A program made the position numbers and the translations under genes. A stretch of 64,000 nucleotides of DNA from an uncultured Lachnospiraceae bacterium (GTDB taxonomy: Bacteria > Bacillota > Clostridia > Lachnospirales > Lachnospiraceae), in assembly GCA_947627365.1 (NCBI GenBank), contig CANQVT010000002.1:62001-126000 (forward strand), given 5' to 3'. Every line of letters starts with the position of its first letter. Within the stretch, counting starts at the first letter, position 1. Positions 1 to 64,000 of this stretch are shown piece after piece. Below the pieces are notes generated by a model. That model saw nothing but the letters and a program-made list of their open reading frames with translations, searched no databases and was not told the origin of the DNA.

Positions 1-1100
1 ACCATACTTATTACTTTGATCCCTCGACCGGCATCCGTAAGACCGGCTGTGTCAAGATCGATACACTCCGGTATTTCTTTGACAACAAGGGTCGACTGTG
101 CAAAGGCTCCTGGGCCAGCTCAAAGAAGTATTACGCATCCGCTTCCGGTGCCCTGCTCACCGGGCTGCAGGATATCAACGGCAAACTATATTTCTTCAAA
201 TCGAACGGAAAAAAAGTCACTAATACGCTGAAGACGATCAATTCAGACACGTATTATTTTACAAAGGATGGCTCCGCTGCCCAAAAGCTGTGGGTGAAGC
301 TGAATTCCAAATACTATTTTTTCCAGAAGAGCGGAAAGCTGGCCAAGAATAAATGGGTCGGAAACTGGTATGTGGATCTGAGCGGAGCACGGACAAACGA
401 GACCAAAAAGACTGGATGGCAGACCAGCAACGACAAGAAATATTATTATACGAAGAAAGGCTCCTTGGTTCTCGGATGGAAGACCATCGACGGAAGCAAG
501 TATTACTTCAATAAGACCAATGGAGAAATGCTTACCGGACTGCAGACGATCGACAACCTGAAACACTATTTCTACACGGACGGACGGCTGGCTACCTCCA
601 TCACGATTGCGGTCGGCCTGAAGGAATACACGATTGACGCTGAAGGTGTCATCACCGCGGAGAAGAGCATCAAGATCTCCGGCAATTCGACCGGAGTCAA
701 GATCGTAAACTACGCTCTGCAGTATGTCGGCAATCCGTATGTCTGGGGCGGCACAAGCCTTACAAAGGGAGCGGACTGCTCCGGCTTCGTGCAGACGGTA
801 TTTGCCCACTTTGATATCAAGCTGCTTCGTGTCGCGGATGACCAGATGAAAGGGCCTTCCTCTGCTATCTCTCAGGAATACAAGCGTCCTATCGTCGTAG
901 ACCTGTCTGATATCAACAACCTGCAGCCAGGAGATCTGCTCTTCTACGGCGCGCCTACCTATGCGTCACACGTAGCAATCTATATGGGCGATAAAAAGAT
1001 CGTACACGCGAGCAATTCGCAGCCGTACCCGGCCGGAGGAATTAAGATTTCCGAATATGACTACTCAACGCCGGTTCGCGCTATGCGGTACTGGTCATAA
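1..1100 (+). CDS. Secreted cell-wall-binding repeat protein with C-terminal NlpC/P60 peptidase (5' end outside window)
   Basis: The frame is open from the left edge, so the N-terminus is missing; 365 residues are visible. Residues about 1-200 are aromatic repeats of about 20 residues (YYF, YFF, GW and TG patterns) typical of choline/wall-binding repeats that anchor proteins to teichoic acids or glycans. The last 125 residues form an NlpC/P60 domain: the catalytic Cys lies in GADCSGF (about visible residue 259) and the His in SHVAIYMG (about 323), with a further His in VHAS. Such enzymes cut peptidoglycan stem peptides outside the cell. An internal ATG at 294 exists, but the repeats continue upstream of it, so it is not the start. 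A strong terminator follows. Confidence 0.93.
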   Translation, partial: HTYYFDPSTGIRKTGCVKIDTLRYFFDNKGRLCKGSWASSKKYYASASGALLTGLQDINGKLYFFKSNGKKVTNTLKTINSDTYYFTKDGSAAQKLWVKLNSKYYFFQKSGKLAKNKWVGNWYVDLSGARTNETKKTGWQTSNDKKYYYTKKGSLVLGWKTIDGSKYYFNKTNGEMLTGLQTIDNLKHYFYTDGRLATSITIAVGLKEYTIDAEGVITAEKSIKISGNSTGVKIVNYALQYVGNPYVWGGTSLTKGADCSGFVQTVFAHFDIKLLRVADDQMKGPSSAISQEYKRPIVVDLSDINNLQPGDLLFYGAPTYASHVAIYMGDKKIVHASNSQPYPAGGIKISEYDYSTPVRAMRYWS

Positions 1101-1139
1101 GGAAGATTTGTATATTTACATATGTTTATTCAGAATATT

Positions 1140-1172
1140 CTGTCAGTGTATATAATACACTGACAGTTTTTC
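1140..1172 (+). terminator. Intrinsic terminator after the NlpC/P60 gene
   Basis: Perfect 12-bp stem, arms 1140-1151 and 1155-1166, three-base loop, followed by TTTTT. It begins 39 bases past the stop codon. Confidence 0.9.
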
Positions 1173-1281
1173 TGTCAACCCCTTCCGCGGATTTCTTTTC
1201 ACTTTCCCTGAATTTATCAAAATCCACAAAACGTCTGTTCTCGAAAAAACCTATGTAAACCATTTTTTTAACCGCTTTTTT

Positions 1282-1353
1282 TGTGGATAATGTGGATAAG
1301 TCAGTGTATAATTCCATCTTGTCTGCTTTTCTGTTCTCCGAAGCTGTGGATAA
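1282..1353 (+). other. Cluster of three exact DnaA boxes
   Basis: TGTGGATAA, the reverse complement of the consensus DnaA box TTATCCACA, occurs at 1282-1290 and 1291-1299 (head to tail with no gap) and again at 1345-1353. All have the same orientation and sit in a T-rich intergenic stretch (1167-1500) with no convincing gene. No dnaA, dnaN or rpmH is nearby, so this could be part of an origin whose genes lie outside, a DnaA titration or reactivation site, or chance. The rest of the 470-base gap shows only pyrimidine-rich sequence. Confidence 0.6.
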
Positions 1354-1576
1354 ACCATAAATATTATGTCGACTTTTGTCTTTTCCCTCAGACTTTGTTC
1401 TTTTCAACTTTGTGCAGATTTACTCTTTTGCCGCTTCGCAGAACATACTTTCTGCCAAACGCCCTTTTTTATTTTCTGACTTCTTTTCGAATTGAATAAT
1501 CATCTTTGTATTGCAAGACAGACCACTTCTTTGTCTGCAAGGCAGCCCGCAATTTCCCAATTTTCCTGTAGGCTGC

Positions 1577-4051
1577 TTACAGATCGGTCTTTAGATAGGA
1601 TACAAAGCGATTTCCGGCCTGTTCAAACAGCGCTTTGCTGTCCTGCGGACCGTAGAAATAGGTCTCCGTCTCGCCCGGCTTCAAAAGGATCGTGTTGCCG
1701 AAATCGTCGTATCCGGTAATGATGACGACACCATCCGGCGTCGCCGCGAGCACCGGCTGTCCCTGTCCGACGAAATACAGCACCTGCTCCAGCGTACATC
1801 CTGTCAGGCTGACCGCATCCTTGCCGAGCGAAGCCTCCAGGGTTTCGATATCCATCGTACCGCTCTTGACGACCTCCGGAATATTCTCCACCTTGATCTT
1901 GGCCGTCTCCGCCCGATTGCCGCGCTCCCAGACAAACTCTTTCGCATGATCGATCACCACGCCAACCTTCTCATCCGCTCTGCGGATCGCTTCCGCGGCT
2001 GTCGGCCACATGCTCTCCATGCTGCCCCCCGCATATACGTAATACAGCTTTTCGCGCTCGGTATTCTTCGGAATCTGAATCGTCCGCAGCTCGTCATGCA
2101 CCAGAAGCCGGCTTGACGTCACCTGCGGATTCTTGTCTGTAATCGTCGTTCCGACCCTCAACAGGATCGTCGTCTGCCTGATGTCATCCTCCTGTGTCGA
2201 AATCCCATATACAACATCTTCCTCCGTGTCCATACCGACGATCTGATCCTCCAGCGTTTCCGCGTAGCCAAGCTCTGTCTTCACCACTCTGGTAAGCTTC
2301 AGCATATGGTTGACCTGTTCTGCCCGCGTCACATAGGACTGCGGCGTCTCGTAGGTCATCAGATGCTCTCCTTCTCCGTTCACGATCACCAGCTGATACA
2401 TCGGGAAAATCTCATTTCCTTCGTCCAGATCGTTGACGTCGGCAGCCAGCGCTTTCCCGTACACAAGATCCTCTCCCATGTAGGTAACCGGCCGTATCCA
2501 CTCGTCCGCCTGGCATGTCACCTCGCGTGCTTCTCCCGTCTCGAAATCCATCGTGTACATGGTCTGAGACGCGTAACGCTTCCCTTCCTTGAGCCAGCTG
2601 AAATATCGGTTCGACTCTGAACTCACAAAGCAGCCATTCTTCACGCCGTCGATCACATGCGTGTACTCTCTTTGAACAAGATCAATACGGTACACAATTC
2701 CCTCAAGAAGCATATAGCAGGCGGTTCGGTCGTTCGTGATATAGGCCAGCGAATCAATATCCAGCTTGAGCATATCATATGATTCCATCGTCTCTACGAA
2801 CAAAATCTCCTCCACCGTCGAAGAAGCTTCCTCATAATAATAGATACCAACCCCGTTCTCTCCCTCCCGCCTTCCGCGGTTCATATATCCGGAGACCGCA
2901 AACCATACGTCACCGCTCTCATCCACACTGAGCACCTTGATATTGTTGCGTGAGTAAAAATCGCGGTAATCCATATTTTCCTGTTGCGGAAAACCAAACA
3001 CGTGCACAAGCTGGCCGCCGTTCACGCGGTAGGTCCACAGCTCGTTCTCCTGCACGAACGCAACTACCTTTTTCTGCTCGTCGAACGCATACTCGACATC
3101 CGGATCCGTGATGCCAAGGAAAATCCCATCCGGCTGCAGCATGGAACCGTTCGTGTTGAACACCGCGTCCGTCGTCCTCGTAAAGTCCAGAAGGAATACA
3201 CGTGTATCCGTATAACGCAGGCGGTAAAATTCATCGACATTGTATACCTCGCTGACGCCTTCCTCGTTCACCGCGGAGATCCGATATTCCAGCACAAAAG
3301 AGGCCGTCGTCGTATTGATATCGACAAGGCTCGGCGTCGGCTTGTAGTAGATCTGCGGGTTCAGGTTTCCCCACATCAGCTGAGAAACGGTATCATGGAT
3401 ATCCATCGAGGCCAGAGAACGCGACTGCCCCGTCGTCTCGTCCGGCTCCACGACGGTACCGAGCGAATTCTCGTCCGTCTTGTAGACGCACTTCTCATAA
3501 AATCCCGTGACAAAATTCAGATAGGAATCCAGATGAAGTCCGTCTTCCAGGAGCAGGCGCGTATAATACCAGATATCCCTGCCTCCCACCGTCACCTGAA
3601 GCTTCAGGACATACTCCTGTCCGAGCAGCATCTGATTCTGAAGCTGAAGCTCGGCCACGATGTATCCGTCCTCCTCCGAGGTCCGAATCACGTTCGTGTT
3701 CTCAAGGGAATCCAAGCCATCCTGCGTCAGAACCTCATAGGAAATCCCTTCAATATTCGTGCCGAAGGGCTGGATCTGAATATCCAGCAGATGATTATCC
3801 GACAGCACGGTCACTGTGTCGCGAATGTATTCAACGTCGATCTCCCGCGCGTATCCATGCAGGCAATTGTAGCTGACCCCGTTGTTTCGCATATAGACAA
3901 GCGGAAACGTTGAATTCTCCATCGCTTCCGCGGTACTCGGCGCAGTCTGATTGATCAGCCGGCCAAAGCCGAGCACCGCAGCGAAGAAAATCACCGTCAG
4001 CACAACAATTCGCACAAAGATATTTTTGATCAGAGAAACCGTATCTTGCAT
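1577..4051 (-). CDS. Large membrane-anchored extracytoplasmic protein, unknown function
   Basis: 824 residues. One N-terminal membrane anchor (about residues 8-30) is followed by a long beta-rich extracytoplasmic region with no cysteine pattern or named family I can recognise. Residues about 735-800 resemble a papain-like C39 fold: a Cys in LTGCTLEQV, then a hydrophobic stretch ending in VIITGYDDFG. The His normally preceding the GYD motif is absent, so peptidase activity is doubtful. The gene is followed downstream, after 127 bases, by nothing on its own strand until the window's first gene region. It may be a surface scaffold or sensor. Function is not assigned. Confidence 0.8.
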   Translation of the reverse strand: MQDTVSLIKNIFVRIVVLTVIFFAAVLGFGRLINQTAPSTAEAMENSTFPLVYMRNNGVSYNCLHGYAREIDVEYIRDTVTVLSDNHLLDIQIQPFGTNIEGISYEVLTQDGLDSLENTNVIRTSEEDGYIVAELQLQNQMLLGQEYVLKLQVTVGGRDIWYYTRLLLEDGLHLDSYLNFVTGFYEKCVYKTDENSLGTVVEPDETTGQSRSLASMDIHDTVSQLMWGNLNPQIYYKPTPSLVDINTTTASFVLEYRISAVNEEGVSEVYNVDEFYRLRYTDTRVFLLDFTRTTDAVFNTNGSMLQPDGIFLGITDPDVEYAFDEQKKVVAFVQENELWTYRVNGGQLVHVFGFPQQENMDYRDFYSRNNIKVLSVDESGDVWFAVSGYMNRGRREGENGVGIYYYEEASSTVEEILFVETMESYDMLKLDIDSLAYITNDRTACYMLLEGIVYRIDLVQREYTHVIDGVKNGCFVSSESNRYFSWLKEGKRYASQTMYTMDFETGEAREVTCQADEWIRPVTYMGEDLVYGKALAADVNDLDEGNEIFPMYQLVIVNGEGEHLMTYETPQSYVTRAEQVNHMLKLTRVVKTELGYAETLEDQIVGMDTEEDVVYGISTQEDDIRQTTILLRVGTTITDKNPQVTSSRLLVHDELRTIQIPKNTEREKLYYVYAGGSMESMWPTAAEAIRRADEKVGVVIDHAKEFVWERGNRAETAKIKVENIPEVVKSGTMDIETLEASLGKDAVSLTGCTLEQVLYFVGQGQPVLAATPDGVVIITGYDDFGNTILLKPGETETYFYGPQDSKALFEQAGNRFVSYLKTDL

Positions 4052-4178
4052 AGAAATATGCTCCGTCCCATTGTATTTTTGTAATTATCTCCTGCCTTCC
4101 CGGCTTTGATGCAAATCACATTTGTCTTACACTATACCACTAACCACGGAAAATGGCAAATCCCGGCTGCAGTCTCAG

Positions 4179-4832
4179 CTAAACACGTCTCAGTCCACGA
4201 TGCCTGCACCTGCGGTGATGCATTTCGTTCAGCAGAAGGACTCTTGCCAGGTCGCGCGCCCAGCTCCTTCCCGGCACGCCCACGCGGGAACCCGGAAGCT
4301 GCATCGCAAGCACCTCCTCCGGCTTTTGGATTTCTTCTTCCGGAAACTGATCCTTCACCTGTTCAAAAATATGCCCCTCGATGCGATAGACCGTAGATCG
4401 ATCCGGATACTCATCAAACATCGGACTGCCCTCGTACTCCATCTTGTCGCACTCCTCCTCGACAAAGGGCAGCAGCAGCTTTGCTGTGTCCGGATACATC
4501 GATTGCAGCTTGCGCAGCTCCCGCTCCGCTTCCTGCAGCTCCTCATTTGGTATTTCGTCCGCTTCCAGCATCCTGCCCTCTTCCGGTATCTTGCCCGCTT
4601 CCGGGGTTCTGTTTTCTCCTGTCACCTTGCCCGCTTCCAGAACTTCTTCCTCCCCCGCATACGGATTCCAGCCACTTTGCTCCCGCTCCCGGTCAATCTC
4701 CTCTGCTTTCATAAATGCACTTCGAACCACGGGAAATTTCCCTTCGTTTAATCCGCACGAACATAATTCCGTCCTCGCCGCATTCCCGGCATACCCCGGG
4801 TGATCTCGGTGATCTCTCATCGCACAATACAT
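4179..4832 (-). CDS. Conserved hypothetical charged protein
   Basis: 217 residues from the ATG at 4832, chosen because AAAAGAGG lies six bases upstream; two upstream in-frame ATGs (4862, 4901) lack a ribosome site. It has no signal peptide or membrane segment. The middle (about 50-120) is low-complexity and Glu-rich. The C-terminal part (about 125-217) looks conserved: a helical stretch around MYPDTAKLLLPFVEEECDKM, then DEYPDRSTVYRI and a very basic RRCRHRG tail. I recall similar short basic-tailed proteins in Lachnospiraceae, without a function. It is cytoplasmic by prediction. Confidence 0.72.
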   Translation of the reverse strand: MYCAMRDHRDHPGYAGNAARTELCSCGLNEGKFPVVRSAFMKAEEIDREREQSGWNPYAGEEEVLEAGKVTGENRTPEAGKIPEEGRMLEADEIPNEELQEAERELRKLQSMYPDTAKLLLPFVEEECDKMEYEGSPMFDEYPDRSTVYRIEGHIFEQVKDQFPEEEIQKPEEVLAMQLPGSRVGVPGRSWARDLARVLLLNEMHHRRCRHRGLRRV

Positions 4833-4968
4833 AGCATACCTCTTTTCAGCTTGTCGTTCCATTATATGCCGCAACTTGTATATTTGGAAGCGACACGGCA
4901 TCCACAGAGGAATGCAGCATTATGCAAAAAAATACCGCGGAAATGCATATCCGCGGCTTACTAAAAGA

Positions 4969-6162
4969 TCATGCCATAGCGGAGATCTCTGCCAGTTCAT
5001 ACGTCACGTCACAATGGAATCTTCCCGCATGCTTCTTGAAATTCCTGCGGATCCTGTCGGCGATTGCAGTGCCGGATTCAAAGGCGCAGGCAGGCAGCAG
5101 AATGATGTACTGCGTCGGGCTGTATCTCGCGACCACATCGCCAACCCGCAGAGATTCGCAGATCATCCGCTCCAAAAGATCCATCGCTTTCCCAAGCTCA
5201 GAGCCTATCCGATCCCCCGTAAAATTGAAACCCCTGGTCTGGATCGTCATCAGCATTATGTACTCAGCAATCCCAAGCCTTGTGACCCGTCGCGCCTCAA
5301 TGTGATAGAGCTGACGGAACACACCGTACTCGCACAGATAGGCTCCTGACGGCCGCTCATGCTCTCTGGTCTCATCTATCATTCCTGTTATGTCGGAGAT
5401 TGAACCTCCGCTCTCACGCATCAGATTTTGATATATCTCCTGCATTCGGCTTGAAAGACGAATGCCCATATTTTCATAGAAGAGCTTTCCGGCCCTCTCG
5501 TAATGAGTGACTGCAAGCTTATATTTCTTCTGTCCCTTCAGACTCTCAAGCATCCAGCAATGGATATCCTCGTCGTATGCGTCCACCGCCAGCGCCTGAT
5601 TGCACACCTGCTCCAGCAGCTCCCACTTCCGGGCGTTTTTGTAGATCACACAGAGCGTCTTCACAATATCCATGAACAGCGACTGATACCAGATCGTCTT
5701 CGATAGAATCCAGGGCTCTTCCGCGATTCTGGCAGAAACGTTACCCTGATAGCACGCGATTGCCTCCTCGCAGGTCTTTTCAATATCCTCACCCTCTGCC
5801 AGAGATCCGCGCACCTTCGCAGCAAGAGCCTCAAACCGCTCATAGTCCGCCTCCACCTCTATCTCCGGATTCCACTGATATGCCCCCGGCAAAGTACAGA
5901 TGAACTGCTCATCCCCAAGCTCCTTCATGGCCGTGCGCAGACGGTACATGAGATTCTTCAGCGCTCCCTCCGGACTTCTGCTCTCGTCCTCCCAGAACAC
6001 TTCAATCAATCTCTGGTGCGACAGGATCGCATCCCGATTCACAATAATATAAGCCAGCATGCGGGTCAACTTCTTAGAATGCAGCGTTTCCTCATTCAAG
6101 GTCTTCTGGCCGTTCGTCAGGGTAAACTTTCCAAATAACTGCAATTTTATCTTTGTTTTCAT
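4969..6162 (-). CDS. SARP/BTAD-type transcriptional regulator with degenerate GGDEF-like C-terminus
   Basis: 397 residues. Residues 1-100 form an OmpR-type winged helix (IKLQLFGKFTLT start, LLAYII-type helix, RTAMKEL recognition region). Residues about 105-250 are a bacterial transcriptional activation domain of TPR-like helices (YDEDIHCWMLESL, YKLAVTHYERAGKLF). Residues about 295-397 follow the layout of a diguanylate cyclase, but the signature RYGGDEF position reads RYSPTQY, so c-di-GMP synthesis is not expected. The domain may instead bind nucleotide or mediate dimerisation. SARP-like proteins activate nearby genes; possible targets here are the deacetylase upstream or the surface proteins around it. 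The 283-base upstream gap holds no clear promoter. Confidence 0.83.
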   Translation of the reverse strand: MKTKIKLQLFGKFTLTNGQKTLNEETLHSKKLTRMLAYIIVNRDAILSHQRLIEVFWEDESRSPEGALKNLMYRLRTAMKELGDEQFICTLPGAYQWNPEIEVEADYERFEALAAKVRGSLAEGEDIEKTCEEAIACYQGNVSARIAEEPWILSKTIWYQSLFMDIVKTLCVIYKNARKWELLEQVCNQALAVDAYDEDIHCWMLESLKGQKKYKLAVTHYERAGKLFYENMGIRLSSRMQEIYQNLMRESGGSISDITGMIDETREHERPSGAYLCEYGVFRQLYHIEARRVTRLGIAEYIMLMTIQTRGFNFTGDRIGSELGKAMDLLERMICESLRVGDVVARYSPTQYIILLPACAFESGTAIADRIRRNFKKHAGRFHCDVTYELAEISAMA

Positions 6163-6445
6163 AACCCTACTCTGCTTCCTGCCCCGAATAAAAGTCTTCG
6201 CTTCCGCCGGGCAAAATCAGTGCCAAGTCGTACAGTCAAATCAGTCACAGAAAATTACTTACTGGTATTATACACGAAGTTGCCACAAATTGCGAGACCT
6301 TTTTGTGACTCAGGAAACGAAAAACAGGATTATTCAGTAAATCCTCACAAATGTACAGAATATTTTCGGCAGCTTTCTCGCCGCCTCGTCTTTCATCATA
6401 GCTTTCTTTTGCCAAAACAGGACGAATCTATCTATGTCCCGATTA

Positions 6446-7378
6446 TCACTCCAAAATCAGCTTATCCACTGTCACGAACTCATACCCTTGCTTCTGAAAC
6501 GAGTCCACGATCTGAAGAGCTGCCTGCACGGAGGAGCGATAATAATCGTGCAGCAGAATAATATCTCCGTTTTTCGTGTCCTCCAGCACCCGCCGCACGA
6601 CGTCCGACACACTGTTCGTCGTCCAGTCCTTCGGATCCACATCCCAGAGCACCGGGATCATCACGAAGGAACACTCCAGCTCCTTGTTCCACTCGCCGAA
6701 CGGAGGCCGAACGAATTCCGTATCCTTTCCCGTCAGCTCCCGGACCAGAGCGCTCGTCTTCTCGATTTGTTCACAGGCGTCCGCCTTGCACATGTCGCTG
6801 ATCTTGACATGGTCGTACGTGTGATTTCCGATCAGATGGCCTTCCTCATCCATACGACGAATCAGATCCTCGTTGCCCGGAATATTCCTCCCTATCACGA
6901 AAAAGGTCGCCTTCGCGCCTCGCTCTTTCAGGCCGTCCAAAAGCTCCTCCGTATAGACTGGGTGTGGCCCGTCATCAAACGTGAGCGCCACACGCTTACG
7001 CTCTGCTGGATCCTCACTCGAAGCCATATCCGGCTGTCCTGTACCATCCCCGCTTGGGTTGACCGCCGCTGCTTCCACGTCTTCTATAGCTTGCCCCGCT
7101 ACAATCGTTTCTGCTGCGCCATCCGCAGCTTGCCCGATTGCAGCCACTTCCACCGCACCCTCTGCAACTGACCCGGCAACAGTGATAGACTCCATATCTT
7201 CCTGCTGCCCAGGCTGCTCCCTTGCTATCCTCACAATACCCGTATACGCGGAGGAAGCCAGAACTGCCGCAAGCCCCCAGAAAAACAGAGACCTCGCAAT
7301 TCTGGCTCCAAATCCTGCAAACAAACCGGTTCGCTCCGGCTTCTTATTATTGTCATTCCTGGCATGCTTCGCTCTCAT
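6446..7378 (-). CDS. Membrane-anchored polysaccharide (chitin/peptidoglycan) deacetylase
   Basis: 310 residues: basic cytoplasmic tail, one membrane anchor (about 28-48), an Ala/Glu-rich linker, then a NodB-type deacetylase domain from about residue 125. All five family motifs are visible: TFDDGPHP, the zinc-binding H-x3-H in IGNHTYDH, RPPFG, LWDVDPKDW and the final ILLHD. The family removes N-acetyl or O-acetyl groups from wall glycans outside the cell, often conferring lysozyme resistance. It lies on the same strand as the SARP-like regulator and as tyrS, but gaps of 283 and 99 bases make a shared operon uncertain. Confidence 0.93.
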   Translation of the reverse strand: MRAKHARNDNNKKPERTGLFAGFGARIARSLFFWGLAAVLASSAYTGIVRIAREQPGQQEDMESITVAGSVAEGAVEVAAIGQAADGAAETIVAGQAIEDVEAAAVNPSGDGTGQPDMASSEDPAERKRVALTFDDGPHPVYTEELLDGLKERGAKATFFVIGRNIPGNEDLIRRMDEEGHLIGNHTYDHVKISDMCKADACEQIEKTSALVRELTGKDTEFVRPPFGEWNKELECSFVMIPVLWDVDPKDWTTNSVSDVVRRVLEDTKNGDIILLHDYYRSSVQAALQIVDSFQKQGYEFVTVDKLILE

Positions 7379-7477
7379 ACTGCACCCGGTGTTTTTTCTT
7401 TATATATATGACACCGGGATGGTTTACATGCTGAATCCTGCTTCTACAACCCGCAGACAACAGAAGTTCTCCTTCGC

Positions 7478-8701
7478 TTACACCAAGGTCACCCTGCAGA
7501 ATTTCTTCTTGCCGCGGCGCAACACGATGCCCTCGCCGGAAAGCTTCTCGCCCGGTACAACAGCTTTTACGTCCGTCACCTTGTCGCCGTCCACGGACAC
7601 ACCGCCCTGCTCGATCGCGCGGCGCCCGTCCGAGCGGGACTTCTCGAGGCCGGCCTTCACAAGCAGCGAAATCACGTCAATCGCGCCGTCCGTCAGCTCC
7701 GCCTCCTCGATCTCCACAATCGGCATATTTTCTGTATTGCCGCCGGAAAACAACGCGCGCGCGCCCTCCTGCGCCTTCCTCGCCTCTTCCTCGCCGTGCA
7801 CCAGGCTCGTCAGCTCGTAGGCGAGAATTTCTTTCGCCTGGTTCAGCTGGCTGCCCTCCCATTTATCCATCTCGTCGATCTGCTCAAGCGGAAGGAATGT
7901 CAGCATCCGCAGGCATTTGAGTACGTCCGCGTCCGCCACATTTCTCCAGTATTGGTAAAAATCAAACGGGGACGTCTTGTTCGGATCGAGCCACACGGCG
8001 CCGCTCTGCGTTTTGCCCATCTTCTTGCCCTCGGAATTCAGCAGCAGCGTGATCGTCATCGCGTACGCATCCTTGCCGAGCTTGCGCCGGATCAGCTCCG
8101 TGCCGCCGAGCATGTTGCTCCACTGGTCGTCGCCGCCGAACTGCATGTTGCAGCCGTATTTCTGGAACAGTGCGTAGAAATCGTAGCTCTGCATGATCAT
8201 GTAGTTGAACTCGAGGAAGCTCAGACCCCGCTCCATCCTCTGCTTGTAGCACTCCGCGGTCAGCATGCGGTTGACCGAGAAATGCGGACCCACCTCGCGC
8301 AGGACGTCCACATAATTCAGATCCAGCAGCCACTCGGCATTGTTGACCATCAGCGCCTTTCCGTCGGAGAAGTCGATGAATCGGCTCATCTGCTTCTTGA
8401 AACAATCGCCGTTGTGCTGAATCGTCTCCTTCGTCATCATCTGGCGCATGTCCGTCCGACCCGACGGGTCTCCGATCATCGCCGTGCCGCCGCCAATCAG
8501 CGCGATCGGTTTGTTCCCCGCCATCTGCAGGCGCTTCATCAGGCACAGCGCCATAAAGTGCCCCACATGCAGGCTGTCCGCGGTCGGATCGAAGCCGATA
8601 TAGAACGTCGCCTTTCCGTTGTTAACCAGATCTCTAATCTCTTTCTCATCCGTCACCTGGGCGATCAGCCCGCGAGCCACCAGCTCGTCATAAATCTGCA
8701 T
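7478..8701 (-). CDS. tyrS: Tyrosyl-tRNA synthetase
   Basis: 407 residues from the ATG at 8701, which has AAGGAGG eight bases upstream; the open frame extends further into the leader without a better start. A class I Rossmann core carries HVGH (about 45-48, HIGH motif) and KMGKT (about 229, KMSKS equivalent). The Tyr-binding region includes [10 protein letters not shown] and GGDDQWSN. An S4 RNA-binding domain occupies about 345-407. It charges tRNA-Tyr in the cytoplasm. It is a single gene controlled by a T-box leader. Confidence 0.98.
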
Positions 8702-8894
8702 GTCTGTTTCCTCCTTGTCTTCTTTTTCTGTAAGGCTCCTGGCTCTTCCCCGGCAGCCGACCAACGGAGCGCAAATCGTCCGGCCGGATCCTCAGCCCGG
8801 AACCGATCCTTCTCAGATCTCCGCTTTTCCGTCCATGCAGGAACCACATAAGATAGGACCTCCGCAACAAATTATTCCTCTCCGAGTCTGCGCA

Positions 8895-9318
8895 TAAAAA
8901 AGCTCCCGCCTTACTTCAATATAAGGACGAGAGTCTGATCCCGTGTTACCACCTTATTTCACAATCGGCTCACACCGACTGCCTCAACGAGTATACACCA
9001 GATGCCATATTCTGTTTCGGAGCTTTCTCTAAAATGCCCTCGCACAAAATTCACCGGTAAATACTTCGACAGGATAACGGTCGTCTACGCCGCCGCAGCC
9101 TACTGATACCGCATGATCATAATCGCAATGACTACAAGATCATCAACTTGCAGATTACCATGATTCATGACTATTTGATCCATAATTCATGTTTCTGCTC
9201 CGGCAAGGTTCGGTGCGAAGCTCCTGGATGTATTCAAAAACAGGTTCTGCATGCGCCTCTCATCAACCGGCGGCTTTCTGTATGTTTCCCTGTCTCCTAC
9301 TTGTTCCCTTCACAGCTT
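8895..9318 (-). promoter_or_regulatory. Tyr T-box leader of tyrS
   Basis: Reading the minus strand, Stem I contains the conserved AGAAAGCCGCCGGTTGATG region and, on its 3' side, GAATACATCC, giving specifier triplet UAC (9230-9232) for Tyr. The T-box core AAGGTGGTAACACGGG is at 8940-8955. It is followed by a terminator hairpin (8901-8934) and a run of T (8895-8900). Uncharged tRNA-Tyr would stabilise the antiterminator and allow tyrS transcription. The T-box element itself is standard; about 190 further bases separate the terminator from the tyrS start. Confidence 0.93.
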
Positions 9319-9325
9319 TGCTCCA

Positions 9326-9354
9326 AGTATAACGGCTTGTTCGCGCTTTGTCAA
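9326..9354 (-). promoter_or_regulatory. Promoter of the tyrS T-box transcript
   Basis: TTGACA (9349-9354), 17-base spacer, TATACT (9326-9331) on the minus strand. Transcription should begin near 9318. Its -35 lies only 8 bases from that of the divergent MATE promoter. Confidence 0.85.
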
Positions 9355-9362
9355 GAAAACAA

Positions 9363-9391
9363 TTGACAATAAATTTTATTCCTTATACAAT
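9363..9391 (+). promoter_or_regulatory. Promoter of the MATE exporter gene
   Basis: TTGACA (9363-9368), 17-base spacer, TACAAT (9386-9391), giving an untranslated leader of about 130 bases before the ATG at 9530. Confidence 0.75.
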
Positions 9392-9529
9392 AGCAAGTGC
9401 CGCTATTTTACATAATTTCCCCAATTTTTCAAGCGGTATCCCGACGGTGATCGGTCTGAACTGTAAGCGATCTTTTTCTAAAACATTTTTCCTAAATATA
9501 AATAATAAAAGAAAGGGGCTCCGATTTAT

Positions 9530-10909
9530 ATGGAAAACGAATTTACCGAAATGCCGAGAGAAGAAAACAAGATGGGCGTCATGCCGATCCCAAAGCTTCT
9601 TTTCACAATGTCGCTTCCGATGATCCTCTCGATGCTCGTACAGGCGTTGTACAATGTCGTGGACAGCATCTTCGTATCCCGCATCAATGAGAACGCACTG
9701 ACCGCGGTGTCGCTCGCCTTCCCGATCCAGAACCTGATGATTGCAGTGGCCTCCGGCACGGGCGTCGGCGTCAACGCGCTGCTCTCGCGCAGCCTTGGCG
9801 AGAAGAATTACGAGCAGGCAAACAAGGCGGCGAATAACAGCATTCTCCTGACCCTGTGCAGCTACTTCGTGTTCGCTCTGGTCGGCATTTTCGGCTCGCG
9901 CCTGTTTTTCGCAACGCAGACGGGCGACCCGCAGATCCGCGAATACGGCTACCAGTACATGAGCATTATCTGCATTCTCTCAATCGGCGTGTTTATGCAG
10001 GTGAACCTGGAGCGTCTGCTGCAGTCCACCGGCCTGACCTTCTACACAATGATCACGCAGGGTACCGGGGCGATCATCAACATCATCTTCGACCCAATCA
10101 TGATCTTCGGCTACTTCGGTTTTCCGAAAATGGGCGTGGCCGGGGCTGCCGCCGCGACCGTCTTCGGCCAGATCGTCGCGATGCTCCTCGGGCTCTACTT
10201 CAACTTCCGCAAAAATAAGGAAATTGAGCTTTCTATTAAGAAAATGCGCTTCCACTGGCCCACGGTTAAGATCATCTATGTGGTTGGCGTGCCCTCGATC
10301 CTGATGATGTCCATCGGCTCGCTCATGACATTCTGCATGAACAAAATCCTGCTGATGTTTTCCTCAACGGCGGCCGCTGTGTTCGGCGTGTACTTTAAGC
10401 TCCAGAGCTTCTTTTTCATGCCGGTCTTTGGCATGAACAACGGCATCGTGCCGATCATCGCGTTCAACTACGGCGCGCGGCAAAAGAAGCGCATTACAGA
10501 CGCCGTCAAGATTGGCAGCGTAGCCGCGTTTTGCATAATGATGCTCGGCCTGCTCGCGTTCCAGACGATCCCTGAGATCCTGCTTGGCTTTTTCGAAGCG
10601 TCCGACGAGATGCTCTCGATCGGCTGTAAAGCGCTGCGCACCATTAGCTACAGCTTCCTGTTCGCGCCGTTTTGCATTGTTATCGGCTCTGTCTTCCAGG
10701 CGCTCGGCAATGGCGTGTACAGCCTGATTGTGTCCATCTGCCGTCAGCTGCTGGTGCTGCTGCCCTGCGCGCTCGCGCTGGCTCTGACCTTCGGCCTCGA
10801 CGCCGTGTGGTGGTCGTTCCCGATCGCCGAGATCATGTCGATCGCGGTGTCGCTGATCCTGTTCCGGCGCATCTACCGCCAGAAGATCCAGCCGCTGGGG
10901 GAAATGTAA
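9530..10909 (+). CDS. MATE family multidrug/Na+ antiporter
   Basis: 459 residues with 12 predicted membrane helices in two bundles of six. The family signature is visible: LPMILSMLVQALYNVVDSIFV near the start, and the second-half counterpart beginning VPSILMMSIGS around residue 248. Short charged loops such as SRSLGEKNYEQAN match the family. It exports drugs or metabolites in exchange for Na+ or H+; substrate cannot be read from sequence. GAAAGGGG lies 11 bases before the ATG. The next gene begins 94 bases later on the same strand and may be co-transcribed. Confidence 0.95.
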   Translation: MENEFTEMPREENKMGVMPIPKLLFTMSLPMILSMLVQALYNVVDSIFVSRINENALTAVSLAFPIQNLMIAVASGTGVGVNALLSRSLGEKNYEQANKAANNSILLTLCSYFVFALVGIFGSRLFFATQTGDPQIREYGYQYMSIICILSIGVFMQVNLERLLQSTGLTFYTMITQGTGAIINIIFDPIMIFGYFGFPKMGVAGAAAATVFGQIVAMLLGLYFNFRKNKEIELSIKKMRFHWPTVKIIYVVGVPSILMMSIGSLMTFCMNKILLMFSSTAAAVFGVYFKLQSFFFMPVFGMNNGIVPIIAFNYGARQKKRITDAVKIGSVAAFCIMMLGLLAFQTIPEILLGFFEASDEMLSIGCKALRTISYSFLFAPFCIVIGSVFQALGNGVYSLIVSICRQLLVLLPCALALALTFGLDAVWWSFPIAEIMSIAVSLILFRRIYRQKIQPLGEM

Positions 10910-11003
10910 ATTACAGACGAGAAAGCATTTTGCCGCATGAAGAACATCAGGGAAAACGAACGAAAAAATCTGTAATGAAAGTTTCCAGGGAGGAAAGAGA
11001 GTT

Positions 11004-12389
11004 ATGAATATTCTTGTTATCAATGGAAGTCCGAAGGGAAGCTACAGCATCACACTGCAGACGGTTCTGTATCTGGAGAAGCAGTTCCCGCAGCACGAGT
11101 TTACTATCCTGCATGCAGGGCAGCGTATCCGCGCCTATGTGAGGGATTTCTCCGCTGCGGCGAAGGAGCTTGAGGCGGCGGATCTGATCCTGTTCTCCTA
11201 TCCGGTCTACACATTCATCGCGCCAAGCCAACTCCACCATTTCATTTCACTGATGAAGGAGTCGGGCATTGATCTGTCCGGAAAATTCGTGACGCAGATC
11301 ACGACCTCCAAGCATTTCTACGACGTGACAGCGCATCGCTATATCCAGGACAATTGCCAGGATCTGGGGATGAAATTCATTCGCGGGCTGTCCGCCGACA
11401 TGGACGACCTTCTGACGGAGCAAGGGCGGCGCGACGCGCGAAAGTTTTTCTCTTACGCGCTGTGGTGCATGAAAAATAACAGCCATGAGCCGCTGCCAAA
11501 GTCGATTGAACCGGCCGCTCATATACCCGTGCATGTTCCTGACTGCAATGCAAGAGAAGTTTCGGGAGATAGGAAAACCGCTGCTTCTCAACACGCGAAG
11601 CACAGCATACGGGGCAAGGACGTCGTCATCGTCACGGACTGCCGCCCGGAGGATGCACAACTGCAGAGTATGATTGCTCGCCTTCAGGCCGTGCTGCCGC
11701 TTACGAGCCGCGTCGTCAACATTCGCGAGTATCCGTTCTCCGGCGGCTGCCTCGGCTGCTTCAACTGCGCAATCTCCGGGAAATGCATCTACAAGGACAA
11801 TTTCGACGAGTTCCTGCGGCGGGACATTCAGGGCGGAGCCGCGATCATCTACGCTTTCTCGATTGAGGATCACTCGATGGGCTGGGTGTTCAAGCAGTAT
11901 GACGACCGCCAGTTCTGCAACGGCCACCGCACCGTCACAATGGGCATGCCGATGGGCTACCTGATCAGCGGCGACTACAGCCGGGAATTCAACCTACAGA
12001 TGATCGTCGAGGGCCGCGCCGAGGTCGGCGGCAACTTCCTCGCGGGCGTCGCCACGGATGAGACCGACCCGGACCGAGCGATCAACCGCCTCGCAAAGAC
12101 GCTCGTCTACGCGCTGCGCCGCCGCTACAGCCAGCCGCAAAATTTCTACGGCGTGGGCGGTATGAAGATTTTCCGCGACCTGATCTACCTGATGCAAGGC
12201 ATGATGAAAGCGGACCACGCCTTCTACAAATCGCATGGACAATATGATTTCCCGCAGAAGAAAAAAGGCACCGTGTTGAAGATGTACCTCGTCGGCGCTC
12301 TGCTCTCCTCGCCACAGATCAAGTCAAAGATGGGGAATAAGATGAACGAGGGCATGATCGCCCCGTACAAGAAAGCAATCGAAAAGTAA
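11004..12389 (+). CDS. Double flavodoxin-fold NAD(P)H-dependent oxidoreductase
   Basis: 461 residues containing two NADPH-dependent FMN reductase-type folds in tandem. The first begins MNILVINGSPKGS with SYPVYTF (about 75) as an FMN-binding loop. The second starts near 204 (VVIVTDCRP) and contains CLGCFNCAISGKC (about 248-260), the cysteine motif seen in iron-sulfur flavoproteins and related reductases. In the second domain the usual GSP phosphate loop is changed (TDCRPED), so only one site may bind FMN in the usual way. AGGGAGG lies about ten bases before the ATG. It probably reduces quinones, nitro compounds or a protein partner; the substrate is unknown. Confidence 0.82.
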   Translation: MNILVINGSPKGSYSITLQTVLYLEKQFPQHEFTILHAGQRIRAYVRDFSAAAKELEAADLILFSYPVYTFIAPSQLHHFISLMKESGIDLSGKFVTQITTSKHFYDVTAHRYIQDNCQDLGMKFIRGLSADMDDLLTEQGRRDARKFFSYALWCMKNNSHEPLPKSIEPAAHIPVHVPDCNAREVSGDRKTAASQHAKHSIRGKDVVIVTDCRPEDAQLQSMIARLQAVLPLTSRVVNIREYPFSGGCLGCFNCAISGKCIYKDNFDEFLRRDIQGGAAIIYAFSIEDHSMGWVFKQYDDRQFCNGHRTVTMGMPMGYLISGDYSREFNLQMIVEGRAEVGGNFLAGVATDETDPDRAINRLAKTLVYALRRRYSQPQNFYGVGGMKIFRDLIYLMQGMMKADHAFYKSHGQYDFPQKKKGTVLKMYLVGALLSSPQIKSKMGNKMNEGMIAPYKKAIEK

Positions 12390-12395
12390 AGAATC

Positions 12396-12436
12396 ACACC
12401 CCTTATGCCTGCAAAAGTCAAGGACATAAGGGGTGT
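12396..12436. terminator. Convergent hairpin between oxidoreductase and DUF4250 genes
   Basis: Perfect 12-bp inverted repeat, arms 12396-12407 and 12425-12436, 17-base loop. It lies between convergent genes; neither side has a long T-run (TGATCTT on the plus strand), so termination may be weak or factor-assisted. Confidence 0.65.
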
Positions 12437-12441
12437 TGATC

Positions 12442-12627
12442 TTAGCGGAAACAATTCGCCTGCTCGTCGTACTCGTAGTTCACCGCGCGCAGCTTTTCCT
12501 CCAGCTCCTCGCGCAGCACGCCCGCGCTCGCGCAAAAATCGTCGAGCGTACCATAGTTGTCGCGAAGCTGCGTGTTCACATAGCTCAAAAGCATAATTGG
12601 ATCCTGTGGTAAATTCATCGTCATCAT
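12442..12627 (-). CDS. DUF4250 domain protein
   Basis: 61 residues. The pattern MNLPQDPIMLLSYVNTQLRD followed by YEYDEQANCF matches DUF4250, a short cytoplasmic protein common in Clostridia with no known function. The start region reads MMTM; AGAAGG upstream fits the second ATG (12624) best, and the fourth codon (12618) gives the usual MNLP start, so the exact start is uncertain. It lies 48 bases downstream of nothing on its strand except clpB's stop-side gap; it is transcribed away from the oxidoreductase gene. Confidence 0.87.
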   Translation of the reverse strand: MMTMNLPQDPIMLLSYVNTQLRDNYGTLDDFCASAGVLREELEEKLRAVNYEYDEQANCFR

Positions 12628-12675
12628 CTGCCTTCTGTAACAGTCATAGATTTCTTATATCATTTTCTCAGTCTT

Positions 12676-15270
<2,595 letters not shown>

Positions 15271-15306
15271 AAAGCCACCTCCTCATTATCCCCATGTTCC
15301 AAACGC

Positions 15307-15335
15307 ACTATAACACACGTTGTTAGCACTGTCAA
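15307..15335 (-). promoter_or_regulatory. Sigma-A promoter of clpB
   Basis: TTGACA (15330-15335), 17-base spacer, TATAGT (15307-15312) on the minus strand. The -35 lies inside the CIRCE element. Confidence 0.88.
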
Positions 15336-15349
15336 GAGGTGAGTGCTAA
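15323..15349. promoter_or_regulatory. CIRCE operator (HrcA site) of clpB
   Basis: TTAGCACTg (15323-15331), nine-base spacer, GAGTGCTAA (15341-15349): the consensus CIRCE inverted repeat with one mismatch. It overlaps the clpB -35 and also touches the 3' end of the neighbouring hydrolase gene (stop at 15346). Confidence 0.93.
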
Positions 15350-15963
15350 TTATTTTTGAAAATTTTGTGAATGACTTCAGAAACAGCTTCCGGCGCAGAT
15401 TTATTGACTTCATGCCCGGCGTCTGGGATGACGTACAGCTCTGAATGCGGCAATAAGGCTTTTAGCTGTCTGGATCCCTTCAGGTTTGCATTGTCTTTTT
15501 CGCCGCAGACAATGCTTACCGGGCAGACTATTTCGCCCAGCTTATGGCTGAAATCCAACGAGCGCATGGAATGTGATAACTGAATTGTGTCGCGCTTTGA
15601 CAGACCAATGCTGTCAAAGGATTTACTCGGCATAATGCGGAATATGATATTTTGAAGATCGATCAGCAAAGTGGGAACTTTATATTGCGCGCCGATCAAA
15701 ACGAGAGCGGCTACTTTATCCGGATGCCGGATCGTATAGTCCAACGCCAGAATTGCACCGAAAGAAAGTCCGCAGAGCACAAACGGTTCCGTCGTATCTT
15801 TGTAGCTTTTTTCAAATCCTGCCAAAATATTCGGATACGTAATATCTCCTTTTGTCAGCGAAAAAAGCTCCGGGCAATCCACATCAGGCAGCAAAGTAAG
15901 ATCAATAACCGCCTGCCAATCTCGCGCTGTCTGTCCTAATCCGTGAAGAAAAATAACTTTCAA
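15346..15963 (-). CDS. Alpha/beta hydrolase
   Basis: 205 residues, a compact alpha/beta hydrolase. HGLG (7-10) forms the oxyanion region, the nucleophile Ser sits in GLSFG (about 65-69), an acid is likely in CGEKDNAN (about 155) and the His in DAGHEVN (about 182). The family includes small esterases and thioesterases; the substrate is unknown. There is no signal peptide, so it is cytoplasmic. It ends inside the clpB operator. A promoter with TTGTTT and TACAAT boxes lies about 115 bases upstream. Confidence 0.88.
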   Translation of the reverse strand: MKVIFLHGLGQTARDWQAVIDLTLLPDVDCPELFSLTKGDITYPNILAGFEKSYKDTTEPFVLCGLSFGAILALDYTIRHPDKVAALVLIGAQYKVPTLLIDLQNIIFRIMPSKSFDSIGLSKRDTIQLSHSMRSLDFSHKLGEIVCPVSIVCGEKDNANLKGSRQLKALLPHSELYVIPDAGHEVNKSAPEAVSEVIHKIFKNN

Positions 15964-16073
15964 ACCTGTACTCTCCCTCAGAAAATATACTTTTCAAATG
16001 CCTCAATCATTCGAAATTCTCGAATAACTGAAATTCCATCTTAACTTCCGCAATAACCTTTGGAACTAATGTT

Positions 16074-16102
16074 ATTGTATTCCAAAACAGGTATAGAAAC
16101 AA
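16074..16102 (-). promoter_or_regulatory. Candidate promoter of the alpha/beta hydrolase
   Basis: TTGTTT (16097-16102), 17-base spacer, TACAAT (16074-16079), minus strand, in the 342-base gap between divergent genes. Apart from this and the truA promoter the gap shows nothing. Confidence 0.5.
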
Positions 16103-16189
16103 CTACTATTTCTATGTAACGTATTATGTGTTTACTACACCAATTTTACGCCAGTTGCGGATTCGTTTACTCTACCTGCATGTTTTATG

Positions 16190-16218
16190 TTGATTTGTGT
16201 CTGGGAAGCAGATAAAAT
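16190..16218 (+). promoter_or_regulatory. Candidate promoter of truA
   Basis: TTGATT (16190-16195), 17-base spacer, TAAAAT (16213-16218), about 88 bases before the ATG. Confidence 0.55.
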
Positions 16219-16305
16219 AGATTATATGTATTAAGGATGCAGAACAGGATAGTGGGACAGGAAGTCTGCATGTTCGCATAAAATTATTTTCAGAAAGGAC
16301 CGGTT

Positions 16306-17076
16306 ATGAAACAGAATTGCCGACTGACGATCTCCTACGACGGGACGCGCTATCACGGCTGGGAAGCCAAGCAGAACACCGACATGACGATCCAGGGAAA
16401 GCTGGAGCAGGTGCTTGCGCGAATGGCCGGAGAGCCTGTAAAAGTGATCGGCGCCGGGCGAACTGACGCCGGAGTGCACGCGCAGGCGATGACAGCAAAT
16501 GTTCATTTAAATGTCGACGCCATCGAATGCCAGAATCCGCAGGTCGCTTCATGGCAAAATGCCCTCCGTGACTACCTCAACCGTTACCTTCCGGACGACA
16601 TCTGCGTGCAGGATGTAACAGCTGTGTCAGAGCGTTTCCACAGCCGTTACAACGCGACAGGAAAGACCTACCGCTATACCTGCTACGACGCCCCGCAAAA
16701 GCCGGTCTTTGACCGAAAATATGTTTATATTCTGGAGCACTCCCCGGACATAGAAAAGATGCGTCGAGCCGCCGAGTACCTGACAGGAACACATGATTTT
16801 GCCAGCTTCTGCGGCAACCCGAAGATGAAAAAATCCACGATCCGCACAATCGAGTCCATTGAAATCACAAGGCACGGCGCGCGGCTTGTGTTTACATACC
16901 GAGGAGACGGTTTCCTCTATCATATGGTGCGCATTCTCACGGGAACCTTGCTCGAGGTCGGCTATGGAAAGCGCGCCCCGGAAAGTATGCCGGATCTTCT
17001 CGCCGCAAAACAGCGCTCGCTGGCGGGCTTTCTCGCCCCCGCGCAGGGCCTGTTCCTTATGGAAGTGCGCTACTGA
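16306..17076 (+). CDS. truA: tRNA pseudouridine synthase A
   Basis: 256 residues. The catalytic Asp is in GAGRTDAGVHA (about residue 53). Other family landmarks are YDGTRYHGW near the start, RFHSRYNATGKTYRY (about 110) and FLYHMVRILTGTL (about 203). It converts U38-U40 in the anticodon stem of many tRNAs to pseudouridine. AAAGGACC lies just upstream of the ATG. In many Clostridia truA is part of the ribosomal-protein/ECF transporter region; here it stands alone. Confidence 0.97.
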   Translation: MKQNCRLTISYDGTRYHGWEAKQNTDMTIQGKLEQVLARMAGEPVKVIGAGRTDAGVHAQAMTANVHLNVDAIECQNPQVASWQNALRDYLNRYLPDDICVQDVTAVSERFHSRYNATGKTYRYTCYDAPQKPVFDRKYVYILEHSPDIEKMRRAAEYLTGTHDFASFCGNPKMKKSTIRTIESIEITRHGARLVFTYRGDGFLYHMVRILTGTLLEVGYGKRAPESMPDLLAAKQRSLAGFLAPAQGLFLMEVRY

Positions 17077-17093
17077 ATGAGCGAAACGAACAG

Positions 17094-17122
17094 CCGCCGG
17101 AATCCGATATCGACTCCGGCGG
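17094..17122. terminator. Terminator between convergent truA and surface-protein genes
   Basis: GC-rich hairpin: CCGCCGGA and TCCGGCGG arms at 17094-17101 and 17115-17122 with a short imperfect loop; no long T-run on either side. Confidence 0.6.
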
Positions 17123-17156
17123 CCGCCTGCTTTATATTCTTATTTCCTGTTTCTGG

Positions 17157-20100
17157 CTATTTTACCGTCACCGTGCAAGTCACTTTCTTCGTGCCTGCCT
17201 TGACCGTAATTTTCGCCTTTCCCTTTTTCTTTGCAGTGATAACGCCCTTGGAGCTGACCGTAGCTACCTTCTTATTCGAACTGGTGTAACTGATTTTATC
17301 CTGGCTCGTCACTGGCGTGACGATCGGCTTTAGAGTATACTTCTTGTTCTTCTTCAGCGTAACCTTCTTCGAAGACTTATCCAACGATATCTTCGAGGTC
17401 TTCACCTTCGCGCTCTGCACCGTCACCTTAATAGTTTTGGAAATTCCACTTGCCAGAGTGATCGTCAGCTTCGCGGTACCTTTCTTTTTCTGCGCGGCCA
17501 GAGTGAAGGTTCCCTTATTCCTGTTGAAGGATTTCACCTTCAGCACCTTCGTGTTGCTCGACTTCACAGAGACCACGGAATCACCATTTGCGATCTCCGT
17601 CACCAGGAATTTCCTGGTGATCTGTTTCGTCTTCATCTTCAGGCTGTCCGCTGTCAACTTCAGAACCGGCGTCAGCTTTGCGCTCACTGTCTGTATTTCC
17701 TGTTTCTTGCAAACCGCACAGGTTCTTGTCCTTGTAGACGCCGCATTTATCGTCGCCGCCGTCGGCGCAGACCACGCGCTCCAGCTATGGTCAGTCGCCG
17801 GGATTTTCGTCGTGGACATCACGGTATCGCAGACCTTACATTTCACGGTCTTCTCACCTTCCACCATGCAGCTGGCCGCTTTCGTGACTACCGCCTCGCC
17901 CGCAGTATGGCCGGTAGCCTTCACTGTCTCAGTCCGCACCTCACCGCATTTCTCACAGGTGAATGTCTTCTCGCCGGGCGCAGTGCAGGTCGGCGCTTGT
18001 GTAAATTTCTCCGTCTCTGTATGGCCGGTAGCCTCGAGCGACTTTTCGTCCACCCCATATCCGCAGTTCTCGCAGTACTGGGTCTGCACACCGGCTTCGG
18101 TACAGGTCGGTATCACAGTGACCTTCCACTCGCCCGGTGTATGCGCGTCCTCCGTGCAGCCGACCCGCACGCTCTGCCAGATGTCGCCGCCCCACTGCCA
18201 GGGTTCTTCGTCGCCCTCCATCTGAACCCAGCACTGGATGCGCATATTGGTTGCCCAGCCGATACGGTCTTCCTGCGCCCTGATCGTAAAGCTGCCGTCA
18301 TCGTTATTCTCCACCTCTATCATATTCGGATCATAGAACGTCTCTTCGCCCTCGGTAAACCGAAGCTCATAATCGCTGATTTCTTCCGTCTGCGGCGTTC
18401 CTTCTTCGTCCATGTATTCCCTCCACACTTTCGTGGAGATTGTCTTATCCTCGCCGGAATGCAGCCAGATTTCCTCTCCTACATTCACAAGCTCAAAATG
18501 CTGCTTTTCGCCTGTCACATAAACCCTGAAACATTCATTGTTCTCATCGTCGGCAGAGCCGTATGTGCCGATGGTCTTCTCCGGACTATTCGGATCTTTT
18601 CTCACCTCATACGTGAATTCCAGATACGCGCACCCGAACACTTCGCCCGCCGTGAGCGTCCAGCCGTCAGCCGCCGATCCTTCCACAGCGAAGAGAGGCT
18701 CCTCACTTTCGACATCGCCATCCTCTGTCCACATCACGTTTCTGATAATCTTCACATCCGTGATCGTGGCAGAAAGCTCCGCGCCGTCCGGATATGCCGC
18801 GTTGCACATATAATAACCGGTTTTCGCGCCAAACTGAAGGGTTCCGTTGGGGAACGTCTCATTTTCGTCCACGCCCCGAAGCGGCAGATCTACTTCCTCA
18901 TACGGTTCGCGCATCACCAGTCCCGGACCATCGTTTTCCCATACAGAAATATCGTTTACAAGTACCTGCGCGCGCAGATCAAAGCGGGAATTGTCTTCTT
19001 CCTCTCCGTCGAACGGCTGATATACTTCCGCCAGCTTCGCGCCATGCAGAGTGATCGTATCTCCTTCCGCCGTGTAATATCCGCCGTCCGCAGGCAGCGG
19101 ATCTGAAATTGTCCAGTCGGCTTCCTCCGCCACCCTGCCTACTTTCCACACGAGCTCGTAATCCACGCCCATCTCCTGCAGGCGGGAGGTATCCGCCGTG
19201 AATACCTTGTCCTCATCAGTAAAGAGCGGAACGTCCCAATTGTAACCGTATTCGTCCGCCCCATCGAATACATAGCGGACAGAACAGTCCTGCTCCCAGA
19301 AATGCAGGTTAATCCTGCGTTTTTCATCAACATAATCGCCGTTTTCGTCCTTCATCATGGCAAGCAGCTGCGCATCCGTGCCATTATTCGTCTTCTTCGT
19401 GATAGTGAGAGGTGCGGCGCCCATGCCGGCTTCTCTGTCCTCCGAGCCGTCCGAAAGCTCTTTTCCATCCACGTCCACGGCCGATAAAATATTCTGGTCA
19501 AACTCCAGACAATATTTTACGTCCTCCTGAACCACTTCATCGCCCTCCGGCGATATAAAGACAAGCTCCGGATCTATGGTTACGCTCGCGCTCGGCGCCA
19601 GATTATTGACCTCATCCATATTGTCCACGCGCAGCAGGAAATAACCATCCGCCTGGACATTCACCGAGAAGTCATGACGCGCCACTTCCTCTCCGTCTAT
19701 CATTGCGACTGCCACAAGCGAGCACCGACACCAGTCGTCCCCGGCTTTCACGACGATATCCCGTCCGTCAACGGATACCTCCAGCGTGCCAAAATCCTGA
19801 TCTTCCGAAATAGACAGTTCGTAGTCCTCCGGCTCCTCATATCCCCAGTCATCCCCATGACGCCACTCATGAGAAAGAGTAGTATGAATAGTCAAGGTTT
19901 CGCCCGGCAGCATACTGTCGTCCTCATAATTCGGATACTCAAAATTCAGGCTCCAGACATCGCCGCCCACATATACCTTGTCAGATAATTCGCATTCCTT
20001 TCCGTTTTCCCCGATTGGAAGAGTAAAATGTGCCGTGTACTCCACGCAGCCGCACGATTCGCCCATCTGCAGATACCAATCGCCATATTCATTTGCCGTG

Positions 20101-21218
20101 CTGTCCGCAACGATACCGTCCGTCTCGATTTCGTTTCCTTCATCCCATGTATATTGTCTCGTGATGTCTACGTCTTCGATTTCCGTCGTATCATCTGTCC
20201 AATAGGGATGCTCCGGAGTCTGGATCTGGTAGTGCACCCGGTTCAGCCAGTACCAATCGTTCGGGAACACTGCATTCTGATACGGATCGAGTTCAAGCCA
20301 GTAATCTTCTACCGACTCGATCACCGACACATCCATCCCGGCAGCCGCGACCGGATTTCCGCTCTCATCCAGCGCCTGAATCTCCACTATGCTCGGCTGA
20401 TCGTTCGTCACCTGACGACCGGTGACCGTGATGCTCTGCTGATCTTCAGAAAGCACCGCTGTAACGTAGTCCTCTGTATCGAACGTCTCTCCTGTTTCCG
20501 GGTCAACAGTAAAGCTGCGGACTTGCAGCGTATAGGGTCCAGCTCCCAGCTCCTCCTCAAGATTTTCCAATCCCTCCACATTCAGAGTGACTGTGCTGCC
20601 CGGAAATACCCAGGTTCCATAATACACGCACTCAGGATTCAGAAGATTTCCTTTTTCATCCCTCTGATCGCCCTCATTGCCGTACTCCTTCCAGCTCAGG
20701 GCAAGCAAATCGTAGCGAGGTTCCTCTTCCTCACCCTCCTCGGCCGGCATGAGTTCAAAGCCCTCCGGCATCACTTTCATATTCTCGAGAAGGATTCCTT
20801 CCGCTTCTGAAACCATGTTCTCCACAGGAATATCCGCTTCTGTGCCCTCTTCCGGTACGATCATCTCATCGCCCGTAAGCTCTTCTGCCGACTCTCCCGC
20901 TTCCGCAGCTGCTCCCAGCTCCTCCGATGCGTTCTCTGTGGACTCAGCCGCATCCATATCCTCTGTAAGTGCTGTATCTTGTACAGGCGCAGCCTCCTCC
21001 AGCTCTTCCGCTGTCTCCTCCGCAGGCTCAGCCGACTCCGGCTCCGCAGCTTCTACAGCTTCCGCCTCTTCTGCCGGTGCGGCCGCCTCGATCTGAATCG
21101 CCGCAGCCTCATCCGACGTCGCTTCCTCTGCCAGCGCGGCAAAAGAGCTGTTGCCAAATACCGTGGCGGCTGTCAAAAGCCACGCCATGATTCTTTTACA
21201 GTTATGTTTTCGTTTCAT
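17157..21218 (-). CDS. Large secreted surface protein with Cys-pair repeats and Big_2 domains
   Basis: 1353 residues. A signal peptide (about 1-31, cut near ALA-EE) is followed by a low-complexity Ala/Glu/Ser stretch (33-160), a very acidic beta-rich region (165-1030), then three repeats of about 40 residues with paired cysteines (CxxC and single Cys; about 1035-1170, motifs such as TCTEAGVQTQYCENCG and FTCEKCGEV, each ending in ATGH). The C-terminus has Lys-rich bacterial Ig-like (Big_2) domains (about 1215-1353, e.g. VATVSSKGVITAKKKG). No LPXTG motif, so attachment is probably non-covalent. AAAGGAGGT lies before the ATG. Role: adhesion or surface layer, inferred only. Confidence 0.86.
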   Translation of the reverse strand: MKRKHNCKRIMAWLLTAATVFGNSSFAALAEEATSDEAAAIQIEAAAPAEEAEAVEAAEPESAEPAEETAEELEEAAPVQDTALTEDMDAAESTENASEELGAAAEAGESAEELTGDEMIVPEEGTEADIPVENMVSEAEGILLENMKVMPEGFELMPAEEGEEEEPRYDLLALSWKEYGNEGDQRDEKGNLLNPECVYYGTWVFPGSTVTLNVEGLENLEEELGAGPYTLQVRSFTVDPETGETFDTEDYVTAVLSEDQQSITVTGRQVTNDQPSIVEIQALDESGNPVAAAGMDVSVIESVEDYWLELDPYQNAVFPNDWYWLNRVHYQIQTPEHPYWTDDTTEIEDVDITRQYTWDEGNEIETDGIVADSTANEYGDWYLQMGESCGCVEYTAHFTLPIGENGKECELSDKVYVGGDVWSLNFEYPNYEDDSMLPGETLTIHTTLSHEWRHGDDWGYEEPEDYELSISEDQDFGTLEVSVDGRDIVVKAGDDWCRCSLVAVAMIDGEEVARHDFSVNVQADGYFLLRVDNMDEVNNLAPSASVTIDPELVFISPEGDEVVQEDVKYCLEFDQNILSAVDVDGKELSDGSEDREAGMGAAPLTITKKTNNGTDAQLLAMMKDENGDYVDEKRRINLHFWEQDCSVRYVFDGADEYGYNWDVPLFTDEDKVFTADTSRLQEMGVDYELVWKVGRVAEEADWTISDPLPADGGYYTAEGDTITLHGAKLAEVYQPFDGEEEDNSRFDLRAQVLVNDISVWENDGPGLVMREPYEEVDLPLRGVDENETFPNGTLQFGAKTGYYMCNAAYPDGAELSATITDVKIIRNVMWTEDGDVESEEPLFAVEGSAADGWTLTAGEVFGCAYLEFTYEVRKDPNSPEKTIGTYGSADDENNECFRVYVTGEKQHFELVNVGEEIWLHSGEDKTISTKVWREYMDEEGTPQTEEISDYELRFTEGEETFYDPNMIEVENNDDGSFTIRAQEDRIGWATNMRIQCWVQMEGDEEPWQWGGDIWQSVRVGCTEDAHTPGEWKVTVIPTCTEAGVQTQYCENCGYGVDEKSLEATGHTETEKFTQAPTCTAPGEKTFTCEKCGEVRTETVKATGHTAGEAVVTKAASCMVEGEKTVKCKVCDTVMSTTKIPATDHSWSAWSAPTAATINAASTRTRTCAVCKKQEIQTVSAKLTPVLKLTADSLKMKTKQITRKFLVTEIANGDSVVSVKSSNTKVLKVKSFNRNKGTFTLAAQKKKGTAKLTITLASGISKTIKVTVQSAKVKTSKISLDKSSKKVTLKKNKKYTLKPIVTPVTSQDKISYTSSNKKVATVSSKGVITAKKKGKAKITVKAGTKKVTCTVTVK

Positions 21219-21335
21219 ATGCCTACCTCCTTTTGAAAACTAGATATTATGTAATATCTGAATTATATTTGAATTTTTACAAAATTTGGTATGCACACTG
21301 CACACTTTTATTATTTATTTGGAAGCTCACGTAAT

Positions 21336-21370
21336 ATAAAACGCCCCGGGAAGCAAATGCCCCCAGGGCG
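21336..21370 (-). terminator. Terminator after the HTH/50-residue operon
   Basis: Nine-base stem with one wobble pair, arms 21342-21350 and 21362-21370, followed on the minus strand by TTTTATATT. It lies 9 bases past the stop of the 50-residue ORF. Confidence 0.72.
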
Positions 21371-21378
21371 CTCTCAAT

Positions 21379-21531
21379 TCATCGATCTACGGCGACAGAC
21401 CACCAGCAGTGTTCTCCACGGCGCGCAGACAAACAGGACACAATGCGCACCTTCCCGCCGAGCTTCTCCGGCAAAATATCCTTCTCATTGTATATTTCCT
21501 GAAAAAGCTGCTCCGTATCCAATGGGTTCAT
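21379..21531 (-). CDS. Small protein translationally coupled to the HTH gene
   Basis: 50 residues, beginning MNPLDTEQLFQEIYNEKDI and ending HCWWSVAVDR. Its ATG overlaps the upstream gene's TGA as ATGA, the usual sign of translational coupling. It ends 9 bases before a terminator, so it fills the transcript exactly. The first half is an amphipathic helix; the second half contains two Cys, one His and two Trp. I do not recognise the family. It could be a partner of the HTH protein. Confidence 0.6.
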   Translation of the reverse strand: MNPLDTEQLFQEIYNEKDILPEKLGGKVRIVSCLSARRGEHCWWSVAVDR

Positions 21532-21989
21532 ATATTTGTAATTAAGGGTTTTTCCCCGTGCTCCCTGAGGAAAAGATCTGTATCCTCCAGTGACCGGTGT
21601 GTTTCAATACAGCAGAGTATCGCGGCGTCGCGGCGGATCTTTGGATAAAGCACATTCTTCCCGGCCAGCGTCAGCATCCGCTGCGTTTCCTCCACCGTAG
21701 CCCTCATCGAGAGGCTGATGCGCAGCACCACATCCCTTCCCGGCAACCGCTCTCCTTTCATGATCTGATAGGCAAAGGGCTTGCTCAGACAGGAAAGAAC
21801 GATCAGCTGCCTCATACTGCAGTTATAGCGCTCCATCAACTGCTGCAGATAATCCTTGAACTGAATGTCCTCGATCCGCTGCAGATTATGCTTCAGAAAA
21901 TCGCTCGGAGATTTTTTGATCTGATTCATAAGCTGTTCCGTAGAGACAGTCCCGGTCTTCACTTCCGACGCTGATGCCGAAAAAAACAT
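21528..21989 (-). CDS. XRE-like helix-turn-helix protein
   Basis: 153 residues. Residues about 45-100 form a helical DNA-binding-like domain (MRQLIVLSCLSKPFAYQIMKGERLPGRDVVLRISLSM). It is followed by VEETQRMLTLAG and IRRDAAILCCIETHRSLEDTDLFL, a pattern I associate with Clostridial regulators of unknown target. The same late pattern recurs in the protein at 45775-46878. GGAGGGAAGG precedes the ATG. A consensus promoter lies 52 bases upstream and it is co-transcribed with a 50-residue ORF. Gene function is unknown; cytoplasmic regulator is the best guess. Confidence 0.72.
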   Translation of the reverse strand: MFFSASASEVKTGTVSTEQLMNQIKKSPSDFLKHNLQRIEDIQFKDYLQQLMERYNCSMRQLIVLSCLSKPFAYQIMKGERLPGRDVVLRISLSMRATVEETQRMLTLAGKNVLYPKIRRDAAILCCIETHRSLEDTDLFLREHGEKPLITNI

Positions 21990-22040
21990 AATCCTTCCCT
22001 CCTCCCCCAGATATAGTGAACTAAAATTAAATTTAAAGCG

Positions 22041-22069
22041 ATTATAGCATTCCCATTGATGTATTTCAA
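22041..22069 (-). promoter_or_regulatory. Promoter of the HTH gene
   Basis: TTGAAA (22064-22069), 17-base spacer, TATAAT (22041-22046), minus strand. Confidence 0.85.
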
Positions 22070-22074
22070 GATAT

Positions 22075-22107
22075 CAAAAAAACAGATGGTCCGTCATCGC
22101 CATCTGT
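22075..22107 (-). terminator. Terminator after the 57-residue gene
   Basis: Eight-base perfect stem (22082-22089 with 22100-22107), ten-base loop, then seven T residues on the minus strand. It sits directly upstream of the next promoter. Confidence 0.88.
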
Positions 22108-22155
22108 CTGCCTCCTGCTATCCCGCAGGCTGGATCGCATATTCTATTCTCGCCT

Positions 22156-22329
22156 TCAGGCCTTCTTCTCCCCGGCTGTGACCGCGCTGTCAATCAGGCG
22201 GATCAGCTCTAACGCGCTTCGGAACTGCTGGGTAATATTCTTCTCCGTCCAGAGGATCGAACCCTGCCAAGTCGCGTTCTCGCAACGGTCAATCTGGATC
22301 ACAAATTTTCCTGCCGCTTTCTTTTCCAT
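22156..22329 (-). CDS. Small conserved protein (57 residues)
   Basis: 57 residues: beta-strand-like start (KFVIQIDRCENATWQGSILW), then an amphipathic helix (FRSALELIRLIDSAV). I recall similar short Clostridial proteins with an ATWQG motif and a C-terminal SALELI helix; no function is known. AGAGGGTG lies upstream of the ATG at 22329. The gene starts 38 bases after the Ala/Glu-rich secreted protein gene and ends 48 bases before a strong terminator, so the two form a transcript. Confidence 0.72.
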   Translation of the reverse strand: MEKKAAGKFVIQIDRCENATWQGSILWTEKNITQQFRSALELIRLIDSAVTAGEKKA

Positions 22330-22367
22330 TCCGTCACCCTCTGTTCGCTGTCAGATATCTATCGCAA

Positions 22368-23030
22368 TTACATTGCAAAGCTCACGGAGCTCATGTTGCT
22401 GCCTTCCTCTGTCTCTGCCGTCACGTTGTTCGCGCCCGTCTCGTCGATGTGGAAGATTTCCTGTGTCTGCTCGCTGCTGATCTGTACCGTCTTGAACTCT
22501 ACCTGTACGTATACGCTGCCGTCTGCAAGCTCTACTTCGTTTCCGTCTACCGTGAAGGTCACATCGTAGAAGCTGTACTGCGCGTCCTCGCCTGCCTCGC
22601 TGTTCGCTGCCGCCGCTGCCTTCGCTACCTCGTACTCCTCGCTGCCTTCCTCGAGCTTTCTTACCTGCATCTCGATGTTCTCCGGAAGCTCCGCCGCTGC
22701 CTGTGCGCTGATGATCACTTCGTCATTCTCGAAGATAAAGCTCTGTGCCTCAGCCGCCTCAGTCTCTTCGATCTCCTCTGCTACTGCGTTCGCCTCGGTC
22801 TTGGCTGCCTCTGCTGCCTGCGCTACCTCTTCCGGAACCTCTGCCGTCGCGATCGTCTCAAGTCCGAGAACCTCGATCTCGATTGCCTGTGCTTCTTCTA
22901 CTGCTGTCTCTTCTACTGCCTCAAAGGACTCCTCGATGATGAGGTCTTCTTCTGCCATCGCCGATGCGCTTACCATGAATGCTGCCATCGCTGCTGTAAG
23001 GATCATCTTCTTTACGGTCGCCTTCATCAT
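22368..23030 (-). CDS. Secreted Ala/Glu-rich low-complexity protein
   Basis: 220 residues with a clear signal peptide (cut near ASAMA-EE). Residues about 30-100 are nearly all Ala, Glu, Val and Ile, like the acidic stretch of the 1353-residue surface protein. Residues about 100-220 are more ordered (SFYDVTFTVDGNEVELADGS and a following beta region), resembling an extracellular beta domain. Codon use is strikingly repetitive (GCT/GCC, GAG), suggesting high expression. AGGGAGG lies eight bases upstream of the first ATG. A TATACT -10 lies 61 bases upstream, but the -35 is poor. Function unknown; a wall-associated or shed protein. Confidence 0.82.
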   Translation of the reverse strand: MMKATVKKMILTAAMAAFMVSASAMAEEDLIIEESFEAVEETAVEEAQAIEIEVLGLETIATAEVPEEVAQAAEAAKTEANAVAEEIEETEAAEAQSFIFENDEVIISAQAAAELPENIEMQVRKLEEGSEEYEVAKAAAAANSEAGEDAQYSFYDVTFTVDGNEVELADGSVYVQVEFKTVQISSEQTQEIFHIDETGANNVTAETEEGSNMSSVSFAM

Positions 23031-23186
23031 TTTGTTGTCCTCCCTGATTTTCTATCTATGTTTTCGAAATCGTTTTCGTTCTTGTTGAAACCAGTATAAC
23101 ATGGAAACTCTTTCGCAAATTATTTCTCCGAAAACTTTTTCTGCTTTTTTTCCGGAAAAATGAAACAGAACCTGGACAATAAATTT

Positions 23187-23231
23187 CCGGGGTATCTGCA
23201 TTTGCTTTTGGCATATATGCAGACGCCCCGG
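23187..23231. terminator. Long hairpin downstream of the diguanylate cyclase gene
   Basis: Fifteen-base arms (23187-23201 and 23217-23231) with two mismatches and a 15-base loop. On the minus strand it is followed by AAATTTATT, not a clean T-run, so it may be a terminator or an mRNA-stabilising 3' hairpin. The rest of the 317-base gap holds only the weak promoter of the next gene. Confidence 0.55.
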
Positions 23232-23347
23232 TCTCTCTATCAAAACCAATATTCTTTTGGTCAGGCCCCGATATCTCTCCAATTATCCCGCAAGCCGGGC
23301 ACACGCAACCCTCCGATATCTCCACCAACGGTTCCGGAGCCACCTGC

Positions 23348-25066
23348 TCACACGGGCGCCGCCAGCATCGCCGCCTTCTTCGTCCTCTTGTCCTGATACA
23401 TCAGAACGTCGCAGCGGCGGATCATCGCATTGAGGTCCGCGTCCTTCTTCGGATCAAAGTCTGCGTAGCCGAACGCCACGCTGAACGGAAAATCAAACTG
23501 CGCGGCTTCCCTTTTGATCGCTTCGCCAAACTGTTCGACCGCCTTCCGGATCCTTTCGTTCTTCTTGCCGAGGAATACAAACTCATCCCCGCCGATACGA
23601 TAACAACGGCCATACTCCCCGAACGCTTCACTAATGCACTGATAACAGGTTTTGAGCGCCTGGTCGCCCTTTTCATGTCCGTAATTGTCATTGATCCCCT
23701 TCATGTTGTTGAGGTCAAAGACGATCGCGCACCGCTCGTTCAGATCCCCACTCTTTGCAAGAGTCTTCAGCTCCTCCTCGTAGGCATTGCGGTTGAGCGC
23801 GCCTGTCAGCATATCCGTCCGCGCAAGCTTCTCGAAATAAGCCAGCTTCTCCTCCTCCAGCTCGATGTCGTAGTATTCGTGGACACGCTGCCACATCAGC
23901 ATCACAATGAAGATCATCGTGCCGAGCGCCATAAAGACAGAGACCTCTTTGAGGAGGCTAATATAATAGGAAATCATCTCCATGATGCCGGACGCCACCA
24001 GGATACACAGCGGCAGCTTCATCTGGGGCAGATGACCCTTTTCCTCTCTTTGTTTCCCTCCTGCTTCACGTTCAAAGCGCCGCGCGAAATCCAGACTGCT
24101 TCCCGCTTCGTTTTCCTCGACGGATTCGCTGCGGATATCCGGCTCCGGCACATCTCGTCCCTCCTGCCAGATCGCCCAGAACAGGTAGAGCACGTTTACC
24201 AGGATCAGTCCATGCGTCAGAAAGAGCAGCTCAAACATATCCGCCACGCCCAGAAGCTGCAGCACTGTCTCCACCGCCACGCACAGCAGATAAGCCCCGG
24301 CAAACGCCGCGAATCCGGTCTTATGCCTTTCCTCGCATATCGTGTAAATAAACAGATCGATCAGCGCCGGGAACAGAAGCAACACCTGCAGGTCGATAAA
24401 GTACAGCACGCCTCCGTTCGGGATAAGCAGCTGCAAAAAACCACACTGACGCAGCGACCATACCGCCACCAGGATCGCGAAAAGTCCCAGGCACAGCAGG
24501 CTGCCCAGCTCCGCCCGCTTCCGCTTCGGCGTGCGCTCGATGTGCAGGAAGATGCAGATCATTCCGCAAAAAATGATGATACAGTTGAGCACCAGCACCG
24601 GCAGCATATCCAGAATTTTCGTCTCCACACACTCGCCATGGCTGCCATAGCGGATCGTGGGAATATTGTCCCTGATCGAATCGTAGGAGATCAGATGACG
24701 AATTGTCAACGTCTTCCCCGCGCTTCCCTCGGGTATGTCTACCACATGCCAGTAGCTTCCCGGGGACTTACCCCAGCTTCTCTCCTCCATACCGTACGTG
24801 TAAATTCTCTCGCCGTCCAGAAGCACCTCCACATCGGACTGCGAGGATTCAAACAGCAAGCTCAACCCCTCTTCAAACGCGTCCGGAAGCGTCTCCGTCC
24901 ACGTCAGTATGTTTTCCTCCTGCACCGGCTCAATGTCCAGCAGAGTCGTCGCCTCCGCGTCTCCGTCAAAATCCTTTCCTGTTGTATAGAACAGCCGCCC
25001 CAGAATCACGGCCAAAAAAAGCAGTACCGCATAGAAGCATAACATTAACTTTTTCCCTGCGGACAT
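23348..25066 (-). CDS. Membrane diguanylate cyclase with extracytoplasmic sensor
   Basis: 572 residues from the ATG at 25066, which has GGGAGG eight bases upstream (an upstream ATG at 25156 lacks a site). An N-terminal helix, an extracytoplasmic beta domain (about 25-165) and about seven membrane helices (about 170-400) resemble the 7TMR-DISM layout. The GGDEF domain occupies about 415-572: TDMLTGALNRNAYEEEL, DLNNMKGINDNYGH and the intact active site RIGGDEFVFL. It should make c-di-GMP from two GTP. There is no clear RxxD inhibitory site. No EAL gene lies in the window, so the response machinery is elsewhere. Confidence 0.93.
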   Translation of the reverse strand: MSAGKKLMLCFYAVLLFLAVILGRLFYTTGKDFDGDAEATTLLDIEPVQEENILTWTETLPDAFEEGLSLLFESSQSDVEVLLDGERIYTYGMEERSWGKSPGSYWHVVDIPEGSAGKTLTIRHLISYDSIRDNIPTIRYGSHGECVETKILDMLPVLVLNCIIIFCGMICIFLHIERTPKRKRAELGSLLCLGLFAILVAVWSLRQCGFLQLLIPNGGVLYFIDLQVLLLFPALIDLFIYTICEERHKTGFAAFAGAYLLCVAVETVLQLLGVADMFELLFLTHGLILVNVLYLFWAIWQEGRDVPEPDIRSESVEENEAGSSLDFARRFEREAGGKQREEKGHLPQMKLPLCILVASGIMEMISYYISLLKEVSVFMALGTMIFIVMLMWQRVHEYYDIELEEEKLAYFEKLARTDMLTGALNRNAYEEELKTLAKSGDLNERCAIVFDLNNMKGINDNYGHEKGDQALKTCYQCISEAFGEYGRCYRIGGDEFVFLGKKNERIRKAVEQFGEAIKREAAQFDFPFSVAFGYADFDPKKDADLNAMIRRCDVLMYQDKRTKKAAMLAAPV

Positions 25067-25156
25067 GATCGATTCCTCCCATTCTGCAAGCTTGCAAAAT
25101 ATTTCCGCCTCATATATATAAAAATAAGTTTTTCGTGACACCAGACACCGCATCAC

Positions 25157-25185
25157 ATTATAAGTGTTTCGGCGTTTTTTATCAA
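25157..25185 (-). promoter_or_regulatory. Promoter of the diguanylate cyclase gene
   Basis: TTGATA (25180-25185), 17-base spacer, TATAAT (25157-25162), minus strand. The remaining 220 bases toward the divergent ABC gene contain a short GCCCC-GGGGC hairpin (about 25366-25377) and no clear plus-strand promoter. Confidence 0.8.
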
Positions 25186-25407
25186 GTCTTTCTCACGGAA
25201 TATACGAAATTGCGCATGAAAAAACAAGCGTCAATTTTATTCGATTTTAGTAAATTTTATAGTTTACCTTTCTCTATTATATGTGTTAAACTGTTTCGGA
25301 ACATCAACAAAGCCCGATCTCCTCGCACAGACAGACGAGAAACGCAGGAGTACGAAGCGCAGAGCGCCCCGTGGGGCTTTCATTCACTAACGCAAGGGGG
25401 ACCTGAC

Positions 25408-27156
25408 TTGATTCGCACAATTTTAAAAGAAGTCAAAGAGTACAAGTGGGCGTCCGTCGTAACGCCCATCTTTATGCTCCTCGAGGTGCTCATGGAAACG
25501 ATGATCCCGTTTCTGATGGCGTCGATCATCGACAACGGAGTCAACACCGGGGACATCGGCCACATCTACCGCATCGGCGGCCTGATGATCGTCGTGGCGG
25601 CAATCGGCCTGTTCGCAGGTCTGGGCGGCGGCCGCTTCGGCGCGAAGGCGTCCACCGGACTCGCGCGCAACCTGCGCTCCTCGATGTTCGACCACATTCA
25701 GACGTTTTCATTTTCCAACATCGACAAATTCAGCACGGCAGGTCTGGTGACGCGTCTGACCACGGACGTCACGAACGTCCAGAACGCATACCAGATGATC
25801 CTGCGCATGGCGATGCGCGCCCCGGCCAGCATGGTCTGCGCTCTCGCGATGGCGTTCGCGATCAACGCGCGTCTGGCGTCGATCTATCTCGTGGCGGTGC
25901 TGATCCTGGGCGTCATTTTGTTCTTCATCATCAGCCATGCGACGAAATATTTCCGGCAGGCGTTCCCGAAATACGACGAGCTGAATGCGTCCATCCAGGA
26001 GAACGTGTCCGCAATCCGCGTCGTGAAGGCTTACGTGCGCGAGGACCACGAGACCAGTAAATTAAAGAAGGCGAGTGAGAATATTTACAAGATCTTCGTG
26101 AAGGCCGAATGCAACATCATCTTCAACGCCCCGATCATGCAATTTACGGTCTACAGCTGCATCCTGCTGATCAGCTGGATCGGTGCAAAGATGATCGTCG
26201 CGGATTCGCTCACGACGGGCGAGCTCATGAGCCTGCTCGCCTACTGTATGAACATCCTGATGAACCTGATGATGCTCTCAATGGTCTTTGTCACGATCTC
26301 GATGAGCACCGCCAGCATGGAGCGTATCTCCGAGGTGCTGAACGAGACGAGCGACCTTCAGAACCCGGAGCACCCGCTCACAGAAGTGCCGGACGGCAGC
26401 ATCACGTTCCGCGACGTGGAGTTCTCCTATCACAAGGACAGTCAGGAGCCGGTACTTAAGGATATCGATCTTGAAATTCATTCCGGTGAGACGATCGGAA
26501 TCATCGGCGGAACAGGCAGCGCCAAAACCAGCCTGGTGAACCTGATCAGCCGCCTCTATGACGTCAGCTCCGGCGAGGTCCTTGTCGGCGGCCACAATGT
26601 CAAGGACTACGACATGGAAGTCCTGCGCAACCAGGTCTCTGTCGTACTCCAGAACAACGTCCTGTTCTCCGGCACGATCTACGAGAACCTGCGCTGGGGC
26701 GACAAGAACGCGACCGACGAGGAATGTCAGGCGGCCTGTAAGCTCGCCTGCGCCGACGATTTCATCCGAGCGTTCCCGGACGGCTACAATACCTACATAG
26801 AACAGGGTGGCACGAACGTCTCCGGAGGACAGAAGCAGCGCCTGTGTATCGCGCGGGCACTTTTGAAGAAGCCGAAGATATTGATCCTCGATGACAGCAC
26901 GAGCGCCGTGGACACCGCGACCGACGCGCGGATCCGCAGAGCGTTCCGCGAAGAGATCCCGAACACGACCAAACTGATCATCTCGCAGCGCATCTCGAGC
27001 GTGCAGGACGCCGACCGCATCATCGTTATGGAGGAAGGGCGCATCCACGGCTTTGGCACACACGACGAACTGCTTGCGTCCGACAGCATTTATCAGGAAG
27101 TCTACGAGTCGCAGACGGGCGGCGGCGGAGACTTCGACGAGAAAGGAGGGGATTGA
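25408..27156 (+). CDS. ABC exporter half-transporter, degenerate-site subunit
   Basis: 582 residues starting at TTG 25408, seven bases after AAGGGGG; an ATG far upstream gives a non-homologous tail and no ribosome site. Six membrane helices (about 10-310) precede an ATPase domain. Its motifs deviate from consensus: Walker A GGTGSAKTS (Gly to Ala), catalytic Glu replaced by Asp in ILDDSTSAVD, and the switch His replaced by Gln in ISQRISS; the signature VSGGQKQRL is normal. This is the pattern of the inactive-site subunit in heterodimeric exporters such as TM287/288. The partner follows one base after the stop codon. Confidence 0.94.
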   Translation: MIRTILKEVKEYKWASVVTPIFMLLEVLMETMIPFLMASIIDNGVNTGDIGHIYRIGGLMIVVAAIGLFAGLGGGRFGAKASTGLARNLRSSMFDHIQTFSFSNIDKFSTAGLVTRLTTDVTNVQNAYQMILRMAMRAPASMVCALAMAFAINARLASIYLVAVLILGVILFFIISHATKYFRQAFPKYDELNASIQENVSAIRVVKAYVREDHETSKLKKASENIYKIFVKAECNIIFNAPIMQFTVYSCILLISWIGAKMIVADSLTTGELMSLLAYCMNILMNLMMLSMVFVTISMSTASMERISEVLNETSDLQNPEHPLTEVPDGSITFRDVEFSYHKDSQEPVLKDIDLEIHSGETIGIIGGTGSAKTSLVNLISRLYDVSSGEVLVGGHNVKDYDMEVLRNQVSVVLQNNVLFSGTIYENLRWGDKNATDEECQAACKLACADDFIRAFPDGYNTYIEQGGTNVSGGQKQRLCIARALLKKPKILILDDSTSAVDTATDARIRRAFREEIPNTTKLIISQRISSVQDADRIIVMEEGRIHGFGTHDELLASDSIYQEVYESQTGGGGDFDEKGGD

Positions 27157-27157
27157 T

Positions 27158-29062
27158 ATGCCAGGACCAATGAACCGCGTCCCGCGCGGACAGAAACCGA
27201 CGGTGGACCATCCGGGCAAGCTTCTGATGCGGCTGATGGCATACATCTTCCGCGACTACAAGATCCACTGTGTCTTTGTGTTCGTCCTGATCTTCGCCGG
27301 CGTCATCGCCAATGTGCAGGGCACCATGTTTACCAAGAGCCTGATCGACAATTACATCGCCCCGTTCCTCGGCAGCGATCACCCGGACTTTTCGCCGCTT
27401 GCGCATGCGATCGCAAGAGTGGCCTGCTTTTACCTGATCGGCGTCGTCTCCACCTTTGCGTACAACCGCATCATGGTGACAGTGACCCAGGGCGTGCTGC
27501 GCAACCTGCGCGACGAATTATTTGAGCACATGGAGAAGCTGCCGATCCGCTACTTCGACACACACCAGCACGGCGATATCATGTCCGTCTATACGAACGA
27601 CATCGACACACTGCGCCAGATGGTCAGCCAGAGTATCCCGCAGATCATCAACAGCGCGTTCACGATCGTCAGCGTCCTTATCAGCATGCTGATCCTGAGC
27701 ATCCCGCTCACGCTCGTGACGCTCGTGATGGTCGGACTGATGCTCATCTGCACGCGCTACGCGACGAGCCGCAGCGGTAAATATTTCCGCGAGCAGCAGA
27801 AGAATCTTGGCGCGGTCAACGCCTACATTGAGGAATCCATCAGCGGACAGAAGGTCGTCAAAGTCTTCTGCCACGAAGAAGAAAACATCCGGAAATTTAC
27901 CGAGCTGAACGACCAGCTCTTCTACAGCGCGGATCAGGCTAATACCTTCGTCAACTTCTTAGGCCCGATCAACGCGCAGATCGGCAACATCAACTACGTG
28001 GTCTGCGCGATCGTCGGCGGAATCCTCGCGCTGAACGGCTTCGGCGGCTTCACGCTTGGCGGCCTCGCAAGCTTCCTGACCTTCAACAAGAGCTTCAACG
28101 GGCCGATCAACCAGGTCAGCCAGCAGTTCAACGCCATCGTCATGGCGCTCGCCGGCGCGGATCGTATCTTCCGCCTGCTCGACGAAGAGCCGGAGGTGGA
28201 CAACGGCTACGTGACGCTCGTCCATGCGAAAGAGGAGAACGGCAAACTCACGGAGAGTGCGACGCGCACCGGGCGCTGGGCATGGAAGCACACGCACCAG
28301 GCGGACGGCAGCGTAGATTATGTGGAGCTGCGCGGGGACGTGGTCTTCGACGGCGTCGACTTCGGCTACACCGACGACAAGATGGTGCTCCACGACATCA
28401 AGATGTACGCGACGCCGGGTCAGAAGATCGCCTTCGTCGGCTCGACCGGCGCGGGCAAGACGACGATCACGAACCTGATCAACCGTTTCTACGACATTCA
28501 GGACGGAAAGATCCGCTACGACGGGATCAACATCAACAAAATAAAAAAGGCGGACCTGCGCCGCTCCCTCGGGATCGTGCTGCAGGATACCCACCTTTTC
28601 ACAGGTACTGTCAAAGAAAATATTCGCTTTGGCAAGCTGGACGCCACCGACGAGGAGGTCATCGCGGCCGCGAAGCTCGCGAACGCGGACGGCTTTATCC
28701 GCCGGCTGCCGCAGGGCTATGACACGATGCTCACCGGCGACGGCGCGAACCTAAGCCAGGGCCAGCGCCAGCTCCTCGCGATCGCGCGGGCGGCTATCGC
28801 AGACCCGCCGGTGCTGATCCTCGACGAGGCGACCAGCTCCATCGACACCCGCACCGAGCGCATCGTGCAGAGCGGCATGGACCGCCTGATGAACGGCCGC
28901 ACGACCTTCGTCATCGCCCACCGCCTCTCCACCGTGCGCAACTCCGACTGCATCATGGTGCTCGAGCAGGGCCGCATCATCGAGCGCGGCACGCACGACC
29001 AGCTCATCGAGGAGAGAGGGAAGTACTATCAGTTATACACCGGGAACAGTGTGGTGGCGTAG
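27158..29062 (+). CDS. ABC exporter half-transporter, catalytic subunit
   Basis: 634 residues from the ATG at 27158; AAAGGAGGGG lies just upstream within the previous gene's end, and only one base separates the genes. Six membrane helices (about 25-335) and a canonical ATPase: Walker A GSTGAGKTT (about 428), signature LSQGQRQ, LILDEATSSID with catalytic Glu, and IAHRLST with the switch His. The linker between the fourth and ATPase regions has an extra acidic/aromatic loop (about 360-400). With its partner it should form a drug, peptide or lipid exporter; substrate unknown. Confidence 0.95.
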   Translation: MPGPMNRVPRGQKPTVDHPGKLLMRLMAYIFRDYKIHCVFVFVLIFAGVIANVQGTMFTKSLIDNYIAPFLGSDHPDFSPLAHAIARVACFYLIGVVSTFAYNRIMVTVTQGVLRNLRDELFEHMEKLPIRYFDTHQHGDIMSVYTNDIDTLRQMVSQSIPQIINSAFTIVSVLISMLILSIPLTLVTLVMVGLMLICTRYATSRSGKYFREQQKNLGAVNAYIEESISGQKVVKVFCHEEENIRKFTELNDQLFYSADQANTFVNFLGPINAQIGNINYVVCAIVGGILALNGFGGFTLGGLASFLTFNKSFNGPINQVSQQFNAIVMALAGADRIFRLLDEEPEVDNGYVTLVHAKEENGKLTESATRTGRWAWKHTHQADGSVDYVELRGDVVFDGVDFGYTDDKMVLHDIKMYATPGQKIAFVGSTGAGKTTITNLINRFYDIQDGKIRYDGININKIKKADLRRSLGIVLQDTHLFTGTVKENIRFGKLDATDEEVIAAAKLANADGFIRRLPQGYDTMLTGDGANLSQGQRQLLAIARAAIADPPVLILDEATSSIDTRTERIVQSGMDRLMNGRTTFVIAHRLSTVRNSDCIMVLEQGRIIERGTHDQLIEERGKYYQLYTGNSVVA

Positions 29063-29125
29063 GCACGGCAAGCTTCGTGTTTAATTCACTTAAAGTGTAA
29101 GCCGGACGCGTGCTCTGTCTGCGGA

Positions 29126-29277
29126 TGTTCCGTGCGCAAACACGTTGTTCTCCTAGATTCGCTCCGCCGCCTATGGACAGCTGTCTACGCAAACTCGCTA
29201 CGCTCAGACATGCTCCGACAGCTGTCGCTATGCTCGCGAATCCTGCGTCGAACTGCCTATCGTTTGCGCACGGAACA
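29126..29277. repeat. Large centre-aligned nested inverted repeat
   Basis: Three pairs of arms share nearly one centre (about 29200): outer 16-bp perfect pair (29126-29141 with 29262-29277), middle GATTCGC/GCGAATC (29156-29162 with 29236-29242), and inner GACAGCTGTC at 29176-29185 and 29217-29226. No credible gene overlaps it. It could be a structured RNA, a MITE-like element or a cruciform-forming site. The following 29280-29490 is also dense in short hairpins (for example GGTGC/GCACC around 29372-29404). Confidence 0.72.
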
Positions 29278-29496
29278 CCGACAGCCCATCGCACGCTGTT
29301 TCATTTCGCAATTCAACGCACAGCCCGGCAAAAGGGACTTGCTGTGTCAGGGCAGATCATTGAGGGCCGCCGGTGCTTGATGAGCGCAAGCGAGCTTATG
29401 CACCGCTGCGTGCCCGATTAAGCGCGAGCGGGTCTGACCTGACATTGCAAGCCCGTGCAGGGCGTTCGGGTAATCATAGTGAACTAAACACCAAGA

Positions 29497-30105
29497 TCAC
29501 GCGTTTTCGGCTTTCAGCTCCTCCAGCTGCTTCACCACGTCCTCGTAGGAGCGGAACACGATCCCGCGAAAGCCGAGGCTCTCCGCCACGGCGACGTTCT
29601 GCTCCGTGTCGTCGATGAAAACGCTCTCCTGCGGCTTCAGCTGAAAATGCTCCAGAAAGCTTGTATACATCCGCGGATCCGGCTTCGTCATCCTCTGCTG
29701 GAAGGAGAGGAAGCCGCCATCCGTATACTGCATAAACGCAAGCGAATCCTGACACTCGTCGTAGGCCTTCTTCGAATAATTCGAGAGATAATACACGCGG
29801 TAGCCCGCCTCTTTCAGACTCCTGATCCAGGGGACGGCGTACTCCCGTATCGTCAGCATCCCATGGATATTGGAGAAGGCCTCGCTCAGCTCCTTCTCAA
29901 TCTCCGGATCCAGACTTACAAACGCCCGCATGGCTTCCTCTTCCGTGATGTCCGCGCGCTCGAACTGTTCCCAGTACGGACTCATGACGGACGCTTTCAG
30001 AAGCCGTTTGATCATCGGGGCGTCGAAGCCCTTTTCCGCCAGAAATTCCTTCAGGCGGAAATCTACCAGCACATTTCCTATGTCAAATACAATATTCTTT
30101 ATCAT
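29497..30105 (-). CDS. HAD-superfamily phosphatase (YihX-like)
   Basis: 202 residues from the ATG at 30105 (MIKNIVFDIGNVL); the frame is open further upstream, but that part overlaps the aldo/keto reductase gene. Motif I is DIGNVLVDF (nucleophile Asp), motif II LSNYS, motif III the Lys in TKPDPRMY, and motif IV FIDDTEQN. The cap is a small helical C1 type (about 20-85). Relatives dephosphorylate sugar phosphates such as glucose-1-phosphate; the substrate here is not known. It begins 20 bases after the aldo/keto reductase stop, so co-transcription is likely. Confidence 0.92.
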   Translation of the reverse strand: MIKNIVFDIGNVLVDFRLKEFLAEKGFDAPMIKRLLKASVMSPYWEQFERADITEEEAMRAFVSLDPEIEKELSEAFSNIHGMLTIREYAVPWIRSLKEAGYRVYYLSNYSKKAYDECQDSLAFMQYTDGGFLSFQQRMTKPDPRMYTSFLEHFQLKPQESVFIDDTEQNVAVAESLGFRGIVFRSYEDVVKQLEELKAENA

Positions 30106-30125
30106 CTGATCTTTGTTCCACCGCC

Positions 30126-31265
30126 TTATACCCGTCCGAGCTTCTCCGCGAAGCGGTGCAGCGCGTCCGGAATATGTATCGTCTGCGGACAGACCTTCTC
30201 GCAGCTGCGGCAGGCCACACAGCATTCCGGCTGTTTGTCCGCGTCTATAGACGAGAGCCCCATCGGCGCGATGAAGTCTCCTGATCCCGCGACCACCGCC
30301 TCATTGTAAAGCTTCAGCAAAAACGGAATGTCCAGCTTCTGCGGGCAATGGCTCACACAGTAATGGCAGCCCGTGCAGGGAACCGTGGTACGGGCAATCA
30401 TGTCGTCCGCCACGCCGAGAATCAGCTCCTTCTCCTTTTCATTCAGCGGTTTCTCTTCCGCAAAGGTCGCGATGTTGTCCTGCAGCTGGTTCATGTTCGA
30501 CATGCCGGACAGGATCATGGTTACCTCCGGGATCGCCTGCAAAAAGCGGAACGCCCACGCCGGTACGCTTTCCTCCGGCCTCGCCGATTTCAGCTTCGCC
30601 TCAAATTCTTCGGAAAGTGCGGCAAGCTGCCCGCCGCGGACCGGCTCCATCACCCAGACCGGAAGATTCCGATCCTTCAGCAGCTCGACCTTTTCCTTCG
30701 CGCTCTGGAATTTATAGTCAAAATAGTTCAGCTCGATCTGGCAGAATTCCATGTCCTTCCCGTAGGCGTCCAGGAACTTCTTCATGCAGTCGAGGCTGCC
30801 GTGCGTGGAAAAGCCCAGGTGACGGATACGGCCGTTTCTCTTCTGTTCCAGCAGATACTCGTATATCCCGTATTTCGGGTCGAGATAGGCGTCCACGTTC
30901 ATCTCGCAGACATTGTGGAACAGATAGAAATCGAAGTATTCCACCTGACACTTTTTGAGCTGTTCCTCGAAGATCTCTTTCACCTTCGGCATGTTGGAGA
31001 GATCGTAGCCCGGGAACTTTGTCGCGAGATAAAAGCTGTCCCGCGGATATTTTTTGAGGGCCTCCCCGACGACCAGTTCCGACTGCCCGTTGTGGTAGCC
31101 GTAAGCGGTATCGTAATAATTGACGCCTGCCTTCATGGCATAGTCGACCATCTCCTGTGCAGCTTTTACATCGATCTTTCCGTCGTCGCCGTCCACCACC
31201 GGCAGTCTCATGTTCCCCATGCCGAGCGCGGATAGCTTCATTCCCTGAAATTCCTTATAAATCAT
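30126..31265 (-). CDS. Aldo/keto reductase with C-terminal 4Fe-4S ferredoxin domain
   Basis: 379 residues from the ATG at 31265 with AAAGGGG eight bases upstream. Residues 1-285 form a TIM barrel: GMGNMRLP, catalytic Asp/Tyr in NYYDTAYGYHNG, Lys in LATKFPG and His in YLFHN. Residues about 295-379 carry ferredoxin-type cysteines CTGCHYCVSHCP and CCVACRSCEKVCP for two clusters. This fused family is typical of strict anaerobes and presumably couples ferredoxin to NAD(P)H-dependent reductions; the substrate is unknown. It is followed by the HAD gene and preceded by hydF. Confidence 0.94.
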   Translation of the reverse strand: MIYKEFQGMKLSALGMGNMRLPVVDGDDGKIDVKAAQEMVDYAMKAGVNYYDTAYGYHNGQSELVVGEALKKYPRDSFYLATKFPGYDLSNMPKVKEIFEEQLKKCQVEYFDFYLFHNVCEMNVDAYLDPKYGIYEYLLEQKRNGRIRHLGFSTHGSLDCMKKFLDAYGKDMEFCQIELNYFDYKFQSAKEKVELLKDRNLPVWVMEPVRGGQLAALSEEFEAKLKSARPEESVPAWAFRFLQAIPEVTMILSGMSNMNQLQDNIATFAEEKPLNEKEKELILGVADDMIARTTVPCTGCHYCVSHCPQKLDIPFLLKLYNEAVVAGSGDFIAPMGLSSIDADKQPECCVACRSCEKVCPQTIHIPDALHRFAEKLGRV

Positions 31266-31353
31266 ATCCGTATCCCCTTTCTTTTTTAATTTCACAGCAG
31301 CCGGGGCGAACGATCTTCAGCCTCCGGCATCGCTGTCTTAATCATAACATTCC

Positions 31354-32757
31354 TTATATCAATTGTGCAAGAGAGATTTTATCATCCAGCAGCTTCTGCG
31401 CGTCCGGAAACGGCCCGAGACTGCGCCTTAAGATGCCGTGCATCTGTGCGATCGCGACGCCGTAGTTCGTGATCGGAACGCCAGCGTCGACCGCCTGCCG
31501 CACCCGGTACTGCATCTCACGTTCGTTCAGCATGCAGCCGCCGCAGTGTACGATCAGCGCGTACTTCGAGAGGTCTTCCGGAAAGCCCATGCCGGAGGTG
31601 AACTCGAACCGAATATCTATATCCGGCGCGCTATGCGCCAAATCCCGTCCTGCTTCTCTTCTAATCTCCTGCCGCGCCTGATTCCGTCCTGCCTTTCTTT
31701 CGTCCTTCTGCTGCACCGATTCTGAAAACACGGTATCAGTGTAGTTTTCGCAATTCGGTGAAACGTGCTCTGCCCGGCGTTTCGCCACGTATTCCCGGAT
31801 CCAGCGCGGCAGCTTGGCCGTCCCGATGTCGTCGCATTGGCGGTGATGGGTACAGCCCTCCGCGATCAGCACCGTGTCGCCGTCCTTCAGGCGATCGAGC
31901 TGCGCTGCCCCGCGGATCGCCGCGTTCAGGTCTCCCTTGTAGCGCACGAACAGGATCGAGAACGACGTCAGCAGAATGTCCTGCGGCGTATCTTTCGAAA
32001 CCTTGCCGAAAGCCTGCGAATCCGTAATCACGAGGCGCGGTTTCTTCTGCAGGGAAGCCAGCGTCTCCTTCAGCTCGCTCTCCCTCGTGACGACCGCCGC
32101 CGCTCCCGCCTCGAGGACATCACGGATCGTCTGCTGCTGCGGCAGGATCAGCCGTCCCTTCGGAGCCGCAGAATCGATTGGCACGACAAGCACCACGACG
32201 TCGTTCGGCGCAAGCAGATCCGCGACGATGCGTTTGCGGTTCTCCTCCTGCTTCACGAGACACGCGATCAACTCTTTCAGCTCATAGATATTCTGTCCGG
32301 TCTTTGCGCTGACGTAGATTGTATTTCCTGTCACAGCGCCAGCTTGAGGCTCATTTCCACCGAGCAAATCCGCCTTGTTGTACACGACCGCATACGGAAT
32401 CTGCTTATCCTCAAAAAGCGCGATCAGCCCCCGGTCCGCCTCGCTCATGCCCTTCTGCGCGTCGAGCACCAGCACCGCCACGTCCGTGTAGTTGAGCACC
32501 TGCCGCGCCCGTTTCACGCGCAGTTCGCCCAGCTCGCCCTCATCGTCGATGCCCGGCGTGTCGATAATGACCACCGGCCCGAGCGGCAGAAGCTCCATCG
32601 CTTTTTTAACCGGATCTGTGGTCGTCCCTTTCACATCCGAGACAAGCGCCATCTCCTGCCCCGTCACCGCGTTCACAACGCTCGATTTCCCGGCGTTGCG
32701 CACCCCGAAAAATCCGATGTGCACACGCTCCGCCGATACTACATCATTCATGCTCAT
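31354..32757 (-). CDS. hydF: [FeFe]-hydrogenase H-cluster maturation GTPase HydF
   Basis: 467 residues. GTPase motifs: G1 GVRNAGKSS (18-26), G3 DTPG (about 66) and G4 NKAD (about 125). A dimerisation domain and a C-terminal cluster-binding domain follow, with CTHH and HCGGC as the 4Fe-4S ligands. HydF is the scaffold that assembles the diiron subcluster and passes it to the hydrogenase. Between the CxH and HCxxC motifs there are about 99 residues rather than the usual 44-53, because of a charged insertion of about 45 residues (SESVQQKDERKAGRNQAR region). hydE, hydG and the hydrogenase are not in this window. Confidence 0.96.
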   Translation of the reverse strand: MSMNDVVSAERVHIGFFGVRNAGKSSVVNAVTGQEMALVSDVKGTTTDPVKKAMELLPLGPVVIIDTPGIDDEGELGELRVKRARQVLNYTDVAVLVLDAQKGMSEADRGLIALFEDKQIPYAVVYNKADLLGGNEPQAGAVTGNTIYVSAKTGQNIYELKELIACLVKQEENRKRIVADLLAPNDVVVLVVPIDSAAPKGRLILPQQQTIRDVLEAGAAAVVTRESELKETLASLQKKPRLVITDSQAFGKVSKDTPQDILLTSFSILFVRYKGDLNAAIRGAAQLDRLKDGDTVLIAEGCTHHRQCDDIGTAKLPRWIREYVAKRRAEHVSPNCENYTDTVFSESVQQKDERKAGRNQARQEIRREAGRDLAHSAPDIDIRFEFTSGMGFPEDLSKYALIVHCGGCMLNEREMQYRVRQAVDAGVPITNYGVAIAQMHGILRRSLGPFPDAQKLLDDKISLAQLI

Positions 32758-32898
32758 CTTCCTGTCTCCTCTGCGATAAATCTCTACAGGGAATCTCTGT
32801 CATTTGTCCCTCTGCCTGTTTCACTGTCACGCTGTCTCATCCCTTGCAAGACACGTTCCAATATGGAAAATACCCTGAAAGAATGTTTTTACTTTCTG

Positions 32899-32927
32899 AG
32901 TATAGCAAAAACACCCCCTGCTTTCAA
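32899..32927 (-). promoter_or_regulatory. Promoter of hydF
   Basis: TTGAAA (32922-32927), 17-base spacer, TATACT (32899-32904), minus strand; the leader is about 140 bases. Confidence 0.82.
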
Positions 32928-32963
32928 CCGAATAAATGAGGTCGTTTTTGCATTATCTCCGCG

Positions 32964-33000
32964 AAAAAAGGAGCCGCACGCTCAACGCGGCAGCTCCTTC
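32964..33000 (-). terminator. Terminator of the kinase/FHA operon
   Basis: On the minus strand AAGGAGC plus CCGC pairs with GCGGCTCCTT, then a run of six T. The left arm includes the last codons of the pseudokinase gene, whose stop is at 32982. Confidence 0.85.
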
Positions 33001-33500
33001 TTCTGATCTCGTACATAATAGCAGGTATTGTTCCTCGCGAAAAAATCCATGTACTTTTTTTCCACCCGGCGGACACATTGATAATAAAATTTTGCCTTCT
33101 CAAAAAAGCGCTGCTTCTCCTGCTCGAACTCCTGCTCGCGGCCGGAAAGGCAGTTCACCTGCTCCGACAAGGTATTGTCTCTCTGAAGCAGGTTCCTCGG
33201 ATAACACTCGTGCACCTCCACGGTGCAGCCGCGCTTCAGATCCCAGCCCAGATACTCCAGCTCCGTCTCGCTTTCCTTCAGAAGCCTTCCGACGATATAC
33301 CAGCCTTTGAGAAGCGTCCCCGGCGCGAGCCACCACACCTGCGTCAGGCACAAACCGTTCTGATAACCGCACACCGGACAGGGAACGTTCGACGGCCCGC
33401 CGTCGTGAAACTCCTCCTCTTCGTCCCGATCCGGCAGCTCCTCCATTGGAGCAAAGCAGTAAATACACCGGTGAAACATCTCTATTTTTTCCTTTCTCAT
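32982..33500 (-). CDS. Zinc-ribbon plus truncated pseudokinase N-lobe
   Basis: 172 residues. The N-terminus has a zinc-ribbon pair (CIYC and CPVCG, about 12-46). Residues about 58-170 align with the start of the neighbouring kinases: APGTLLKGWYIVGRLL followed by YLGWDLKRGCTVEVHECYP. The Gly-rich loop is lost (LLKESETE where the others have LGQGGFG) and the ATP-binding Lys is His (VEVHECYP against VAIKEYYP). There is no C-lobe: no HRD, no DFG. The terminator begins inside its last codons, so the truncation is not a sequencing edge. It may act as a decoy or adaptor. A second ATG at residue 8 is an alternative start. Confidence 0.78.
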   Translation of the reverse strand: MRKEKIEMFHRCIYCFAPMEELPDRDEEEEFHDGGPSNVPCPVCGYQNGLCLTQVWWLAPGTLLKGWYIVGRLLKESETELEYLGWDLKRGCTVEVHECYPRNLLQRDNTLSEQVNCLSGREQEFEQEKQRFFEKAKFYYQCVRRVEKKYMDFFARNNTCYYVRDQKKELPR

Positions 33501-33504
33501 TGCC

Positions 33505-34590
33505 TCACTCCATTCCTGACAGACCCCTGAGCTTTCGGAAGATCGCGATGCAGACCTCCCGGAAGCCGCCGTTTCTCAGATCTTCATATGTACTCAGCAG
33601 TGTAGAATTCCTGTCTGTGGTCTTATCCGAATCCGCCGCCGTTACGTCAATCCTGCCTGTCTGATTCATGATTCGGCTCTGCATTCCCTCCGCCTGAGTC
33701 GCCGTCTGACTCTGCACATCCTCTGAAGCGTACATCCTCTCCCACAGCTCCCGCATCGTCTGCGGGCGCCTGTCGACAAAGAGGTCCAGACCCTGAAGGA
33801 TCGCCTCCTCCTGGCAGCGCGGAAGCAGCACGCCGAGCTCGCCGGGCGTCGGCAGCTTCTTTCCGGTCAGGCGGTCCATCGCCTGCACCGGCAGCTTCCC
33901 GGTGAGGCAGTAATAGACGGTGGCGCACAGGCTGTAGACGTCCGTCCACGTCCCCTGCCCCTTGCTGCGGTACTGCTCCGGAGGCGCGAAGCCCTGCTTC
34001 ATCGCGAGCGTCATCGAGCGGTCCTCCGTCACATCGCGCGCGTTCCCGAAGTCGAGCAGCTTCACATGCCCGTTCTCCAGCATCATGATATTGTCCGGGC
34101 TGATATCCCGGTGGATCAGGCCCTTTTCGTGCACCTTCTGCACCGCAAGGATCAGAGACTCCATCAGCGGCATCAGGATCTCCGGCGGGATGCGCCCGCC
34201 GAAGCCATCTGTCATCTGCTTGAGGTTCTGCCCGTCCAGGTACTCCATCACCAGGTAGCCCGTCTCGTTCTCCTCCAGATAATCCCTCACAAGCACGATC
34301 TCCGGGACCGTGTGAAACTGCGCGAGCGTCAGCGCCTCGTCCTCGAAGCGCGCAAGTCCCCGCAGGTAGCTCTCCTCCTGCGCCTGAGAACGCTTCACGT
34401 CAAGACTCTCCCTGCAGTCCCGGGTGGCCCAGAAGCCCGGATAGTATTCCTTGACCGCCACCGGCAGCCTCAGCCGCAGATCCGTCCCGTAATAGGTGAT
34501 CCCGTAGCCGCCCTCGCCCAGCACCTTTTCGATATGGTACCGTCCTCCGACGATCGTCCCGGGCGGCAGCTGATACCATTGATTCGCCAT
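33505..34590 (-). CDS. Ser/Thr protein kinase
   Basis: 361 residues. Kinase domain about 14-280: LGEGGYG loop, VAVKEYYP Lys, catalytic HRDISPDN, LDFGNARD magnesium loop, and APPEQY in place of the usual APE. HRDISPDN instead of HRDLKPEN is shared by the other kinases of this block. There is no membrane helix; the tail (280-361) is polar with no domain I recognise. It starts 32 bases after the kinase/repeat gene and 4 bases before the pseudokinase gene. Confidence 0.94.
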   Translation of the reverse strand: MANQWYQLPPGTIVGGRYHIEKVLGEGGYGITYYGTDLRLRLPVAVKEYYPGFWATRDCRESLDVKRSQAQEESYLRGLARFEDEALTLAQFHTVPEIVLVRDYLEENETGYLVMEYLDGQNLKQMTDGFGGRIPPEILMPLMESLILAVQKVHEKGLIHRDISPDNIMMLENGHVKLLDFGNARDVTEDRSMTLAMKQGFAPPEQYRSKGQGTWTDVYSLCATVYYCLTGKLPVQAMDRLTGKKLPTPGELGVLLPRCQEEAILQGLDLFVDRRPQTMRELWERMYASEDVQSQTATQAEGMQSRIMNQTGRIDVTAADSDKTTDRNSTLLSTYEDLRNGGFREVCIAIFRKLRGLSGME

Positions 34591-34622
34591 TGTCCAATCC
34601 CCCGTTGCTCTGCTATCTGTCC

Positions 34623-37310
34623 TTACTCTTCGCTCTCCTCCTCGTCGAGCGCCACGAACGGATTTCCGTACTTCTTCGCATACTCTTCCGCTGTGCTTCC
34701 CCTGTAGGCCCGGATCGTGATGTTCTCATCCCTGGCCTCGTCTTCCGGCAATATAACCGGATTTCCGTCGTAGACCATACTCGTGGAGCCCGGAGCGTCC
34801 TCCGAATTCATGTCCAGGAACGTCGGATTGCCCAGAATCGTGATCTCCTTCAGGTTCTTGCAGTAGGCGAACGGAATCGTCAGCTCTTCCACACTCTCGG
34901 GAATCACGACCGACTCAAGATACAGATTGTGCTGAAGCCCGTAATCCACGATCCTGCGCAGCGTCTCCGGAAATTCCACCGAAACCAGTCCCGAATTCGT
35001 GATCACATTCACATCGATCTCCTCCACCGTTCCGAAGTCAAACTCCGTCAGGTTGACGCAGTTGGTGAAGAGGCCGTCTGTGAGCTTTGTGATCCCCGGC
35101 TCTATGACCACTTTCCGGATAAAGTTCCGGTAGTTCGTCCATCCGGGACCGCTCCCTATCGCATCCGTATCCTCCGATGTTGTCCTGTACCTCCAGGGCT
35201 CACCCTCGCCGCTCAGCGTGAGCACGCCGCCCTCCAGGTCAAGCTCCCAGTACACATTCTCCCCGCACTGTCCGTCCACCGTGGGCTCGGGCTCCTGTCC
35301 AAGCGGGACGAACGGAAGCTGCAATTCCTCCGCGAACGCCTCCGCATTCGATCCGCTCTCCGCGAAGATCATCGGGCCGCCAAGAGGCTGCTCCGGGCCG
35401 GAGGGATCCCATAATCTGAACGTTTCGCCGAACGCATTATGATCCAGCTCCGGCTCCCCGTGGATAACCGCCTTCATGATCCCGGCGTCCTTGAACGCAT
35501 TCACCGCAACGGATTCCAGAGATTCCGGAAACTCTACCTCATCCAGATTTCTGCATGTCTCGAACGCGCCTTCGCCGATCCGGACAAGCCGGTCGCCGAA
35601 CGTCACACTCTCCAACGCTGTGTCCGCGAACGCCCCGTCGCGAATCTCCCGCACATACTCAAGACCGTCGACCTGCTTCAGGTTCGGGCAACCGGAAAAA
35701 GCATCCTGTCCGATCGTGGCGACATTCTCCGAGATCACCACTTTCTCGATCGTGTCGCGGTACTCGCCCCAGGGAAGCACATGTTGTTCTTCGGAATCCA
35801 CTCCGAAATCCCACATCTTCCGATCTTTCCCATCGGCCAAAATCGTAAGCACTCCCGTCGACGGATTGAAGCTGTAAGTCATGTAATCGCCGCAGGCTCC
35901 GGTGATCAGATCCGCCGGCAGCTCAGACTCCTCCGAACCTGCCGTGCCTGTCTCCGCTCCGGACAGCTCCGATGCGAGCTCCGTCCCCGGCTGTCCCGGC
36001 ACATCCGGTCCGCCGCCCTGTCCGCCGCGCAGCAGCTGCCATCCGGCAAACACCGCAAGCACAAAGAGCACAGCCGCGCCGCCAAGGAGCAAGAGACGTC
36101 TCCTGTCGTCGTCACTTTTTCCTCCGTTCAGACCATTTTTCCTTCCATCGCCATCGGCCGCGTCCTGATTTCTGTCGGTACGATCCCCGCCAGAACGATT
36201 TTCATCGATATGACCATCGCCGACATAAGTCCTGCCGCCATGATCTCCGCCGCCATAAGTTCCACCGGAACGGCCTCCGCCGATATCATCGCTGCTGCCG
36301 TCCCTATCGTCGTCATCCGTATCCTCGTCGCCGCCCGTCCGAAACAGCCGCCTGTACAGCTCTCCCATATCCTGGATGCGATCCCTGGTCTGGATCTCCA
36401 TGCCCCGCTTCAGCGCCTTCTCCACATAGTCCGGCACCTCGATGCCCAGCTCCTGAAACCAACTAATGTCCTCCCCGAGGATCCTCCCGGGCGCGTCCGC
36501 GGGCGCCTCGCCCGTCAGACAGAAATAGATCGTCGCGCACATCGCGTAGATATCCGTCCAGGGCCCAAGCGAGCCGCGGCTCTGGTACTGCTCCACCGGT
36601 GCGTAGCCCTGCTTGAGGATCGCTTCGGTCGACTTTGTCAGCGGCTGATCCGGCGCGGTGAGTCCCACGTCCCGGACTGCCCCGAAATCGACGAGCCTCA
36701 CGTCCCCGTCTTTCTGGATCATGATGTTGTCCGGACTGATGTCCCGGTGGACGATGCCGGATCTGTGCACGGTCTGCAGGGCCTTTATGATCGGCCCCAG
36801 AATGCCGAGCGTCTCCTCGACCCCGAGCTTTCCGCCGTGCTCCCTCACATACTCCTTCAGCGTGATACCCTCGATGTACTCCATGACAATATAAGCCGTG
36901 TTGTTCGCAAGGAAAAAGGTCTTCACCTGCACGATCTCCGGAATCCCGGACAGCCGGGCGAGCATCTTCACCTCGCGCATAAAACGCTCCTTGTTGTTGC
37001 GGAAGCGCGAACCGACCTCGCCCCCGCCGCTGATCACGTCCGTTGAGTTCTTATTGTTCCGGCTCACGGCTCCCGTCGGGTAATACTCCTTGATCGCGAC
37101 CGGCATTTCCAGATACTGATCCCAGCCCATATAGGTGATGCCGAACCCACCTTGACCGAGCACACGCCCGACCAGATACTGCTCCTTGAGCACGGTGCCG
37201 GCCGGGAGCTGGTAATCCTCATTCGGCTTGCTGTTGTCATAACCGCAGTGCGGGCAAACCACGGCGTCACCGATCTTTTTCATACATCCATAACAACGTT
37301 TCTCTCTCAT
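34623..37310 (-). CDS. Transmembrane Ser/Thr kinase with zinc ribbon and extracellular leucine-rich repeats
   Basis: 895 residues from the ATG at 37310 (GAGGG seven bases upstream; four bases after the PP2C stop). Order: zinc ribbon with C6, C9, C19 and C22; kinase about 34-300 with LGQGGFG, VAIKEYYP, HRDISPDN, VDFGAV and APVEQY; a Gly/Asp-rich linker; one membrane helix (about 408-430); then an extracellular part of BspA-like leucine-rich repeats (about 470-895, motifs such as IGQDAFSGCPNLKQV and IGEGAFETCRNLDEV). It looks like a receptor kinase sensing an outside ligand. Confidence 0.94.
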   Translation of the reverse strand: MREKRCYGCMKKIGDAVVCPHCGYDNSKPNEDYQLPAGTVLKEQYLVGRVLGQGGFGITYMGWDQYLEMPVAIKEYYPTGAVSRNNKNSTDVISGGGEVGSRFRNNKERFMREVKMLARLSGIPEIVQVKTFFLANNTAYIVMEYIEGITLKEYVREHGGKLGVEETLGILGPIIKALQTVHRSGIVHRDISPDNIMIQKDGDVRLVDFGAVRDVGLTAPDQPLTKSTEAILKQGYAPVEQYQSRGSLGPWTDIYAMCATIYFCLTGEAPADAPGRILGEDISWFQELGIEVPDYVEKALKRGMEIQTRDRIQDMGELYRRLFRTGGDEDTDDDDRDGSSDDIGGGRSGGTYGGGDHGGRTYVGDGHIDENRSGGDRTDRNQDAADGDGRKNGLNGGKSDDDRRRLLLLGGAAVLFVLAVFAGWQLLRGGQGGGPDVPGQPGTELASELSGAETGTAGSEESELPADLITGACGDYMTYSFNPSTGVLTILADGKDRKMWDFGVDSEEQHVLPWGEYRDTIEKVVISENVATIGQDAFSGCPNLKQVDGLEYVREIRDGAFADTALESVTFGDRLVRIGEGAFETCRNLDEVEFPESLESVAVNAFKDAGIMKAVIHGEPELDHNAFGETFRLWDPSGPEQPLGGPMIFAESGSNAEAFAEELQLPFVPLGQEPEPTVDGQCGENVYWELDLEGGVLTLSGEGEPWRYRTTSEDTDAIGSGPGWTNYRNFIRKVVIEPGITKLTDGLFTNCVNLTEFDFGTVEEIDVNVITNSGLVSVEFPETLRRIVDYGLQHNLYLESVVIPESVEELTIPFAYCKNLKEITILGNPTFLDMNSEDAPGSTSMVYDGNPVILPEDEARDENITIRAYRGSTAEEYAKKYGNPFVALDEEESEE

Positions 37311-37314
37311 CTCT

Positions 37315-38058
37315 CTACCCTCTGCCCTGTCCTTTGCCCTGTCCTCCGCTGCAGAACACCGCGGCGGCAGTATAGTTATCATTGTCTCCCTTCACGCGCG
37401 CGCGCAGGATGCGCTCCATGCGCGCAAGCCATTCGTCCGGAGTTGCGGAAGATGCAAGCTCCCTCTCCATCTCCGCTTCGTACACATATTCCCAGAACCC
37501 GTCGCTGCACAGCAGGAATGCGTGCACGCCCGACGAGACCGGGACGGCCTCCGCCACATCCGGTTCCCAGCTGCTCCCGCCCAGAGCCCGCAGCACCTTG
37601 TTGCGGTCCTCGTGAAAACGGAGCTGCTCTGGGGTGATCTCCCCCATCAGCACCGCGATCTGCGACACGCTCTGATCGAGCGTCTGCTGCACGATGTGAT
37701 TCCCGCTGAAATGATAAAGCCTGGAGTCGCCCACATGTCCCCAACGGGCCTCCTGCCCGTCGATGCAGAGCACGACCGCCGTTGTCTTCATCATGCAGCT
37801 CTTCGACTGGTGGCGCGTCACCTCTCGGTGCGCGTCCTCGAACGCCCGGCGCATCCCCTCCCGACTGCCCAACATCCTCCGGTGGTACTGCCGGGACAGG
37901 CTCTCCACCGCGGCTCTGGACGCGGTCTGTCCGCCCCCGTGGCCGCCAAGACCGTCCGCGACGATCGCACACACTCCGCGATCCGAATTCTCAATCCAGA
38001 CCGCATCCTCGTTCTGGCTGCGTCCTCCGCAGCTCGTGATCTGCGCTGTCGTAATCAT
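37315..38058 (-). CDS. PP2C-type Ser/Thr phosphatase
   Basis: 247 residues from the ATG at 38058 (GGGAGG five bases upstream). Metal-binding motifs are complete: NEDA, VADGLGGHGGG, GHVGDSRLY, LLCSDGFWEY and GDNDNYT. It is cytoplasmic, as there is no membrane helix. It should reverse phosphorylation by the kinases encoded beside it. It overlaps no neighbour, but the next gene starts 4 bases after its stop. Confidence 0.94.
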   Translation of the reverse strand: MITTAQITSCGGRSQNEDAVWIENSDRGVCAIVADGLGGHGGGQTASRAAVESLSRQYHRRMLGSREGMRRAFEDAHREVTRHQSKSCMMKTTAVVLCIDGQEARWGHVGDSRLYHFSGNHIVQQTLDQSVSQIAVLMGEITPEQLRFHEDRNKVLRALGGSSWEPDVAEAVPVSSGVHAFLLCSDGFWEYVYEAEMERELASSATPDEWLARMERILRARVKGDNDNYTAAAVFCSGGQGKGQGRG

Positions 38059-38191
38059 TTCCGCCTCCCAAATCGTCTCCTCAGAACGTCCCACAGCCGC
38101 TGTGGCAACTTTGACGCAGACTTTTTGCAGTGCACACAGCCATGTGTCGTCTTTGGAGCAAACTTTATATAGTCTTCCACTCCGGTTTCCG

Positions 38192-39574
38192 TCATAACTT
38201 CGGATACGTGAGTATCACGGCGGTGTAATTGTCCTGATACTCTTTGTCCGCTTCCTCGATCTGCCGCCCGAGCTCCCGCGCGGCCTCGTCCGCATTCTTC
38301 TCCAATGCCTGTTCCATCTGCCAGTCCTCCAGCGTGCCGAAGACGCCGTCGGTCGCCAGAAGGATCCTGTCTCCCGGCACGAGCGCGATCCCCTCGCTGC
38401 TGCGATCCAGATGCATAAGCTCACCGGCTCCGACAAAGCTTGTCAGCGCAGCCTTCTGCGCGTTTCTGTGAACCTGGTCGAGGCTTCCTCTGCCGTTGAC
38501 CCCGGCAAGCGCGAGCTCCTCCGCGTACACATGCGGACGATTCAGACAGAGCAGCCTTCCTCCCCGATACAGATAGATGCGGCTGTCGCCGACTGTCAGG
38601 AAATACAGCTTTCCGCGGCGTATGAGCGCCTGCACGAGCGTGGAACCGCTCTTGCGGATGTTCGGTCCGAGCATGCCGTTCACGCGGATGTTCGTCGCCC
38701 GCGCGGCCTCCAGAAGCAGATCCGCAGGATCCCTTTCCGCCCCCGCCCCGAAGAATGTGTCAAGGCAGGTGCTCACGGCAAGCCGGCTCACCGCCCCGCC
38801 GTCGGAGAGGCCGCCCATCCCGTCCGCCAGCACGGCGAACAGGCCTTTTTCCTGCCACAGTCCTTTCCCCGACTCATCGGAAAGACCGCAGCTGTCCTGC
38901 TGGTCGTCTCTCCCGCCGATTCCGTGCACAATGCCGGTCAGCGCCATACCCGTCCCCGGCGCGGATGCGGAACCTGTCCCCGGCGCTGGCACCTGCGCGC
39001 CGCTTTGCCCCTGCAGCGTGGATTTGCCGGCTCCTCCGGCCTGAGCGCTCCCACCGGATTCGCCTTTGTGGCCCGCGTCCTTTTTCCGGAAGTATCTCCA
39101 GAGAAGCACGAGCGCCGCGACAATCAGAAGCGCTACGCCGCCCAGCTCCAGCTTCCGCACAAGCTCCGGGGACAACGCGGATTCCGGCTGTATCTTCACA
39201 GATTCCGTCTGCACCGTCACGGGTATCGGCTGCTCCGTCGCAGATTCCGTCTGCACTGTCGCGGTCTTCGCCTGCGTCTCTGATTCACTCTCTTTTTCCT
39301 GTGAGCCTTCGCCGGTTCCCGTGGTTTCCGTCTCGGCCGTATCCCTTCGGTCCAGGCCCGGATACGAAATGGTCACCGGGTTGCTCGTCATCTCAGCCGG
39401 AATCCCACCCTGTGTCTGTGTCTCTGTCTCGGCTTCCGCTTCCGTCTCCGCCGAAAGGATCCCCTGCGCTTCGCTCTCCGTCTCCTGCTCTGCGCCCGGC
39501 AGATCCTGCATCTCCTTCAGATCCTTCGTTTGTTCCAGCCCGCCGCCTGCGGCCGACCTTCTGTTCTCATCCAT
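38192..39574 (-). CDS. Membrane-anchored PP2C-type phosphatase
   Basis: 460 residues: an acidic Glu/Thr-rich N-terminal region (1-140), a membrane helix (about 146-165, LGGVALLIVAALVLLW), a Gly/Ala-rich linker and a PP2C domain (about 215-458) with LADGMGGLSDGG, VGDSRIYLY, LLATDGVFGTL and YQDNYTAV. The Asn-Glu-Asp of motif I is replaced by GGRDDQQDSCG, which still offers acidic ligands. The two PP2C proteins of the operon differ in location, one soluble and one at the membrane. It starts 5 bases after the FHA gene stop. Confidence 0.92.
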   Translation of the reverse strand: MDENRRSAAGGGLEQTKDLKEMQDLPGAEQETESEAQGILSAETEAEAETETQTQGGIPAEMTSNPVTISYPGLDRRDTAETETTGTGEGSQEKESESETQAKTATVQTESATEQPIPVTVQTESVKIQPESALSPELVRKLELGGVALLIVAALVLLWRYFRKKDAGHKGESGGSAQAGGAGKSTLQGQSGAQVPAPGTGSASAPGTGMALTGIVHGIGGRDDQQDSCGLSDESGKGLWQEKGLFAVLADGMGGLSDGGAVSRLAVSTCLDTFFGAGAERDPADLLLEAARATNIRVNGMLGPNIRKSGSTLVQALIRRGKLYFLTVGDSRIYLYRGGRLLCLNRPHVYAEELALAGVNGRGSLDQVHRNAQKAALTSFVGAGELMHLDRSSEGIALVPGDRILLATDGVFGTLEDWQMEQALEKNADEAARELGRQIEEADKEYQDNYTAVILTYPKL

Positions 39575-39579
39575 AATTC

Positions 39580-40245
39580 TTACCTGTTATCTTCCAGCTC
39601 TTCCCAGGAGAACTGATCCCCGCAAAGCGGCACAAAGATCAGAATACTTCTCCCGATCTCAATCTTATCATACGCGTGAAGCTCTGTCATCATAAGGACG
39701 GCCTTGCCGTTGAGCCTCACGATCCCCCTGCCGCTGCCCGGCGCGAAATAGTAGAGCTTCTCTCTCGTATCGTACGCCAGGATCGCGTGGTTCTCTCTGG
39801 AGATCGTATCGTCTCCCGTGACGGCGATGTCCATGTATGGCGCGCGGCCGATGTAATTGTTGTCCGCGTGGATCCTGAAATCCTGTCCCTTCGCCGGTCC
39901 CTCGATACACACCAGCCAGCCGACCACCGGAGTGAGCTCCTCAGCGGATCTCGCCTCCGTCCTGTCCCAGGAGCCACGGTTGCCGTCCGCCGCCTTCTGG
40001 TAGGAATCCTGCTCCCACCAGCCCTTCGCCCTCCCGTCCTCTCTCGACGGATTCGCGTCTGCATCCGGGCTCAGAAAATGTACCGGCTGCGTCTTTCCGA
40101 TATCCTCCGCTCCTCCCCTGCCGGGCGCGTCCTCCGGGTCGAGCGGAACCGTTCCCTCGAGCGCCCTCAGCCGCGCGCACTCCGGGCATTCCGGCGTCAC
40201 CGACGGGTCGTAGCTGTGTCCGTTTTTGCATTTGATGATCTCCAT
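39580..40245 (-). CDS. Zinc-ribbon FHA domain protein
   Basis: 221 residues from the ATG at 40245 (AAGGAG upstream). Residues 1-30 hold C/H pairs (CKNGH and CPECARL). After a Pro/Gly-rich linker comes an FHA domain (about 120-220): YIGRAPYMDIAVTGDDTISRENHAIL, with the phosphothreonine-binding Arg in IGRA and the conserved Ser-Arg and His. It is soluble. It probably docks onto phosphorylated kinases or substrates. It begins 49 bases downstream of the kinase-FHA gene. Confidence 0.9.
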   Translation of the reverse strand: MEIIKCKNGHSYDPSVTPECPECARLRALEGTVPLDPEDAPGRGGAEDIGKTQPVHFLSPDADANPSREDGRAKGWWEQDSYQKAADGNRGSWDRTEARSAEELTPVVGWLVCIEGPAKGQDFRIHADNNYIGRAPYMDIAVTGDDTISRENHAILAYDTREKLYYFAPGSGRGIVRLNGKAVLMMTELHAYDKIEIGRSILIFVPLCGDQFSWEELEDNR

Positions 40246-40294
40246 AATGATTCTCCTTTTTCTTCTCATAATAGTGGGTTGACAGTTACTCTAT

Positions 40295-41563
40295 TTAAAG
40301 TTCCATGACCTCAAATATCTGATTCTCTCCAATGCGGATCCCGCTCCCCGGCCTCAGCTCGTACACGAGTCCCGGCGTGATCTTCTTATAGTCCAGATAG
40401 GTGGCGCAGCCGGAACCCATATCCGTCAGGAACAGCTTCCCCCGCTCGCTCCAGACCCGGAATTGGACGTCCCCGATTCCTGCTATCCCCGGTGGGAAAT
40501 GGATCAGGCACTGCGCTTTCTTTCCCGCGTATAGGATCGGCTCCGGCCGGAAGCGCTCGTTCTCCCATATGCCGGTCCTCCCGAGCAGGATCAGACTCCC
40601 GTTTTTCGCAGCCGCCGACCCGGATGTTCCTCGGCCGCTTTCCCTTCCCACCGGCTCCCCGGTCAGCTCCGACCAGAAAACGCCTACATCCTGATACCGA
40701 TCCTTCACCGGGAGCGCCATCGCCTTCTGCAGCGCCCTTTCATCGAAATTCTCCGGCGGACGGACCCCAAGCTCCGAGAGCGTTTTCTCCCTCGCCCCGG
40801 AGAGGCGCTCGATCGCCCCTGGCGGAAGCTGCCCGGCGAGGCAGGAGTAGATCGTCACCGCCAGCGCGTAGATATCGCTCCAGGGTCCAAGATCCCCATG
40901 CAGCGAAAACTGCTCCGGTGGAGCGTATCCCCGCTTCAGGACGATCTGCGTGCTCATCCCTCCAATCCTGGTCTTCGCTGCGCCGAAATCAATCAGCTTC
41001 ACCTGTCCATTCTTGCGCAGGATCACGATATTATCCGGACTGATGTCACAGTGCACGATCCCACTCTGGTGTACCGTGCGCAGCGCGTGTACAGTCTGGG
41101 AAAATACCGGCTCCAGGTCCTCCCATCCGGCCCGGAGACCGGGCTGCCTCTGCAGAAGATGCCTCAGGTCAGAGCCGTCCAGATATTCCATCGCGTAGTA
41201 GGCGGTATTGTTTTCCCGGAACAGGTGCCTCACTTCCACGATGTTCGGATGCCCCCGGTACTGGTAGATGATCTGCGCCTCCTCCAGAAAGCGGTCCATA
41301 TATTTCTCGAAATGTTCCCTGTCCTTCCCCGAGGATACTTCCCCGGAACCTTTGACCCGGTCCGAAATTCCCGCCGGCATGTACTCCTTCAGCGCGACGC
41401 GGCAGTTCTCTCTCTCGTCCCACGCCCGGTAGGTGATCCCGAATCCACCCTCGCCGAGCGTCGATCCGATCGTATAGCGGCCGTGCAGCAAATAGCGCTG
41501 CGGCAGCGCGCGCGGAGAATTCCGGCCCGACAAAAACAGTTCTCTCAGATTTCCCTTTGCCAA
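40295..41563 (-). CDS. Ser/Thr kinase with C-terminal FHA-like domain
   Basis: 422 residues. The start is TTG at 41563, with AGGAG six bases upstream and the previous stop two bases away; the ribosome site overlaps that stop. Kinase domain about 29-295: LGEGGFG, VALKEYMP, DFGAAKT and APPEQF. The catalytic HRD is HCD (IVHCDISPDN), an Arg-to-Cys change like that of RD-negative kinases, so activation-loop phosphorylation may not be needed. Residues about 330-422 resemble an FHA fold (FRPEPILYAGKKAQCLI, then GSGCATYLDY), with the usual GR loop lost. Confidence 0.9.
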   Translation of the reverse strand: MAKGNLRELFLSGRNSPRALPQRYLLHGRYTIGSTLGEGGFGITYRAWDERENCRVALKEYMPAGISDRVKGSGEVSSGKDREHFEKYMDRFLEEAQIIYQYRGHPNIVEVRHLFRENNTAYYAMEYLDGSDLRHLLQRQPGLRAGWEDLEPVFSQTVHALRTVHQSGIVHCDISPDNIVILRKNGQVKLIDFGAAKTRIGGMSTQIVLKRGYAPPEQFSLHGDLGPWSDIYALAVTIYSCLAGQLPPGAIERLSGAREKTLSELGVRPPENFDERALQKAMALPVKDRYQDVGVFWSELTGEPVGRESGRGTSGSAAAKNGSLILLGRTGIWENERFRPEPILYAGKKAQCLIHFPPGIAGIGDVQFRVWSERGKLFLTDMGSGCATYLDYKKITPGLVYELRPGSGIRIGENQIFEVMEL

Positions 41564-41565
41564 AG

Positions 41566-43005
41566 CTATCTCCTCATTTCTCTCACAAGCCGGACGCTGC
41601 AGGTCTGATCGCCCAGGCAGACGGTACTTCCCTCATAGACCTCCGTCTCGACCTGCGCCGGAATCCTCCTCGCGTCGACGAGCGTTCCGTTCGTGGAGCC
41701 GAGATCCCTCACGCTCAGCCTGCCCGCCTGAAAGCGGAACTCACAGTGCAGGCCGCTCACCTTCGGACTGTTGCCGAGCACCAGGGAGGCTCTCGACGCG
41801 TCCCTGCCCGCACGCAGTACGCTGCCCTCACTCAAAGCGATCCTTCTGCCGGAGAGTTCTCCCGAGACGCCCTGCAGATACCACACCTCCGCGGACACGG
41901 AATTCCCAACGTCCGACAGCACCGGATTCTGATTTATGATTCCCGGAGACACCGCGTTCACCGCATTCGTCAGGCCGCCGTTTTCCTGGACACTGATCTC
42001 GACGATCTGATTCACGCCCTTGCGCAGCAGCGGAAGCAGGAAGAAGAAACCGAGCGGATACAGCACGAAGAGTATCTGCGCTGAGAGCAGGCTGCCCAGA
42101 ACCGGAACTCTCAGTATCCAAACCTCGCTCAGCGGCGTCTCCGAATTGTTCAGCGCATGCAGCAAAAACGCGGCCGCAAAGTAGATCAGCACCGGGAGCT
42201 GAACCAGATGGCTCACCCTCAGATCCTCGTCCTTCTTCACCATGGCGATCGCCCCGCCGTAGAGCGCCGCGTACAGGCCGTGTCCCACGACCCCGTTCAT
42301 CAGTCGGATCAGAGCAACCTTTATGCCATACAGTGCGGCAAGCTCATAATCTCCCTGAATCAGTATGCCAAAGTCCTCATCAACGATAAAGGCGTTAAAG
42401 CTGTACTGGATCGACTCCATCAGCGCAAATCCCGTCCCCACGGCAAATCCGATCAGGATCCCGTTGAGGATGTAGGAGCGTTTCTGCTTTTTCCTCCCCA
42501 AAAACAGGCAGACCAGCAAAAGCTTGGCCGGCTCCTCGATCACCGGGGCCAGATACGCCGGAAGATCGATCCTCTCAACCAGCAGCGCGGTGCAAAACAG
42601 CGACAGCACGCCGCCGAACAGTATCATCTTCAGAGCCTCGTACAGCGAGATGTTCCTGGGGATATTCATCTCCCACGCCATCAGAAACATCGTCAGCGGT
42701 ACCAGACAGGGAATGAGGATCAAGAGCATATACAGCGCAAGCTCATGCTGCGTCATGTAAAAGAAGCCTCCGAGGAGCGCAGCAGCCAGAGCTCCCACCG
42801 CGAAGAACCGCGCGAACAGGAACGGTTTGATCCACTCGGCCAGCATGCTTGCCCGACCCGGCGTCGTCAGCGAAGTCCCCGCGATAAACACGCGCGCCGT
42901 GTCTTCCTCCGTGTGCCTTTTGAATACATCCGAAAAAATATCTTTATAACTCAGCTCTCCCGACTCTGCCTTGCGGAAAAACGTCTTGTTATTCTTGCTG
43001 CTCAT
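41566..43005 (-). CDS. PrsW-family intramembrane protease fused to FHA domain
   Basis: 479 residues. About eight membrane helices (65-350) include the glutamate signature EEPAKLLLVC, GFALMESIQYSF and a membrane His (GHGLYAALYGG, LLHALNN), the three conserved sites of PrsW/CAAX-type glutamic proteases; in Bacillus PrsW cuts an anti-sigma factor. A C-terminal FHA domain (about 385-479) carries RAGRDASRASLVLG, SGLHCEF and LGSTNGTLVD. Fusion to FHA suggests that proteolysis responds to phosphorylated partners. AAGGAGG precedes the ATG; the kinase-FHA gene follows after 2 bases. No anti-sigma factor is in the window. Confidence 0.92.
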   Translation of the reverse strand: MSSKNNKTFFRKAESGELSYKDIFSDVFKRHTEEDTARVFIAGTSLTTPGRASMLAEWIKPFLFARFFAVGALAAALLGGFFYMTQHELALYMLLILIPCLVPLTMFLMAWEMNIPRNISLYEALKMILFGGVLSLFCTALLVERIDLPAYLAPVIEEPAKLLLVCLFLGRKKQKRSYILNGILIGFAVGTGFALMESIQYSFNAFIVDEDFGILIQGDYELAALYGIKVALIRLMNGVVGHGLYAALYGGAIAMVKKDEDLRVSHLVQLPVLIYFAAAFLLHALNNSETPLSEVWILRVPVLGSLLSAQILFVLYPLGFFFLLPLLRKGVNQIVEISVQENGGLTNAVNAVSPGIINQNPVLSDVGNSVSAEVWYLQGVSGELSGRRIALSEGSVLRAGRDASRASLVLGNSPKVSGLHCEFRFQAGRLSVRDLGSTNGTLVDARRIPAQVETEVYEGSTVCLGDQTCSVRLVREMRR

Positions 43006-43060
43006 CTTCTGATCCTCCTTTGAATATTCTCTTTCCCAGCCGCGTGCTCACGCCACAGCG

Positions 43061-44812
43061 TCACCTCTTTATCACCCGGAACGCGACCTGATGGCTGCCC
43101 ACATAAAATACCATCCCGGGATCAATGCTGTACGGCGTCTGCGCCTCCAGCTTCACTCCGTTCTCCAGGAACGTGCCGCAGCTGGAACCCAGGTCGCGCA
43201 GCAGGATCCGGCCGTCCCGTATCTCGATCCTGCAGTGTCTGCGGCTGACGCCCTTCGTGTCCTCCGGAAGCGCCAGATCCGAATTCTGCGGGTCGCGGCC
43301 GATACGGAAATTGTCGTAGATCACGATCTGCTGCCCCGCCGCCGGGCCTGACAAGCATTCCAATATGTACTGGCTTTGCCTCTGCCCCGGCCCGAGCTGG
43401 ATCGTCCCGGACGGAGGCGTGTACTCGCTTTTTTCCGAATCCGTCGAAACACTCCCTTCCGGCCGACCGGGCGAAGTTCCCTTTTTCTTCCTGTTTCCGG
43501 CCAGGAAGATCACCACCAGAATCCCGGTCAGGATCGCGATCCATGCGCTGGGCGGCAGAGTTCCTGTCCGTTCGGAAGTCTCTGTATCCTCAGGATCCGG
43601 CTCCTCCTGTTCTACCGGCTCTCCGCCGCCGGAGCCGCCGTCCTTTTCCTTCGGCTCCTCTCTCACAGGCGCTTCCGTCTCTTTTTCTTCGGTCTCCTCT
43701 TCCTCCGGCTCCTCCTTCGCCGCTGTCTCCGACTCAGCCTCCTCCGGCTCCTCCTTCGCCGCTGTCTCCGGCTCAGTCCCGGCCTCCTCCGGTTCGTCCT
43801 TCGCCACTGTCTCCGGCTCGGTCTCCTTCGGTTCGTCCGCCGCTGCCTCCCCGGGCTGCGCATCCGTTTCAACGTTTCCTTCCTCTGGCGTATCCTCTCC
43901 CGTGTATTCTCCCCAGTTTTCAAGCGCGAACAGCTCTTCGACCGCGTCTATCGGAATGTCATAGACCAGGTACTGTCCGTCCCGGTAGCCGCCGATCCCC
44001 ACTGCCTCCCCTGTCTGCGAGTCGACCACCAGAGCCCCGTTCCACATCTCTTCCACACCCAAATCCTCGTCCAGGATATAGCCGCCCTCCGTCTGCTCCA
44101 GAGAGCCCGCGATCCATCCGTTGATCATGGTGTACTGCTCTTCCTTTTGATTGTAAGCGTAAAATCCGGCCGACAGCCTGGCTTCCGGGTCGATCTCCCC
44201 CAGCGGAGCCGCCGGTTGCCCTTCGAGCGGCGAGAATCCGTAACAGACCGCCAGACCGTTTCCGAGGGGAGCCATGATTATTTCCGCGCTGCTGTCCATG
44301 TTTCCCGTCATTCTTATGTATTTCTCATAGTCGAAATCCTCGTAGTCGCCCGCCGTGAAAACGTAGGTGCATCCGTCATAGCTGACCGCGGAACAGGTCA
44401 GACCCCAGGAGTTGTCCATCTCCCTTGTTTCCAGGTTCATCGCGGGAGCAAACATGATGGCGTCCGTGTAATCCTCAGCGCCCTGCGTCTGCCGCGTCTC
44501 CTGCTTCACTTCATCCTGCAGCCGCTGATTCACTTCCGCCTGTCCCTGCTGCCCCAGCGATTCATATGTCCGCCGCTTCACCGCGTCCTGAAGCTGCCTG
44601 CCCATCTCCTCTTTCTCCCGGGCTTCAGTCGCCTCATGCCACGGCTGCTCCAGAACCTCCTGCAGCCGCTGCTTTGCCGTCTCCTGCGCCCGTGCTCCCA
44701 TGGTCTGGCACGCCAGTCCAAGCGCTGCGGCCAGCGCCGCCGTCAGCAGCCGACGACTGGTCTTTCCAAGGCTTTTACCTCCCCGCTTTCTCTCGTATCT
44801 CTCTCCGTTCAC
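43061..44812 (-). CDS. Transmembrane protein with degenerate trypsin-like ectodomain and cytoplasmic FHA domain
   Basis: 583 residues starting at GTG 44812 (AGGGAGG upstream). An N-terminal signal or anchor (about 18-42) is followed by a helical Gln/Glu-rich region, then a beta region (about 115-290) ending WNGALVVDSQTGEAVGIGGY, as at the active-site end of trypsin-like proteases but without the GNSGG serine motif. Glu/Pro-rich repeats (about 305-415, EEPEEAE-type), a membrane helix (about 422-441) and a C-terminal FHA domain follow (about 485-583: RIGRDPQNSDLAL, VSRRHCRI, LGSSCGTFL). First gene of the block; probably a sensor. Confidence 0.87.
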   Translation of the reverse strand: MNGERYERKRGGKSLGKTSRRLLTAALAAALGLACQTMGARAQETAKQRLQEVLEQPWHEATEAREKEEMGRQLQDAVKRRTYESLGQQGQAEVNQRLQDEVKQETRQTQGAEDYTDAIMFAPAMNLETREMDNSWGLTCSAVSYDGCTYVFTAGDYEDFDYEKYIRMTGNMDSSAEIIMAPLGNGLAVCYGFSPLEGQPAAPLGEIDPEARLSAGFYAYNQKEEQYTMINGWIAGSLEQTEGGYILDEDLGVEEMWNGALVVDSQTGEAVGIGGYRDGQYLVYDIPIDAVEELFALENWGEYTGEDTPEEGNVETDAQPGEAAADEPKETEPETVAKDEPEEAGTEPETAAKEEPEEAESETAAKEEPEEEETEEKETEAPVREEPKEKDGGSGGGEPVEQEEPDPEDTETSERTGTLPPSAWIAILTGILVVIFLAGNRKKKGTSPGRPEGSVSTDSEKSEYTPPSGTIQLGPGQRQSQYILECLSGPAAGQQIVIYDNFRIGRDPQNSDLALPEDTKGVSRRHCRIEIRDGRILLRDLGSSCGTFLENGVKLEAQTPYSIDPGMVFYVGSHQVAFRVIKR

Positions 44813-44868
44813 CCTTTTAACCCTCCCTGTATCCCTTCATGTTGTCTCCGATCAACTTATCTGACCAT

Positions 44869-44877
44869 AGTATAGCA
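44869..44877 (-). promoter_or_regulatory. Candidate extended -10 promoter of the kinase/FHA operon
   Basis: TGC-TATACT, an extended -10, lies 57 bases before the first gene; no good -35 is visible at 16-18 bases. Confidence 0.42.
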
Positions 44878-44922
44878 GACGGATTTTTCCCGCCGTGCAA
44901 CTTGTTTCCGAATGGAAAAGTC

Positions 44923-44949
44923 AAAAAAGACGGCAAAAAAGCCGCCGTC
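44923..44949 (-). terminator. Intrinsic terminator upstream of the kinase/FHA operon
   Basis: GACGGC/GCCGTC stem (44929-44934 with 44944-44949), followed by six T on the minus strand. It isolates the operon from transcription entering from 45-47 kb. Confidence 0.72.
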
Positions 44950-45148
44950 GCGCCCCGCTTTCATTGCGCCGTTATCCGGTTATAATGCCTCCATTCATTC
45001 AATCCTTTCTTGCGCATATGGCGCATATCCTTTATAATATTTATCAGACTTCCGTATCCGGTAACCGGGGAATGAGTTTTGCAGCCTGCAATGTAAGAAC
45101 CAGTTTAATGTCTACAAATCGAGAGAAGAAAAAAAGGAGACAAAAGAA

Positions 45149-45585
45149 ATGATTGAAAACAGGAATGTAAATATCATAACCGATGCCGACGGTAAGAAAC
45201 TGGTACTGATCAATGACATACGCTTCAAAGGAAAACGGCAGATTGATTGGGACGATGTAAAACAATACCTCAAAGGCTATGTCGGGGACTATTATGAGAT
45301 TGAGGAAAATGCAGAGCGTATCTTTATCGGTAATGACCTGCCCGAAGAATATACAGAATCAGAAAGTCGGAAGCGCCTTATGGGCGCAAACGCAAAAGCC
45401 AAAGCAAATGCTGCCACCGCCATACCAGAACTGATACAGATTGCCTCGAATCCGGCTTATGAAGAAAACCGGAAGGAAAAGCACAGTAAAAACGCCATGC
45501 CCGCCTGCTCATTAACCACGCTGAAAACGGCAAAAAATATCTATATGACATTCTTGCAATAGAAAAAGAAACGAGCAAGCCGTAA
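45149..45585 (+). pseudogene. Remnant of a mobile-element-associated gene, internal deletion and frameshift
   Basis: The first 118 codons give a normal-looking protein (RFKGKRQIDWDDVKQYL, ERIFIGNDLPEEYTESES, AKAKANAATAIPELIQIAS, ENRKEKHSKNA) which I associate with a family found beside conjugative-element genes in Firmicutes. After about position 45500 the frame changes: the original frame ends at 45562, while another frame reads ARLLINHAENGKKYLYDIL and stops at 45585, which is how the same family normally ends. About 25 residues expected in between are absent. AAAGGAG precedes the ATG, and base composition is more A-rich than the neighbours. The 45586-45774 gap shows nothing else. Confidence 0.72.
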
Positions 45586-45774
45586 CAAGATGTACGGTGA
45601 AAACCCATTTCTTATTATCAATAATAAACATTTTTACCCATACTGTCAATCCCCAATTTTAATTTTTCAATGGATTTTTTCGGGAATCTGCAAAACCACA
45701 CAGAAATTGCAGGATTTACGGCTTTAATCCCTTGCCAGAGGCAGACGCCGCTTTCATGCGGCAGCCTACAAGAA

Positions 45775-46878
45775 CTACTCCTCCGCCCCGAATAGCTCCT
45801 CCACGACGCGCTCCATCCTCCGGCTCATATCGTCGTCGCCCTGCGGCTTCAGACAGTACAACACCAGATAGTCGAACGGGTTGCGCGGATCCATGCGGCT
45901 CATCCCACACTCTTCCATCATCGCGTTCAGTCTGCGGCAGTGCTCCTCCAGCGCCTCCTTCGGCGTAATATATTCTTCGTCCAGCTCGTCGTACTCGAGA
46001 TCCCAGATTCCGCCCGTGATGATATAGAGCAAAAGCAGCACCTTCCGCGACACATCCTCGCTGCGGCTCTGCATCGCCTTGATGTTCCTGCTCCCGGGCC
46101 AATATTTCTTTATTACCTTCTGCATGTCACTGTAGGAGACCATCTTCCTGCTCTGCGGCATCTTCATGCGCAGGTAATGCTCCGCGACGTACTCCAGAGA
46201 ATATGCCTCCTCCTGCTCCTCCCCGCCCACAAGAAGATCCAGCATCTTCCGAAAATACTGGTAGGCTGTGTTGTGATACGTTCCGAGGTTCGCGCTCTGC
46301 TGCAGCAGAAAACCGATAACATCCTCCCCCGGCGGCAGGTTCTCGAAACGAAGGCGCATGACCTGCGTGCGCACGTTCTGTCCCGGCCGGCTCTCGCCTT
46401 TTTGCTCCGCGAAAATCCGCGCGTTCTCACAGGCAGTCCGGTAGCTCTGGTGATTGCGCAGCGAAAACGCGTAGATCATCTCCCTCTCGTTGCGGTAATG
46501 GATCCCTTGCTCCACGGTCTGCAAAAGCAGCGTGTCCGTCTGCTTCTCGTCGAGCCCGAGCGCAAAGGCGATGCGGAAGATCTCCTCACGGTCAGAAGGA
46601 ACGTTTTTATCCATCACCCAGTTCTGTACCTTCCTGCGGACGCTGTCCGCCTTCGCGTCTTTTCCATCCTCCTGCGCGCAGAGGATCAGGCCCTCGATCA
46701 GTCTGGGCTCCAGATCCTTCGCAGGATACAGACGGCGCAGGTTCCCCGAAAATGTACGCAGTTTCATCCCAGAATTCAGGAAAGCCACCGCCTGCTTCGG
46801 GGTAAGATCCCCCTCCGCAAGATAATCCCACTGTTTTGCGGATATCTCCGTAAACTGCTCCCGAAATTCCTTCTCCAT
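45775..46878 (-). CDS. Helical HTH-like regulator, unknown function
   Basis: 367 residues, almost all helical, with no membrane segment. The part about 90-145 (IFRIAFALGLDEKQTDTLLL, YRNEREMIYAFSLRNHQSYRTA) matches the late pattern of the HTH protein at 21528-21989, so both probably belong to one regulator family. The rest (150-367) includes a conserved-looking YSLEYVAEHYLRMKM and a C-terminal DPRNPFDYLVLYCLKP. It lies just upstream of the kinase/FHA operon on the same strand, separated by a pseudogene and a terminator. It might control that block; this is inference from position. Confidence 0.7.
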   Translation of the reverse strand: MEKEFREQFTEISAKQWDYLAEGDLTPKQAVAFLNSGMKLRTFSGNLRRLYPAKDLEPRLIEGLILCAQEDGKDAKADSVRRKVQNWVMDKNVPSDREEIFRIAFALGLDEKQTDTLLLQTVEQGIHYRNEREMIYAFSLRNHQSYRTACENARIFAEQKGESRPGQNVRTQVMRLRFENLPPGEDVIGFLLQQSANLGTYHNTAYQYFRKMLDLLVGGEEQEEAYSLEYVAEHYLRMKMPQSRKMVSYSDMQKVIKKYWPGSRNIKAMQSRSEDVSRKVLLLLYIITGGIWDLEYDELDEEYITPKEALEEHCRRLNAMMEECGMSRMDPRNPFDYLVLYCLKPQGDDDMSRRMERVVEELFGAEE

Positions 46879-46984
46879 CTCTTTCCTCTCCTGCCCGCTG
46901 CAGGCTCCCGCACAGCTGTGTATATCCTGATCACCTGTCTTGTCTTCCGTGCGGCCGCCGCATCATTGTCCATACTATATTGAC

Positions 46985-47013
46985 AGTATAATCTTTTTGT
47001 CGCTTTCTGTCAC
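46985..47013 (-). promoter_or_regulatory. Promoter of the helical regulator gene
   Basis: GTGACA (47008-47013), 17-base spacer, TATACT (46985-46990), minus strand. Confidence 0.65.
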
Positions 47014-47073
47014 TAATTTATTACTGTTCAGACCAGGCCAAAGCACTTGCCGCTGAGGCAGTAAAAAAGTGAT

Positions 47074-48693
47074 TCAGAGGGCAGCCTCTTCAAGTCCCTC
47101 CGGCGTGAGCCTGTACACTGCGCTGCAGACCTCCGCGATGTATTTCCTGTCATGCGATATGCTGATCACCGCTCCTGGGAACTCCCGTATCATCTTCCGG
47201 ATCACCGGGCCGGACAGCGGAGAAAAGTTTCTCGTCGGCTCGTCCAGGATCAGAACATTCGCGCCGGACATGCTCATCTTCAAAAGCAGCACCTTCGCTT
47301 TCTGCCCGCCGGACAGCTCGCGGATCGGGCGTTCCACTTCGTCCATCGTAAATTTCAGTGAGCCGAGATAGGTTCTGATCCTCGTGCGCTCTTCTTTGCT
47401 GCCGGATCTGTCGAGAAAATCCACCGGCGTCATGGCAAGGTCTAAAAGATCCTCATAATTTTGCGGCATGTACTCTGCCCGGACGTCCGGCCTCTCCAGA
47501 AGCTCGTCAGCGATCTTTTTCAGCAGGGTCGTCTTGCCGGCGCCATTCGCTCCGACAATGCAGATCTTCTCCGGGCCCCGGATACGAAGGAAAATATTTC
47601 TTGCAAGAAGCCGCGCGCTCCGCGCGTCGCTCTCTACCCACGAATCAGTATGATCGACGGCATACTCTGCGTATACGCTCATGCTTCGCTCGCCGCCCGG
47701 CGTCCACAGCTCATCCAGTGAGTACTCGATGACCGTCTTGCCCGCCGGCATGCTGGCGTCCTGTCCGCCCAGCTTGAAAAAAATAGCCTCCTCCTGCTCC
47801 GGCAGCTCTGTCATCTCTTCGTCCTGTCGCGCGAACCGCCTGCCCATCGCCTTGACGACGTGCATCTTATCCTTCAGGTTTTTGGCGGCGCCGGGGTTCT
47901 GCCTTGAGATCACCGCCTGCGCATGTTCCACGCTCTGGTATATTTTCCGGAATCGCTCTTCCCGCAGTTTCCTTTCCCTGCGGTCGTTCAGCGCCTGCTG
48001 CTCCTGCCGCTCAAAGCTGTGAAGCCGTCTCTGCACATAGTCTCGGTACGGCATTTTCGCGACCGTGTATCTGCTTTTTGTCTTCCGTCTGATCTGCTCC
48101 AGATGCACCACCATGTTCGCGGTATTCTCAATCAGCGTCTCGTCGTGGGAAATAAAGAGCACGATTTTTTCCCAGCCGTTGATCACCGTCTCCAGCAGTT
48201 CCATCGTGGCGAGGTCGATGTCATTGGAAGGCTCGTCCAGAAGCAGCGCCGTCGGCTCCTGTATCAGCAGCTTCATCAGCTGCGCCTTTACCTTTTCCCC
48301 GCCGGACAGGCTGCCCAGCAGCTGCTCCCGGTAGAAAAATTCCGCTTCAACGCCGAACTTTCCGGCCATCTTTGCCAGCTCCTTCGGCGTCCGATTCCAA
48401 AAGCAATCTTCCTCCGTGAAAAATTCGTATAAGGTTTTTTGCCTGTCCTTCTCCGGCAGCTCCTGGGGCAGATAACCCGGCTTTTCGTTCCCGAGCACAC
48501 GCGTTCCCCTCACCTCGGCGTACTCCTCCGTCAGCGCCGGATCATAAAGCCACTTCATCAGGGTCGATTTGCCGTTCCCTTCCTCCCCGATGATCACCGC
48601 CTTGTCCCCGTCGTTCAGTACCAAGTTAAAGTCCTCCAATATCACGCGCAGATCCTTTTTGTGGGTAATAGTAAGTCCGTTTATCTGTAACAT
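47074..48693 (-). CDS. ABC-F family ATPase (ribosome-associated, antibiotic-resistance type)
   Basis: 539 residues from the ATG at 48693, which has GGGAGG five bases upstream; the in-frame extension to 48861 covers a structured leader and is unlikely to be protein. Two ABC modules without membrane helices: Walker A GEEGNGKST (about 36) and GANGAGKTT (about 378); signatures LSGGEKVK and LSGGQKAK; Walker B LLLDEPSNDID and LILDEPTRNFS. The interdomain linker (about 230-300, Arg/Glu-rich with RRERKLREERFRKI) is the part that reaches the ribosomal E-to-P site. The layout is closest to resistance ABC-F proteins such as Lsa or Vga, which dislodge drugs; specificity unknown. Confidence 0.92.
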   Translation of the reverse strand: MLQINGLTITHKKDLRVILEDFNLVLNDGDKAVIIGEEGNGKSTLMKWLYDPALTEEYAEVRGTRVLGNEKPGYLPQELPEKDRQKTLYEFFTEEDCFWNRTPKELAKMAGKFGVEAEFFYREQLLGSLSGGEKVKAQLMKLLIQEPTALLLDEPSNDIDLATMELLETVINGWEKIVLFISHDETLIENTANMVVHLEQIRRKTKSRYTVAKMPYRDYVQRRLHSFERQEQQALNDRRERKLREERFRKIYQSVEHAQAVISRQNPGAAKNLKDKMHVVKAMGRRFARQDEEMTELPEQEEAIFFKLGGQDASMPAGKTVIEYSLDELWTPGGERSMSVYAEYAVDHTDSWVESDARSARLLARNIFLRIRGPEKICIVGANGAGKTTLLKKIADELLERPDVRAEYMPQNYEDLLDLAMTPVDFLDRSGSKEERTRIRTYLGSLKFTMDEVERPIRELSGGQKAKVLLLKMSMSGANVLILDEPTRNFSPLSGPVIRKMIREFPGAVISISHDRKYIAEVCSAVYRLTPEGLEEAAL

Positions 48694-48719
48694 GGTCTCC
48701 TCCCTTCTGAACATCAAAA

Positions 48720-48751
48720 CAGGCCCGCCTTGCGTACGCAAAACAGACCCG
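48720..48751 (-). promoter_or_regulatory. Attenuator-like hairpin in the ABC-F leader
   Basis: A long palindromic hairpin with several G-T pairs (arms 48720-48732 and 48739-48751), followed by TTTT on the minus strand, ends 27 bases before the ABC-F start. A further GC-rich hairpin lies at 48839-48855. The arrangement resembles transcription attenuators of drug-inducible ABC-F genes. Confidence 0.55.
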
Positions 48752-48915
48752 CAAAAAGAGACCCTTTCTTTTCTCACAGAAACAAAAAGGAAACAATCCG
48801 CGCGATCCTTCAATTTAAGCGTACACAATCTGCATGCCTCCCCGGAAATCCCGGGGCGCATGACAACAAGGAACCTGTCCGGATCCTCCCAAATATGTGC
48901 TTCACTTAAATCAAA

Positions 48916-48930
48916 TTATCTGTCGATCAT
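48916..48930 (-). CDS. Four-codon leader ORF of the ABC-F gene (MIDR)
   Basis: ATG-ATC-GAC-AGA-TAA on the minus strand, with AAGGTG five bases upstream, placed 39 bases after the predicted transcription start. Ribosome stalling on such a leader ORF is the known trigger for attenuators of resistance genes; here it is inferred from position only. Confidence 0.35.
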   Translation of the reverse strand: MIDR

Positions 48931-48976
48931 TTCCTCACCTTACACAACTTATGTTTTTTCTGATTTGTCCTGAACA

Positions 48977-49005
48977 ATGTAACATTTACAAGGCAGGTTT
49001 GTCAA
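48977..49005 (-). promoter_or_regulatory. Promoter of the ABC-F leader transcript
   Basis: TTGACA (49000-49005), 17-base spacer, TTACAT (48977-48982), minus strand; leader of about 275 bases. Confidence 0.7.
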
Positions 49006-49101
49006 GTATATCCGTTTCAAGATGAAGCTTTTTAAATCCTTCTGCAATCCATTCCTCCAGATTTGCAAGCTCCCCCACTACCGCATGGGGAGGAAGGATG
49101 C

Positions 49102-49800
49102 CTACAGCACATTTTCCCTACTTGCAACAAAGCCGGTTTCGTCCTTTTCAATTTTGATTACGAAAGGAAACTTATCATATTTCACACACATATAAAAATC
49201 AGCTTCCGGAAAGACGTCTTGTCTGGCTTTGTCAAAGAAATGTTCCCCGCCATTCTTTTTTAAGCTGTTGATCCTCTGTTCCATTTCCGGAAATCTCCTG
49301 CCTTCCAGAAGGCTTTTGATATACTCCGCACACAGCTCGTCCTCCGGCGCCGGTTTCACGCCTTCATTCCCCATACACACAAGAGAAACCGTTTGCGGCT
49401 GCCTGGCAAGAATGTACTCGGCTACCGCCTTTGCGTTGACAAGGCTTCCGGTGATTATTTCACTCGCGCAGGACGCATTGACAATTCCCTGTGTTCCAGC
49501 ACTGGTGGTATGTATGATCGTTTTGCCGGCCACATCCTTCTCCAAAATAGTTGAGGGCGAATTGCCGTAATCAAACCCGTCACATTTCCTGCCATGTCGT
49601 TCCCCTACAAGAACACTGTTTGGAATTCGCTGTCTGAGGGAAAATGCTTCTTCTATCGTTCCGACAGGGCGTATCTGTTTTGCGCCCATATCATACAGAT
49701 AACATTCCAGCGAAAACGCCCGAAAGACATCTATGATAACCGTCAGTCCCTTCGCCTGTTTCGCTCCCTCGATTAAATGCAGAATGTTTATATTACACAT
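49102..49800 (-). CDS. 2-phosphosulfolactate phosphatase-like (ComB family) protein
   Basis: 232 residues. Family motifs are visible: VIIDVFRAFS (about 21-30), VLVGERHGRK (about 65), DYGNSP (about 78), and TTSAGTQGI (about 98). ComB removes phosphate from 2-phosphosulfolactate in coenzyme M synthesis; in non-methanogens the true substrate is generally unknown, and no other CoM gene is present here. It is cytoplasmic. AAGGATAA precedes the ATG. The gene lies in the A+T-rich segment and may have been acquired with its neighbours. Confidence 0.88.
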   Translation of the reverse strand: MCNINILHLIEGAKQAKGLTVIIDVFRAFSLECYLYDMGAKQIRPVGTIEEAFSLRQRIPNSVLVGERHGRKCDGFDYGNSPSTILEKDVAGKTIIHTTSAGTQGIVNASCASEIITGSLVNAKAVAEYILARQPQTVSLVCMGNEGVKPAPEDELCAEYIKSLLEGRRFPEMEQRINSLKKNGGEHFFDKARQDVFPEADFYMCVKYDKFPFVIKIEKDETGFVASRENVL

Positions 49801-49849
49801 GTGCTTTTATCCTTCTTGCAAATCTGTTTTCTTTTTCCGTCTTTTTCAG

Positions 49850-50548
49850 CTAATCATTTGCAGACTTAATGCAAATGCCAAGATTCGTGTGTCTGGCTAT
49901 CGAGTTTAATCCATCCTCAATATACGCCCACGACTCTTTATAATCTCCATTCACAGAAAAATCCGAATCACAGATAAATCTTGTAAATCCTTCCACATCA
50001 TTCTTGTATTTCTTTGCAAATTCATACGCATCCGTTTCTTTTTCTTCGTCTGTATTATTGCGCTTATTATGTAGCACATGATCAAGATTACAGGACATAT
50101 AATATACCCTGTATGGCACTTGCCATATCTGTCCTGTCCCTCTTAACCTGTATAAATTATCCATCTTCTGTTTGTTTCGTTCAATAATCCCCTGAGGATC
50201 CGGAGTATGAATCCCGTCAGCCTCATAGAATACTTCATCATGCTCTGAGTCCATGATGACATTTTCGTTCGGAACATACACACCGTCCGTGTCTACGATA
50301 TGAATGATCTGTTTAAAATGTTTTGACGTATAGTGATTAGCCTTTGCGTAATTGCGAACTTCATCTCCTATTTTGGAGACAATATTATCTGAACGTACAC
50401 CTTTCCTTGTCGTGATATCGCCATGCATAATGTGTACATACACCTTATCTTTATCATAAATCTGATTCAGCATAACGCCTAATGCCGTATCATCAGAAGG
50501 TCCCTCTACGATAACGAGTACAACTTTTTTACGAGTCAAAAGCCTCAC
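49850..50548 (-). CDS. TOPRIM-like effector partner of the adjacent ATPase
   Basis: 232 residues starting at GTG 50548. VIVEGPSDD (E15) and IIHIVDTDGVY (D86, D88) form a TOPRIM-type Glu and Asp-x-Asp metal site, as in OLD nucleases, AriB/DUF4435 and RloB proteins. The rest has no family I can name with certainty (YRVYYMSCNLDHVLHNK, late helical part). It overlaps the ATPase gene by 20 bases, so translation is coupled and the two proteins probably act together. By comparison with PARIS (AriA/AriB) and AbiL, it may be a nuclease released when the ATPase senses phage; this is inference. Confidence 0.78.
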   Translation of the reverse strand: MRLLTRKKVVLVIVEGPSDDTALGVMLNQIYDKDKVYVHIMHGDITTRKGVRSDNIVSKIGDEVRNYAKANHYTSKHFKQIIHIVDTDGVYVPNENVIMDSEHDEVFYEADGIHTPDPQGIIERNKQKMDNLYRLRGTGQIWQVPYRVYYMSCNLDHVLHNKRNNTDEEKETDAYEFAKKYKNDVEGFTRFICDSDFSVNGDYKESWAYIEDGLNSIARHTNLGICIKSAND

Positions 50549-51935
50549 CCGCCTCTCTGAACGCTAACGCGATTTCAAAGTTATTTGTCGGATCATACAC
50601 TTCCTCGCTCTGCTCTCCCAGAACAATATCACGGTAATAGAAATCCCGGAGATTGTTGTTTCCTTTCACATTGGTAAATCGAATGTAACGATTTTCCGGA
50701 TTCGTCGTTGTGAAAGCGATAAATCCCTTGTCAATCGTTTCAAGCGGCCTTAAATTATGAGATGTAAAGATCAACTGCCCTTTGCCCTTCTCTGAAATGA
50801 TATTCAGCAATTCTCCAAGCAAATATTCAAAAATCCCTGAATCCATTTCATCGATCGCCACTGTAATCGACGGATTATTATATACCATAATCAATAACTG
50901 TAAGATTGAAACGATTTTTTTAATTCCGGCCGATTCATATCTAAACGGGATCGCTTTCCCATTTTTCAATGACATGAACTGTACTAATCTGCGGGGATTC
51001 CCTTCTTTTGAAACGTCTGAGCCTAAATCCACAACGCTTAATGTTAATCCCGGAACTAATTGCTGCAAGACAATATTCATGTTGTCAATGACCTTATTCA
51101 CAAGTTCCATAGCTTCGTCCGGAACCGGTGTCGGCACTTCCAAGGGAAACACAAGATTGCCGATCATTTCAGCTTTGTTATCCCTATACTTAAAAGATAA
51201 CGGTAATGCATTCATGTTAATTAAGCCTTCATGCCGCGTATCAATGATAAAAAGTTCTCTACGTCCAAATAGATTTAAGCCATTAATAACATCCACGTAT
51301 AATTTAATATTGCAGTCTCTTCTAAAACGATTTATCATCTCTCTGGAAAAAATGAACGATCTAGACTGCGCCTGAGCCAATCGTTTTGTCAGAAGAAGCT
51401 CCATAATATCTTCATTATTCTTTTCCAGCAGCTCATTGTACTTTGATTTAGGCACAAATACTTCGGATGTTCTTGTATCTATAAGCGTGCTTTTGCGTAT
51501 CTTCTTTTCATCAGATATATAGCTAAAGCTCAATACCTCATCAAAAATCTGCGCCTTATATTTAGTTTCAACGCCTTCAAGCTCATTCTCTTCAATCTGA
51601 GATTCATCAATCACTTTCCTCATAGAGAATTGATACCAAATGTCATAGAGTGCTTTTGCTTTCTGCATCTTAAATTGAAATTTAAGTGTTGAATACTGTG
51701 CATTAATATTAATATAATCTGCATACTGCTCAGGAATCGCTTTCCCGCACAGAGAAAGCTTCAGCACTTGCAGCGCATCAATCAGCGCAGTCTTTCCGGA
51801 ACCATTCTGCCCGTACACTCCTACGATACTGGCGCGATAATCCTTCCTGCGGTTTTCAAGATCAAGCGTTCCTTTTTTGACATTCTTAAAATTCTCTATA
51901 AAAATATTTACTATCCGAAACATGCGCTTGTCCAT
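50529..51935 (-). CDS. OLD-like AAA/ABC-type ATPase (AAA_15/AAA_21), probable phage-defence sensor
   Basis: 468 residues from the ATG at 51935 with GGAGG five bases upstream. Walker A YGQNGSGKTALID (about 42-52), a signature-like YESAGIKKI (about 324), Walker B VAIDEMDSG (about 354) and an H-loop FTSHNLRPLE. A long helical insert (about 90-260) lies between Walker A and the signature, as in SMC-like and OLD-family ATPases. It has no nuclease domain of its own; the TOPRIM domain is in the next gene. A consensus promoter lies 40 bases upstream. Confidence 0.9.
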   Translation of the reverse strand: MDKRMFRIVNIFIENFKNVKKGTLDLENRRKDYRASIVGVYGQNGSGKTALIDALQVLKLSLCGKAIPEQYADYININAQYSTLKFQFKMQKAKALYDIWYQFSMRKVIDESQIEENELEGVETKYKAQIFDEVLSFSYISDEKKIRKSTLIDTRTSEVFVPKSKYNELLEKNNEDIMELLLTKRLAQAQSRSFIFSREMINRFRRDCNIKLYVDVINGLNLFGRRELFIIDTRHEGLINMNALPLSFKYRDNKAEMIGNLVFPLEVPTPVPDEAMELVNKVIDNMNIVLQQLVPGLTLSVVDLGSDVSKEGNPRRLVQFMSLKNGKAIPFRYESAGIKKIVSILQLLIMVYNNPSITVAIDEMDSGIFEYLLGELLNIISEKGKGQLIFTSHNLRPLETIDKGFIAFTTTNPENRYIRFTNVKGNNNLRDFYYRDIVLGEQSEEVYDPTNNFEIALAFREAGEAFDS

Positions 51936-51974
51936 GGTATCCTCCACATATGTTCTAAGTGAATATTTTTTAGT

Positions 51975-52003
51975 ATTATAGCATTCCCTTTTCACTATTG
52001 CAA
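51975..52003 (-). promoter_or_regulatory. Promoter of the ATPase/TOPRIM pair
   Basis: TTGCAA (51998-52003), 17-base spacer, TATAAT (51975-51980), minus strand. Confidence 0.8.
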
Positions 52004-52204
52004 TATCAAATCTCAATTTCGATACTTTTTGTTCCTTTTCCCTCTTTCTTTTTTCTTTCGATGGTATGCAATAAAATTATAAGCGTTATTCAGAAACAAA
52101 AAATACCGTTAGATAAAATTTTAAAGTATGAATTACTATGAATTTCTAAGCAACGGTCTTTGACAGTTTTTATAAGCAGTACGCAAATTTTATTCCGTAT
52201 AATT

Positions 52205-53278
52205 TTATGAAAGTCTTTCCATCTGTGCACACAATTTTCGTACAGATTCATCAATTTTCATTAAAACTGCCCAAATTTCGTCCTCCATATTCTGATCAAA
52301 TTCTACAGGCAAAGTTTCCGCAATTCTCACCTCTCTGTTTACCTGATTCCAACTTAAAATATTAGGCCAATCTTCAAGTGGAGTTAAATAACAAGCAACT
52401 TGATCATCAAACTCATCTAGCTTATTTTCATCCATTAGCAACACAGCCAAATACATCAAGTCAACATTCAGTTGTTCCACCGCATCATTCATGCTATAAC
52501 AATTCACGTCTGTCCCATGATTATTGTATTTTTTTTGCAGTTCATACTCTTCAGCATCCTTAATCTTATCAGCAACCACCTGATCGAATACATAATTTAA
52601 TCCATCAATGCTAACATAACCACAGTCTTCTAATATAACTTTTAGATATTCCTCTCCTGCCAATAAAACATCTGATAATTCGTACAGATTCCATGAATTC
52701 CGGCGCTTTATATATTGCAATAAACACTGTACAGTTGGTTTTTCATCCTTTTTCGCTGAAAAGGATGCCTTGAACCACCGATAACCATCAAGAACTGTTT
52801 TTACTCGTCCTACCCAATCGATAGCATTCAGAAATCCTTTAGTAACAGGCGCTTGCCAAGCTTTCTGGACCATGATGAAAAATGCATTCCATTGCTGTAT
52901 CAGGAATTCAAAGAGTTCTCCGGCACCGCCTACGTTATTCGCGACTGCCTCTATCCCTTGTTGTCGTGTCTCCGGAAAAGTTCTTAAAAAATCACAGATA
53001 CGAACTTCTTCATATGGAACATTCCATCTCAAGCCTTTTTCAAACTCAATATATGGATACAATCTTTGAATTGCATGCATTTCCATTCCACCATAATATT
53101 TGTCAAAAGAAAGATGACGAACATCAGGAAAATGTTCAACACAAAATTTTGCAAGATTATTGTTCTCGCATTCATCACCAACATGAAGAACTATCGGAAT
53201 ACGGTTTTCCAATGCATATCTCATTTTAATTGAAAATACGTTTCCATTATTATTTGTATCCTCATTAAACTTCGACAT
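52205..53278 (-). CDS. Protein of unknown function in the probable defence segment
   Basis: 357 residues with GAGGAG seven bases before the ATG. I do not recognise the family. Residues about 27-90 look like a small alpha/beta fold (IPIVLHVGDECENNNLAKFC, then VRHLSFDKYYGG). The middle (about 120-200) is helical and aromatic, and the last part (about 240-357) is acidic and helical. No signal peptide and no obvious catalytic motif. A+T content is high, like the neighbouring ATPase pair. It is encoded 189 bases upstream of the ATPase promoter region, so it may be a separate transcript or a third member of that system. Confidence 0.68.
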   Translation of the reverse strand: MSKFNEDTNNNGNVFSIKMRYALENRIPIVLHVGDECENNNLAKFCVEHFPDVRHLSFDKYYGGMEMHAIQRLYPYIEFEKGLRWNVPYEEVRICDFLRTFPETRQQGIEAVANNVGGAGELFEFLIQQWNAFFIMVQKAWQAPVTKGFLNAIDWVGRVKTVLDGYRWFKASFSAKKDEKPTVQCLLQYIKRRNSWNLYELSDVLLAGEEYLKVILEDCGYVSIDGLNYVFDQVVADKIKDAEEYELQKKYNNHGTDVNCYSMNDAVEQLNVDLMYLAVLLMDENKLDEFDDQVACYLTPLEDWPNILSWNQVNREVRIAETLPVEFDQNMEDEIWAVLMKIDESVRKLCAQMERLS

Positions 53279-53338
53279 AATCTAACTCCTCATTCTCTTA
53301 ATTCAACCGCTTTCACTTTTCCAACAATATCATAATAA

Positions 53339-54592
53339 TTATTTTATCACATACTTCGTGCCTCTCCCCCTGCCTTCAATTTTCACAACACCTTTTTTAC
53401 CCATCTCTTTCAGCAGCTGCGTCGTCTTTGATTTTCCAAACTCGACATAAGGAGCAATTTCGCTGATTGACTTCAGCATTGTCCTGCTTAAAATCTTATA
53501 TACGCTTCTTTCGTCTTCTGTTAAATTCAGGTTGTTCTCAAAAACAGGGAGCACAATCTTAATTGTATTTTCCGACACTTCAAAATCCGGTTGTTTTAAT
53601 CCTCCTTCATAGAGTTGCTTAATCCGTGTGATTCCCGTACCGAATATTTCGACAAACCCCAGCCTGTAAAATACATTTGCAAGATTTCTGTTTCTCAGAA
53701 CGGAAAGCTTTCCCGATAAATACTCATCCTCTGTTATTCCGGATGGCAGTCCTCCCGGAGAAATAATTTCTATTCTGTCATCAAACATTGAAACTTTTAT
53801 TTGCGGCTCCACATCCCACACCCTGTGAATCAATGCGTTTGCTATCGCTTCTCTGAATGCAGCCTCCGGTATTTTTTCTACCTTTTTCCTGTCGGCGCCC
53901 TGTATTTCTTCATACTGATAATAATCTTTGAATACCTCCAGGGCTTTTTCATATGCCGCCAAAATAGATATCCTGTCAAATGTCGCTCTCTTTTGGATCA
54001 CGCTGATGCTTTCACCGAATTTCACAATATCAATTCCCGGAAAATGATTTTTGTCCGCTAAAATACCAGCCGCATTATTATATCCAATGTTGCTGTTATA
54101 TAAATTCAATGTTTTCAAGGTATCCTGATTAAAGGTTTCAATCTGAATGCATTCTTTTAATTTTTGGCTTAAAGTATCAAACGTCAACTCTTGATCTTCG
54201 CACGGCAATTCTTCAAATTTAATATTTTTCCCTTCCAAAATCAGTCTTGTCAACTCCAGTGTGTCAACCTCTATTGTTGCGGTATCATTTCGTTTGTATG
54301 CTTTTGATTTATATAAATATGGCTTTTGAAGCCCGCTTTTCACAGTCAGTTTTATCGTTCTGTCGTTATTCTGCAATTCCAGTGTATAATCCGGCTGCGG
54401 AGTAATACTGTCATTCACTTTGTTTTCAATATCCAGGCATGCTTGTTCTGCATCCGACAATCCTTTGATGTTGCCATTATCATCAACACCAAAAAAAATT
54501 TCTCCTCCATCGTAATTGGAAAAAGCGCTTACTGTTTTTAAAAATGTATTCGTAATCTTCTCTTTAAATTCTGTTGTCCTTGTTTCACGCAT
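53339..54592 (-). CDS. AlbA_2 (Schlafen-like) / HATPase_c_4 transcriptional regulator
   Basis: 417 residues from the ATG at 54592, with AAAGGAAG eight bases upstream. Residues 1-110 are an AlbA_2 domain (TTEFKEKI, AFSNYDGGEIFFGVDDNGNIKG). Residues about 245-345 resemble a C-terminal ATP-binding domain (IPEAAFREAIANALIHR, GTGITRIK). The last 65 residues are a winged helix (ISEIAPYVEFGKSKTTQLLKEMG). Such proteins are regulators or, in some defence systems, RNases with related folds. A promoter with repeated TTTTTGCGTA units lies just upstream, suggesting autoregulation. Confidence 0.88.
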   Translation of the reverse strand: MRETRTTEFKEKITNTFLKTVSAFSNYDGGEIFFGVDDNGNIKGLSDAEQACLDIENKVNDSITPQPDYTLELQNNDRTIKLTVKSGLQKPYLYKSKAYKRNDTATIEVDTLELTRLILEGKNIKFEELPCEDQELTFDTLSQKLKECIQIETFNQDTLKTLNLYNSNIGYNNAAGILADKNHFPGIDIVKFGESISVIQKRATFDRISILAAYEKALEVFKDYYQYEEIQGADRKKVEKIPEAAFREAIANALIHRVWDVEPQIKVSMFDDRIEIISPGGLPSGITEDEYLSGKLSVLRNRNLANVFYRLGFVEIFGTGITRIKQLYEGGLKQPDFEVSENTIKIVLPVFENNLNLTEDERSVYKILSRTMLKSISEIAPYVEFGKSKTTQLLKEMGKKGVVKIEGRGRGTKYVIK

Positions 54593-54625
54593 ACACTGTG
54601 CTTCCTTTCCAAATTTACTGCTTAT

Positions 54626-54700
54626 ATTATACGCAAAAATACGCAAAAAATCAATCGTATTTTTTTGCGATTGTTTTTCTGCGTATTTTCGCTCAATTAT
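54626..54700 (-). promoter_or_regulatory. Promoter and iterated TTTTTGCGTA repeats upstream of the AlbA_2 regulator
   Basis: TTGATT (54649-54654), 17-base spacer, TATAAT (54626-54631), minus strand. At least two direct copies of TTTTTGCGTA (54630-54650) fill the spacer, with further partial or inverted copies (TTTTTTTGCGA, CTGCGTATTTTCG) up to about 54692. They look like binding sites for the regulator itself or a host repressor. Confidence 0.68.
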
Positions 54701-54793
54701 ACTTTTATCCTCCTCGCAAATCTGTGTTCCGCTTCCGTCTTTTCTAATCTCGGCTGCCCGGATACCTCTGCAAGTGGATTGAAGTCCTTTTGC

Positions 54794-55381
54794 TTACTTG
54801 TATTTTATAATTCTCCCGCTGTTTGCGTTAATCACCACATTCGGCGAATTGTTGCCGTCATAACAGACTGTCAATTTATTCTTTGAATACTTTATTTTAG
54901 ACGGCCAATAGCATTCATTTTTAACACGTCGCGACCAGATCATTTTTCCTTTCGGAGAAATTTTGTAAATCGTATCGCTGTAAAAACCTGTCACATACAA
55001 ATTGCCGTTCTTATCAACGCACATCGCGGCACTGCCCTGGATTTCGGGAAAAAGATTCTTTTTCTTTAACAGCTTTTTCCCGTTTTGCTTATTCAGTTTG
55101 ACAAACGTCCTGCCGTCAATAAGATAAACGTAGTTCTTATATGTTATAAAAGAAACCCCGCTCAGCTCAGCAGCCCGACGCTTCGTGCATTTATACTTCC
55201 ATACAACCTTTCCGGCGGCCGTCTTCCCCAATATCGTACATTGTTCTTTATTATTACGGTATGTGGTTGTTTTACTGATTTTCGCGGCTTTTCCCTTCGA
55301 TGCCGCCGCAGCCGGCATACACGCCAAACCAAGAGTCAGCATGATTACCAAAATTGCAATTACCCTTTTCAGACTTTTCAT
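54794..55381 (-). CDS. Secreted beta-propeller-like protein
   Basis: 195 residues with a signal peptide (cut near AAAA-SKG, about 27). The rest is Lys/Tyr-rich with repeated blades (VYLIDGRTFVKLNKQNGK, NLYVTGFYSDTIYKISPKGK, VVINANSGRIIKYK) as in short PQQ-like propellers, but the number of blades is too small for a closed one. AAGGAGG precedes the ATG. Similar proteins are common Clostridial secreted proteins; function unknown. Confidence 0.82.
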   Translation of the reverse strand: MKSLKRVIAILVIMLTLGLACMPAAAASKGKAAKISKTTTYRNNKEQCTILGKTAAGKVVWKYKCTKRRAAELSGVSFITYKNYVYLIDGRTFVKLNKQNGKKLLKKKNLFPEIQGSAAMCVDKNGNLYVTGFYSDTIYKISPKGKMIWSRRVKNECYWPSKIKYSKNKLTVCYDGNNSPNVVINANSGRIIKYK

Positions 55382-55509
55382 GATTCAATCCTCCTTTTCC
55401 CAGCTATTGTCGCAAATGTATTTTACATAAAAGAATACGGTATATTGCCTGTTTTTATAATAGTTTATTTTTTCAAATCTATCAAGCAAATTCACGACGT
55501 TCTCATAGT

Positions 55510-55616
55510 ATGCCCCTTCGGGGCGGGGAAGCAGCTTCGCTGTTTCACAAAGTATACCCCTAGGGCACCCCGTAACTCATGCCCCTTCGGGGCGGAGAAA
55601 CAGCTACGCTGTTTCA
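55510..55616. repeat. Two copies of a double-hairpin repeat, 69 bases apart
   Basis: Each 38-base unit (55510-55547 and 55579-55616) carries GCCCCTTCGGGGC followed by AACAGCT-CGCTGTT, two hairpins in series. They differ at only a few sites. The second overlaps the last 3 bases of the GNAT gene. Short palindromic elements of this type often repeat across a genome. Confidence 0.8.
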
Positions 55617-56129
55617 TAAGGTATAGAATCGATATAGATTTTCCTTTTCTTCACAGGCATCTTTATACATTTTAATCTCGGATAATTCAAAGCCGATCTT
55701 CTCTGCCGTTCTCCAGGATGCACTGTTCGAATCAAGAATCAACGCTATTATTTCACTTTCATGATAATGCTCGAAAAAGTAGGAAATATATGCCTTTGCA
55801 GCCTCCGTGACATAACCCGCTCTTCGAAATGAGGATCCCGCCAAGTAACAGATCCCCACCTTTTTCATGTCTTCAAAAAATGTACAGCCGACATTTCCAA
55901 TGATCTCTCCCGTCGATTTCAGCAGGATTGTACACGGAATATAATCTGCCCTTGGGTCATCCCTTTTCGTCAGCTCCAGCGCCTCCTTTATCCAGTCTCC
56001 CATCCATTCATGTAAATCTTCATCAAAGCCGATTTCGCTCAGGCTTCCGTCTCTCGCCATTTCGGCATACGCAATTTCATCTCCCTGTTGGATTGACCGG
56101 ATGATCAATCTCTCTGTCTCTATTCTCAT
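55614..56129 (-). CDS. GNAT N-acetyltransferase (RimJ/RimL type)
   Basis: 171 residues. The start RIETERLIIRSI is typical of RimJ/RimL-like enzymes; the acetyl-CoA loop region is FRRAGYVTEAAKAY (about 101-115), and the late motif is SNSASWRTAEKIGFEL (about 137-152). It transfers acetyl from acetyl-CoA to a protein N-terminus or small molecule; the substrate is unknown. AGAGGAAAC precedes the ATG. The double-hairpin repeat touches its stop. Confidence 0.9.
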   Translation of the reverse strand: MRIETERLIIRSIQQGDEIAYAEMARDGSLSEIGFDEDLHEWMGDWIKEALELTKRDDPRADYIPCTILLKSTGEIIGNVGCTFFEDMKKVGICYLAGSSFRRAGYVTEAAKAYISYFFEHYHESEIIALILDSNSASWRTAEKIGFELSEIKMYKDACEEKENLYRFYTL

Positions 56130-56262
56130 CTTTCTGTTTCCTCTGTCATTCTATTTTCTCATTTATTACAATCGGCCGGACCTGAGTCCGACCGACCTTC
56201 ACTTGAATTCAGCATTATTTCTCTTCAAAAAGTTAAGAAAGTACACTCTTATCTCTGTATTC

Positions 56263-56553
56263 TCAGACGCTTTCAACGCCTTCGCTTACGGCAAGTTTCT
56301 GCTTCCTGAGAATCCTCTGAATGCTTTTCTCCGACAGAGAAAAACTGTGGGCAAGCTCCTGTAAGCCCATTCCGCTTTTGTAGGCCTCATAAATTCTTTC
56401 GTTGCGCTCACGAAAGAAGGCCTTGGCGGAGGTCGTACTGCCCCACTCCTGTTTCTCCTTGCATGGAATATAAATCAATTTTCCGTCTACATATTGCTGA
56501 ATCGTTTCTATTAATTCCCGCGGCAGCACATTCTCCGCTTTAATATAGCTCAT
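56263..56553 (-). CDS. CD3324 family HTH protein
   Basis: 96 residues from the ATG at 56553, with GGAGGA five bases upstream. The start SYIKAENVLPRELIETIQQYVDG and the KEKQEWGSTTSAK segment match the CD3324 family of Clostridia. The C-terminus is a helix-turn-helix (LQELAHSFSLSEKSIQRIL). It is probably a small DNA-binding regulator; targets unknown. Confidence 0.9.
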   Translation of the reverse strand: MSYIKAENVLPRELIETIQQYVDGKLIYIPCKEKQEWGSTTSAKAFFRERNERIYEAYKSGMGLQELAHSFSLSEKSIQRILRKQKLAVSEGVESV

Positions 56554-56760
56554 AATGCTCCTCCAGATCATACTCTCTCCGGATTCATCTGAGCTTACGA
56601 TTCATTTATTTAAGCTCAGACTACTGAGCAATAACAGATCTTCTGGTCATAAAGCTACGCTCCTTTCCTACTACATAAACATATTTTTCTTAATCATATG
56701 TGGCCGAAGCTTACATTTCAACCTTAAGAACGTTTATAAATAAACTTGCGCCACATCAAA

Positions 56761-57309
56761 TCAACTATTTATATTTCTTATCGCCTTAGATAATATTTCC
56801 TCTGCATCATTACCTTCAATATCCAAATATTCCGCACAGATCAATTCCGTTTCCTTAATGCCGAACATATTCTTCACCAAATAGTCTATGTAGTCAAAAC
56901 TAAATCTCGGATTGTATCTTCCCCCGGCTGTCGTAATATAATATAGTTTCTTTGCTTTGCACAATCCCTGCGGGAGTCCATCTTCATTATATTTCGTAAC
57001 AATCCCTATCGCATAGATATTTTCTAAATATGTTTTTAAAATAGCCGGAAACTGGCCGTCCCAGTACGGGGCTGATACCACTATCACATCGGCTTCGGCA
57101 AACTGCTTCGGCAGATGAAAGATGCTGTCATCATAATTTTGCTTTTCAATCTGAGCTTCTCGATAATTCAGGCTTTCCTCATTAAGCGGCTTAATCTCCA
57201 GATCAGTTAATCTGACCTCTTCAAAAGCTCCCAGCTTGTCCAATAAGGCTTTTGCTAATCTGTTTGTCCTCGACTCTGTCCTTACACAGGCATTCACATA
57301 TAAGATCAT
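56761..57309 (-). CDS. Flavodoxin-fold NAD(P)H oxidoreductase
   Basis: 182 residues: ILYVNACVRTESRTNRLAK start, VIVVSAPYWDGQFPAILKTYLENI (about 76) as the FMN-binding region and TTAGGRYNP later. This is the Flavodoxin_2/AcpD-type quinone or azo reductase fold. AAAGGGAG precedes the ATG. It is cytoplasmic and probably uses FMN. A 42-base gap separates it from the AbrB-type gene upstream, so the two may be one transcript. Confidence 0.9.
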   Translation of the reverse strand: MILYVNACVRTESRTNRLAKALLDKLGAFEEVRLTDLEIKPLNEESLNYREAQIEKQNYDDSIFHLPKQFAEADVIVVSAPYWDGQFPAILKTYLENIYAIGIVTKYNEDGLPQGLCKAKKLYYITTAGGRYNPRFSFDYIDYLVKNMFGIKETELICAEYLDIEGNDAEEILSKAIRNINS

Positions 57310-57350
57310 TTTTCTCCCTTTCTCCCTATGCTACTTGTCAACAACAATTC

Positions 57351-57617
57351 TCACTTCCTGCCTCTCTTCCTCACGCTCTTAATAATATCGTTCACGTCGC
57401 TTTCCTCATATCCAACGGATGCCGCCCATTTTTGCGCTTCATCCAAGGATTTTTCAAACTCCTGTACCGTAGGAAGCTTCAATGTCTTTAGCATAATGGC
57501 ATCACCGGAGGCGTATGCAACCAGCTTATCCCCTGTGCCAATGGAGAGCATTTTCCGTATGCTGACCGGTAGCGATATCTGCCCTTTCGAGGATACAGTC
57601 AAAATCTGCATATTCAT
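57351..57617 (-). CDS. AbrB/SpoVT-type DNA-binding protein
   Basis: 88 residues. Residues 3-46 form a swapped-hairpin AbrB domain (VSSKGQISLPVSIRKML, GDKLVAY). The C-terminal half is a polar helix (FEKSLDEAQKWAASVGYEESD) as in MazE-like antitoxins. No toxin gene follows, so it may be a stand-alone regulator. AAGGAG precedes the ATG. A perfect inverted repeat lies between promoter and start and is a probable auto-operator. Confidence 0.88.
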   Translation of the reverse strand: MNMQILTVSSKGQISLPVSIRKMLSIGTGDKLVAYASGDAIMLKTLKLPTVQEFEKSLDEAQKWAASVGYEESDVNDIIKSVRKRGRK

Positions 57618-57645
57618 AAACTTACTCCTTCCATAAACAAACCTT

Positions 57646-57694
57646 TGTAAGATTTTCTTACATACAGTATGCCATAAAGCTGCTTTTTATTCAA
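57646..57694 (-). promoter_or_regulatory. Promoter and inverted-repeat operator of the AbrB-type gene
   Basis: TTGAAT (57689-57694), 17-base spacer, CATACT (57666-57671), minus strand. Just downstream TGTAAGA-ttt-TCTTACA (57646-57662) is a perfect 7-bp inverted repeat across the transcription start. Confidence 0.7.
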
Positions 57695-57736
57695 GTCTTT
57701 TATATCCTTGCTTTTGCCATGCACGGTTTGTCTTTG

Positions 57737-58507
57737 CTACACTTGCCTCTTGTTCATATTCAGCACGCTCAGGACGACAAATATCGCGGCAAAGGCAACG
57801 GCAGCAAGGACGGCTTCTCTGTATACATTTGCTTCTTCCACGCCGCACAGCAGAGAATTAACGTTCATCAGCAGAGCGGGCGAGTATGCCTTTGCCTTCG
57901 GTATGGCACGCAATACATAGGCAAGCAGTACTATTCCGCCGGTACACAGGATAACGCTCGTATTATTTTGCAGCAGTGACGAAAACAGAACAACGAGACT
58001 GATGACCCACACGCCGAACAGCCACCACATGGCTGCCGCCGAAAACAAATGACGCGCAATCCCGTTGTCCCAGAAATAAACGGTATAGCCGTAGGTAATC
58101 GAGAAACAAAGTCCGTAGCCCAATGTCCACAGAGAGAAAAGCAGCACAGTCTTCGCCAATACGACCTTATATCTCGACAGGCCCTTCGTCAGCGCAAGCA
58201 GCAGTGTCCCGGATCTGTATTCTTTTGTAAAACTGTCGCTGAAAATCAGTACAAAGGCGATCAGGGCGATTGGGATATTCTTAAAAAACTGTCCCCACGA
58301 GGTCATCGCATCCACCTGGACGTTTGCGACGGTCAATCCGCTTTCCGCCAGTGAAGCAGAAAACATTTCCATCATCCACGGCGTCAGCTTCGCGATCGCG
58401 GGATTCATTATGCCGAACAGGGCAAACAACAATACAAGAATGATGAGCCTGCCTGTCCGCGCGGTTTCCAGAATTTCCTTTTTCATAAAAGCAAACAATG
58501 GCTTCAT
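57737..58507 (-). CDS. ABC-2 type transporter permease
   Basis: 256 residues with six predicted membrane helices, first at about 20-42 after a short amphipathic start (FMKKEILETARTGRLIILV). The loop EYRSGTLLLALTKGLSRYKVVLAK (about 95-118) is the ABC-2 interface to the ATPase. Its ATG overlaps the ATPase gene's TGA (58504-58507). Together they form an exporter of the bacitracin/lantibiotic type; the substrate is unknown. Confidence 0.93.
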   Translation of the reverse strand: MKPLFAFMKKEILETARTGRLIILVLLFALFGIMNPAIAKLTPWMMEMFSASLAESGLTVANVQVDAMTSWGQFFKNIPIALIAFVLIFSDSFTKEYRSGTLLLALTKGLSRYKVVLAKTVLLFSLWTLGYGLCFSITYGYTVYFWDNGIARHLFSAAAMWWLFGVWVISLVVLFSSLLQNNTSVILCTGGIVLLAYVLRAIPKAKAYSPALLMNVNSLLCGVEEANVYREAVLAAVAFAAIFVVLSVLNMNKRQV

Positions 58508-59406
58508 TTCGTCACCTCCAGAAAAAGCGATTCAAGTGTCGGTTCGATTCGCTCGATCCTCTGTATGGGTATTCTGTTCTCGGCAACATATCGCACAATG
58601 TCAAAGAAACGCTCCTTATCGCCATGGAAAGTGAGCGTATTTTCTTCTCCGGTCTTGAGATCATTGAATGCTTTTATCAGGTTGCCGGCGTCTTCCTTTT
58701 GTTCCGTTTCGATGATAAATCCGTCCGACGGCCGCATACTTCGAAGCTCTTCGATCGTTCCCTGCATTGCAATCTTTCCGTCGTTCAGAAACGCGGCCTC
58801 AGTGCAGATCCGCTCCACATCAGAGAGAATGTGCGTGGAGAAAAGTATCGTAGTCTGCTCTTTGGCTGCAAGGAGGATATCCAGTATTTCCTTGCGGCCG
58901 ACAGGATCAAGAGCAGACGTCGGCTCGTCGCAGATCAAAAGCTTCGGCCGGTTCAGCAGTGCCTGAGCAATTCCCAGGCGCTGCTTCATACCTCTTGAAA
59001 AGCCTTTGATCCGGCGCCGCTCCTGCCCAAGGCCCACCAGCTTTAGCAACTCATTGCTTCTCGTAGCTAAATCCGCCTTACCCATTCCGCTGATCTCCCC
59101 ACAGAAACGCAGATATTCCAGGGGCGTCATGTACGCATAAAATTCCGGCACATCGGGAAGGTAGCCAATGTGCCGGTTTGTGCGAGTCTGCCCGAAGCAT
59201 ACCTTTTCGCCACAGACGTGAACCTGCCCACTGTCAGGTTTCAGCAGTCCCAGGATCGCTTTCATCGTCGTTGTCTTCCCTGCTCCGTTTCTGCCGATAA
59301 AGCCGAAAATACTATGTTCCGGCACGGTCAGGTCAAGTCCGCGAAGCACCTCTTTACCGCCAAAGCTCTTTTTCAGATTCTCTATTGCCAGTATTTCCAT
59401 GTCCAT
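58504..59406 (-). CDS. ABC transporter ATP-binding protein
   Basis: 300 residues from the ATG at 59406 (GGAG six bases upstream; an in-frame ATG at 59418 is the alternative). Walker A GRNGAGKTTT (about 37), Q-loop YLPDVPEFYAYM, signature FSRGMKQRL (about 137), Walker B LLICDEPTSALDP, and H-loop FSTHILSDV. The C-terminal part (about 215-300) is the usual regulatory extension of this exporter class. Permease gene overlaps its stop by 4 bases. Confidence 0.95.
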   Translation of the reverse strand: MDMEILAIENLKKSFGGKEVLRGLDLTVPEHSIFGFIGRNGAGKTTTMKAILGLLKPDSGQVHVCGEKVCFGQTRTNRHIGYLPDVPEFYAYMTPLEYLRFCGEISGMGKADLATRSNELLKLVGLGQERRRIKGFSRGMKQRLGIAQALLNRPKLLICDEPTSALDPVGRKEILDILLAAKEQTTILFSTHILSDVERICTEAAFLNDGKIAMQGTIEELRSMRPSDGFIIETEQKEDAGNLIKAFNDLKTGEENTLTFHGDKERFFDIVRYVAENRIPIQRIERIEPTLESLFLEVTK

Positions 59407-59468
59407 ATCCGTCTCCATTCCGCCGCCAGATCCTTCCTGCTAATTTCGCCGGCGGCACATATAGTACA

Positions 59469-59684
59469 CTAAATGTCTTCCCGCCCAAGCAGGAAGTACA
59501 GGATCGGACCGATAAACTCCATGCCGATGATCACTACGACAAGCCACAGCGTGCGATTCCCTCTTTTGTAATTCTTATGGGTCAGAATGTGATACAACGT
59601 GTAGCCCAGAAGGGCAAATTCCACGATCGCAAGCGGAATGAGGAAGGGGAGGAGTTCTGTAATTTTTTCCATAATTTTTTCCAT
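59469..59684 (-). CDS. Small membrane protein, PLDc_N domain
   Basis: 71 residues with two membrane helices (about 10-30 and 47-66). The second ends GPILYFLLGRED, the phospholipase-D N-terminal (PLDc_N) motif found in small proteins beside ABC operons. AAAGGA lies in the end of the MerR gene; one base separates the two genes. It probably assists or modulates the exporter. Confidence 0.88.
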   Translation of the reverse strand: MEKIMEKITELLPFLIPLAIVEFALLGYTLYHILTHKNYKRGNRTLWLVVVIIGMEFIGPILYFLLGREDI

Positions 59685-59685
59685 T

Positions 59686-60411
59686 CTATTTTTCGTCCTT
59701 TCTGAAAATCTCTACACAGAAGCCCTTGTACCCGCAGTGTGTGCAGCTGAGCTTCCTCAGGGTCGGGGTATGCCCTGCAAAAAATGCTTCCTTCAGACCA
59801 GGTTTGAAAACCTCGTGACACTGCGGACAGATATATGCGACCCTTGAAAAATAGTACCTTGTCACCCAGACCGCATAGGGAATGGCAATAAAAACATAAA
59901 CAACAAAGGGAAGCCAAAATCCCTCGGCGATCCAGAGGATAAGCGATGCCCATTGGAGGATGCTGAGGGGGATACCCGTGAGCAGCAAAACGGCATGGAG
60001 CCGCCTCATTTCTTTTTTGTTTTCCATCTGATAAGCTATATCACCGATCGATTCGATGGAGAAATTGGAGACGCTTTTTAACGCCCTCCTGATCCCGCCA
60101 AGCAGCTCGAGCTTTGCCTGCCGTTCTTCGATCTCCCCGGAAAGCGCCTGCTCCTGCTGCTCCAGAAGGACAGAGATCACGCTTCCTGGATCCGCCTCAG
60201 ACAGCAGCTCTCCAATGCTGTTTATGGAAAGCCCGGCGTCGCGGAGAAAACAGATGATCTTCATGCGCTTGAGGTCATCTTCCGAATAGAGCCGTCTGCC
60301 TCCTTCGGAGAGCTCGCTTGGCGTCAGGATGCCGCGGGTATCGTAATATTGTACAGTCCGGACGGATACGCCACAGAGCTTCGCCATTTCTCCAGTCGTG
60401 TATTTTGACAT
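59686..60411 (-). CDS. MerR-family regulator with membrane helices and zinc ribbon
   Basis: 241 residues. Residues 1-70 are a MerR winged helix (TTGEMAKLCGVSVRTVQYYDTRGIL). A coiled helix follows (about 75-115), then two membrane helices (about 135-185, LLLTGIPLSILQWASLILW and FVVYVFIAIPYAVWV) and a C-terminal zinc ribbon (ICPQCHEVF and CTHCGYKG, about 193-232). Membrane attachment is unusual for MerR and suggests direct sensing at the membrane. First gene of the ABC operon; AAAGGAGG precedes the ATG. Confidence 0.92.
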   Translation of the reverse strand: MSKYTTGEMAKLCGVSVRTVQYYDTRGILTPSELSEGGRRLYSEDDLKRMKIICFLRDAGLSINSIGELLSEADPGSVISVLLEQQEQALSGEIEERQAKLELLGGIRRALKSVSNFSIESIGDIAYQMENKKEMRRLHAVLLLTGIPLSILQWASLILWIAEGFWLPFVVYVFIAIPYAVWVTRYYFSRVAYICPQCHEVFKPGLKEAFFAGHTPTLRKLSCTHCGYKGFCVEIFRKDEK

Positions 60412-60445
60412 AGCTTTTTCCTCCTTTCGCGCTCATGTTACTACA

Positions 60446-60476
60446 TTACGCAGCGTCACAAGCAATACCTTACGCA
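60446..60476. promoter_or_regulatory. Candidate MerR operator
   Basis: Two direct copies of TTACGCA (60446-60452 and 60470-60476) flank a GCGTCAC-rich stretch in the divergent promoter region between the MerR and PHP genes; MerR proteins bind repeats between spaced -35 and -10 elements. Confidence 0.45.
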
Positions 60477-60517
60477 AGGGGATTAATTAAAATTTCTTTT
60501 CTACAGGATACAGTTTC

Positions 60518-60545
60518 TTGAAAAGTCATCGTCTTCGTGTATAAT
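60518..60545 (+). promoter_or_regulatory. Promoter of the PHP gene
   Basis: TTGAAA (60518-60523), 16-base spacer, TATAAT (60540-60545), 51 bases before the ATG. Confidence 0.75.
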
Positions 60546-60595
60546 GAAAGTACGCAAAGAGAAGATTTGACGGAAGATTTACGGAGGCGGATCAG

Positions 60596-61351
60596 ATGAC
60601 GGTGAAAGATTACCCCTACCTTTACGAGACCCATATGCACACCCGGCCCGGGAGTGCCTGCGCGCGCAACTCCGGTGCAGAGATGGCAGAGGCAGCTCAT
60701 CTTATGGGCTATACAGGGATTATTATAACAGATCACAATTGGGGCGGCAATACCGGCATCGACCGGACTCTGCCTTGGGAACAGTGGGTGGACGACTTTA
60801 CGACAGGCTACAGAGAAGCCCTGGAATATGGACAGGCACACGACCTTGACGTATTCTGGGGATATGAGGCGGGATATCAGGGCACAGAATTTCTGATCTA
60901 CGGGGTTACGCCGGACTGGCTAAAGGCGCACCCAGAGATCCGCGATGCAGATGTGAAAGAACAATACCGGCTGATCCATGAGGGCGGCGGCATGGTTATC
61001 CACGCGCACCCGTTCCGTGAGGCCGAGTATATCCCCGAGATACGACTGTACCCGGAATATGTGGACGGAGTGGAGGGATTCAACGCTTCCCACTCCGACA
61101 CCGGCAGCAGCCACTATCACCCGGAGTACGACCGTCGGGCGGTCCGCTATGCCAATGAGCACGGCCTTCCGATCACCGCAGGTTCAGACATCCACGGCTC
61201 AGACCTGCGGGGCGGCGGTGTCGCCTTCAAGCGGCGGCTTCCGTCCGTGCAGGATTACTGCAGGGCGATCCTCGGCGGAGAAGATTACGTGCTGACCAAC
61301 GGTGACGCTGTATTTGATAAAAAGGGGACGACGCTTTACACAAGTCTATGA
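60596..61351 (+). CDS. PHP-domain phosphoesterase
   Basis: 251 residues. Metal-binding motifs run in order: ETHMHT (about 11-16), TDHNW (about 45-49), the Glu in YEAGYQ (about 90), HAHPFRE (about 136-142) and GSDIHG (about 198-203). This trinuclear-metal fold hydrolyses phosphate esters; histidinol-phosphate phosphatases and nucleotide phosphatases are relatives, and the substrate cannot be told here. GGAGGCGG precedes the ATG. It converges with the methyltransferase gene, 7 bases apart, with no hairpin between. Confidence 0.92.
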   Translation: MTVKDYPYLYETHMHTRPGSACARNSGAEMAEAAHLMGYTGIIITDHNWGGNTGIDRTLPWEQWVDDFTTGYREALEYGQAHDLDVFWGYEAGYQGTEFLIYGVTPDWLKAHPEIRDADVKEQYRLIHEGGGMVIHAHPFREAEYIPEIRLYPEYVDGVEGFNASHSDTGSSHYHPEYDRRAVRYANEHGLPITAGSDIHGSDLRGGGVAFKRRLPSVQDYCRAILGGEDYVLTNGDAVFDKKGTTLYTSL

Positions 61352-61358
61352 AATGGAT

Positions 61359-62057
61359 TTATTCCTCTTTCCGGCATACAATGACCGCCGCGTCCTCATC
61401 CATGATATTTTCAAGCCGAAATCCGGCGCTTCGCAGCAGAGCCGTCTCATGCTCCATAGTCAGCGGAATATCAAAATGGACAAAGCGATCCTCCGGAATC
61501 GCGGATTGCTTTCTCCTCTTCAGATAGACGTCCCGCAAAAGTTCTTCCTCCTCGTCGCAGCAGGCGATATAGTCTCCCAGGATAAAAAAACCGCCTGCCT
61601 TCACGCTGCGGTAAATTTTCCGATACAGTTCCTCCTTGCGTTCCGGCAGGAAATGATGCAGGCTTTCAAAGGAGATCACGGCATCCCACTGTTCATGCCC
61701 GGGATCGTATTGAAAATAATCCTGACACACTGCATTAAAATGCCTGTCCGGATATTTTTCTATCAGCTTATCCAGCATGTCCCGGCACAGATCCACTCCT
61801 GTTACCTCTATATCCGGATCCTTTTTCCAGATCAGATCCAGCTCCAGTCCTGTGCCGCATCCCAGATCCAGAATTTTCCGGCATCCGTCCGGCACCGCTT
61901 CGGCGACCAGCCGATACGATTTTTTCCAGACAGACATGTGCTCCTCATAGCCGTCCAGACGCTTCGCGAAGAATTCCGCCATCTCCTCCAGCGGGGCATT
62001 CTCCGTATCCTGAAGCCATTGCTTTAATCCCCGTAAATACGCTTCCTGTGTTTCCAT
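61359..62057 (-). CDS. SAM-dependent methyltransferase
   Basis: 232 residues from the ATG at 62057 (AAGGAG six bases upstream; in-frame ATGs at 62075 and 62084 are less well placed). Class I fold: ILDLGCGTGLELDL (about 62-75) binds SAM, GVDLCRDML follows, and motif IV is AVISFESLHHF. Substrate unknown; the early helix (AKRLDGYEEHMSVW) is seen in Clostridial relatives. Confidence 0.92.
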   Translation of the reverse strand: METQEAYLRGLKQWLQDTENAPLEEMAEFFAKRLDGYEEHMSVWKKSYRLVAEAVPDGCRKILDLGCGTGLELDLIWKKDPDIEVTGVDLCRDMLDKLIEKYPDRHFNAVCQDYFQYDPGHEQWDAVISFESLHHFLPERKEELYRKIYRSVKAGGFFILGDYIACCDEEEELLRDVYLKRRKQSAIPEDRFVHFDIPLTMEHETALLRSAGFRLENIMDEDAAVIVCRKEE

Positions 62058-62192
62058 AACGCTCTCCTTTTCCATTCCTTTCATTCGTTTACAGATAGCG
62101 TATCTTTTTTAAAAGGCAATTGCAACCTCATCTTTATTTATAACGAAAGCTGTTCCTTCACTTTTTTGAAAAGCCGGGCGCTCCAGCTGTCC

Positions 62193-62426
62193 TCATCCGT
62201 CTCTGCCGCGCCTATTTTCCGCCGCCCGGTATTCCTCCAGCAAATCCTCCGCCAGATAGCCATCGCTCATGCAGTGAAGATCTGATACTCCGTCCCGGAT
62301 CAGTTCTCGTTCTACCGAATGATAAAAAAAGTCCATCGCCTCTCTGACGGTGATACCTGCAAGCTCGGCAAAACGCAGGATAACACGACCATATTTCATC
62401 TGCAGTAAAGTAGCGTTAGCCCTCAT
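62193..62426 (-). CDS. DUF3791 protein (second copy)
   Basis: 77 residues. YGRVILRFAELAGITVREAMDFFYHS and DLHCMSDGYLAEDLLEEY match DUF3791. Its ATG overlaps the stop of the DUF3990 gene as ATGA. DUF3791 proteins regularly accompany DUF3990 and are suspected antitoxins. It is cytoplasmic and small; the flanking partner at 62893 belongs to the same family in a longer form. Confidence 0.88.
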   Translation of the reverse strand: MRANATLLQMKYGRVILRFAELAGITVREAMDFFYHSVERELIRDGVSDLHCMSDGYLAEDLLEEYRAAENRRGRDG

Positions 62427-62896
62427 ACTTCAAAACTCCTCTCAAATTTCAGATAGTGATCCAAGACCTCTTGACTGCGGAAGCAGATCTGCAAATTTGG
62501 GTTCTCCATAGCCAGTCTGCCAATCGCCGCCGACTTGCTGATCAACCCCTCAAAGTACAACTCCACAGTATCATATACACGGTCATTCGCCACACCGCCT
62601 GTTATAATATCATAATCTGATACATCCTTTCCCATACGGCACTGCGAAATAAAATCCAGCCATTCCTCTGAATAGGTTTCAAATTTTCTCTCACTGTATA
62701 TCCTCAATGCCGCTTCATCAAAATTGTATACAGAAACAATTCCCTTCATCCCTCTGCGAATAAACTTTTTGCACCAGTTTCTTGCCTGTTTTTCGATTGG
62801 CGTTGTATAAAAACCTGCTCCGAAGTCTACCTCTTTCCGAGAATGCAAAATATCCGGTCTTTCTATTATTCTGTCAGATCCGTGAAATAAAATCAT
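62423..62896 (-). CDS. DUF3990 ADP-ribosyltransferase-like protein (probable toxin)
   Basis: 157 residues. ILFHGSDRIIERPDIL, then DFGAGFYTTPIEKQARNWCKK match DUF3990, whose fold resembles ADP-ribosyltransferases: the early HGS strand and the FGxGFYT strand form the NAD pocket. A late Glu (DTVELYFEG, about 130) is a candidate catalytic acid. It overlaps both neighbours by 4 bases (ATGA at each end), so translation of all three genes is coupled. Target is unknown. Confidence 0.88.
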   Translation of the reverse strand: MILFHGSDRIIERPDILHSRKEVDFGAGFYTTPIEKQARNWCKKFIRRGMKGIVSVYNFDEAALRIYSERKFETYSEEWLDFISQCRMGKDVSDYDIITGGVANDRVYDTVELYFEGLISKSAAIGRLAMENPNLQICFRSQEVLDHYLKFERSFEV

Positions 62897-63204
62897 ACCG
62901 TTACTCCCTTTTCTTTCATCCTATCGAGCAGATCGTTCACAATGTAATCCTTCCCCTGCGTGTGAAGCACATCATAACAAGGAATAATATAGTTATCCAG
63001 AATATCACTGTTTCTCGTGAATGCATCATAAATGACAGACGCATCTACTCGCAGACGCACAGCGACATTTTCTATGCAGAAAACCGCGAACTTCAACTCT
63101 TCTCCCGTATAATCTCCGACTTCAGAGATATCCCTGTCCTGTCCCACATTGTCAATCAAATTATCAATGAATTTAGCTGCGCTTATTTTTTTCTCAGCAT
63201 CCAT
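62893..63204 (-). CDS. DUF3791 protein (first copy)
   Basis: 103 residues: FAVFCIENVAVRLRVDASVIYDAFTRNSDILDNYIIPCYDVLHTQG matches DUF3791 with an N-terminal extension. AAAAGGAC precedes the ATG at 63204. First gene of the trio. The DUF3791 half would neutralise the DUF3990 protein if the family works as a toxin-antitoxin module. Confidence 0.85.
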   Translation of the reverse strand: MDAEKKISAAKFIDNLIDNVGQDRDISEVGDYTGEELKFAVFCIENVAVRLRVDASVIYDAFTRNSDILDNYIIPCYDVLHTQGKDYIVNDLLDRMKEKGVTV

Positions 63205-63264
63205 TTCCGATTCGTCCTTTTCCTGTAAACTGGTTTCATTATACCATAAACACAGCGCCCTCGG

Positions 63265-63369
63265 CTACCACCTTTGCATTTCTTTCTCTGTCCCAAACGT
63301 TATCTCCAAAAGCTCCGCAGCGATATCCTTGCTGCACACTCTCATCAGATTGTCTTCCGCATTATCCAT
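63265..63369 (-). CDS. Possible short ORF at the end of the GNAT gene
   Basis: 34 codons: begins MDNAEDNLMRVC and ends EKEMQRW; its ATG overlaps the GNAT stop by 8 bases. It contains a protein-like helix (KDIAAELLEIT). It may be a truncated gene or chance; there is no clear ribosome site. Confidence 0.25.
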   Translation of the reverse strand: MDNAEDNLMRVCSKDIAAELLEITFGTEKEMQRW

Positions 63370-64000
63370 TCAAAAGAATCTCCATCTCATGCCACTTTTC
63401 TCCGCCCCATTTGGACGCGGATTCACCGAGATCCCGGAATCCGAATTTTGTGTACATCTCCACTTTGTCCTCATGGCAGGTGAGGACCATTCTCTCAATG
63501 CCCCTCATCTCTTCCCTGCGGCAATAATTCAGAACAAGTTCCCGACCCAGGCCCTGCCGCCTGTACTCCGGCAGCACATCGAGGCCAAGCAGCATGATAT
63601 TTTTCCCATCCGGGTCGTGCGTTGACGCGTCCGTAAAGAATTCATCCCGGAAGGACATTTCATTCGTGGCAATGCCATTCAGGAAGCCGGCAAGCTTTCC
63701 GCTCTCCCGGTCAACCGCCACCAGAAATCGATCTCCTGCTGCCTGAATGCGTGCCAGCATATGCTCCCTCAGACATGCCTCATTGGGCGGAAAGCACACT
63801 TCTTCGATATCTGCCGCCTCCTCTGCTTCCTCCGGCCTGATGCTCCGGAATTCAAAACGCTCATAAAGCCCCGCCTGCAATGCGACTCGGTATTCCAGAA
63901 GCCGGTAGACATGTCCGTCCCTGGCGTCCGTCCTGTCCTCCCCGCCGACCAGCGATAATCCGAGCGATCTTGCCAGCGCGTTCGCCGCCGCGTTTTCCTC
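63362..64000 (-). CDS. Double-GNAT acetyltransferase (N-terminus outside window)
   Basis: The frame stays open from the right edge to the stop at 63362; 212 residues are visible. The TTG at 63880 is only an internal codon. The first 45 residues (AAANALARSLGLSLV, DARDGHVYRLLEYRV) look like the end of one GNAT domain. Residues about 46-212 are a second complete GNAT: FRSIRPEEAEEAADIEEVCFPPNE, MLLGLDVLPEYRRQGLGRELV (acetyl-CoA loop, about 140-158) and MYTKFGFRDLG. This would be a tandem acetyltransferase; substrate unknown. If the boundary is misread, a fused or frameshifted pair is the alternative. Confidence 0.8.
   Translation of the reverse strand, partial: EENAAANALARSLGLSLVGGEDRTDARDGHVYRLLEYRVALQAGLYERFEFRSIRPEEAEEAADIEEVCFPPNEACLREHMLARIQAAGDRFLVAVDRESGKLAGFLNGIATNEMSFRDEFFTDASTHDPDGKNIMLLGLDVLPEYRRQGLGRELVLNYCRREEMRGIERMVLTCHEDKVEMYTKFGFRDLGESASKWGGEKWHEMEILLNG

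Follow-up and report, generated by a model that had tools for sequence, protein, structure and literature searches.

Nine consecutive minus-strand genes (g1 to g9) in a 64,000-nucleotide stretch of DNA from an uncultured Lachnospiraceae bacterium, hereafter the window, probably make up one signalling machine, because related bacteria, in a scattered pattern, carry similar sets of genes. We give about an even chance to the reading that the block works by itself as a transmembrane signalling module, with an intramembrane protease under the control of protein phosphorylation. No description of such a module was found in the open-licence literature, which is no proof of its absence from print.

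Organisation of the block

The run had been proposed in a preliminary description of the window, and both the open reading frames, consecutive from 44812 down to 32982, and their Pfam domain matches bear it out:

44929..44949, minus strand: hairpin resembling a terminator, upstream of the block (stem of 8 pairs, then TTTTTT)
43061..44812, minus strand: g1, secreted-side domain, one transmembrane (TM) helix and cytoplasmic FHA domain (FHA 1.1e-13, Pfam; alignment)
41566..43005, minus strand: g2, PrsW intramembrane protease with C-terminal FHA domain (PF13367 1.3e-21, FHA 1.2e-12, Pfam)
40295..41563, minus strand: g3, soluble Ser/Thr kinase with HCD loop and degenerate FHA domain (Pkinase 8.6e-36, FHA 9.1e-5, Pfam)
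39580..40269, minus strand: g4, N-terminal zinc-ribbon-like CxxGH...CPxC motif and FHA domain (31-member alignment; Yop-YscD_cpl)
38192..39574, minus strand: g5, acidic N-terminal stretch, TM helix and PP2C phosphatase (PP2C_2 3.6e-8, Pfam)
37315..38094, minus strand: g6, soluble PP2C phosphatase (PP2C_2 1.5e-14, Pfam)
34623..37310, minus strand: g7, zinc-ribbon Ser/Thr kinase, TM helix, then BspA-type leucine-rich repeats (Pkinase 2.8e-30, LRR_5 8.9e-34, Pfam)
33505..34590, minus strand: g8, soluble Ser/Thr kinase (Pkinase 7.6e-32, Pfam)
32982..33500, minus strand: g9, zinc-ribbon motif and kinase N-lobe only (comparison with L112 and L029)
32973..32991, minus strand: terminator-like hairpin that includes the final ten bases of g9 (stem search)

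The intergenic gaps measure 55 (g1-g2), 2 (g2-g3), 25 (g3-g4), 5 (g4-g5), 97 (g5-g6), 4 (g6-g7), 32 (g7-g8) and 4 (g8-g9) bases. The g6-g7 value takes 37310, the start of the L112 orthologue, as the start of g7; the longest g7 open reading frame, from 37382, overlaps g6. The terminator claimed for each boundary is present as a minus-strand terminator-like stem, a pattern that alone is weak (22 such sites versus 11.0, sd 3.9, in shuffles). The window's own genome (84.5% complete) has FHA domains at 4 places and Pkinase domains at 7, three of each within the block.

The PrsW protease and the FHA and PP2C proteins

The PrsW family is characterized by EExxK and FxxxE motifs and two conserved His residues. 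g2 belongs to it by its PF13367 match and by conservation of all of these: E157, E158, K161, F193, E197, H242 and H283 are invariant in 22 aligned sequences, that of the window included. Fusions of PrsW to FHA domains or zinc ribbons have been suggested to be signalling peptidases (PMC3482391). g2 is such an FHA fusion, but the available part of that source describes the fusion and not the nine-gene module surrounding it. Fifteen plasmid records match PrsW-FHA, and none covers over 80% of it.

In the g4 family, residues C14, H18, C28, P29 and C31 are invariant (31-member alignment); the FHA domain of g4 is recognised only through the FHA-like Yop-YscD_cpl model, at 1e-6, which is below the cut-off. 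The phosphatases g5 and g6 match the Stp1 model at 9.9e-28 and 4.1e-42 respectively, both below its curated cut-off.

g1 had been described as trypsin-like, and this did not survive: its secreted-side domain stands where some relatives have a trypsin-like domain, and it lacks the catalytic residues (alignment with 20 other TM-FHA proteins). Trypsin_2 was matched in 6 of the 21 aligned members, g1 not among them; no trypsin Pfam model matched g1 at E<=0.1, nor at 0.01 in a second search, and the catalytic His and Ser motifs are absent from it in the alignments, although six relatives have them. Judged by a Pfam match and a His/Asp/Ser triad, g1 does not qualify as a trypsin-like protease. HHalign of g1 to the six motif-bearing members was not significant, and two AlphaFold models (mean pLDDT 51.1 and 37.7) were too poor to judge the fold. 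Trypsin-like FHA proteins thus come in both intact and degenerate form, which offers a further experimental handle.

Kinases and a conserved half-kinase

The HRDISPDN loop that all the kinases were said to share has two exceptions: the catalytic loop of g3 reads HCDISPDN, and g9 has none. The idea that kinase-FHA proteins generally carry HCD was rejected, since among 13 of them only L029 and L112 have it besides the window. The FHA domain of g3, as read from its sequence, is without the GR and SxxH residues (motif as given in PMC1262709) and may be unable to bind phosphothreonine.

g9 has lost the Gly loop and catalytic Lys, and no kinase Pfam model matched it. It had been called a truncated pseudokinase; the dead N-lobe stands, but mere truncation does not: its orthologue in L112 (152 amino acids, 46% identity over 165 positions) ends at nearly the same hinge position, and L029, which is nearly the window itself, carries a copy of equal length. 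On this comparison g9 is a conserved zinc ribbon with a predicted dead N-lobe, and such half-kinases are another handle for experiment.

None of the three kinases reaches the cut-off of either of two curated models: against PASTA kinase PknB/Stk1 (NF033483, cut-off 450) g8, g7 and g3 score 151.4, 152.6 and 125.8 bits, and against MADS mad6 (NF047741, cut-off 460) the three score 109.1, 135.6 and 117 bits. Among the best 25 of 35 families, the further domains of kinase-TM proteins are LRR_5 (11 of 45), DUF5050 (11) and MORN (3), with beta-lactamase-like, YARHG, Big_2 and FMN-binding domains as single cases, a variety as expected of sensors. L062 was removed from an initial set of 46 kinases, and the window copy stands in for L029.

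Recurrence in related genomes

A kinase/PP2C/FHA block surrounds PrsW in 25 of 29 PrsW-FHA loci versus 1 of 12 loci with PrsW lacking FHA (Fisher p=4.6e-6, for loci found through PrsW and not phylogenetically independent): the association with phospho-signalling genes is one of PrsW-FHA and not of plain PrsW. Each locus was counted once, without L020-L023 (duplicates of L035, L045, L057 and L055) and L063 (PrsW pieces under 200 amino acids); L059 and L060 are one species, and L062 was counted as PrsW without FHA, although a looser cut-off showed an N-terminal FHA. The four misses are L053 and L054, in which a TerY-like vWA gene adjoins PrsW-FHA, L041, which ends at a contig edge, and L047, a 6.4-kb contig on which no such genes lie.

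The genes lie together in related genomes, where scattering would have refuted the preliminary description, and most families diverge together. Gene content and order differ between loci, the block being mostly co-directional and recurrent in many; the whole nine-gene order, including the final half-kinase gene, is kept in one relative. Of 10 family pairs, 9 show correlated divergence distances (18 loci and the window), a result that shared ancestry alone could give. For PrsW the correlation is r 0.62-0.70 with membrane PP2C, Zn-FHA and kinase-FHA (kinship ignored) and weak with soluble PP2C (r=0.35, p=0.03), which also correlates weakly with membrane PP2C and not significantly with kinase-FHA (r=0.18, p=0.15). 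L029, L036, L040, L044, L048 and L052 are not in this set, and the soluble PP2C comparisons additionally omit L045 and L057. The block is accessory, because near-full PrsW-FHA is present in at least 9 of 397 family genomes, a count that may be low, at most 4 first-look candidates having been scored per genome.

Twelve core blocks show no PrsW (two or more of them, L117 and L119 included, run off their contigs), and the phospho-module can therefore do without the protease. Blocks with and without PrsW were contrasted over 36 loci hand-chosen as module-bearing, L029 among them, presence being a lower bound where contigs end. Kinase-FHA occurs in 14 of 24 PrsW blocks versus 1 of 12 without (p=0.005, uncorrected for the four comparisons made; in L111 and L127 this protein has a TM helix as well), and vWA-TM-FHA in 9 of 24 versus 6 of 12 (p=0.50). 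Replacement of an intact trypsin-like protease by PrsW was rejected, the difference in motif-bearing trypsin-FHA (7 of 24 versus 8 of 12, p=0.07) not being significant; among loci with a long TM-FHA the figures are 7 of 19 and 8 of 11 (p=0.13).

In a separate comparison of 36 loci, no neighbour family that might represent a shared effector occurs in more than 3, apart from the closely alike L038, L041, L042 and L043 and one family in L047, L051, L058 and L061. Next to the block, an ECF sigma gene was seen at just one related locus (L022/L057); Tad pilus genes supposed beside the block in L022 were rejected, Pfam identifying ECF sigma factor and ABC-transporter genes. HydF was likewise discarded as a position marker: it and PrsW-FHA lie on different contigs in G736, G709, G766 and G114 (E 2.8e-70 or better), and the remaining 6 genomes gave weak matches only.

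Proposed mechanism

The outside-facing domains (leucine-rich repeats of g7, ectodomain of g1; vWA or trypsin-like domains in relatives) would sense a surface or envelope condition, upon which kinases g7, g8 and g3 would phosphorylate threonines on module proteins and phosphatases g5 and g6 would remove the phosphates. The FHA domains of g1, g2 and g4 could gather phosphorylated partners at the membrane, and that of g2 could recruit PrsW to phosphorylated partners with a single membrane pass, or gate its activity on them; membrane proteins of the module itself are candidate substrates. Cleavage by PrsW would then end or transmit the signal, and g9 is likely to regulate a kinase by docking on it. 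No gene of the block encodes an evident substrate of PrsW, as an anti-sigma factor would be. The earlier view that outside parts, Ser/Thr phosphorylation, FHA docking and intramembrane proteolysis are joined in one unit is supported as far as gene order and clustering in related genomes go; trypsin activity of g1 is not supported.

Comparison with known systems and alternative explanations

In its working the block resembles the T6SS threonine-phosphorylation pathway and the TerY-P triad, but it is neither of them. With the T6SS pathway (PpkA, PppA, Fha) it shares a kinase, a PP2C phosphatase and an FHA reader in one cluster; it differs in having several kinases, whose additional domains vary, as well as PrsW and zinc ribbons. 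A vWA domain is found on T6SS PpkA (PMC1262709) and, among relatives of the block, on TM-FHA proteins. We consider it rather unlikely that the kinases, PP2Cs and FHA proteins serve to activate secretion or surface machinery whose genes lie elsewhere in the genome, with PrsW as an accessory. The logic matches that of PpkA/PppA/Fha as outlined in PMC3953482 and PMC6082577, and the Zn-FHA (g4-type) and PP2C pair recurs in a second class of loci, 10 of 12 fetched ones having an 880-amino-acid neighbour in common; VgrG-like hub/spike genes adjoin the pair in L156/L160, with tblastn relatives in L149, L150 and L159. These 12 come from at least 18 genomes (at most 7 first-look candidates scored per genome), the rest being four already in the locus set, the window's own genome and G439, which was left out. 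Against this, no spike, tube, sheath or other T6SS machine gene is among the nine open reading frames, and spike-locus proteins other than FHA/PP2C match 0 of 39 sequences (window, L029-L048, L111-L128). DUF4280 had no match in the window's own genome, in a search that gave none in control genomes either.

The TerY-P triad of Ter systems, which Anantharaman is said to have described in 2012, reportedly comprises a cytosolic vWA protein, a PP2C and a kinase. In L040 and L049 such genes are close to PrsW-FHA, and L053 and L054 have the TerY-like vWA gene mentioned above. A role related to TerY-P/Ter, in which the block would detect membrane damage as part of an envelope or chemical-stress response and set off repair, seems unlikely. 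Neighbours of this type do exist: the L040 block adjoins vWA, PP2C and TerD-domain genes (Pfam) and a kinase (own profile); L049 carries PrsW-FHA together with a vWA gene (Pfam), a kinase and PP2C (own profiles), and one protein with an M48 domain plus two proteins related to it; and the single contig of L021/L045 encodes an M48 peptidase and two GTPases of the dynamin family, of which one is an FHA fusion. However, dynamin and M48 genes are absent from the nine and such neighbours occur only in L040, L049 and L021/L045, FHA proteins dominate the block, the relatives' vWA would, from sequence topology, lie on the outer side of the TM-FHA protein, and TerD is absent from the window's own genome (84.5% complete), which thus does not qualify as TerY-P/Ter. 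That genome also gave one VWA match, below the cut-off and outside the block. A contrast by lack of von Willebrand proteins therefore fits the window, which has no vWA-TM-FHA, but not the 9 of 24 related PrsW blocks that do. The claimed lack of WXG100 proteins was confirmed (0 matches in the same, 84.5% complete genome), and by this marker type VII secretion (T7SSb) is not indicated.

The actinobacterial Pkn/PstP/FhaA-FhaB cluster combines FHA proteins with a PP2C and a Hanks kinase, as the block does; the block differs by its PrsW and by kinases at 126-153 bits versus 450 for the PASTA-kinase model.

An anti-phage or abortive-infection role, with kinases that turn toxic on infection as in kinase-kinase-phosphatase (KKP) prophage modules, appears very unlikely. 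The distribution is patchy, the best PADLOC matches of the kinases are to the mad6 and PD-T4-6 models, and KKP (PMC11341870) provides a precedent with kinases and a phosphatase; its abstract does not mention FHA, protease or ectodomains, and g4 has no match in phage records. The PD-T4-6 matches (E down to 7.8e-47; PADLOC gives no cut-off) fall in the kinase region, which is common to many kinases, and the mad6 scores are far below the NCBIfam cut-off. Furthermore, the one neighbour scanned (45775-46878) has no PADLOC match, and outside-facing domains would not suit an internal phage sensor.

Loose accretion of duplicated kinase/FHA genes with no joint pathway is highly improbable: content and order vary between loci and soluble PP2C correlates weakly with PrsW and membrane PP2C, but the recurrent, mostly co-directional block, the PrsW-FHA association and the correlated divergence oppose it.

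Beyond phosphorylation-controlled proteolysis within this block, we tentatively raise a new class of transmembrane signalling, possible though doubtful, in which interchangeable receptor kinases (cytoplasmic N-terminal kinase, varied outer domains) would write a membrane threonine-phosphorylation code, an FHA-armed PrsW would read it and cut module receptors in the membrane, and the conserved half-kinase would tune the kinases, so that phosphorylation would directly license intramembrane proteolysis. If true, scattered Clostridia, many of which were sampled, according to their record titles, in the gut or rumen, carry a receptor-kinase circuit controlling an intramembrane protease, joining two kinds of signalling usually studied apart. 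The L032 locus lies in the complete genome of [Clostridium] asparagiforme DSM 15981, a culture-collection strain, which makes the question testable.

A conserved block of phospho-signalling genes

The preliminary description reported a run of nine minus-strand genes, and this holds: nine ORFs, most with Pfam domains, extend from 44812 down to 32982 of the window. In order these are g1 (TM-FHA), g2 (PrsW-FHA), g3 (kinase-FHA), g4 (Zn-FHA), g5 (TM-PP2C), g6 (soluble PP2C), g7 (Zn-kinase-TM-LRR), g8 (soluble kinase) and g9 (zinc ribbon and kinase N-lobe). Intergenic distances are 2-97 bases, one terminator-like stem overlaps the final ten bases of g9, and a second lies upstream of g1. Both g5 and g6 also match the Stp1 PP2C model, with scores under its curated cut-off. 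The window's own genome (2.82 Mb in 104 contigs, 84.5% complete) has seven kinase places and four FHA places, three of each being in the block.

A search of open-licence papers found no published description of the nine-gene module. PMC3482391 considers PrsW fused to FHA or a Zn-ribbon more likely to be a signalling peptidase, and PMC7159879 describes actinobacterial GAP1-N2 neighbourhoods in which genes for kinases, PP2Cs and vWA proteins are linked. Sections of PMC1262709 cover kinase-FHA and PpkA-vWA architectures, entries in PMC2605481 include one FHA-FHA-trypsin and one TerD-trypsin protein, and portions of PMC3953482 and PMC6082577 deal with the T6SS-type PpkA/PppA/Fha pathway, as one of PMC11341870 does with a kinase-kinase-phosphatase module.

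Searches for the same gene order in related genomes recovered a recurring block with its genes clustered. The closest layout, on a metagenome contig (isolate Lapin-026 bin14), has all nine genes, and its PrsW-FHA is 98% identical to that of the window. In another genus of Lachnospiraceae (locus L112 in genome G736) the window's order is kept from a g1 counterpart with two FHA domains through g9, and the g8 counterpart is split into two ORFs; the best tblastn segments are 39-57% identical, the g1 match covering its FHA only. The g9 copy in L112 stops at most a few residues away from the hinge position at which the window's g9 ends, and the catalytic lysine and glycine loop are lost in both. This shared end point and these shared losses speak against g9 being merely the truncated pseudokinase of the preliminary description: a chance truncation would be unlikely to persist in this form in two genera.

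A protein search with PrsW-FHA matched 6 of 150 family genomes, the own genome among them, and a profile search of a named-genome collection returned 35 loci, which were annotated with purpose-made profiles. Four of these (L032, from [Clostridium] asparagiforme DSM 15981, and L033, L034 and L035) share a full block order: TM-FHA, Zn-FHA, Zn-kinase-FHA, vWA-TM-FHA, TM-PP2C, trypsin-like TM-FHA, PrsW-FHA, PP2C and one to four Zn-kinase-TM proteins. At least two of the kinase, PP2C and FHA genes lie inside 10 kb in 25 of 29 PrsW-FHA loci, versus 1 of 12 loci whose PrsW has no FHA. Every locus was found via PrsW and none via kinases, which makes this a fair internal control, though the loci are phylogenetically non-independent: L038 and L041-L043, for instance, resemble one another, and L059/L060 come from one species. 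Distances, computed without species-tree control, are correlated in 9 of 10 family pairs (p<0.05; the exception is kinase-FHA with soluble PP2C), which fits joint inheritance. The block is very probably a real, conserved functional cluster.

Distribution of the block

Near-full-length PrsW-FHA was detected in at least 9 of 397 Lachnospiraceae genomes, and in at least 1 of 398 genomes drawn from the phylum, the match being the own genome. The family genome search found none of near full length in G549, a genome of the same genus. In the phylum set of 398 genomes, the g4-type Zn-FHA occurs in at least 18 at E<=1e-15, with G439 a marginal case. With so few and scattered genomes, the block is therefore patchy in distribution and accessory. 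No PrsW was seen in twelve core blocks, of which at least two are truncated by contig ends, and PrsW-FHA is thus an optional partner. A kinase-FHA gene is present in 14 of 24 PrsW blocks versus 1 of 12 without PrsW, an uncorrected result from one of four comparisons.

PrsW-FHA, its neighbours and g1

PrsW-FHA accompanies Ser/Thr phospho-signalling genes even outside the main block. At L040 the block adjoins vWA, PP2C and TerD-domain genes and a kinase. [Clostridium] asparagiforme carries a second PrsW-FHA locus, L049, in which Pfam identifies a vWA gene and a radical SAM/SPASM protein, and purpose-made profiles a kinase and PP2C; an M48-domain protein and two relatives of it are there as well. 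On the single contig of L021/L045, the block's neighbours are an M48 peptidase and two GTPases of the dynamin family, one of which carries FHA, and at L022/L057 an ECF sigma gene lies at the locus edge. This company is the best indication of control of the protease by phosphorylation. The catalytic positions of PrsW are invariant across 22 aligned sequences. For the whole chain, in which kinases and PP2Cs would set a phosphorylation state read by FHA domains to gate PrsW-FHA proteolysis within one module, we see about an even chance.

A second putative proteolytic component is found in some TM-FHA proteins: 6 of 21 have a Pfam trypsin domain, and six aligned members, presumably the same six, carry TNxHV and GNSGG motifs. 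The window's g1 had been described as trypsin-like, a label it does not sustain, having no Pfam trypsin match and missing the TNxHV/GNSGG residues. HHalign of g1 against the motif-bearing members gave no significant match, and two structure predictions of its ectodomain were both under usable confidence. From its position and a weak motif, g1 is a possible pseudoprotease.

A second class of Zn-FHA loci

Zn-FHA loci from other families of the phylum (L149, L150, L152-L155, L157-L159, and L156 with L160 in one genome) have a block of the type TM-FHA / Zn-FHA / PP2C / PP2C-TPR. Their uncharacterised partner proteins, a conserved set of about 880, 722, 430, 257 and 245 aa, are each present in 7-10 of 12 loci; the 880-aa protein accompanies the Zn-FHA/PP2C pair in 10 of the 12 and has no match among 39 other sequences (window, L029-L048, L111-L128). 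L156/L160 contain VgrG-like hub/spike genes (Pfam), one with a C-terminal nuclease domain, and tblastn found relatives in L149, L150 and L159. This looks like phospho-regulated spike delivery. The phospho-core may thus have served more than one output.

Other features of the window and its genome

Two further features of the window:
45149-45562, plus strand: small ORF on the opposite strand, in the gap that separates the block from its upstream neighbour
49000-51999: stretch of G+C 0.40, versus 0.55-0.62 across the 24 kb before it, which may be acquired DNA

Elsewhere in the own genome, the fourth FHA protein (L024:8098-9513) carries a DUF6382 domain and is encoded near two T2SSF-type membrane proteins, one over and one under the Pfam cut-off, a likeness to Tad pilus loci. 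The genome's best kinase match (798 aa; L025, G000:C51) lies directly 3' of a PP2C gene, an arrangement that resembles, by analogy, an ordinary PASTA-kinase/PP2C pair.
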